Source: Pseudodesulfovibrio sp. | GTDB taxonomy: Bacteria > Desulfobacterota > Desulfovibrionia > Desulfovibrionales > Desulfovibrionaceae | Direction of reading: 5' to 3' | Length of the DNA: 32,912 bases | NCBI GenBank assembly: GCA_016342345.1 | Contig: JAEINO010000042.1 | Span: 1 to 32,912 of the forward strand | Part shown: piece after piece, positions 1-32,912 of the stretch | How positions within the stretch are numbered: the first letter of the stretch is position 1 | How the letters are laid out: the number at the start of each line of letters is the position of its first letter | Translations under genes and position numbers: made by a program | Notes under the pieces: model-generated | Database searches by the model: none | Told to the model about the DNA's origin: nothing | Seen by the model: the letters and a program-made list of their open reading frames with translations, nothing else

Positions 1-58
1 GACGAATAAGTCCATTTATTTTTATTATTTATGATTACTTCGGTGTTTGCCATCCACA

Positions 59-106
59 AGAATGGCATTCAAGAGGTCGTGGGTTCGATTCCCTCCAGCT
101 CCACCA
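59..106 (+). tRNA. 3' half of tRNA-Ala(GGC), 5' half missing (attachment-site remnant)
   Basis: The anticodon loop ATGGCAT (62-68, anticodon GGC at 64-66), the 3' anticodon-stem strand TCAAG (69-73), the variable loop AGGTC (74-78), a T arm with loop TTCGATT (84-90), the acceptor strand CAGCTCC (96-102), discriminator A and CCA (104-106) all fall at canonical tRNA spacing and fit tRNA-Ala. The expected 5' stem partner CTTGA is instead CAAGA, and the AT-rich bases 1-56 contain no D arm or 5' acceptor strand. One T-stem pair (T80/T94) is also mismatched. I read this as the half-gene left where an island recombined at the anticodon arm. It is probably not a working tRNA. Confidence 0.62.
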
Positions 107-116
107 CAAGAAAGTT

Positions 117-150
117 AAGGATTTCAAGTATATACTTGGAGTCCTTTTTT
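117..150 (+). terminator. rho-independent terminator after the tRNA fragment
   Basis: A hairpin of about 14 pairs (117-130 with 133-146, including G-T wobbles, minimal loop) is followed directly by a run of six T (145-150). It lies 11 bases after the tRNA CCA and fits the native terminator of the tRNA gene. Confidence 0.75.
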
Positions 151-206
151 CTCGTTTTAGGGCTGTAAAGTGGGTTTGTGTCCCAAATGTGTCCTAAATG
201 GATTTT

Positions 207-370
207 TTAAGTTTTTTGGTAGTGCGCGGCCAGCTTGCCCTGCATCGGGTTGTGGAGCAACCCTTCGAGGTTGGTGTCTTTCAGTCATGCGCGGATCATT
301 GTGCCCGATCATAGTCGCTGCATGTGAAGCCCACAGTAAGCGCTGGGTTGCACCTCGGCTTTTTAACATC
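207..370 (-). pseudogene. C-terminal remnant of a tyrosine recombinase (island/phage integrase)
   Basis: Read on the minus strand, one frame gives AATMIGHNDPRMTERH. This resembles the conserved GH-x(n)-TERY box of tyrosine recombinases just before the catalytic tyrosine. After a frame change the other frame gives LLHNPMQGKLAAHYQKT and stops at 207-209, like the tail of such proteins. The part holding the HxxR motif is missing or scrambled, and no catalytic tyrosine follows TERH in frame, so the gene is dead. It points toward the tRNA-Ala half at 59-106, the usual arrangement for an integrase next to its attachment site. The upstream end is uncertain because the similarity fades near 350-370. 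Confidence 0.55.
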
Positions 371-582
371 TGGGAATTTCTCTCGATTGTCCGATACTAT
401 ATGTACGAACGTTCAGTTGTTTGCTATGGGAGGGAAATGCTTCAAATAGAACACTACGACTTCTGGGTTATAACTTGCGCCCACTCCAGAAAAATTGGGG
501 TTTAATTCACAATAATTAAGACGGGGCCTGGGTATCAAGCTCATTGTTCCCTGAATTTGAAAGCTTTATTTTGTTTAATGCT
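371..582. other. intergenic, no gene recognised
   Basis: Between the recombinase remnant and the promoter of the next gene I see no convincing reading frame, RNA or repeat. An open frame covering 170-505 on the plus strand crosses the recombinase remnant and matches nothing I know. Confidence 0.4.
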
Positions 583-612
583 TTGCATACTTGATTGAAT
601 TAATTGTATATT
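583..612 (+). promoter_or_regulatory. putative sigma-70 type promoter of the vWA/ExbB operon
   Basis: TTGCAT (583-588) and TATATT (607-612) are separated by 18 bases in an AT-rich stretch. This predicts a transcript start near 619, just ahead of the ATG at 633. Pattern match only. Confidence 0.45.
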
Positions 613-632
613 TTCATTTTTGGGAAAGGTTT

Positions 633-1451
633 ATGAAGATAGCTGGAGTGTCCATACTTATCTGTGCTTGTTTGCTTAGCGGGTTTTGCCTGGCTTTTGG
701 CCAGTCGCAAAAACAGGCAGATGGACCGCAGCCTGCAGTCGATTGCTCTAAGGTAGGGGTCGATTTTGTGGACGACCCGAACATGACCCGTGAAGAGCGT
801 CTGGAAGCGATGGATCGTGCCCTGCAGAGATCTCTCGGCCTATATGACGAGTGTCAGCAAATCATGTCCAGCGGAGGAGGTGCCAGTTCTGCATCCGGTG
901 CGGGCTCCGGCGGTATGGTTGGGGCTGGCTCTGGCGGTGGGTCAGGTGAAGGCAGTGAGTCTGCCGCATCAGGCGCACAGGGCAAGGTTGGGCAAGAAGG
1001 TTCGGCTGGTGAAGACAGCGAATCTGCCGTATCAGGCGCACAGGGCAAGGTTGGGCAAGAAGGTTCGGCTGGTAAAATAGGAGAAGAGGCCCCTGTCGCA
1101 TCCGTGGCCACTTCTGACATTCAAGGAACGGGAGGCTCAAAGAGCAGTTCTGTTCTCGCCAGCAGTTCTAAGGAATCCGAACAAGAAGACGGAGCTGAAG
1201 GTTCTGACCAAGATGGTCAACTGACACCCCGAAAGGCAGGGGATAACGCACGAGCCGATGGGGGACAAGACTCCACCCGAAAGAGCTCAAACGGAAACAA
1301 TGGAACCACTCCAGAGGACGTACAGGAAGCCGACAACGACAGCGTTCTTGAAGCGCAGATTCGTGAGGCCGCAATGAGAGAAAAGGACCCGGAGGTACGA
1401 GCCCGTCTATGGAATGAATATCGCCGATACAAAGGGTTGCCACAGAAATAA
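633..1451 (+). CDS. exported low-complexity Gly/Ser/Glu-rich protein
   Basis: This is a 272-residue protein I do not recognise. An N-terminal hydrophobic segment (about residues 4-22, ending near AFGQ) looks like a Sec signal peptide; there is no proper lipobox. A short helical part carrying DDPNMTREERLEAMDRAL follows. Next comes a long Gly/Ser/Glu-rich disordered middle with a 21-residue unit present twice (DNA 957-1079), and then a charged C-terminal helix (REKDPEVRARLWNEYRR). I chose ATG 633 because GGGAAAGG lies just upstream and because an in-frame ATG at 591 falls ahead of the predicted transcript start. As first gene of the run it would place a flexible, probably periplasmic protein in the same system as the ExbB/vWA genes downstream. 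Its role is unknown. Confidence 0.72.
   Translation: MKIAGVSILICACLLSGFCLAFGQSQKQADGPQPAVDCSKVGVDFVDDPNMTREERLEAMDRALQRSLGLYDECQQIMSSGGGASSASGAGSGGMVGAGSGGGSGEGSESAASGAQGKVGQEGSAGEDSESAVSGAQGKVGQEGSAGKIGEEAPVASVATSDIQGTGGSKSSSVLASSSKESEQEDGAEGSDQDGQLTPRKAGDNARADGGQDSTRKSSNGNNGTTPEDVQEADNDSVLEAQIREAAMREKDPEVRARLWNEYRRYKGLPQK
957..1079 (+). repeat. two 63-bp tandem repeats inside the first operon gene
   Basis: Two nearly identical units begin near 957 and 1020 and encode ESAASGAQGKVGQEGSAG and ESAVSGAQGKVGQEGSAG. The near-identity at DNA level suggests a recent duplication in a length-variable linker. Confidence 0.8.
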
Positions 1452-1481
1452 GCTGTCTTTATCCGGAGCAAGGAGTAGCGC

Positions 1482-2738
1482 ATGAAGTCGCTCAAAAAAA
1501 TAACAACGAATATGATGATCCTATGGCTGTGTTCATTCATGGCTCTGGGGGGCTGTAAGACCCTCGGCACCAGCTCTCTTCCCCCCATTGGCCCTCCTTC
1601 CTCTTTGGAAACAACAGAGGTTACTGAGCAAATGACGGTTGAGATCGAGATCAGCAATAGGCCCCGGATGGACGTGATTGTTCCGGTGTTTGATCCGAAC
1701 CTACCGGATGCTAATGACAACGATAAAGAAGAGGGAATTTGGCCCGAATTGCGTCGAGCTGAGGCAAAAAGATTCGCTTACAAGATGAAGCTGGCACTTG
1801 AGCAGACCCGCTCATTTGGGGCAGTACGAGTGACGCCCGACGCCACTGCCACCGGTGAGATATATGTCATAGGCAAAATCATCGAATCCAATGGTATGGA
1901 TGTCGAGATTGAGGTCTCGGTTATGGATATTTCCGGTCATACCTGGTTCACCAAGTCCTTCGACCATGAGGTGAACGAGAAATACTTCGACTCAGAACGT
2001 AACAAGGGCAAGGACCCGTATGAACCGATATTTACAGCGGCGGCTCAGTATATTGTCGAGGAACTGAAGGATCAGGACGTTAAGCGTGCCGAGAATCTCA
2101 AGCGTTTGTCAAAGCTTCGTTTTGGTGCCAATTTTTCTGAGGCCTACTTCTCCCAGTATATTGATGAAAAGGGCGGCAAGGTCCGCATCACCGCCTACCC
2201 CGACTCCAGGGACACCATGATGACCCGAATCGAGGCCATTCGGTATCGAGATCAGATGTTTGTGGACGGCCTGCAGGACAACTACCGAGCTTTCAGCGAC
2301 AAGATGGATGAGTCCTACATAATCTGGCAAGAGTCGGCTCTTAATGAACAGGTAGCCATAGCCGAGGTACGTCGAAAGTCTTTTGGTCAGGCCATTGGTG
2401 GTATTCTTTTGGTGGCACTGGCTGTGGGTGCTGTGGCTGTGTCGGGAGATGGTAAGATCTTATCCGATACGACTGGAGCCATCGCGGGGGCGACCTTGGC
2501 CGTTGTGGGTGCAGCCAAACTTATGGAAGCAGCTGATACGGCAGAAGAGGCGGAGTTCCACAAGGAGTCATTGAACGAGCTTGGGGAATCCTTGGACATT
2601 GAACTCGGCCCACAGGTGGTAGAATTCGAAAGCCAGACTGAGGAAATTACCGGCTCGGCCAAGGAGCAATTCGGTCAGTGGCGGCAATTCCTGCAGCGTA
2701 TCTACGATCAGGAAAAGACTCCTGACGTGCAACTCTAG
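1482..2738 (+). CDS. lipoprotein with two glycine-rich hydrophobic segments
   Basis: A 418-residue protein with a clear lipoprotein signal: a hydrophobic N-terminus followed by the lipobox LGGC with Cys25 as the lipidated residue. An AAGGAG ribosome site precedes ATG 1482. Residues about 60-200 alternate short strands and helices (AEAKRFAYKMKLALEQT, GEIYVIGKIIESNG, DISGHTWFTKSF) and loosely recall periplasmic lipoproteins that bind partners with alpha/beta domains. I cannot assign a family. Two Gly/Ala-rich hydrophobic stretches (about 302-320 and 330-347) could insert in or pack against a membrane. It starts 30 bases after the previous stop and ends directly at the next start, so it is surely co-transcribed. 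I infer a membrane-attached envelope component of the ExbB/vWA system. Confidence 0.78.
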   Translation: MKSLKKITTNMMILWLCSFMALGGCKTLGTSSLPPIGPPSSLETTEVTEQMTVEIEISNRPRMDVIVPVFDPNLPDANDNDKEEGIWPELRRAEAKRFAYKMKLALEQTRSFGAVRVTPDATATGEIYVIGKIIESNGMDVEIEVSVMDISGHTWFTKSFDHEVNEKYFDSERNKGKDPYEPIFTAAAQYIVEELKDQDVKRAENLKRLSKLRFGANFSEAYFSQYIDEKGGKVRITAYPDSRDTMMTRIEAIRYRDQMFVDGLQDNYRAFSDKMDESYIIWQESALNEQVAIAEVRRKSFGQAIGGILLVALAVGAVAVSGDGKILSDTTGAIAGATLAVVGAAKLMEAADTAEEAEFHKESLNELGESLDIELGPQVVEFESQTEEITGSAKEQFGQWRQFLQRIYDQEKTPDVQL

Positions 2739-4295
2739 GTGTCTGGGCTGCCCGCCATGCTTGAAGACAAACTAAAAAGCTCAAAGCAGAATTCGAACAA
2801 TGTGGTCCTCATTCTTTTGGCATCCATCGTTGTTCTCCTCGTCCTTGGCGGGTTGTTGACTGCTGAGTTCATATTCAACCCGGATAGTCACCAAGGGTCA
2901 GCGCATGGCTCAGAGGAACTCCAACAAGATGCGCTCGGTTTGGAGGCTCAGCCTAAACCCTCCAAGGCCATGGATGACTCCTTAAAAAAAGGTGCGGAGC
3001 AAACACAAACATCATCAGCTCAGGTGCGGCCTGTTTATCCTGACAATGGCAGGCTAGAATCCACAGAAGAAGAGCGTAAAGCATTCAAGTCCACGCTTCT
3101 TGAATATGAATCGACGATCAAGGCACTTGTTGAATCGCCCGAGTTCACAGCCTGGGACGCGTCTTCGCAAAAGCGGTTCTTGCAGATGAAAGATCAAATA
3201 ATGGGCGACGTTGGGGCTGGTGAATATGCTCGTGCCCGCGACGAACTGGCTGAGCTTATCCGTCAAGCTACGAAAGTGATTAGCGAGCGGGACGCCGCTG
3301 TGGAGGAGGGCATCCAACAGACGAGAATTGCCCTAAAGGAGAATGCGCCGCAAAAGGCACTCGCTCATTTTTCAAGGGCACAGGAGCTTGCACCGCATTT
3401 GCCTGAAGTATTGGAGCTAGAACCTCGGGTGGCAATCCTGCCGCAGGTAGTGGAATTGCTCGATCAGGCACACCTAGCGCAGGTCCAGGGTGATACGAAA
3501 AGCGAGTTGGTGGCCTGGAAAGAAATAGCAAAAATCGATCCGACTCGCAGTGAAGCCAAGGACAGGATCATCATGATTCAGGACAGGCTTTTTCAGCAGA
3601 CACTCTCGGTACACCTGCAAAAGACTATGGCAGCCATTGAGGTCCGCCAGCCGGATGCGGCCCAGAAAAGCTTGGACAAGGCTCGCAAGATGGCTCCCAA
3701 ACTTGATGAGGTAGCCCTTCTTCAGCGTGAGATCGACACGCTCGCCAAAGAGCTTCGTTACAACGAATTTATCAATCAGGCGAGAGCATACGAAGTCAAG
3801 GATGATTGGTCCAGAGTCTTGTCCTCCTACAATGATGCAGCGACGATCAATCGTTCTTCAGCCGAAGTTGCAAACGGCATTAAGCGGGCCCAGGCCGTTT
3901 TAGGGATTCGTGCCGCCATCAATGAGAAACTGGGAACTCCATACAGGCTGTCCACCAAAATTGGTGAGAAACAAGCCCGCGAGCTTCTGCAAAATGTCAG
4001 AGGGGTCTTTGAAATCAGCCCGTCCATGGTGGTGCTGGCACAGAAACTGGAAGGGCTTCTGCAAATATATACTACGCCTGTGATGGTTCGCATCACCTCT
4101 GACGGCGAGACATTTGTGCAAGTCAAGGGCGTGGGTAAAGTCGGCAAGGTTACTGAAAAAAACATCCGAATCCGTCCAGGGCGCTATACCTTTGAAGGTA
4201 ACCGGGACGGGTTTGTGTCGAAGGCAACAACAGTTGATATTCCGCCTTCTGGCAAACCTATGGTGGTCAATGTGGTTTGTGAGAATGCCATCTGA
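2739..4295 (+). CDS. membrane-anchored helical-repeat protein with C-terminal PEGA-like domain
   Basis: A 518-residue protein with one transmembrane helix near the N-terminus (about residues 21-43), so most of it should be periplasmic. Residues about 110-420 are almost wholly helical, with TPR-like elements such as ENAPQKALAHFSRAQELAP and QPDAAQKSLDKARKMAPKL. The last 70 residues (VMVRITSDGETFV, IRIRPGRYTFEGNRDGFVSK) have the strand pattern of a PEGA-type beta domain. The GTG at 2739 touches the preceding stop, which suggests translational coupling. The ATG at 2757 is an alternative start giving six fewer residues, and neither has a strong ribosome site. The TPR-like region is a likely scaffold. 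The PEGA-like end is shared in kind with the next gene. Confidence 0.75.
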   Translation: MSGLPAMLEDKLKSSKQNSNNVVLILLASIVVLLVLGGLLTAEFIFNPDSHQGSAHGSEELQQDALGLEAQPKPSKAMDDSLKKGAEQTQTSSAQVRPVYPDNGRLESTEEERKAFKSTLLEYESTIKALVESPEFTAWDASSQKRFLQMKDQIMGDVGAGEYARARDELAELIRQATKVISERDAAVEEGIQQTRIALKENAPQKALAHFSRAQELAPHLPEVLELEPRVAILPQVVELLDQAHLAQVQGDTKSELVAWKEIAKIDPTRSEAKDRIIMIQDRLFQQTLSVHLQKTMAAIEVRQPDAAQKSLDKARKMAPKLDEVALLQREIDTLAKELRYNEFINQARAYEVKDDWSRVLSSYNDAATINRSSAEVANGIKRAQAVLGIRAAINEKLGTPYRLSTKIGEKQARELLQNVRGVFEISPSMVVLAQKLEGLLQIYTTPVMVRITSDGETFVQVKGVGKVGKVTEKNIRIRPGRYTFEGNRDGFVSKATTVDIPPSGKPMVVNVVCENAI

Positions 4296-4467
4296 GGGGG
4301 CGTGCAAGACGGGCATGGCTAGGCACAAAAATCGGCTTCACACTAAAGCGACGCAAGGTTGATTCATCATTTTTTCTAGTGTTTGTATGTGCGGCTCTTT
4401 GTGTCAGACTCCTTCGACCGTGAGCCTGACCAAGTTGTAGTTCACGACCAGATGGAGAAGAGCCAAA
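4296..4467 (+). other. 172-bp gap inside the operon
   Basis: This is the only sizeable gap in the gene run. I see no reading frame over 20 codons with a ribosome site and no clear terminator. It could carry an internal promoter, but no good -35/-10 pair stands out. Confidence 0.4.
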
Positions 4468-6567
4468 ATGGCGATTAAAAAGGACCAGTTTCGAGAAGCT
4501 TTGCGCGCCGGGCGAAGTCAGAACAGCGACAGGCAAGAGCCAGAATTGAACAAGCGACTAACGCAACGGTTGCAGCAGGAACAGGCGCAGCAGCGCAGAT
4601 TACTCCTGGTGATCGGCGTGGTAGTGGGTCTGTTTCTTACGGTGGTGGCTGCTCTCGTCTATACAGCAGAAGGAACGACTGTTCTTGTCGAACCACAAGA
4701 GGCCGCAGAAAACGCTTCTGTAAGTATTGATGGATTCGGTCTCCTCTTGGGTGACTACGCCCTCGTCTTTAGTTCTGACCCCGCAGTCATTATCTCCTCT
4801 CCCGGCTACAAAACGACCAGAGCCGACTTTCCAAGCGGGGAGGAAGAAAGTCTGCTTGTCATCCTTCAAGAAAGCCCTGCCAAGTTATCGTTGAGGGTGG
4901 AGCCTGCATATGAAGACGCCAGGTGGACGTTGAACGGAATACTGGCTGGGACAGGGGCAACTCTCGAAAAAGAGGTTCCTGCCGGCGATTATGAACTCAA
5001 GGTAGCAAGCCTTTCCTTTATGCCGATGGATCGCAGCTTCACTGTAGAACGAGGTCAAGATTTTCAGGAGCTTTTCTTAGTTGAGCCGGTAAAGGGGCAC
5101 CTTGATCTGGCATCCACACCTACAGGGGCGACAATTTATCTCAACGGTGAGGATATCGGCAGCACGCCCCAGACCATAGAGGTTCCTGGTGGGAAGTACG
5201 AGGTCAAGGTCAGCCTAGTAGAGTACTCGCCTGTCATTGAAACGATAACCATCACCTCCGCCAAGACTACAGCCAAGCGCGAGTACCATCTCTCCCTGCT
5301 ACCAGGGGAGCTGACAGTCAACGTCTCGCCCAAAGGCGGCGTTCTTTTGGTCAATGGACTCAAGGCAACACCAGCCATGGGCAAAATCGTGCCCGTGCGA
5401 AAAAAAGTACTCATTTCCTATCAAGTACCAGGGTTTAGCAAGAAGACCGAATCAGTGACATTTGCCCCTGGCGAAAAACGTACCATCACCATGGACCTCA
5501 AGGCCGAGAATGGTGTTGTGGAAATTACATCGACCCCCGTGGCCCAAGTAGTAATGAACGGGGTAACTCTGGGGCAGGTGCCGCTCAAGGTATCCATGCC
5601 AACCGTGGAGCAAACCATTATCCTGCAGGCCAAGGGGTATGAAGCGGTCACGAGAAAGGTGATTCCCAAGAAGGGAGTGACGACTCAGGTACATGTCAAG
5701 CTTGTATCGAAAAAACAGGTGTCCATGGACAAGGCGGCGCAAGCTGCCCAGAGCGGGGGAAAGGGGAGTATTGTCGGTATGGACATGGCTCTTTTCAAGC
5801 CCGGTGGGGATGTATTTATTATGGGAGCTCCCCGCCATGAGCAGGGGCAGCGTGCAAATGAATTTCAACGCAAGGTTAAGCTGGTGCGTCCGTTTCTGGC
5901 TGGCAAATATGAAGTCACCAATGGGCAATATGCTCGGTTCAAAGGTGGTGTACAGGGGCCCCAAGACCAGCCGGTGGTGAACGTGACCTGGCTGGAGGCT
6001 GCGGCTTTCTGCAATTGGCTGAGTGTGCAAGAAAATCTGCCGGAGTTCTATGTGATTCAGGAGGGGCGGCTGCGCGGGATGAACAAGAAATCGAACGGCT
6101 ATCGGCTACCCACGGAAGCCGAGTGGGAATGGCTTGCTCGAAAAGCTGGACGCAGGCAACAGACGGTTTTTCCTTGGGGTGACACGGACGCGATCCCCGA
6201 GGACGCGGGCAATATCGCCGACGAATCTGCTCAGGGGAAAACTAGATTCTTCGTGCCGGGGTACAATGACAACCACGCGGGCCTTGCTGTTGCGGGTTCC
6301 TTCAAGCCGAATAAATCAGGTCTTCATGATCTGACCGGCAACGTTGCCGAGTGGGTGAACGATCTCTACTCGTGGCAGGTGCCCAAAGCTGGTCAGCTTC
6401 TCATCGATCCCCTTGGCCCTGTGGCTGGGGACAGGCACGTTTACAAAGGCTCCAGTTGGCGATCCGGTACGCGCACGCCTCTTCGGGCCGCTTATCGGGA
6501 ACCCTCTTCCCAAGGGAAGGACGATCTTGGATTTAGAGTCGCCAGGTACGTGTGCGTTGACGAATAA
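4468..6567 (+). CDS. membrane-anchored PEGA-repeat protein with C-terminal SUMF1/FGE-fold domain
   Basis: A 699-residue protein. A charged cytoplasmic stretch of about 44 residues is followed by one transmembrane helix (45-66), then several PEGA-like beta domains. The clearest are at about 210-280 (LASTPTGATIYLNGEDIGSTP), 281-345 and 350-415 (ITSTPVAQVVMNGVTLGQVP). Residues about 435-695 form a SUMF1/FGE-sulfatase domain with the family hallmarks KYEVTNGQYARF, YRLPTEAEWEWLARKAG, FPWGD, GLHDLTGNVAEWVND, GSSWRSG and DLGFRVAR. The paired cysteines of true formylglycine-generating enzymes, expected after the GSSW segment, are absent. The domain is therefore more likely a binding fold than an enzyme. 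GGAGAAG precedes ATG 4468. PEGA domains often lie in surface or envelope proteins; here they would form a periplasmic stalk carrying the SUMF1 domain. Confidence 0.88.
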   Translation: MAIKKDQFREALRAGRSQNSDRQEPELNKRLTQRLQQEQAQQRRLLLVIGVVVGLFLTVVAALVYTAEGTTVLVEPQEAAENASVSIDGFGLLLGDYALVFSSDPAVIISSPGYKTTRADFPSGEEESLLVILQESPAKLSLRVEPAYEDARWTLNGILAGTGATLEKEVPAGDYELKVASLSFMPMDRSFTVERGQDFQELFLVEPVKGHLDLASTPTGATIYLNGEDIGSTPQTIEVPGGKYEVKVSLVEYSPVIETITITSAKTTAKREYHLSLLPGELTVNVSPKGGVLLVNGLKATPAMGKIVPVRKKVLISYQVPGFSKKTESVTFAPGEKRTITMDLKAENGVVEITSTPVAQVVMNGVTLGQVPLKVSMPTVEQTIILQAKGYEAVTRKVIPKKGVTTQVHVKLVSKKQVSMDKAAQAAQSGGKGSIVGMDMALFKPGGDVFIMGAPRHEQGQRANEFQRKVKLVRPFLAGKYEVTNGQYARFKGGVQGPQDQPVVNVTWLEAAAFCNWLSVQENLPEFYVIQEGRLRGMNKKSNGYRLPTEAEWEWLARKAGRRQQTVFPWGDTDAIPEDAGNIADESAQGKTRFFVPGYNDNHAGLAVAGSFKPNKSGLHDLTGNVAEWVNDLYSWQVPKAGQLLIDPLGPVAGDRHVYKGSSWRSGTRTPLRAAYREPSSQGKDDLGFRVARYVCVDE

Positions 6568-6581
6568 TGGAGGAATCAAGA

Positions 6582-6725
6582 GTGAAATTCAAAACCAAAA
6601 AAATGCTCTTTATCGCGGGCATTGTCGCCCTAATAACGACGATTGCTTTTGGCATAGCCACAGCACGATCCAATCAGTCGTTTTTCAGCCTGAACACCCC
6701 GGCTTCGTTTCCGGTAGACATCTAG
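6582..6725 (+). CDS. 47-residue membrane microprotein
   Basis: A short gene between the SUMF1-domain gene and the ExbB-type gene. GTG 6582 has GGAGG (6569-6573) eight bases upstream. The product has a basic N-terminus (KFKTKK) followed by one hydrophobic span (MLFIAGIVALITTIAFGIA) and a short polar tail ending FPVDI. An in-frame ATG at 6567 overlapping the preceding stop would add five residues but has no ribosome site. The stop at 6723-6725 lies nine bases before the next start, so spacing on both sides is what an operon gene would have. It resembles small single-span accessory subunits that sit beside membrane complexes. The function is unknown, and a simple exported peptide is the alternative. 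Confidence 0.6.
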   Translation: MKFKTKKMLFIAGIVALITTIAFGIATARSNQSFFSLNTPASFPVDI

Positions 6726-6734
6726 GAGACCTGC

Positions 6735-7541
6735 ATGGGCACTATGATCAAGAATCTCTTGGCGCTGGTCGCCTCTGTCGTCGTGGTCCACATAAGCTAC
6801 CTAGCCTACATTCGGCCACAGGCAAACAAACTGATCGATGCCGCGCGTGCGGCTGGCCAGGCCCCTCCCCGGGACCTTACAATTATCTTACGGGACTATG
6901 AGCAGGAAATATGCATCATTTTGCTTCTGTGGGGCGCATTTCTTATTGTCTCAAAATGCTTGGACATCATTCGAAAGGAACGTCACCTGTTCAATCTTGA
7001 TCTCTACAAAGAGGCCGAAGAACATGCCATTGAGATTTCCAAGGAAAGCGGGGGGACCGACGTCAGTCAAAAAGATATCCTCGATGGCCTCGATAGCCTT
7101 CCCAAAAATCTGCGCGATACAGCCTTACTCAGCGTGTTGCGTGCAGGTCTTCGCCGCTATTTGATCACCGGCAACGTTCAAAATGCTGCAGATGCCATCG
7201 AGTCAGGCGTTGAGGCTTTCGGCTCTCGTATAGACGCGGAAAACTCGATGATTCGTTACATCATCTGGGCGATTCCGAGTATCGGCTTCCTTGGCACCGT
7301 CCGGGGCATCGGCGAGGCTCTTTCGCAGGCCAACCAGGCGCTTTCCGGAGATATTGGGGGCATGACCGGTAGCCTGGGCGTGGCCTTCAACTCCACGTTG
7401 GTGGCTTTGCTCATCTCCATCGTACTCATGTTTATGCTGCATCAGCTCCAGCGGCTACAGGACGGTCTGCTCGTTGACACCCAGAGCTACTGTGAAGAGA
7501 TACTTCTGAACCGGATCAGTCGGGTTGATGAAGCGGCGTAG
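6735..7541 (+). CDS. MotA/TolQ/ExbB-family proton-channel subunit
   Basis: A 268-residue inner-membrane protein with transmembrane helices at about 6-25, 57-78, 172-193 and 214-238. The last two carry the family core IPSIGFLGTVRGI and GSLGVAFNSTLVALLISI. The cytoplasmic stretch of about 90 residues between helices 2 and 3 contains SQKDILDGLDSLPKNLRDTAL. Family members form pentamers around two copies of a one-helix partner (MotB, TolR or ExbD) and use ion flow to drive motion in the envelope. AGGAG lies just ahead of ATG 6735. Its 3' end overlaps the next gene by 14 bases, and that gene encodes the ExbD-like partner expected of such a channel. It lacks the large cytoplasmic domain of flagellar MotA, so it is closer to TolQ/ExbB in size. 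Confidence 0.93.
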   Translation: MGTMIKNLLALVASVVVVHISYLAYIRPQANKLIDAARAAGQAPPRDLTIILRDYEQEICIILLLWGAFLIVSKCLDIIRKERHLFNLDLYKEAEEHAIEISKESGGTDVSQKDILDGLDSLPKNLRDTALLSVLRAGLRRYLITGNVQNAADAIESGVEAFGSRIDAENSMIRYIIWAIPSIGFLGTVRGIGEALSQANQALSGDIGGMTGSLGVAFNSTLVALLISIVLMFMLHQLQRLQDGLLVDTQSYCEEILLNRISRVDEAA

Positions 7542-8601
7542 AAACAGAAACATCGCAGGTTCAAACCTGGCGTTTCTTGATGTCCTGGCTTGTGGCTTGG
7601 GAGCGGTAGTACTGTTGCTGACGCTCGCTCAGGAGCAGGTGTTCGGCCTCAACGGCGAAGAGCAGCGGTTGACCACGGAGTTGGTCGAGTTGCAGAGTAG
7701 CACCTCTGAAATCGAGAAGGAGATCGCCAGGATTACCAAGGTCGGTCAAGCGGTCAGTGATGAAATCATCAAAACCTCCGAGGCGTTGGCAGTGGTAAAG
7801 GACCAGGCTGCCCGCCAGTCGGACGTGGCCGACACAGAGCGTAAGAATAAGGCCTCGCTCATCGAAGGCATCAAGAAGATCAAGCTGAACAATCCAGAGG
7901 ACGTGATAGAAACGCCCGATCAGTCCGGCGAGGAAGACTATCTCATCGGCCTGAAGGTTGAAGGTCAGCGTATTGCCATTCTCGTAGATTCCAGCGCTTC
8001 CATGACTGACGAAAATCTTATCGACATCATACGGCGCAAGAATTCGTCTGCTGAGGAGAAAAAGAAGGGGCCCAAATGGCGTCGAACGATACGCATCCTT
8101 CGCTGGCTGTTGGCCAGGCTTCCCAAAAACGCACAGGTGGCCGTCGTTGTCTATAACGAAAATGCCAAGAACCTCAGTAAGCGGCCATGGACCAGAGCAA
8201 ACGATGAGAAGGGACTGACTACCATCCTGTCAAATGCCAATGCACTCGTACCCAGTGGTCCCACCAATCTGTCCAATGGACTCAAAGTCATTAAAGAACT
8301 CAATCCGTCTGATTTGTACGTCATCACCGACGGGCTACCAACTAAGGGGGATTCCGGCTGGGGGCGGCTCAACGTGTTTTCTGGCTGTAACTCCATCTTG
8401 GGCAGCTCAAGCAAAATATCAGGCGAGTGCCGAGCCCGGGTGTTTGTGGAAAGTATAAAACATAGCGGATTGCCGCGCTCTCGCAAGGTAAACGTGATTT
8501 TGCTTCCAATCGAAGGAGACCCCCATGCTCCCAGGTATTACTGGGAGTGGACGGCATTAACCGGCGGGCTGCTCATTGCACCTGCCCAGGATTGGCCATG
8601 A
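7528..8601 (+). CDS. ExbD-like transmembrane helix - coiled coil - von Willebrand A protein (first copy)
   Basis: A 357-residue protein. A basic start (MKRRRNRN) is followed by a single helix, AFLDVLACGLGAVVLLLTL (15-33). Its Asp18 sits like the proton-carrying Asp of ExbD/TolR (motif FIDV) and MotB. Residues about 40-115 form a coiled coil (LTTELVELQSSTSEIEKEI). The vWA domain (about 145-357) has the metal-site motif DSSAS, a candidate Thr in SGPTNLSNGL, and the third-motif Asp in YVITDGLPTKG, so metal-dependent ligand binding looks intact. The gene overlaps the ExbB-type gene by 14 bases. I infer that it replaces ExbD/MotB in this complex and presents the vWA domain in the periplasm. A TTG one codon upstream is an alternative start. 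Confidence 0.88.
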   Translation: MKRRRNRNIAGSNLAFLDVLACGLGAVVLLLTLAQEQVFGLNGEEQRLTTELVELQSSTSEIEKEIARITKVGQAVSDEIIKTSEALAVVKDQAARQSDVADTERKNKASLIEGIKKIKLNNPEDVIETPDQSGEEDYLIGLKVEGQRIAILVDSSASMTDENLIDIIRRKNSSAEEKKKGPKWRRTIRILRWLLARLPKNAQVAVVVYNENAKNLSKRPWTRANDEKGLTTILSNANALVPSGPTNLSNGLKVIKELNPSDLYVITDGLPTKGDSGWGRLNVFSGCNSILGSSSKISGECRARVFVESIKHSGLPRSRKVNVILLPIEGDPHAPRYYWEWTALTGGLLIAPAQDWP

Positions 8602-9551
8602 GAAGAAAGAACCGCGAACTGGACATTTTCAGTCTGTCGTTTCTTGACGTTTTTGCGTGTGCTTTGGGGGCATCCATTCTGTTGGTGTTGATTTCAAACT
8701 TCAATAAGAGCAACGCTGTCGTCCCGGCAACAGAGGGGATCGAGGACAAGCTCGAATTGATCCTCTCCGAGGAGAAGAAGTTTCAAGGTCTTGAGCAGGT
8801 CCTCGCCGAAAGGACGCAGGGCCTTTCGGACAGCAGGCTGCTTCTGCAGCGTCTGAAACAATTCATGGCCGACCAGAAAATGGGAGTCGGGGCGACTAGC
8901 CAGGAGCTGGACAAACTCCAAGAGGAGAATGAAGGCCTTGCTCTGGTGCAGTCGTCGCTGACGAAGTCCGCAGCCATCAAGCCGAGTTCTGCCACTGTGC
9001 GCGACAAAGAAGAAGTGGGTGGTATTCCGGTGGACAGTGAGTATATCATATTCATAATCGATACGTCGGGCAGCATGAAGGCAATTTGGTCCCGGGTGCT
9101 ACGGGAGATGGAGCACATTCTGGAGATTCATCCACAGGTGAAGGGTTTTCAGGTGCTCAACGACAACGGATTTCATGCCCTTTCCGGGTATAAGGGAAAG
9201 TGGATTCCGGACTCCAAGTCGCGGCGCAAGGCCATTTTGAGGCGCTTGGACGATTGGGACCGTGCTTCCAACAGCAGTCCGGTGGAGGGGCTTGAGAAGG
9301 CGTTGCGGCAATATGCACTCAAGGCAACCACCCTCTCAATCTACATTATCGGCGATGACTACTCGGGAGCGGCGTTCGATCAGGCCCTAGACTCCATCAA
9401 CCGGTTGAACAGGTCTGGGAGCAGAGGAAAGCGCCATGCCAAAATCCACGCGGTCGGGTTCTTGTCGGAAAACACCACGGGACGGTTTCCCATTCTCATG
9501 ACGGAAGTGACAAGGCAAAATGGTGGAACGTTCATAGCGCTGCCGTACTAA
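8598..9551 (+). CDS. ExbD-like transmembrane helix - coiled coil - von Willebrand A protein (second copy)
   Basis: A 317-residue paralogue of the preceding protein with the same layout: MRRKNREL, helix SLSFLDVFACALGASILLVLI (12-32) with Asp17 in the FLDV motif, a helical/coiled-coil part about 45-120, and a vWA domain about 145-317. The first metal motif DTSGS is present. The second-motif threonine is not obvious (NSSPVEGLEKAL) and the third motif reads IIGDDYSG, so metal binding may differ from the first copy. ATG 8598 overlaps the previous TGA as ATGA, so the two are translationally coupled. Because ExbB/MotA-type channels hold two one-helix subunits, two unlike paralogues could form a heterodimer; this is inference. 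It is the last gene of the run. Confidence 0.88.
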   Translation: MRRKNRELDIFSLSFLDVFACALGASILLVLISNFNKSNAVVPATEGIEDKLELILSEEKKFQGLEQVLAERTQGLSDSRLLLQRLKQFMADQKMGVGATSQELDKLQEENEGLALVQSSLTKSAAIKPSSATVRDKEEVGGIPVDSEYIIFIIDTSGSMKAIWSRVLREMEHILEIHPQVKGFQVLNDNGFHALSGYKGKWIPDSKSRRKAILRRLDDWDRASNSSPVEGLEKALRQYALKATTLSIYIIGDDYSGAAFDQALDSINRLNRSGSRGKRHAKIHAVGFLSENTTGRFPILMTEVTRQNGGTFIALPY

Positions 9552-9555
9552 CCTC

Positions 9556-9713
9556 TAGGGAAGTACTGATTAATTCAATTTTCAGGAAGTGTTGTAGAAT
9601 TATTCGCTGGCAAGGCGCAAGAAAACCTCAAGGCCGACGCGTACTTCCTGTACGCTAGGATTTGATGTTTTTAAAGCAACGAAGCCAGCGGACAATTATG
9701 CAGTGCTTCCCTA
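9556..9713 (+). mobile_element. 158-bp palindromic MITE-like element, left copy
   Basis: It begins TAGGGAAGTACTG and ends CAGTGCTTCCCTA, an imperfect terminal inverted repeat with TA at both tips. A subterminal pair, TTATTCGCTGGC and its inverse GCCAGCGGACAA, adds to the palindrome. It carries no gene. A second copy of exactly the same length lies inverted at 18860-19017. It starts five bases after the vWA operon ends. Its hairpin could also stop transcription. Confidence 0.8.
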
Positions 9714-9883
9714 GGGGGAGCCCATTTAGTATGATGAACAACTGGGGCCAAGACAAGCCTAGAAGAGAATCCAAAGGAAAGGATAGCTCTTCGTAGTTTT
9801 TCTGGGTCGTAATAGTTGTCTCGCCATTCAAATCACTCATACTGGAGGTTTCTCTGTCTTAGGGGCCAGTGCTGCTCGCGTTA
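9714..9883. other. flank between the MITE copy and the CRISPR array
   Basis: No confident gene. A minus-strand frame starting at 9840 (MSDLNGETTITTQ) runs into the MITE at 9713 and could be the N-terminal stub of a gene cut by the element. I do not recognise it. This is the leader-distal (trailer) side of the array. Confidence 0.3.
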
Positions 9884-11042
9884 GTTTCAATCCACGCCCC
9901 CGTGTAGGGGGCGACTTTTAATCTTGTGTTCAAAATTTTTTATTATTTCGTTTCAATCCACGCCCCCGTGTAGGGGGCGACACTCACCGGACTTAGCCCA
10001 AGCCCGCACCACAAAGTTTCAATCCACGCCCCCGTGTAGGGGGCGACATCCTGCAGCCCACTCCGCGTGGGTTGATAGCCAGTTTTAATCCACGCCCCCG
10101 TGTAGGGGGCGACCGTCTGAGCATGGGTCAACTTTTGTCCACGATATTGTTTCAATCCACGCCCCCGTGTAGGGGGCGACTATCTGAGCGGATGTATGGC
10201 CTTGGTAGTATCCAGTTTCAATCCACGCCCCCGTGTAGGGGGCGACTGGCCCGGTAAGACGATCTATGGAGATATCAAGGGTTTCAATCCACGCCCCCGT
10301 GTAGGGGGCGACGTGCGCTGGAGATTCCGGCAGGCAGCACCGAGGGCGTTTCAATCCACGCCCCCGTGTAGGGGGCGACGTTACTGCGACGCTCATAGGC
10401 ACATTGGAGAACAGTTTCAATCCACGCCCCCGTGTAGGGGGCGACACCGCAACGAGGTCGAGGCCGGGTTGCGGCGAGAGTTTCAATCCACGCCCCCGTG
10501 TAGGGGGCGACTGACAGTAAGACTACCGAGTCTCAAATCCTTGCAGTTTCAATCCACGCCCCCGTGTAGGGGGCGACCACACCGGACAAAATAGCCAAGA
10601 CCAGCAAACAAGTTTCAATCCACGCCCCCGTGTAGGGGGCGACTTTTGTGATGAACTAAACTTATTACAAGATAAGTTGTTTCAATCCACGCCCCCGTGT
10701 AGGGGGCGACTCAACAGTGGATCCGGTAAAGCCGGTGACAACGCGTTTCAATCCACGCCCCCGTGTAGGGGGCGACAGCGTTGGACACTCTGTCTGAATG
10801 GCGAGAGCTTGTTTCAATCCACGCCCCCGTGTAGGGGGCGACCATTGCTGAAATACGACCCCGTTACGCACTCATTGTTTCAATCCACGCCCCCGTGTAG
10901 GGGGCGACCAGAGATAACGCTGTCAAACTCAGTCAGCAAGAAAGTTTCAATCCACGCCCCCGTGTAGGGGGCGACGCCCTGAACCTGTCTAGATTCGGGC
11001 TGTGATTGTTGTTTCAATCCACGCCCCCGTGTAGGGGGCGAC
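9884..11042 (-). CRISPR. type I-C CRISPR array, 18 repeats and 17 spacers
   Basis: Eighteen 32-bp repeats alternate with 17 spacers of 34-35 bp. In plus orientation the repeat starts GTTTCAATCCACG and ends GTAGGGGGCGAC, with a 7-bp CGCCCCC/GGGGGCG stem. On the minus strand each repeat ends in GGATTGAAAC, the usual I-C crRNA 5' tag, so transcription should run from 11042 toward 9884. That places the leader at 11043-11219, next to cas2. Repeat starts are 9884, 9950, 10016, 10082, 10149, 10215, 10281, 10348, 10414, 10480, 10546, 10612, 10679, 10745, 10811, 10877, 10944 and 11011. Only the repeat at 10082 differs (T for C at its fifth base). No spacer matches the rest of the window by eye. Confidence 0.98.
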
Positions 11043-11219
11043 GGTGGAGTGTTGAAGTCCTTTGGTGGTGCGTGTTATGAGATGCGGAATCGCGAACCGT
11101 AAACACAGCAACACTCCGAAAAATGTTTTTTCTATGTAATAAGTTGTAACATTTTGTTATTATTGAAAATCTAAGCGGTGCGAACTTCCCGGCATTTTGC
11201 GAACAGCTTGGGGTTCGCA
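11043..11219 (-). promoter_or_regulatory. CRISPR leader
   Basis: This non-coding stretch lies between the end of cas2 and the first repeat, with an AT-rich core (about 11125-11172). It holds a 9-bp inverted repeat, GGAGTGTTG (11046-11054) and CAACACTCC (11109-11117), beside the repeat-proximal end. The hexamer GCGAAC occurs three times (11092, 11180, 11199), and its inverse lies at 11213-11218, reaching into the end of cas2. Position and composition fit the leader holding the pre-crRNA promoter and the spacer-insertion signals. I did not find a convincing -35/-10 pair. Confidence 0.75.
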
Positions 11220-11513
11220 CTACAGAATCAGGACGTCTGTTTCCGGATCATATGTACTCCCGCAGCCATGCTGCTCCACCCGGCGTTGCCAGTTTTTGCC
11301 CAAAAAATAAAAACGAAGGTTGTCCCTTTCTTCGGCGTAAGCCTCCAGCAGGCGATGTCGCAATTGAGCCCATTGGGCCGGGTCAACCACACATTCAAAT
11401 ACGGAATATTGAACGCGTTGCCCATAGCTTTCGCAAATTTTGGCAATCCTGCGGAGGCGGCGTGGACCGCCCGAATCCTCGAAACTAACGTCATAACTTA
11501 CCAGAACAAGCAT
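11220..11513 (-). CDS. cas2: CRISPR-associated endoribonuclease Cas2
   Basis: A 97-residue protein of normal Cas2 length. It opens MLVLVSYDVS, with the strand-ending Asp8 typical of the family, followed by RRLRRIAKICESYGQRVQYSVFEC and LRFYFLGKNW. Cas2 forms the central dimer of the Cas1-Cas2 complex that inserts new spacers at the leader end of the array, which lies directly downstream. It begins two bases after the cas1 stop and is the last gene of the cas operon. The stop overlaps the inverted GCGAAC motif cluster of the leader region. Confidence 0.96.
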   Translation of the reverse strand: MLVLVSYDVSFEDSGGPRRLRRIAKICESYGQRVQYSVFECVVDPAQWAQLRHRLLEAYAEERDNLRFYFLGKNWQRRVEQHGCGSTYDPETDVLIL

Positions 11514-11515
11514 AC

Positions 11516-12547
11516 TTATTTCCAGAAATATGGCGGGTAACCATCCAAATCACCACGGATGCACCGTGCCATCAGTTGCGCCTGCACATGAAACGCAAGG
11601 CCAATGGGGATGCGCTCATTGAGAAATGGATGTGTGACTTCGTCCTGCTTGCGCTTTTGCCATGCAGTCAAAACCACTTTTCGTGTGTCATCGTCCATAA
11701 ATACAGCACCACTTTCCTTGCGCACAAAACCCCGTGCGCGGACCTCTCCACGGTTGATGAGTGACAAGACCAGCCTGTCCGCCAAAAAGGAACGAAATTC
11801 CTCCATCACGTCCAGAGCGAGGCCCGGTCGCCCCGGTCTGTCGCGATGTAGAAAACCCACTTGCGGATCAAGCCCTACCGCCTCCAGCGCAGATCGGATG
11901 TCATGTGCCAGCAAGGTGTATACGAACGAAAGCAGGCAGTTGACTGCGTCCAGTGGAGGTCGGCGGTTTCGACCATTGAAGAAAAATGTTTCCCGTCCCT
12001 GCAAAATTGTCTGATCAAACACCGAAAAATAGGCGTTTGCCGCTTGTCCTTCCATGCCACGTGCCTCTTCCACGGAGAGATCTGACCGCAGGCGTTGGGC
12101 ACTGTCGTCAAGGGAGGAAATCACTTGCTTGACGGCGGCTGCGTTTACGCGGTCCCCATGATCGCGCAGACAACGCCGCAGTACGGCTCGTGAATTGGCG
12201 ACCTTGCCTGCAATGACAGATCGCGCCATGCTCGCTGAGGCTCTGGAATCGTCCGCCTGCCGGTATTGCGCTCGGCGGAGCAGGACATTTCCGCTCTGCG
12301 GACCGCGCACTCCCGCAAGAAATCGTCCCCGCTCGGTCAGAAAGGACAGCGTCACTCCCTTTTCCCCGCAATGTCCGAGCAGAAACGGGCTGCATAGTAC
12401 ATTGCCGAAGCAGACAATGCCGTCGAGCACATGGACGGGGAATCGTTTTTTATCGCCATCCTCGGAGCGCACCACAACGCATTCACCATCTTTGGAGAGA
12501 TAGCTACCCTGCGATGTGACGTAGAGCGTGTTTAATAATTTTTTCAT
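11516..12547 (-). CDS. cas1: CRISPR-associated integrase Cas1 (type I-C)
   Basis: A 343-residue protein starting MKKLLNTLYVTSQGSYLSKDG, typical of I-C Cas1. The C-terminal helical domain has LLSFVYTLLAHDIRSALEAVGLDP and the metal-site segment GFLHRDRPGRPGLALDVMEEFR, with the conserved His and Asp. It inserts protospacer DNA at the leader-repeat junction together with Cas2. The ATG at 12547 shares its A with the cas4 stop (TAATG), which fixes this start over longer frames running back to 12604. The length is normal and I see no broken motif. Confidence 0.96.
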   Translation of the reverse strand: MKKLLNTLYVTSQGSYLSKDGECVVVRSEDGDKKRFPVHVLDGIVCFGNVLCSPFLLGHCGEKGVTLSFLTERGRFLAGVRGPQSGNVLLRRAQYRQADDSRASASMARSVIAGKVANSRAVLRRCLRDHGDRVNAAAVKQVISSLDDSAQRLRSDLSVEEARGMEGQAANAYFSVFDQTILQGRETFFFNGRNRRPPLDAVNCLLSFVYTLLAHDIRSALEAVGLDPQVGFLHRDRPGRPGLALDVMEEFRSFLADRLVLSLINRGEVRARGFVRKESGAVFMDDDTRKVVLTAWQKRKQDEVTHPFLNERIPIGLAFHVQAQLMARCIRGDLDGYPPYFWK

Positions 12548-13155
12548 TACTCCAGCCCGTTGAGTAGGTAGGTTGTCACATTCTTGCGAGTTTTGGGCAT
12601 ACATGCCTCCTTTAATGAACAGCCCCGGCAGCGCGTGCCGAAATTGGCCACAGGGATCGTTCCGCTTTCGATCATCACATGCATGGCGTTGCAGTTTCGT
12701 TCAACCGCGTCACGTAGTTCGTTGTCCAAAGTGACGCGTTCCCGGCGGCGGGGTTTGCCATAGAAAATGGCTCCATGCCTAATGGTTACGCCGAGCATCT
12801 CCTCTAGACATATCGCCTGTGCACAAAGCTGTGCGCGGTCCCAGTCCTCAATCTTGGGGCTGCCGCGTTTGTATTCCACCGGATAAGGAATTTTTTGGCC
12901 ATCCGGTCCGGGCCGCATTTCCACAACGTCGGTAATGCCATACAGTCCCAGTCGTTGACTTCGTATGGGTACGGTCCGGTCTTCGGCAATGCCTCCGCGC
13001 CGCCCGGAAGCCCCGGAATCGGCGCGGAGGTGCAAAAGCCTTCCTTCGGTGGTGAATCGGTTTTCGATCCACACTTTTTCCACATGAATCAGCGCGCATT
13101 GCCGGGGGCAATACATATAGTGCTGCAATGCAGAAAGCGGCAGGGTGCGGTCCAT
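12547..13155 (-). CDS. cas4: CRISPR-associated exonuclease Cas4 (type I-C)
   Basis: A 202-residue protein with the iron-sulfur cysteines in place: YCPRQC near the N-terminus (second Cys is first ligand) and CRGCSLKEAC at the C-terminus. The RecB-like nuclease core shows YGITDVVE and PVEYKRG. In I-C systems Cas4 acts with Cas1 to trim prespacers and select those with the right PAM and orientation. It starts two bases after the cas7 stop and overlaps cas1 by one base. All key residues expected of an active enzyme are visible. Confidence 0.95.
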   Translation of the reverse strand: MDRTLPLSALQHYMYCPRQCALIHVEKVWIENRFTTEGRLLHLRADSGASGRRGGIAEDRTVPIRSQRLGLYGITDVVEMRPGPDGQKIPYPVEYKRGSPKIEDWDRAQLCAQAICLEEMLGVTIRHGAIFYGKPRRRERVTLDNELRDAVERNCNAMHVMIESGTIPVANFGTRCRGCSLKEACMPKTRKNVTTYLLNGLE

Positions 13156-13157
13156 GG

Positions 13158-14030
13158 CTAGAAGTGTATTTTCATTGCGACCTCGGCGGGGATGGCGGAT
13201 TCGTCCACGGCAACTGTATAATCCTTGAATGCCCGGGCCGGGCCGTCGCCGTTTCGTGAGATGGTCACGGCTTCGAACAGCGTGTGTGCCGGGGCATTGC
13301 CCAGCGTATCTTGGTGCTTGAACACGACCAGGCCGCGTGCGCTCATCTTGCCCCGTGCGGCCGAGTGGTCGTGGTCAAACATGTTTGTCAATGCCTGCCA
13401 GAACAGTGCAAGGTCGTCCTCGGAAAATCCGGTTCCCTTGTCGCCAGCGGCAAGATGTGCGGAGATAAACCCTTCGGCCCGGTACAGAGCATAAGGCACA
13501 ATGTGTTTGCGGCCCATGGTGCGGTTGTCGCCATCCTGCGCCTTGGCCTCCTTCTCGGTTTCCACGGCCATACGGGTGATGGAAATCTCGGCGGGAATGA
13601 TCGGCTCCACGCTCTTGGCAAAGGTCAACTGCACGGGGCCGCGCACCTGGCCGCAGTTGTTTTCTTTGGTGGACATGACCGCCCCAAAGGTTCGTACATC
13701 AAAGAAGTTGGCGCACATCCACTTGCGGGCAGCGGTAATTTGATCTTCTTTTTTTGTGAGTTTCTTGACCTCTTCGGTCTTGTACGCAGGCTCGCGTGTC
13801 AGAGAAAGAACACCTTTTTCTGCAATGTAAATGTTGTAGCCTTCCTTTCCGGGCTTGGCTATTTCCACAAAGTTGCGAATTTTGCGTTTCAGGCAGACAT
13901 CGGTGACCAAGCCGTGGCCGGTTTCCGGGTCTATGCGCGGGGTGTTGCCCGCATCAGGGTCGCCGTTGGGGTTGCCGTTTTCCACGTCGAACAGGTAGAC
14001 GAATTCATAGCGATTGTTGATGATGGTCAT
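13158..14030 (-). CDS. cas7c: type I-C Cascade backbone protein Cas7 (Csd2)
   Basis: A 290-residue protein with the Csd2/Csh2 hallmark near the N-terminus, YLFDVENGNPNGDPDAGNTP, then LVTDVCLKRKIRNF, FFDVRTFGAVMST, GPVQLTFAKSVEPI and GRKHIVPYALYRAEGFI. Several copies bind along the crRNA spacer and form the filament of the interference complex. GGAGG lies upstream of the ATG within the end of cas8c, and the gap between the genes is only three bases. Length is normal for the family. Confidence 0.96.
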   Translation of the reverse strand: MTIINNRYEFVYLFDVENGNPNGDPDAGNTPRIDPETGHGLVTDVCLKRKIRNFVEIAKPGKEGYNIYIAEKGVLSLTREPAYKTEEVKKLTKKEDQITAARKWMCANFFDVRTFGAVMSTKENNCGQVRGPVQLTFAKSVEPIIPAEISITRMAVETEKEAKAQDGDNRTMGRKHIVPYALYRAEGFISAHLAAGDKGTGFSEDDLALFWQALTNMFDHDHSAARGKMSARGLVVFKHQDTLGNAPAHTLFEAVTISRNGDGPARAFKDYTVAVDESAIPAEVAMKIHF

Positions 14031-14033
14031 GGT

Positions 14034-15749
14034 TTAGTCCTCCGTTTTATTGTCTTTTTTGGTAAAAAAATCCTGGCGCTGCTGATAGTATCCGAGGATG
14101 AACATTCCCTGCTTTTCCGATGACATGGAAGCCGGGAATCCGGTTGATGCGTCAATACCGCCAATGATGTCCTGAATCTGTTTTTCGAGAGTGACAGCCC
14201 ATCCTGGTTTGTCTTTGCGAATCTTTGCCAGCCCGTGCTGGGCGTTTTTGAGAATGATGGGGAACGACCGCCCCGGCGTTGCCGCGGCCGAGCTGAAAAA
14301 GCGGTCACGTACCGTGGCGTTTGCGCCGGGAATAGCTTCTTCCTGAATCCGTTCAACAATGGCAAAAAGTCTGCCTAGACGGTAGCCGATGTCCGTGTTT
14401 GTCGTATCAAGTGTCATATGAATCTCCTGGTTCCTGTTGCGAACGAGAAAGGCCTTTATGATTGCCGCCCGCAGATAATTGATTTCTCTGTCGGCTCGGA
14501 TGCGCCCGAGGACCGCTGAGAGAAGTGTCTGCGGGTACGGCTGATTATGAGTGATGGCGCGGAGGAGTTGGCCGGACAGAAGCGGCGAGATGTTTTTGGA
14601 GTCCCGCTGCGGGGCCAATTCCCTGAGCAACTGCCATGGAGTAGGGTGCTCGGGATCGGCATCGAAACGACGTTGCAAGGTCAGTGCCCGGTAATGCTTC
14701 CCGAGGTTCTCTGCCATATCGCCCACGGTTGTCACATGCCAGAACCGCACGGAGATGCGTGCTGCATTCGGTGACAGGCCGAGTACGTAAAACGGGACAT
14801 CCTCCCGTCCCAACTCCTGCGGGTATTTCCCTTTGGAAATAGTCGACAGATAGCTTTCCAGCCGGTTGATCAGAGCTTCGTCTTCGGCTTTTTTGGCGCC
14901 CATGCCGAAGGCGAACAATGTGTGGGCTTCGCCCGGACCGTCGGACCAGAACACGATGGTCGTGTCGCCTACCTGCACCTTGTGGTTGCTGTTCGGGGCG
15001 AGCAGGTGATTCAGGGCCGTGGTGTAAGCAAAGGCGGCCAACTCCGAAACCGGGGCGTTCCGGTTCTGCTTTTTGCCGAACGAAATCGCTGCATCAAAGT
15101 TGAATGAAATGATCGAGGCCCCCGCGGTCTGCGCGCCCGGTACGCCCTTGATTTTGGCATGTGTTGACGGGATGGGAGCCTGCTCGCCCGTGACCAGGCA
15201 CATGGCCGTGTCACCGCCTTCGGCGGCAGCACAATGATTGCACCACGCCTTACGAAACGCGGGGCGGTCGTGCAGAAATCCGGGTTCGCCATCGAGCTGG
15301 AAGACGATGTTCCAGCCGATGATTTCTTCCCATCCATGCAAAGCCTCTGCCTGTCCCGGTTCCCACATTTCAAGAAACGCTAGCAGGGATCTTGCGCCTT
15401 CGTCCTCCACGCCTTCCAGCACGGCCATTGTCTTTTTTTTGAAGGCCTCATGGGTTTGCGTCGTGCGTTCGGGCTTGCCCTTGTCGTCAGCGCCGAGCAC
15501 GTAGCCGGTGTTGTCCCAGGCAAAATTCGACGCAACTCCAGACGCACGCACCACCGGTCCCGGCACCTCGATACGCCGTGCCCTTCCTTTTTCGTCGCGC
15601 AGGTCCAATGGTTTGCCCACCAGTTGCCCCTGCTGGTCCAGCGTCAGGCAGAAATGCACTCCCTGCCTGCCAAAACCATATTCCGGCACATCCGCATCCG
15701 GGTCTTCCCGCAGGAGGTTGTAATATTGATTCAATGCGTAAAGAATCAT
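14034..15749 (-). CDS. cas8c: type I-C Cascade large subunit Cas8c (Csd1)
   Basis: A 571-residue protein of the Csd1 family: it opens MILYALNQYYNLLREDPD and contains CLVTGEQAPIPSTHAKIKGVPGAQTAGASIISFN and PNSNHKVQVGDTTIVFWSDG, segments typical of Csd1, with QTLLSAVLGRIRADREINYLRAAIIKAF toward the C-terminus. The large subunit recognises the PAM and helps recruit Cas3. In I-C systems an internal translation start within cas8c can also yield a small Cas11-like subunit, which would come from the C-terminal part here. The start overlaps the cas5 stop by four bases (ATGA). Confidence 0.96.
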   Translation of the reverse strand: MILYALNQYYNLLREDPDADVPEYGFGRQGVHFCLTLDQQGQLVGKPLDLRDEKGRARRIEVPGPVVRASGVASNFAWDNTGYVLGADDKGKPERTTQTHEAFKKKTMAVLEGVEDEGARSLLAFLEMWEPGQAEALHGWEEIIGWNIVFQLDGEPGFLHDRPAFRKAWCNHCAAAEGGDTAMCLVTGEQAPIPSTHAKIKGVPGAQTAGASIISFNFDAAISFGKKQNRNAPVSELAAFAYTTALNHLLAPNSNHKVQVGDTTIVFWSDGPGEAHTLFAFGMGAKKAEDEALINRLESYLSTISKGKYPQELGREDVPFYVLGLSPNAARISVRFWHVTTVGDMAENLGKHYRALTLQRRFDADPEHPTPWQLLRELAPQRDSKNISPLLSGQLLRAITHNQPYPQTLLSAVLGRIRADREINYLRAAIIKAFLVRNRNQEIHMTLDTTNTDIGYRLGRLFAIVERIQEEAIPGANATVRDRFFSSAAATPGRSFPIILKNAQHGLAKIRKDKPGWAVTLEKQIQDIIGGIDASTGFPASMSSEKQGMFILGYYQQRQDFFTKKDNKTED

Positions 15750-16405
15750 GTGGTCATCACCCCTTTGCGGCAGTCGATGATGCCTTTTTCCAGTGTTGGA
15801 CGGAAAAAGAAGGGTGTCATGTCTGCTGCATAGTTGATGTCATAGAGCATCCAGCCAAGGTCCCGGTCCGGTTGGTCCGCCAGCAACGATACGGGAATTG
15901 CGCCAGTGACCGGTTCGAAAAAAGCCGCGAACTCCCGGCACCCGAGGTAGGGCCGGTGAAAGCACTGTCCCTTTTTGGCTCGGCGGTTGAACATGTCCAG
16001 ATGTTTGCCATCGTTATGGTCCTCACCGGACGCATACTCGAAATGGGCCTCGATGACGTATTCCACGTTTCGGAGGACCATGGCGGCCCGCTGACATCTC
16101 GCTTCCTCAATCGACACTCGAATCGGCGTATTATCCGTTTGCGCCTTTTTAATCCATGCTAGTTTGATTTTGACGTCCTTTTTATCGGTCCCCACCTCGT
16201 TGCGGCGCACGTTGTCGAACCGGATGGGCTGCATCACATGGATGCGGTCGATCTCCCATCGGATCGCCGGTTTCCAGTAGACGGCTTCAAGAATCCCTCG
16301 CGCTGCTGAGGGCGTCATCACGTCATAACTGACGCGTTCCACTTTCATCTCCGGGCGGGTAAAACAGGCATACTCGCCCCAAACTCTGAGTTGTATTCCA
16401 GACAC
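15746..16405 (-). CDS. cas5c: type I-C crRNA-processing protein Cas5c (Cas5d)
   Basis: A 219-residue protein (222 if the GTG at 16414 is used). It has the Cas5d opening LRVWGEYACFTRPEMKVERV followed by YDVMTPSAARGILEAVYWKP. In I-C, Cas5 is the endoribonuclease that cuts pre-crRNA in place of Cas6. The catalytic Tyr expected in the EAVYWKP segment and a Lys-His pair in DGKHLDMFNRR are present. GGAGGT sits seven bases before the GTG at 16405, whereas it abuts the GTG at 16414, so I prefer the inner start. It overlaps cas8c by four bases. No cas6 gene is present, as expected. Confidence 0.93.
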   Translation of the reverse strand: MSGIQLRVWGEYACFTRPEMKVERVSYDVMTPSAARGILEAVYWKPAIRWEIDRIHVMQPIRFDNVRRNEVGTDKKDVKIKLAWIKKAQTDNTPIRVSIEEARCQRAAMVLRNVEYVIEAHFEYASGEDHNDGKHLDMFNRRAKKGQCFHRPYLGCREFAAFFEPVTGAIPVSLLADQPDRDLGWMLYDINYAADMTPFFFRPTLEKGIIDCRKGVMTT

Positions 16406-16432
16406 GAATTTCACCTCCGTGTTTTTATGTAC

Positions 16433-18601
16433 CTATGAAATAAAGGATTCCGGGCCTGACTCTTCAGAAAACGTCAGCCCGAATTGTTCGTTGTAAAATT
16501 CCATGCGGCAGAGCACTGCATAGGTGTCCTCGATCATTTCAACAGCTCCGGCCTGGTCGAGTGTCCTGAACTGATTGTCATAAATCTGTACGGTGTACTG
16601 TTGCAGATCGCGCAGGATTCTGCCGGGGTGTTCGGCGTACTGCAATGCGTTCACAAGCTCGTATGCCCGGTCGCTACGGGGGATGATGATAGGGACCATG
16701 ATGTTTTCGATCAGCCGGAATTTTTTTGCGGCCTTGCGAAAAGACCACTCCCCGGCATCATTGTTCAGTTCCCGCATAACCTGCTTTTTATCGAGCACAT
16801 CCTGTTGGAGCCAATAATGCAGTTTGAAGAAATGTCGAATGGCATCCGGCGAAAACGGGTCGTCAGTGTTGCGGAGCACTGATTCCGTATGGCGAGCCGG
16901 TCCTTTGAATGCACGAGGCAACCCTTCTGCGGGATTGAAAATGGAAACCGGAGCCGGTTCATCCCGTTCTCCCTCCCGGTTGCACCGCCCGGCGGCTTGG
17001 GTGATGGAGTCCAACCCCGCGATTTCACGGATGACTTCCGGGAAGGAAATATCCACACCCGCCTCGACCAATTGGGTGCTGACAACCCGGCATGGCTCCT
17101 TGTCCTTCAGCTTTCGCCGAATCTCCGCCAGCCTTTCGGACCGGTGTGCCGGATACATCAACGCGCTCAAGTGGAGTGCACCAGGCTCGTCTCTTACCAT
17201 CTCAAAGAGTTCAGCGGCCCGACCGCGCGTGTTGACAATGCACAAGACCTGTTTACATTCGCACACCATGTCTGCCACTTGGGCTAATGTCATATCGCCG
17301 CAGTCATGCAGTTTGGTCCGCTTGAATGCCTCATGCATACGCCTGGGTGAGGGCGCGAGTTCGCGCTGGTCGTCAAGACCAGTCAAGCCACAGGCAAAAT
17401 CGTCTTTTTTCAATGCGGGTTGGGTTGCGGTACACAAAACCACACTGGTCCCGTAGTTGGTGGCGAGCTCTTCCAGGGCTCGCAGGCATGGATCCAGAAA
17501 TTCCACGGGCAACATTTGTGCCTCGTCAAGGATGATGACCGAATTAGCCAAATTGTGCAGCTTGCGGCATTTGGACGGCTTGGCCGCGAACAATGATTCG
17601 AAAAACTGTACGTTGGTGGTGACGATCACTGGCGCGTCCCAGTTCTCGCATGCAAGCCGATGCCTTCGTGCTTCAAGTGATTCCCGGGCGGTGTCCTCGG
17701 CGTTGAAAACAGTCTTGGCGTCAAAGGTGCTGTGGTGTTCGATGACGGACAGGTCCGGAAATATTTTTCGGAAAACATGGGCGTTTTGTTCAATGATCGA
17801 GGTGTACGGGATGACGTAGACGATGCGCCGCTTGCCGTGCAACCGGGCATGATCCAAGGCAAAGGCCATGGACGTGAGCGTTTTGCCGCCTCCGGTGGGC
17901 ACGGTCAGGGTGAATAGACCCGGCTCCAGAGCCGCCTTGCTCCGGCAATGATTCAGGATTTCGGCGCGCAGGTCGTTGATGCGTCCCGGTTTGTCGAAGG
18001 TGGCGAGTTTGCGGTCCAGAGCCTTGGCAAGTTTGTCAAGAGACGGACCCTGAACGCGCCATGTGCTTTTTTCGGCGTCCATAAAGGCTTCGGTGTCGAG
18101 GAAATCCGCATCCACCAACGCGGAAAACAGCATGCGTGTCATAAATGAACACTGAAATGCGTGACGCGGTGGGAAAGGCAGATCCGGTTCTCTCAAATCG
18201 GTAAGCGGATTTTTAATGTCGTCCGGCAGGAGAAATGCTTTTTCAATGAGGGTTTCCAGTGAACTGCCGTTTTCTGTGCCGTAATAATCCGGCAGTCCTC
18301 CGTGATGCCCTGCGACACAATAGGAGGTCATTCGGCCGAACACGGTGCCGAGGTCGTGGAGGAGTCTTGCTCCGGTCCCCTTGTGATCTGCATGGCCGGA
18401 GTATTCGTTTGTCAGCCGTTGCTGAAACCGGGGGTTGCATTTTCCGATATCATGAAGCAGGCCGAGAATCCTCCCCCATTCCTCCGCCTTGAACGCCTCG
18501 GCGAACTCGGTGGCCTGTCGCGCCACATTGTGCAGGTGCTCATCCAGTCTTTGCCATTTTTCCCGGTCTGTATTTTCTTTTGTATGTGCGTAGAGAACCA
18601 A
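16433..18601 (-). CDS. cas3: CRISPR-associated helicase-nuclease Cas3
   Basis: About 722 residues. The N-terminal HD nuclease has ILGLLHDIGKCNPRFQQRL, HKGTGARLLHD and AGHHGGLPDYYG. The SF2 helicase has Walker A TVPTGGGKTLTSMAFAL, motif II ILDEAQMLP, motif III LCTATQPAL and motif VI QAAGRCNREGE. It unwinds and degrades target DNA after Cascade recruitment. Cas3 proteins of this type usually begin close to YAHT. A TTG at 18601 with GGAG six bases upstream gives exactly that, while ATGs at 18634 and 18661 lack ribosome sites and 18661 lies ahead of the predicted transcript start. First gene of the cas operon. Confidence 0.94.
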   Translation of the reverse strand: MVLYAHTKENTDREKWQRLDEHLHNVARQATEFAEAFKAEEWGRILGLLHDIGKCNPRFQQRLTNEYSGHADHKGTGARLLHDLGTVFGRMTSYCVAGHHGGLPDYYGTENGSSLETLIEKAFLLPDDIKNPLTDLREPDLPFPPRHAFQCSFMTRMLFSALVDADFLDTEAFMDAEKSTWRVQGPSLDKLAKALDRKLATFDKPGRINDLRAEILNHCRSKAALEPGLFTLTVPTGGGKTLTSMAFALDHARLHGKRRIVYVIPYTSIIEQNAHVFRKIFPDLSVIEHHSTFDAKTVFNAEDTARESLEARRHRLACENWDAPVIVTTNVQFFESLFAAKPSKCRKLHNLANSVIILDEAQMLPVEFLDPCLRALEELATNYGTSVVLCTATQPALKKDDFACGLTGLDDQRELAPSPRRMHEAFKRTKLHDCGDMTLAQVADMVCECKQVLCIVNTRGRAAELFEMVRDEPGALHLSALMYPAHRSERLAEIRRKLKDKEPCRVVSTQLVEAGVDISFPEVIREIAGLDSITQAAGRCNREGERDEPAPVSIFNPAEGLPRAFKGPARHTESVLRNTDDPFSPDAIRHFFKLHYWLQQDVLDKKQVMRELNNDAGEWSFRKAAKKFRLIENIMVPIIIPRSDRAYELVNALQYAEHPGRILRDLQQYTVQIYDNQFRTLDQAGAVEMIEDTYAVLCRMEFYNEQFGLTFSEESGPESFIS

Positions 18602-18652
18602 TATATGCTCCCATTTTATGAGTTCAATTAACATACAAAAAAAGGTAAGCAA

Positions 18653-18682
18653 ATAGTACATACCGAATAATTATTGTTTCAA
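18653..18682 (-). promoter_or_regulatory. putative promoter of the cas operon
   Basis: On the minus strand TTGAAA (18682-18677) and TACTAT (18658-18653) are separated by 18 bases, placing a transcript start near 18646, just ahead of cas3. Pattern match only. Confidence 0.5.
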
Positions 18683-18859
18683 GGATAGGTAGCATGGTTA
18701 GCTTTGGAAAAGTTGTTTCAATGTCTGTCCGCCATTTGTCGCCTTGTTCTTTTTCGAGGATAAAGAACGTCAAAAGTGCAAAAAGTTACGAGCTTTCTTG
18801 AATGCCATTCTTGGGGGCATTCAACATAATAAAAAGGACTTATTCGCCGCCAGGTCTAT
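18662..18859. other. gene-free flank with two hairpins and a tRNA-Ala anticodon-arm match
   Basis: I see no gene. Two hairpins with 9-base loops stand out: GTTCTTT/AAAGAAC (18746-18768) and TTGAATGCC/GGCATTCAA (18798-18824). The second contains, on the minus strand, the 18 bases found at 57-74 in the tRNA-Ala fragment. The adjoining bases up to 18847 also match the window's first 28 bases in blocks. Confidence 0.5.
18797..18847 (-). repeat. inverted partial copy of the window's left-edge sequence (attachment-core candidate)
   Basis: Read on the minus strand this segment contains CGAATAAGTCC, then TTTTTATTAT, then CAAGAATGGCATTCAAGA. The same three blocks in the same order lie at 3-13, 19-28 and 57-74 on the plus strand. 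The last block is the tRNA-Ala(GGC) anticodon arm region, a common crossover site for tyrosine recombinases. After that block the two sequences diverge: only the left-edge copy continues into tRNA-Ala. Confidence 0.6.
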
Positions 18860-19017
18860 TAGGGAAGCACTGCATAATTGCCTTCTGGCTTCGTTGCTGC
18901 AAAAAAATCAAACCCTAGCGTGCAGGAAGCACTCGTCAGCCTTGACTTTTTTGCGCGCCTTGCCAGCGAACAATTATACAGCACTTCCTGAAGATTGAAT
19001 TAATCAGCGTTTCCTTA
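18860..19017 (-). mobile_element. 158-bp palindromic MITE-like element, right copy (inverted)
   Basis: On the minus strand it reads as a diverged copy of 9556-9713 over the whole length. Shared blocks include CTGATTAATTCAAT, TTCAGGAAGTG, TTCGCTGGCAAGGCGC and GCAACGAAGCCAG. The plus-strand left tip is TAGGGAAGCACTG and the right tip ends TTCCTTA, again with TA at both ends. With the left copy it brackets the whole CRISPR-Cas locus. No coding capacity. Confidence 0.8.
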
Positions 19018-19036
19018 ACCTTCTCTTAACCAGTTT

Positions 19037-19052
19037 CCCGATACTCATCGGG
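19037..19052 (+). promoter_or_regulatory. hairpin covering the ribosome-site region of the outer-membrane factor gene
   Basis: A perfect 6-bp stem CCCGAT/ATCGGG with a 4-base loop ends one base before the ATG at 19054, where a ribosome site should be. It could hinder translation or bind a regulator. No separate ribosome site is visible. Confidence 0.35.
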
Positions 19053-19053
19053 C

Positions 19054-20474
19054 ATGCGAAAAAACAAGATATTCTTTTTCATGAGATGGTCGGCTCTGTT
19101 GGCCTCGATTGCCGTGCTGGCCGGGTGTGTCTCTCGTATGGATTTACCTGCCCAGAAAGCGGTGCTTGAAAGCCAGCTTCCGCAATGGTGGGTTGTCCCT
19201 CAGGTTCAGTTTGGTTTGGCTGAGGATATCGCCGGGCTCGTCGATAATCCTGAAGTTCAGGCGCTTATTCAGGAAGCGCTTGATGCAAATCTTGATCTGG
19301 TAGCCACGGCTTACCGATTAAAAGTGTCGGGGCTTCTTCTCAGTGTTACTTCTTCTGCCCTTCTGCCATCTTTGACGGTGGGGGGGGAAGTGCTGCACGT
19401 ATAAACTCTTCCGGTCGACAAATGGCTTCCTTTGCTGTCCGCTCCGATGTGAGCTGGGAATTGGGCCTGTGGCAGCGGCTGGCGGATCAGCATGATGCTG
19501 CGTCGTTGGAGGTCAGGGACAAGAGTGATGACTATGCCCTTGCTCGTAATGCTCTTGCTGCCAGAGTCCTGCGCAATTGGGTTGATCTCGCTGCCAAGAA
19601 ACAGGCCGTTGCTATTGAACATAAGCGTATCAGGGCATTGGTGAATACCGAAGAGATCATTCTTGAACGGTACAACTTTGGCATCGGAAACCTCGAAGAT
19701 CTTGATGCCGCTCGTACCAAGTCGGAAGCGGCTCGCGAAGTTTTGGCAAGTCGCGAGATCGAGGTTGGGAAAGCGCGCCGAGCCTTGGAAATTCTTTTGG
19801 GTAGATACCCGTCTGGTGCAATCTCCGGTGATACGGATTTGCCTGCTGTAACGACTCCGGTTGTGGCTTTGCCTTCCGAGCTGTTAGCCGATCGTGCTGA
19901 CATCCGGGCTGCTTGGAACCGTGTGCGCACATCTGACTTGACCGTGGCCGCGGCTAATAAGGCCATGCTGCCATCCTTCAAGATTACTGCCGACATTTCA
20001 AATACATCCAAAACGATCAGTGACCTCGCTTCCGGTGTTGCCATTTGGAATTTGGTGGGTTCACTTTCACAGCCCATATTCATGGGTGGCAAACTGAAGG
20101 ATACCGCAGTGGTCCGTTCTGAAGAGAGCAAGGCTGCGTGGGAGGACTACCGCAAGGTCGTGTTGAACGCGATGTCTGAAGTCGAGAATTCGCTGGCTGC
20201 CGAGAAAGGCTTGGAACGGCGCAAAGAGCATCTAGCCAAGTCATTGAAACATGCTCGTCAGAGCCGTCTTGATTATGAGCAACGCTACAGGGAAGGACTT
20301 TCCGACATTATTAATCTTTTGAGTGCCGAGGAGACGGAATTGAATACGGAAGTCAGTTTGCTTCAGGTGCGTTCTCTGCAACTGGACAATCGTATTCAGC
20401 TTGCATTGGCTATCGGCCTGAGTGCTGACAAGAATCATGTTTTGAACAATGAAAACAATTCCACGGAGAAATAG
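19054..20474 (+). pseudogene. NodT-type outer-membrane efflux lipoprotein, frameshifted at a G8 tract
   Basis: The first frame encodes a lipoprotein signal with lipobox LAGC and the start of a TolC-like protein (IQEALDANLDLVATAYRLK) up to PSLTVGG, then stops at 19404. The rest (SWELGLWQRLADQHDA, YNFGIGNLEDLDAARTK, ELLADRADIRAAWNRVR, QPIFMGGKL, YREGLSDIINLLSAEETEL) continues in another frame to 20474. Adding one G to the run of eight G at 19380-19387 restores a single frame of about 473 residues, the normal length for this family. This is either a recent loss-of-function change, a phase-variable tract or a sequencing error. It would be the outer-membrane duct for the adaptor and pump encoded next. 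Confidence 0.88.
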
Positions 20475-20476
20475 TC

Positions 20477-21637
20477 ATGAAAAAATATATACCTATAGTT
20501 GGCGGTTTTACCTTTCTAGCTATAGCCTTCATCATTTCCATTTTGATGTTTTCATGGCCTGTAACTGCCAGCGTTCAACCCAAAGTGTTCACTCCGATGC
20601 CAGTGTCAGTGGTTCCTGCCAAGTCCGGCAGTTACCATGCTTCGATTCAGGCCTTTGGGAAAGCCTCCCCGTATTGGAAAACCGACATTGTCGTGGCTGT
20701 TTCAGGAAGGGTTGTCAGCCTCTCTCCTTCCTTTGACTGCGGTCAGCGTGCTGAAAAGAACGCGCTCCTGGCCGTGATCGAAGATGTGGAATACCGCTCT
20801 ATCCTCGCGGCTCGGCAACGGGAACTGGCCGACGCCAAACTTGCCTATGTCCAAGAACAGCGTAAAGTTTCTCAGGCTCAAAAGGACTGGAAACGTATGG
20901 GGAATGGCAGAAAACCGTCCTCTCCGCTTGTCTTGCGTAAACCGCAACTGGAAGTGGCGGCTGCGCAGGTCAGGGCGGCAGAAGGCGCGCAGGCAAAGGC
21001 ACTCAACGATGTTGAGAATACGCGCATTGTGGCCCCCTATGGTGCGGCGGTTATCGAGCGAAAAATAGCTATTGGTACCTATGTGACGTCTGGCACGGTT
21101 GTCGGGACTGTCTATGGAACGGATCGGCTGGAAGTGCGGTTCCCTCTCACGGAAGAACAGTGTCGCTTGCTCGCTCTGGATGGGAATGACAATGCCACCG
21201 AGCGTGGTAATGCCATTCCCATGGTCTCCGTGACAGACCCCAATGACAAATGGGTTGGTACGCTGACCGGTATGGATATGGAGATTTCTGACAAGACGCG
21301 ACAGCGGACAGCAATTGTGCGCGTGGATAATCCACTTGATGGTGATCAGTTGCTGCTGCCCGGTTCCTTTGTGAAGGCGACCATTTCTGGCGTACGCGTT
21401 GAGAATGCCATTGCGGCTCCCGAGAATTCTCTCACTCAAAATGGAAATCTTTGGTTTGTCGATGACAGCAATTCGTTGCAATGCATCAATCCCACCGTTC
21501 GCTTTCGCAAGGATGGGAAAATTTACATTGATGCACCTGCCGAGATTGAACAATTGAATATTGTCGTTCACCCGATGAACACGTATTTGGCTGGCACGGC
21601 GGTTACCCCTCTACAAAGTGAGATGATATATGAATAG
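20477..21637 (+). CDS. RND efflux periplasmic adaptor (HlyD/AcrA family)
   Basis: A 386-residue protein with an N-terminal signal anchor (residues about 7-28). A lipoyl-like half (VVAVSGRVVSLSPSFDCGQ, then NTRIVAPYGAAVIERKIAIGTYV) flanks a helical hairpin (about 110-170, RQRELADAKLAYVQEQRKVS). Beta-barrel segments follow (LEVRFPLTEEQ, DQLLLPGSFVKATISG). GGAG precedes the ATG, which follows the outer-membrane factor stop by two bases. The adaptor links an inner-membrane RND pump to an outer-membrane duct. It is intact, but both partner genes beside it are broken, so it probably has no cognate pump here. The stop overlaps the pump gene start by eight bases. Confidence 0.92.
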   Translation: MKKYIPIVGGFTFLAIAFIISILMFSWPVTASVQPKVFTPMPVSVVPAKSGSYHASIQAFGKASPYWKTDIVVAVSGRVVSLSPSFDCGQRAEKNALLAVIEDVEYRSILAARQRELADAKLAYVQEQRKVSQAQKDWKRMGNGRKPSSPLVLRKPQLEVAAAQVRAAEGAQAKALNDVENTRIVAPYGAAVIERKIAIGTYVTSGTVVGTVYGTDRLEVRFPLTEEQCRLLALDGNDNATERGNAIPMVSVTDPNDKWVGTLTGMDMEISDKTRQRTAIVRVDNPLDGDQLLLPGSFVKATISGVRVENAIAAPENSLTQNGNLWFVDDSNSLQCINPTVRFRKDGKIYIDAPAEIEQLNIVVHPMNTYLAGTAVTPLQSEMIYE

Positions 21638-22826
21638 TCCTAAAAATGGAGGGCTGATCGCTTGGTTTGTTGAGAATCCCATTGCAGCTAATTTGTTGAT
21701 GTTCCTTATATTGACCAGCGGAATAATGGTTGGCATGAATCGTCCCATGCAGGCTTTCCCTCATTTTCCTCCCAAGAATATTACCATTGAAGTTAAGTAC
21801 CCCAGTAGCTCGGCCGAAGTAGTAGAGCAGGGTGTGACAATCAAAATTGAAGAAGCACTTACTGGTGTTACTGGCGTCAAAAAGATTACAAGCACCTCAA
21901 CTCGAGTTTCTTCAACAGTTACTGTTGAGAAGGCGCAGGAAGGAATATTCTCTCGATAAGCTGATGCGCGATGTAAAGCGTAAAGTTGATGCTATTGGAA
22001 CCCTACCTGAATTGGCGGAAAAACCTGTAATATCGCAGGAAGAACTGCATGATCATATTTTGTATATCAGTCTGTTTGGTGATGCGAACCATGTTACGCT
22101 TCAACAATTGGCAGATAGGGTTAGAACTAAATTACTCACACAAAGCAGTATTAAAAAGGTGGAGTATAAAGGGCGTGAGTCTCGCGAAATATCTGTTGAG
22201 ATCAATGAAGCAACGCTTCAGGCATATGGTTTGACTTTGGACAGTATTGCGTCTCGTATTAACAGTGAATCCGTGAGCGACTCCAGTGGTCAATTGAGGA
22301 CTGATCTATCCACCATCACACTGCGCTCAGATGATCAAGCCTACCGTGAAAATGAGTTTAAAGACATTATCGTTATGACCACGGATGACGGTGCTGTTAT
22401 TCGATTGGGCGACATCGCCACCGTGGGCGATGGATACGAAGAAAATCTAGTTTTGAATCGGTATCAGGGCAAGCCTGCAATTACGTTGGAGCTGGTTACT
22501 GTTGGAGCTGAAGACGTCAATGCCACGGTCCGTCAGGCAAAAACTGTCCTTGCAGAGTTACAGGAAAGTGGAGAAATTCCGCGTCAAATCAAGGTCGTTT
22601 CTTGGTTTGATCAGAGCGAATACATTCGGGATCGAGTCTCTCTGCTGCTTAATAATGGTTTGACAGGTATGCTTTTGATTGTGCTTGTGCTTGCGTTGTT
22701 TCTAAATTTCAAGATCGCCTTACGGGTGTCAGTCGGTGTGCCTGTAGCAATCGCAGGCACACTGGCGCTCATGAGCGACACTTTTCTCGGGTACACCATC
22801 AATGAAATGAGTACGTTTGGTTTCAT
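21630..22826 (+). pseudogene. RND efflux pump, frameshifted and truncated
   Basis: The start encodes GLIAWFVENPIAANLLMFLI and YPSSSAEVVEQGVTIKIEEAL, typical of RND pumps. The frame stops at 21957-21959 after EKAQEGIFSR. The next frame carries on as YSLDKLMRDVKRKVDAIGTLP from about 21946, which is what should follow, so a single extra base near 21943-21948 broke the gene. The second part runs through TM2 (LLNNGLTGMLLIVLVLALFLNF) to INEMSTFGFI, where the element at 22827 interrupts it. Family members are about 1020-1050 residues. Only about the first 400 are here, and the rest does not reappear beyond the element, so the 3' portion was deleted. Confidence 0.9.
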
Positions 22827-22958
22827 AGAGGTAATGGGATGGACCCGCCCCTTGAAAAGCTCTTTGGCTTTTTCACCGGGGTCAGCTTAAGCTGCCACCA
22901 AGTTTGTGCATGACGTACAAGCTCAAACGTAAGGAAGCGGGTCCATCCCATTACCTCT
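22827..22958. mobile_element. 132-bp element with perfect 22-bp terminal inverted repeats
   Basis: The left end 22827-22848 (AGAGGTAATGGGATGGACCC plus GC) is the exact inverse of 22937-22958. The 88 bases between hold no gene. It could be a MITE or an insertion sequence reduced to its ends. I cannot name the family. It marks the point where the RND pump gene is cut and lies 31 bases beyond the end of the large exoprotein gene. Confidence 0.85.
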
Positions 22959-22989
22959 CCTCTTGACAAATACGTTGCACTACTGAGGA

Positions 22990-25900
22990 CTACTTTATTG
23001 TAGAAATCCCTCCTTGGGCAGCTTTCATTGAGGATTGAGGCGACGTCGAAGTTACCGGGGTTCCGCCGGGAACACCTTGTGTTGGCGTGCCACCAGAAGC
23101 AGCGCTGGACATGGGGACCTTGCTGATCACCTGATTGACCGATGCTGGACCGGAATCAGTATTGGCGTTAAATATATTAACATCCTTTTCCGTTTTCCGT
23201 TTTACACCACCAGCAGCATTAATATTCGTGCCGGAATCCGTTTTAATATCCGTGTTCACGAGTGTTGTCTTGCCATCAGAGGAGATATTCAGCACTCCAC
23301 CTGTTTTGATCATAGCCCCCTGGTTTTGAACGCTTCCGCCACCGCCAACTCCGACGAACACACTGGTCGTGTTGTCAGGGTCCTTGGCCGTTGTTGCAGA
23401 GTTCTCAACTTCACCACCCCAATTGGTGGATACTCCAGGCTTTGTGGAAACCAGAGGTTTGGCATCCATCGTTCCGATTGAAACGCTACTGCGCGCAGGC
23501 TTCGGTGTCGTGGGCACTGGTGGCGGTGTCTTTGTAGCAGAAGTACTTGACGTTTTCGTCTTGTCTGAGACTGCGCCAGGTCGTTGCGGCTTCGGTGCCG
23601 TGGGCACTGGTGGCGGTGTCTTTGTAGCAGAAGTACTTGACGTTTTCGTCTTGTCTGAGACTGCGCCAGGGCGTTGCGGCTTCGGTGCCGTGGGCACCGG
23701 CGGCGGTGTCTTTGTAGCAGAAGTACTTGACGTTTTCGTCTTGTCTGAGACTGCGCCAGGTCGTTGCGGCTTCGGTGCCGTGGGCACTGGTGGCGGTGTC
23801 TTTGTAGCAGAAGTACTCGACGTTTTCGTCTTGTCTGAGACTGCGCCAGGTCGTTGCGGCTTCGGTGCCGTGGGCACTGGCGGCGGTGTCTTTGTAGCAG
23901 AAGTACTCGACGTTTTCGTCTTGTCTGAGACTGCGCCAGGGCGTTGCGGCTTCGGTGTCGTGGGCACTGGTGGCGGTGTCTTTGTAGCAGAAGTACTTGA
24001 CGTTTTCGTCTTGTTTGAGACTGCGCCAGGTCGTTGCGGCTTCGGTGCCGTGGGCACTGGTGGTGGAGTTCTCTTGGCAGCTGTTGCGGAAGGCGACGGT
24101 TTAGTTGGTGGTGCCGTCTTCTTATCCATAGAACCTGCTACGGTAAAACCGAAGCTTGAGTCTGTGTTTTTCGTGGTTGTAATATTCACATCGTCTGTTG
24201 CAGCTATATTGGCGTTGCCTGTGGTCTCGAGGTTGGTGCCAACGAGATTCACATTCCCTCCGCCAGCGGAGATGTCAATACCACCTGCGCCTGCAGTGAT
24301 GCTGCCTGCTTTTTGTATGGTCTTATCTTTCTTCTGGAATTGCGCACCGAAAGTTATGGATTTCTTTTTCTCAGGAGCGGCTTTTGTGTCAGCATTCGGT
24401 GGTGTAGGCATTACGGGAACCGAAGATGGCGGGGTGGCCGGCGGTGTCGGATTTTGCTTGTTCTTCAGCTCCTGCATGATCGAACCGTGGTTTTTTTGCC
24501 AAGTGGTCAAGGCTTCGGAACTCGATTTGCTGCCGTCTGAACCTTGCGTTCCACCAGTACCGAGGTTCTTAGCCTTCTCGGAAACTGCAGGGGCTGGATT
24601 CTGCGCTACCGCTTTGGGAGTCTTCTTTGTTGTTGAAGCCGAGCCAGAAAGCGAAGCTCCGAAAGCCGTGGATTCGGAAGTACTCTCGGCTGCCGTGAAG
24701 TTTACCGCGCCACCGGCTTTGATACTCGCCTTGTTTTTAGCAGCAAGATTGGTCCCTTCGAGACTCACATCCTTATTGCTCTTGATGAGAAGATTGCCAC
24801 CGGAAGTAAGGCTACCAGCCTCGGCAATGGATTCCTTGGATTTATCGTGATTTACTGCAGCCGTAACACCTGCGGTTTTGCTACTGGTTTGTGCCTCGGC
24901 ATTGGAAGTTTGGGTTTTACCCGTTACCAAACCGGCTCGCACACCAAATGATTTGCTATCGGAGGTACTCTTTGCCGCCTTGAAGTTGACACCTTCCGCG
25001 CCGTTGAGCGTTGCGTCGCCACCTGCGGCCATATTTGTGCCCTCAAGATCAATGGACTTGCCTGCTGTCAAATTGAGCTTGCCGCCAGTTGCTATGCTGC
25101 CAGCCTTGGCTGTGCTGGAGGTAGATGATTCTTTGCTGTAGCCGCCTCCGACTTTGGCATCAAATTTACTTTCTCCGGATTTTTTGCCGACGCTCAAGCT
25201 TGCACTGGCATCATATGACTTTTCACTTGATGTCTTCGTATCACGGGCCGCGTCGATTACAATTTTGCCACCTGCGTCAATATTGGTGTCGCCGGTAGCT
25301 GCCAGATTGGTACCTTCCAGGCGGGTATTGCCCTTGGTCTTGATGCTGATATTGCCGCCAGACTCGATACCACCGGCTATGGCTGTGGAGGTGCTGGATT
25401 TTTTGTCTGTCTTGCTTGTACCACCGGAAACGCCTCCTTCCACACCTTTGCCAGAGCCGCGAGTTACGCCAGCACTAAATGCCCCATTGATATTGCTGGC
25501 AGAAGACTTTTCAGACGTCGTGTTTTTCGCCGCCTTGAAATCTACTGATCCGGCCTCCAATTCCACGCCTTTTCCGGCACTCATTTGCGTACCTTCAAAG
25601 GAGGTCGCCCCGGTCGTGCTGCTCTTGATCTTGCCGCCGACTTTGATTGTCGAAACCACGGCATCACTGGAAGTCGAGGCTGATTTTTTATTATCTCTGT
25701 TATAGCTGGCTTTGATTCCAGCGGCGACCTTGCCCGTTGCTTCGACCTTGGCTCCAGCTTCGGCCTTTGGCGTACCGTCCCCCATTCCTATGTTTGCTCC
25801 GGCTACAGCATTGGCACCCGCTTCAGCCTTGGCATATGCACCGACCTTGGCAGTATTGCTGGTGCTTTCACTGGTCTTGAAAGACGTGTTTTCTGCCGCT

Positions 25901-28900
25901 TTGCTGGTAAACGTTTTGGCGGACTGGTTGAAATCGCCACCGGCTTCTATGCCCGTACCTACGTCGGTAATGCTATTCTCGGCTGTACGGCTAATGGACC
26001 CTGAACCTGAAGTAATTGTGGAAACACGCGCGGTGCTGGTACCTTCGGTCTCTTTGGTTGATTCATTCCTGCTCTGCAAGCCTACGGAAACAGTCGCCTT
26101 GACATCCGCCTTGGCACTGGCTCCGGCGTTCGCACCGAGGCTGGCCTTGGCTTCGGCACCGGCTACTGCGTTGGCGTTGGCCGTCCCATCTACATACAAG
26201 CCGAAGCTGTTTTTTGTAACCGTGGTTGAACTGGTATGCGTGTCTTGAGCAGCCTGGAAAGCCATATCCTTGGCATTGACTTCAACGCCCTGTTCACCGC
26301 TAACGCCTGAACCTTGAACTGTGAGTGTGTTGCCAGCATTGATCTTCAGATTGCCACCACTGGCAAGGGACGTGCCCTTGTTGATAATATCCGTGGTCTC
26401 TGTTTCCGTGGTCTTGGTACGCATGACATCTATGTTTGTATTGGAGTCCGCCTTGGCTTTGGCTGTAGACGAGGCAGAGGCACCAGCACTACTAATGTTG
26501 GCATCTGCCTTGGCATCGACTCCAGCCTTGGCATCGGCCTTGTTGGATGTGCTAGCGTACAGACCGATCTTGGTGGTCACTGTCTTGCTTGTGGAGACAT
26601 GAGTATCCTGGGTAGCCATGATATCCACATTCTTGCCGGACAGGTTGATATCACCACCTGCTTTTACGTCTGCTCCACGAATGAGTGTATCTTTCTTGGA
26701 TGTGATGTTCAGGTTGCCGCCAGCCGCGACCTGAGAACCTTTGGCTGTTGTCGTTTTGTCAAATGTGTTGGTGGTGGATCTCTTCATGATGTCCAATCCA
26801 CCCGCGTCATTTGTTGCCGAGGCTTCTGCTTCGGCCTTGGCACCAGAAGACTCGGCAGACGAAGTGGCGGAGGAAGAGCTTGTGTCGCCTTCTCCTTTGG
26901 AAAAGGAAAAGAGGCTGATGGTTTCAGTTTTGGTGGTCGTCCGATCCACATCACGGGCTTCAAGAATATTCACATCGCTGGCGGCAACATTGATGTCGCC
27001 CCGGGCATTGACTTTGGCCCCTTGCAGTGTAGTGGTTTTGCCTGCAACCAAATTGACATTACCACCGGCTTTGACGGTCGAGCCAATGGCCGAGGTCTTC
27101 AAATTGTCCGTGGTTTTATCTTCTTTTCCATACAAACCGCCACCGACACCAAATCCTTGTTTCGAAATGGTATTAACCGTATGGCTGCTGTCATCCCGCG
27201 ACATGACATTAAGATCCTTCCCGGCGTTCAGATCTGCATTTCCGCCCGCCCTTACAGTGGACCCACCCAAGGTGATGTCATTCTTTGCCTTCACGCTCAA
27301 ATTGCCTCCGCTTGATAGGGAGGAACCAATCTGTTTTATTGTGCTGGTGGTGGTTGTGCCGCTGAAATACGTTCTCGATGTTTCTTTATTTTTTACGGTA
27401 TCCAGAACAACATTGTTGCCTGCGGTCAGGCTGGCATCGCCTCCTGCTGCAATCTTGCCACCGAGGGTGGTGATATCTTTTGCCGCATCGATATTTAAGT
27501 TCCCCTTGGCAACAATGCCCGCCTTCTTGCCGATTGAAGTAGATTGGTTAAAGGAACCGCCCTTTGTTTCGGCCAGAGTCTTGTTGATGATGCTGCCACC
27601 GGTGGAGGTCAGAGCCACATCGCCACCTGAAATAGTACCGCTGGTGTTCTTGATATCACCCTGAGCTGTAATATTCAGGGTCTTGGAGCCGGAAATAGTG
27701 CTGCCCTCATTGGTCAGCGAGGTCAGGTTAAGATTGACATTTTTGCCAGAGATGGAGGCTCTGTTGTCCAAGGCGAACATCTTTTTGGTAGAAGCCGCCA
27801 GATAGACCACCGGCGCAAGAACCGTCTGCCCCTTGACAACGGTTTTCACCATCCAGACCATGTCTTCCTTGAGTAAAGATTGTTGATATTTACTCAGCTT
27901 AGCACCCATCTTCAAGCCGAGCTTTTCCGTCTGATTGACAGCACTATCCATGAGGCCTTTCATCTGTTCTTTTGCGTTTGCATATTGTGGAAGAAGTTTT
28001 CTCCCTCCCTTGGTGGCTAGCTGCTGACCTACGAGGTACGTCTCATAACCAGCATCGCCCAAACGCTTGATAACTTCATCGGAACTAAAATTATATTTCT
28101 TAATCAGATAATCACTACCCAAATAATTGTCGAGATTGGTAAACAGAGGGTTGGTCTCCACCAAATAATTCGCGTTTGGATCCTTTTTCGTGACGAACAT
28201 GCCATTGGGGTTGGTAGGCAGGTTCAACGTAGGACTTGTAAAAGTCTTTCCGGTCGCAGTCCGTACGTAAGGTGAGGGAGAAGTTAGTGGGGTACCTCTG
28301 GTTGTCAATCCAAGGCTTCCCATATTGAGTGTATAGGCTCGTATGCTAGAGCGTACGCGAGGCGAGGATGTATACGTGGTGGTTACAGGTCCGGAGGTTG
28401 CACTCTTGAACGTATCACCTTCCCATTCTTCATCTCTGAGATAGGAACAATGCATCTTTCGGGTCAAGATATCGCTATTGTCAAAGGTGGAGCTTGAATT
28501 CTTCCCAATAATATTTACTGTGTCGCCGGAAATGGTAGCTCCAAGGTTGATAGCGGAATCAAAATCCTTAATCGTTATTATGTTGCCATAGATGGTCGCG
28601 GTGCGGTTAAAAATATTATCAAAGACTTCTGGATACTCCGATGTCATTTCATAATACATGGTATACTTGTTTGACGGACTACTCCTACCTAATTCCGTCT
28701 TGTGTTCATATTCCATCGATCCCCAAGACCGCGGACCACCACCATCCTTGACCATGTTTTTGAAGCTGCGGGCAGAGATGGTAAGATTATTAACCGCATC
28801 GATGCTGCTGTAATTAATGAATTCATCGGCTTGAATGGTCATATCATGACCAGAGCCAATGGTGCCGAGAGGGTCGGTAAACGTTGCATCATTAATAAGC

Positions 28901-30936
28901 GTGCTCGAGGATGAAATGGCGAGGTCATTCCCGGCGTACAGTGCACCCGCGTTCACCAGATTGGCATGAGTGGCTCGCGCGGTCAGATCATGAAAGGCGG
29001 AGATGCCGCCGGTGGACTCATTGGAAAAGGATTCCTGGCCCATTACGTTGAGATCATAACCGGAATGAAGCGAGCCGTAATTGATAAATTGTTGTATGCC
29101 GGCAATGTTACCGACTCCTGCGCCAGAGGTGGCAGCCAGGATGCGTGCGGTCGCGTCAGTATTGCTACCAACAGTCAGATAGTCAGCCGTCACGTTCATA
29201 TCACCGGAACTTTCCAGCGTACTATCGACGCCACGGACTAGCAGCATTCCGGTCTGTATGTTCACGGAGCCGCCCAAAAGTGAACCTGTGTTCCAGACGC
29301 TGTGAGACTTTGCGGTGGTCTTTCCCCTGAAATCCAGCAAGTCATAAGCATGGATGGAGCCATTATTTTGCAGGGAGGCGTTAACGCGTGCTATGATGTT
29401 GCCCTTGTCAGCCGTTATGATTCCATAGTTGGTCAAGTCGGTTTCGGCAAAAAAATTGATATTTCCTGCAGTGCTTTGAACGCCTTGTCCGGCCCCTGCG
29501 TCAAAGTGCATACCTCCTGCGGTGGAAGTCAGGTCCATGTCGCCAAATGATTTAAGCGCAGCTTTGGAAAAAGACATGTCACTGCCAGTGGCGGTCATTC
29601 CCATAGAACCATCTGAATAAAGGGACGTCAGGTCGAATGCGCCGATGACATGACTCGCGGCATCTATCTGCAGATGACTGCCCGCACCATAGCTGACACC
29701 ATCAATTACAGCCCTGCCGGAGTTCGTCAGGATGACGGTGTTGCCGTATCGTTTGTTCGCATCGGTGATACCAGGGGCATCGGAGCGCCTGTCGGTCAAC
29801 GATCCAAGGTTATAGGCGAGTTCTTTATCAGCCTTGATACCACCGCCGTCGAGAGTGGCTCCGCCGTGAATGGCTGTCAGACCCAGATTGCGTCCTGCGG
29901 TAAGATTGGCGTCCGTGGCCTTGATGGCGTCGGACGCGGTATTGGTGCTGGTGATTGAGAGGTCTCGTGCAGCGGAAATTTTACTCCCAACTTCGATCTT
30001 TCCCGAAGCCGTGATAATGAAATCGTCAGCTGTGGCTGCAGCATCGCCCTTGATACGCACGCCTACTCCGGCTTCCGTCGCTTTCAGATTGATGCGTCCG
30101 GCATACATGCCGCCCAAGGCACTGGAATCAATGGCATACGCAGGAACCGCACTGCCGTCAGAAGCGATGGGACTTGTCGCACCAGTGGCGGAATTCCAAT
30201 GGTTTGTGCCGGCCACCATGTTCAGGGTGGGGGCGTTCACCTGTCCGCCAACGACGATCTTGCGCGACACGAGATCGAGAATCTGCTGGGAATTTGCGTT
30301 GAGACCCGTTCCGGTAATGAGGATATCTCCACCGCGTACATTGAAGCCGTTGAGTGTGCCGCCGGTCATGTCCGGTGCGCCGGTGACAAGGCTGACCCGG
30401 TCAGTATTGATGAAGCCACCGCCACTACTTGTGATGCCAAAGGGGTTTGCGATGATGACATCGGCCTTGCCACCCAGAACCTCGGTAAAACCGGCAAGAG
30501 TACTGCGACTGCCACCCGTAACCTCATTGAGAATGATACTGGCCTGATTGCCAGCAGCAAGATTCGGGTTGGCCGCAAGCTGACCGGCCAATTGTGATTG
30601 CCGGAACGCCTCGCTCATGTCGCCGTTGTTAAGGACCACCCCATGGGTGTCGACATTGTATTGCGTGAATGCGTTATGTGACATCCCAGAGCCGTTGGGT
30701 GCGGCTATATTCACTACCGGCACACCATTGGCAGCATTGTTTATAGTCGTATTCGTGGCACCCGAAGGTACCGGGTCACCGGCCAGGACCATTTGCGGAG
30801 GACAGAGCAGCAGGAAGCATAAAAGCCAGACAATGGATCGAAATCCGAGTTCCATGAATTTCTTTGTCATTTTCCGTAGTGCATTTCTTCTCATTGCATT
30901 TTTCCTGATCAAACTGTTTTTCATCGCAATCGTCAT
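22990..30936 (-). CDS. TpsA-type filamentous haemagglutinin-like exoprotein
   Basis: A 2648-residue secreted protein. Residues 1-53 are an extended signal peptide with a basic N-terminus (cleavage near VLAG). Residues about 54-300 form the TPS secretion domain with NPNL (123-126) and NPFGI (164-168). A long run of filamentous-haemagglutinin beta-helix repeats (GGNLNIT, AGGDINL types) follows. A non-repetitive linker at about 920-1050 (ETNPLFTNLDNYLGSDYLI, KRLGDAGYETYLVGQQ) is typical of CdiA/FhaB-like proteins. Ala-rich repeat modules, the proline-rich tandem repeat (about 2290-2480) and a short tail follow. No VENN motif or recognisable toxin ends it, and no immunity gene follows. GGGAG lies upstream of the ATG, 11 bases after tpsB. 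Likely an adhesin or biofilm factor. Confidence 0.93.
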   Translation of the reverse strand: MTIAMKNSLIRKNAMRRNALRKMTKKFMELGFRSIVWLLCFLLLCPPQMVLAGDPVPSGATNTTINNAANGVPVVNIAAPNGSGMSHNAFTQYNVDTHGVVLNNGDMSEAFRQSQLAGQLAANPNLAAGNQASIILNEVTGGSRSTLAGFTEVLGGKADVIIANPFGITSSGGGFINTDRVSLVTGAPDMTGGTLNGFNVRGGDILITGTGLNANSQQILDLVSRKIVVGGQVNAPTLNMVAGTNHWNSATGATSPIASDGSAVPAYAIDSSALGGMYAGRINLKATEAGVGVRIKGDAAATADDFIITASGKIEVGSKISAARDLSITSTNTASDAIKATDANLTAGRNLGLTAIHGGATLDGGGIKADKELAYNLGSLTDRRSDAPGITDANKRYGNTVILTNSGRAVIDGVSYGAGSHLQIDAASHVIGAFDLTSLYSDGSMGMTATGSDMSFSKAALKSFGDMDLTSTAGGMHFDAGAGQGVQSTAGNINFFAETDLTNYGIITADKGNIIARVNASLQNNGSIHAYDLLDFRGKTTAKSHSVWNTGSLLGGSVNIQTGMLLVRGVDSTLESSGDMNVTADYLTVGSNTDATARILAATSGAGVGNIAGIQQFINYGSLHSGYDLNVMGQESFSNESTGGISAFHDLTARATHANLVNAGALYAGNDLAISSSSTLINDATFTDPLGTIGSGHDMTIQADEFINYSSIDAVNNLTISARSFKNMVKDGGGPRSWGSMEYEHKTELGRSSPSNKYTMYYEMTSEYPEVFDNIFNRTATIYGNIITIKDFDSAINLGATISGDTVNIIGKNSSSTFDNSDILTRKMHCSYLRDEEWEGDTFKSATSGPVTTTYTSSPRVRSSIRAYTLNMGSLGLTTRGTPLTSPSPYVRTATGKTFTSPTLNLPTNPNGMFVTKKDPNANYLVETNPLFTNLDNYLGSDYLIKKYNFSSDEVIKRLGDAGYETYLVGQQLATKGGRKLLPQYANAKEQMKGLMDSAVNQTEKLGLKMGAKLSKYQQSLLKEDMVWMVKTVVKGQTVLAPVVYLAASTKKMFALDNRASISGKNVNLNLTSLTNEGSTISGSKTLNITAQGDIKNTSGTISGGDVALTSTGGSIINKTLAETKGGSFNQSTSIGKKAGIVAKGNLNIDAAKDITTLGGKIAAGGDASLTAGNNVVLDTVKNKETSRTYFSGTTTTSTIKQIGSSLSSGGNLSVKAKNDITLGGSTVRAGGNADLNAGKDLNVMSRDDSSHTVNTISKQGFGVGGGLYGKEDKTTDNLKTSAIGSTVKAGGNVNLVAGKTTTLQGAKVNARGDINVAASDVNILEARDVDRTTTKTETISLFSFSKGEGDTSSSSATSSAESSGAKAEAEASATNDAGGLDIMKRSTTNTFDKTTTAKGSQVAAGGNLNITSKKDTLIRGADVKAGGDINLSGKNVDIMATQDTHVSTSKTVTTKIGLYASTSNKADAKAGVDAKADANISSAGASASSTAKAKADSNTNIDVMRTKTTETETTDIINKGTSLASGGNLKINAGNTLTVQGSGVSGEQGVEVNAKDMAFQAAQDTHTSSTTVTKNSFGLYVDGTANANAVAGAEAKASLGANAGASAKADVKATVSVGLQSRNESTKETEGTSTARVSTITSGSGSISRTAENSITDVGTGIEAGGDFNQSAKTFTSKAAENTSFKTSESTSNTAKVGAYAKAEAGANAVAGANIGMGDGTPKAEAGAKVEATGKVAAGIKASYNRDNKKSASTSSDAVVSTIKVGGKIKSSTTGATSFEGTQMSAGKGVELEAGSVDFKAAKNTTSEKSSASNINGAFSAGVTRGSGKGVEGGVSGGTSKTDKKSSTSTAIAGGIESGGNISIKTKGNTRLEGTNLAATGDTNIDAGGKIVIDAARDTKTSSEKSYDASASLSVGKKSGESKFDAKVGGGYSKESSTSSTAKAGSIATGGKLNLTAGKSIDLEGTNMAAGGDATLNGAEGVNFKAAKSTSDSKSFGVRAGLVTGKTQTSNAEAQTSSKTAGVTAAVNHDKSKESIAEAGSLTSGGNLLIKSNKDVSLEGTNLAAKNKASIKAGGAVNFTAAESTSESTAFGASLSGSASTTKKTPKAVAQNPAPAVSEKAKNLGTGGTQGSDGSKSSSEALTTWQKNHGSIMQELKNKQNPTPPATPPSSVPVMPTPPNADTKAAPEKKKSITFGAQFQKKDKTIQKAGSITAGAGGIDISAGGGNVNLVGTNLETTGNANIAATDDVNITTTKNTDSSFGFTVAGSMDKKTAPPTKPSPSATAAKRTPPPVPTAPKPQRPGAVSNKTKTSSTSATKTPPPVPTTPKPQRPGAVSDKTKTSSTSATKTPPPVPTAPKPQRPGAVSDKTKTSSTSATKTPPPVPTAPKPQRPGAVSDKTKTSSTSATKTPPPVPTAPKPQRPGAVSDKTKTSSTSATKTPPPVPTAPKPQRPGAVSDKTKTSSTSATKTPPPVPTTPKPARSSVSIGTMDAKPLVSTKPGVSTNWGGEVENSATTAKDPDNTTSVFVGVGGGGSVQNQGAMIKTGGVLNISSDGKTTLVNTDIKTDSGTNINAAGGVKRKTEKDVNIFNANTDSGPASVNQVISKVPMSSAASGGTPTQGVPGGTPVTSTSPQSSMKAAQGGISTIK
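23494..24064 (-). repeat. 90-bp tandem repeat encoding a proline-rich 30-residue unit
   Basis: Six full 90-bp units (starting 23501, 23591, 23681, 23771, 23861, 23951) plus a partial seventh are almost identical at DNA level. Each encodes TPPPVPTAPKPQRPGAVSDK followed by a Thr/Ser-rich stretch. Such near-identity implies recent expansion and likely copy-number variation between strains. Confidence 0.93.
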
Positions 30937-30947
30937 GGAGGGGCTCC

Positions 30948-32690
30948 CTAAAAGCTCACAGTCATGGTTGCAGAAAATTGGACTGGCTCCCGTTCAATGG
31001 CGGTAGGCACGGCTATGGACTTGGCAGCAGACAGTTCGCCCGATACGTACTTGCCCGCAAAGCGGATACCCATGGCTGCGCCCGAGAGTTCGGCATCATT
31101 GGTGGTCTTGAATTGTCCTATGTAACCCGCGTCAAAACCGATGAACGGCCTCGGTGTTATGTCGATAAACGGGATTGTGGGCAGACTTGTTGAGATTTCG
31201 TTGCGGACGTACAGGGCGCGATCACCTGACAGGTTGTTTCGATTAAATCCACGTACTGTGTAAAAGCTGCCAATGGAGAGTTGCTCTGATCCGTAGAGTG
31301 GTACTAACGCATATTGCCCGTAAAGCTGGCTGCTGAAAGTCATGCCCTGACCCATCACGTCAAAGGGGACTGTCAAACCTCCGGAATATTTGAATTTGGA
31401 CCCCTGGGCCTGTGGCAAGGAAGTTGTTGCGCCATTTTGATCCTTCAAGGCACCAAACGCAGTAAGGCCTTTGCTCCAACCAAGTCCACCGTTGAGCATG
31501 AAGCCCGAGAAACGGCAAAACCAGTTTGCATCCACGTCCAGGGTGGTGAGTTTGCGACTTGAGACATTCAGGTATTCGCCATCCAGATAGTTCTTTGAAT
31601 TTTTGGTGTTGATGGCGATGAGCGCGGAAAGCTTCTGGTTCTGATCGCGGTAGGCAACCCAATCCAATTCGCCGCGAAAGGTCTCGTTTGTACCACGTGC
31701 GACAAGGGTTTTGGTGGTGGTTTTCATCGGAGAACGATAGTTGGAGGAACTATAAAAAAGCTGTGCTCTCCAATAGCCGAACGGTACGGAATAATAGAGG
31801 CTGTCAAAATCGGAAGCACGAAATTTACTATCCTCGAAGAGCGTCTTCTTGTGCGAATACGTCAGATAGTCGTTGAGGGACAACGGATGATCCAGCCCTG
31901 CAGTGATAGATGCTTGATGGCGACCAGTGGAGAGACCTCCCATATTGTCTATGGTGCCGGAGACGGAAACGGGGAAGGACGGGGTGTTCTTGATGGTGAC
32001 AATGCTGGTTCCAGCGTCTTTTCCGGGGCTCACTTCCATTGTGGCACTGTTGGACGAGAGGCTATTGATCTGATCCAATCCTTGTTCGATATCCCTTAAA
32101 TTAAGAGGCGTTCCCGGTATAAAAGGGAAAGCGGTAGTGAGATTCACACTCTTTTTATCGCCATCATCAAGTATGAGGCGTTCGACCTTGCCTTCAACAA
32201 TAAGAATTTCGAGTTTCCCTTTGCTCAGGTCCTGAGCCTGAACGTATGGACGCACGGCGATATATCCCCGGTCTATATATTCCTTCAAAATGTCGCCGAG
32301 GAGTTTTTCTATATCCTGGGCGTACAGACATTTGTTCAGATATGGATCAACCAGTGCTTTTTTGACATCATCAGGCAAGAGCGTGACCCCGAGGAGTTTA
32401 ATCTCCTGAATATCACGGCATACGCCGCTCTTGGGCAGGCTCGGCATATTGACTTTCGGCAATGCCTGCGGAGCCGTTTTTGTGCCGCGATTAGCATCTT
32501 TAAGGAGCTGTTGCTGCATTTGTTCCTGTTGTTCATTCTGAATCCGTTGCGCCTCGCGATTGGCGGCATCAATTTCTGCTGGAGTCGCAGCCAATGCCGA
32601 AACACATGTCAACAGTATAAAAACGATCAGAAGTGTTGGAATAAAGGCAGTTTTTTTGCACGGGAAAACAGTTGTCTTATCCTCTGTCAT
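30948..32690 (-). CDS. TpsB-type outer-membrane transporter (FhaC/ShlB family)
   Basis: A 580-residue protein starting MTEDKTTVFPCKK, with a signal peptide (FIPTLLIVFILLTCVSALA). A Gln-rich stretch is followed by POTRA domains: VCRDIQEIKLLGVTLLPDDV, the second Cys in KCLYAQDIEKLL, IDRGYIAVRPYVQAQDLSKG and LEILIVEGKVERL. The rest is a beta barrel with the conserved loop motif VRGF in GSFYTVRGFNRN and a terminal Phe. It threads the TpsA exoprotein, encoded 11 bases downstream, across the outer membrane. Longer in-frame starts to 32816 exist, but the signal peptide fits the ATG at 32690. Confidence 0.93.
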   Translation of the reverse strand: MTEDKTTVFPCKKTAFIPTLLIVFILLTCVSALAATPAEIDAANREAQRIQNEQQEQMQQQLLKDANRGTKTAPQALPKVNMPSLPKSGVCRDIQEIKLLGVTLLPDDVKKALVDPYLNKCLYAQDIEKLLGDILKEYIDRGYIAVRPYVQAQDLSKGKLEILIVEGKVERLILDDGDKKSVNLTTAFPFIPGTPLNLRDIEQGLDQINSLSSNSATMEVSPGKDAGTSIVTIKNTPSFPVSVSGTIDNMGGLSTGRHQASITAGLDHPLSLNDYLTYSHKKTLFEDSKFRASDFDSLYYSVPFGYWRAQLFYSSSNYRSPMKTTTKTLVARGTNETFRGELDWVAYRDQNQKLSALIAINTKNSKNYLDGEYLNVSSRKLTTLDVDANWFCRFSGFMLNGGLGWSKGLTAFGALKDQNGATTSLPQAQGSKFKYSGGLTVPFDVMGQGMTFSSQLYGQYALVPLYGSEQLSIGSFYTVRGFNRNNLSGDRALYVRNEISTSLPTIPFIDITPRPFIGFDAGYIGQFKTTNDAELSGAAMGIRFAGKYVSGELSAAKSIAVPTAIEREPVQFSATMTVSF

Positions 32691-32912
32691 ATATGTATCC
32701 ACAACAAATCCTTCACAAAAGGCATATTTTATGATCCGAAATCGCCCTTTTGTGGCGGACGAAAGAGCCATGCGGATCGGACAACGATCAACTAAGGTCT
32801 CAGTCACCAGGCTCATCGGAAAATCTAATTTAGTTTATAGTGCGCGGTAAGTCCAAACAAATTCTGCAACCGGTTTAAGGTGCACGCTCCGTCTTGTTTG
32901 CTTTCATCCCCT
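32691..32912. other. upstream region of the two-partner secretion operon, nothing identified
   Basis: It should contain the promoter of the tpsB-tpsA operon, but I see no clear promoter pair, repeat or RNA in the bases available. Confidence 0.4.

Follow-up and report, generated by a model that had tools for sequence, protein, structure and literature searches.

Organization of the locus

The window, that is, the whole 32,912-nucleotide stretch of DNA analysed here (Pseudodesulfovibrio sp., contig JAEINO010000042.1, assembly GCA_016342345.1), begins with seven genes on the + strand, g1–g7, which span positions 633–9551.

633..1451, + strand: g1, 272-aa secreted protein rich in Gly and Ser; its N-terminus resembles a signal peptide and its C-terminus holds a conserved motif
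1482..2738, + strand: g2, probable outer-membrane lipoprotein (lipobox Cys25) with a PelC/CsgG/FlgT/TolB-N-like domain at ~58–198
2739..4295, + strand: g3, TPR-like protein, probably inner-membrane-anchored, with a conserved C-terminal region
4468..6567, + strand: g4, 699 aa, N-terminal TM segment, three PEGA domains and a C-terminal SUMF1/FGE-like domain without the FGE catalytic cysteines
6735..7541, + strand: g5, TolQ/ExbB-like channel subunit with an extra N-terminal hydrophobic helix and putative pore residues Thr188 and Thr221
7528..8601, + strand: g6, ExbD-like transpore helix (FLDV, Asp18), coiled-coil stalk and vWA domain with a complete MIDAS
8598..9551, + strand: g7, second, divergent transpore-helix (FLDV, Asp17) vWA protein with a coiled-coil stalk

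The genes form a same-strand run with small gaps or overlaps, as an earlier sequence-only reading of this DNA had described. The spacings are 30 bp (g1–g2), 0 (g2–g3), 172 bp (g3–g4) and 167 bp (g4–g5), and the g5–g6 and g6–g7 pairs overlap by 14 and 4 nt, respectively. The starts at 633, 7528 and 8598 are chosen ATGs, for which the ORF list has 591, 7525 and 8547. The sequence-only reading had counted eight genes and had placed five envelope proteins ahead of the core; the count is seven, with PEGA and SUMF1 on a single 699-aa protein, and because the total is seven, the core is preceded by four. The nearest named relative is Pseudodesulfovibrio sp. zrk46, with 87% identity in g5 and 84% in g6. 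A CRISPR-cas locus lies 3' of g7, at 9890–18661.

Conservation and distribution of the gene set

When named genomes were scanned with an alignment of g5, at least 571 relatives were confirmed, of which the best 80 were kept with up to 10 kb fetched on each side; because the best 80 of at least 571 were kept, this first set leans to close relatives. The gene profiles were built from single matches above 60 bits. The sets contain some redundancy: L029 and L030 represent a single system recovered from two bins, one of which also holds a second copy, L031, and L034 is identical to L139 of the second set.

Among the best 80 loci, g5 is present in 80, g4 in 79, g6 in 78, g7 in 75, g3 in 73, g2 in 69 and g1 in 60. 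All seven genes were found in 58 of the 80 loci, ordered g1–g7 in 54 and rearranged in 4. Three of the rearranged loci carry g4–g7 followed by inverted g3–g1, and one also has g6 and g7 inverted. When at least 6.5 kb upstream and at least 2.5 kb downstream of g5 are available, 43 of 47 loci are complete. The four incomplete loci comprise three of Kordiimonas type without a recognisable g1 (L080, L083 and L086; L083 also contains some N) and L087, which is counted as lacking g7 because part of its record is masked. The sequence-only reading had proposed a search for co-occurrence of eight families; the seven found here keep their order across many genomes, and the arrangement is therefore not due to chance. 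Carriers among the best 80 include Alpha-, Beta- and Gammaproteobacteria, Mariprofundus, Desulfobacterota-type bacteria, one Binatota MAG and a few others, and named isolates with the module include Methylophaga, Magnetovibrio, Arenicella, Denitrobaculum and Aestuariispira.

A second set was obtained by searching whole genomes with the g6 alignment, the centre genomes being counted in. Matches occurred in 20 of 274 genomes of the class of Methylophaga (Gammaproteobacteria; E ≤ 1e-8), 5 of 289 of the class of Magnetovibrio (Alphaproteobacteria; E ≤ 1e-8) and 5 of 297 of the phylum of the window (E ≤ 1e-15). Within the genus of the window, a single-protein search detected g6 in 2 of 25 genomes; a third match, in G004 (E 5e-4, 21%, four stops), was treated as spurious. 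The second set consists of 23 regions, mostly distant, with L139 and L160 of near type. All seven genes are found in 13 of the 23, and eight regions are truncated where the contig or the fetched stretch stops. In L145, a C-terminus resembling that of g1 lies at the expected g1 position, and g2 and g5 were not found in L152.

Apart from the eighth gene described below and lipoprotein-like genes downstream of the module in some Gammaproteobacteria, the recurrent flanking genes belong to common families, such as a cluster that reads as ABC ATPases and occurs at 15 of the 80 loci, or to neighbourhoods shared by close relatives.

In a quick tree of g4, the window and its congener form a pair (support 100) within a largely pseudomonadotal fork (87, moderate). 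Measured by path, a gammaproteobacterial MAG and Mariprofundus come next, and the remaining Desulfobacterota rows fall into separate groups. This placement and the patchy distribution in the genus together point to a probable lateral acquisition of the module in the lineage of the window. That the module is generally carried by phages or plasmids was ruled out: none of the 57 viral stretches that matched patterns is a relative, and the plasmid search returned three partial matches with 30–33% identity that cover at most 55% of g5.

Probable motor core of g5, g6 and g7

The g5 protein was recognised as a MotA/TolQ/ExbB protein by the sequence-only reading, and it exceeds the Pfam cut-off for MotA_ExbB (PF01618; 52.5 versus 22.9 bits). 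Its Thr188 and Thr221 residues, which we take to be the pore threonines of TolQ/ExbB, are invariant in 81 of 81 near rows and 22 of 22 second-set rows. The structure prediction of g5 covers a single chain; the assembled channel would presumably be pentameric. TolQ and ExbB fit g5 at 14.8 and 13.6, respectively, and ZorA at 10.4. PorL/GldL does not appear among the structural matches listed for g5, which is no exclusion of it. Searches of PDB sequences with the g5 and g6 profiles gave no match.

Both arm proteins carry FLDV near the N-terminus, as previously noted. The FLDV Asp is conserved in g6 in 63 of 63 covering rows of the first set and 23 of 23 of the second; the column is gapped in 15 of 78 rows because of ORF start choice. 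In g7, the Asp is conserved in 75 of 75 and 22 of 22 rows, respectively. The two findings that the sequence-only reading had named as fatal to its model were both looked for. Loss of the Asp in homologues is contradicted by these counts. A usual pairing of the channel gene with an unrelated ExbD elsewhere is contradicted by the presence of g6 and g7 at 78 and 75 of the 80 loci, respectively, and a scan for ExbD-like ORFs (a crude regular expression, 110–180 aa only) found none among 651 flanking ORFs. PF02472 and OmpA-type periplasmic domains were not found in g6 or g7, whose matches are vWA-type or weak other models.

The coiled-coil segments of the earlier description were borne out by a hydrophobic heptad signal. 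In g6, it exceeds the shuffle of the same row in 77 of 78 rows and extends over about 81 residues; in g7, it does so in 74 of 75 rows, over about 99 residues. The vWA domain of g6 lies above the Pfam cut-off (VWA_2, 35.4 bits; cut-off 27). The vWA domain of g7 is weak in the window's own sequence (Pfam E 0.007, below the cut-off), and its assignment draws on the family, in which the MIDAS D-S-S and D residues are conserved and a Ser replaces the MIDAS Thr of g6. The two arms share 16 of 32 residues, in the transpore helix only.

An Asp and Thr pair forms the energy-converting core of MotB/ExbD/TolR-type motors. A motor function of g5, g6 and g7 is likely, and the complex would generate force.

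Predicted envelope partners g1–g4

The g4 protein contains PEGA (99.5 bits) and FGE-sulfatase/SUMF1 (129.3 bits) domains by Pfam. The sequence-only reading was correct about both domains and wrong in assigning them to separate proteins. Alignment with human FGE shows that the two catalytic cysteines are missing from g4. No Cys occurs in columns 662–673 in 78 near rows or 19 second-set rows, and a single near row has a Cys somewhere within 655–685. Judged by the active-site cysteines, g4 is not a catalytic formylglycine-generating enzyme. PorK, a ring protein of the type 9 secretion system (T9SS), also has an FGE fold that has lost its catalytic cysteines, according to the published account. 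A special relationship between g4 and PorK was suggested by one comparison, in which PorK ranks first over residues 488–693, and was not borne out by another, in which FGE ranks first over the C-terminal 160 residues; PorK is thus not consistently the better match. Against the PorK/GldK NCBIfam model TIGR03525, g4 scores 90.8 bits, below the cut-off of 350. In PHROGs, the FGE region has a generic match only (phrog_18508). A single hydrophobic segment follows after ~42 residues, with no lipobox at the start, and g4 looks inner-membrane anchored.

The g3 protein likewise looks anchored in the inner membrane. The earlier TPR-like assignment is weak in the window's own g3 (Pfam E 0.023, below the cut-off) and gains backing from the family, in which TPR_2 is found in 11 of 24 proteins. 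The g2 protein looks like an outer-membrane lipoprotein with long helices and a hydrophobic hairpin at ~305–345, the latter predicted at low confidence. It has no match in the PDB by sequence at E 1 and none by Foldseek at E ≤ 0.001, and its membership in TolB or CsgG was rejected because the fold alone is shared. The domain match of g2 is also common to the non-exporters FlgT, TolB, LptE and PqiC. Several members of the PelC/CsgG/FlgT-like fold make rings. In g1, no convincing Pfam family was found; its conserved C-terminal motif reads DND..AQIR.AA..E.DP..RLWNEYRRYKG, and its gene holds a duplicated 63-bp unit. The periplasmic scaffold envisaged by the sequence-only reading is compatible with the cysteine-less FGE fold of g4, the apparent inner-membrane location of g3 and g4 and the probable outer-membrane lipoprotein g2.

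Gammaproteobacterial variants

An eighth gene is present in 9 of the 23 second-set regions, all nine from the Gammaproteobacteria search; Arenicella xantha is one carrier. The gene lies between g5 and g6 in seven regions; in the other two, L150 and L152, g5 is displaced or was not found, and the gene sits between g4 and g6. Eight of the encoded proteins cluster together, and the ninth (L145) matches the profile of the eight. Six were scanned for domains: FHA was found in two (E 2e-12 and 5e-12), and Hsp70 below the cut-off in one. The two loci with clear FHA domains, L153 and L154, also carry an N-terminal protein kinase domain on g3 (E 4e-29 and 3e-30; 2 of 28 distinct g3 proteins scanned). 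The kinase motifs VALK, HRDIK and DFG are intact in L154, and L153 is without HRD. The eighth-gene profile found no match in the genome of the window or among PDB sequences. In G549, it gives two weak matches off the locus (E 4e-4 and 7e-4). The FHA/Hsp70-like gene and the g3 kinase suggest that the machine may be under phospho-control in some Gammaproteobacteria.

Proposed mechanism and alternatives

The gene set, the domain types and the conserved threonines, aspartates and MIDAS residues are observed features of the module; the stoichiometry, motion, hub contacts and outer-membrane output of the assembly would be as follows. The preferred reading, with a probability of roughly 45%, is that g1–g7 form one trans-envelope machine in which an ion-driven g5-g6-g7 motor moves a g4/g3 hub linked to g2 and g1. 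In the inner membrane, g5 would act as a TolQ/ExbB-like ion channel, presumably pentameric. Its pore would accommodate a heterodimer of the g6 and g7 N-terminal helices, both of which bring a proton-binding Asp. Ion flow would turn or tilt the g6/g7 pair, and the two coiled-coil stalks would pass this motion to two unlike periplasmic vWA heads, each bearing a MIDAS. These heads would act on a hub composed of g4, with its PEGA domains and FGE pseudoenzyme, and the TPR protein g3; the hub in turn would be linked to the outer-membrane lipoprotein g2 and the secreted g1. Drive of the hub through g4 and g3 and its linkage to g2 are plausible. In some Gammaproteobacteria, an FHA/Hsp70-like protein would be added, with a kinase domain on g3 in two loci. 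The principle would be that of the T9SS energy chain, where a motor acts on an FGE-fold hub, realised here with other parts.

A Tol-Pal-like tether is possible but doubtful. The vWA heads would grip g2 through their MIDAS and pull, straining or stabilising the envelope with no turning of a hub, and g3 and g4 would be accessory. However, no Pal, TolB propeller or OmpA-type domain reaches the cut-offs in the seven proteins, and a tether leaves unexplained the constancy of the large g4 protein, which equals that of the motor (79 of 80 loci). A non-rotating device, either a regulated ion channel or a scaffold for signalling, with g5 gated by a periplasmic vWA/PEGA/TPR/FGE sensor, would suit the signalling domains of the kinase and FHA variants and the usual role of vWA MIDAS domains as binding modules. 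This is nevertheless unlikely in view of the invariant transpore Asp and Thr pair, the energy-converting core of motors, and the retention of two different arms.

Motor-powered export of a protein or polymer, with g2 as a PelC/CsgG-like outer-membrane export ring and g1 as its substrate, is quite improbable, as no outer-membrane β-barrel domain was reported in the seven proteins and the g2 domain also occurs in the four non-exporters named above. A Zorya-like phage-defence motor is very improbable. A weak ZorA match (PADLOC E 2.6e-4, 18 bits) and the CRISPR-cas locus 3' of the module (9890–18661) favour it, but the other six proteins have no PADLOC match at E 0.1, TolQ and ExbB fit g5 better than ZorA, and the large domains are predicted to be periplasmic. 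With this lone 18-bit match, a defence system was ruled out by PADLOC.

A bolder form of the trans-envelope machine is put forward tentatively, as a conjecture that may well fail. It would be a third rotary-type envelope machine beside Tol/Ton and T9SS, in which the two different vWA arms of a TolQ-like motor would "walk" on an FGE-fold/PEGA hub, which they would grip in a metal-dependent manner and which would be connected to a g2-type outer-membrane lipoprotein, distributed Pseudomonadota-wide and laterally beyond, and kinase/FHA-switched in some Gammaproteobacteria. If true, a motor-driven FGE-fold hub would exist outside the T9SS phyla, and the module raises the question of whether such hubs are restricted to those phyla. 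Envelope motors such as MotAB, ExbBD and TolQR drive processes that range from motility and uptake to division and secretion; the module ties such a motor to specific partners, and its fixed form in named isolates makes the predicted motor class directly testable.

Comparison with known systems

The motor core is already known as a prediction because Williams-Jones et al. (Mol Biol Evol 2025; PMC12204202) predicted and modelled TolQ-like pentamers with heterologous transpore-helix (TPH) vWA pairs, to which no function was assigned. For the core, the "undescribed" of the sequence-only reading thus does not stand. The TPH-vWA class of that text resembles the present core in its tolQ-like gene without adjacent tolR/exbD, heterologous vWA pair, ExbD-like helix, conserved Asp, Thr ring and occurrence in Proteobacteria, and an Asp/Thr pair is given there as its energy-converting core. 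SUMF1 and PEGA are not mentioned in the main text of PMC12204202, whose gene maps may show neighbours, and its section 8 assigns the family neither a SUMF1 or PEGA protein nor a lipoprotein or secreted protein as a partner. Idiomarina, the source of that study's seed locus, is not among the names in the 120 matches listed per vWA search, most of which are unnamed. No description of the full seven-gene set was found in the literature searched, which was largely open-access and included text of PMC12204202, PMC12421860 and PMC12635249. Among the papers that came up on motors of this kind, PMC12204202 was the one considered pertinent; another reportedly deals with conflict systems that have vWA domains.

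Like MotAB/PomAB stators and ZorAB, the module combines an Asp/Thr core with arms that reach into the periplasm. It shares with Tol-Pal an outer-membrane lipoprotein partner and a g5 that is closest to TolQ in structure, but vWA heads take the place of the TolR periplasmic domain, and neither TolA nor a TolB propeller nor Pal was reported for g1–g7 in domain searches. The T9SS/gliding machinery PorKLMN (GldKLMN) also pairs an inner-membrane PMF motor with a periplasmic FGE-fold protein, PorK, without catalytic cysteines. Its motor is PorL/PorM, whereas that of the module is TolQ/vWA; unlike PorK, g4 carries PEGA domains and is anchored by a TM segment in place of a lipid, and no PorN or Sov family was reported for g1–g7 in domain searches. 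The present analysis adds to these descriptions the fixed seven-gene set, the cysteine-less FGE fold of g4, the PelC/CsgG/FlgT-like domain of g2 and the gammaproteobacterial variants.

Surroundings of the operon

The 3' end of a tmRNA gene lies at the start of the contig, approximately 530 bp before the seven-gene operon, and four further features follow the operon.

Features flanking the operon (window coordinates)
1-106: tmRNA gene (Rfam RF00023) represented by its 3' end, the 5' part being cut off by the contig start
9552-9717: 166-bp MITE-like element with 24-nt imperfect inverted repeats at both ends
9890-18661: CRISPR array, then cas genes on the minus strand (Cas1, Cas4, Cas7, Csd1, Cas5 and Cas3-like)
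19422-22890: degraded RND efflux locus
22990-32816: two-partner secretion pair of a hemagglutinin-repeat protein and a ShlB-type transporter

The RF00023 match has an E value of 1.1e-5 and a score of 22.1 bits, which is under the Rfam gathering score. A whole-genome search located the last 25 bases of the tmRNA, with at most one mismatch, at six sites including the copy at the contig start, as ssrA attachment-site remnants would recur. Given the proximity of the tmRNA end, the operon may sit in an ssrA island.

The MITE-like element directly abuts the 3' end of g7, the last gene of the operon, and its terminal repeats are 83% complementary. The cas gene make-up is that of type I-C. The RND locus has an outer-membrane factor ORF without its initial portion and a permease that is broken across two frames and ends prematurely. 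The hemagglutinin-repeat member of the two-partner pair is a TPS-domain protein of 2648 residues.

Variation of the module in other genomes

Two distinct complete copies of the module (loci L029 and L031) are found in the Rhodospirillaceae MAG SI072_bin63. In another locus, L087, the ORF of the TPR-like protein g3 (L087:5468-7750) matches the nuclease-related NERD domain (E 8.5e-11). In the gammaproteobacterial regions L143, L144, L146, L147 and L153, one or two extra conserved lipoprotein-like genes stand immediately 3' of g7 and possibly encode additional parts of the machine.
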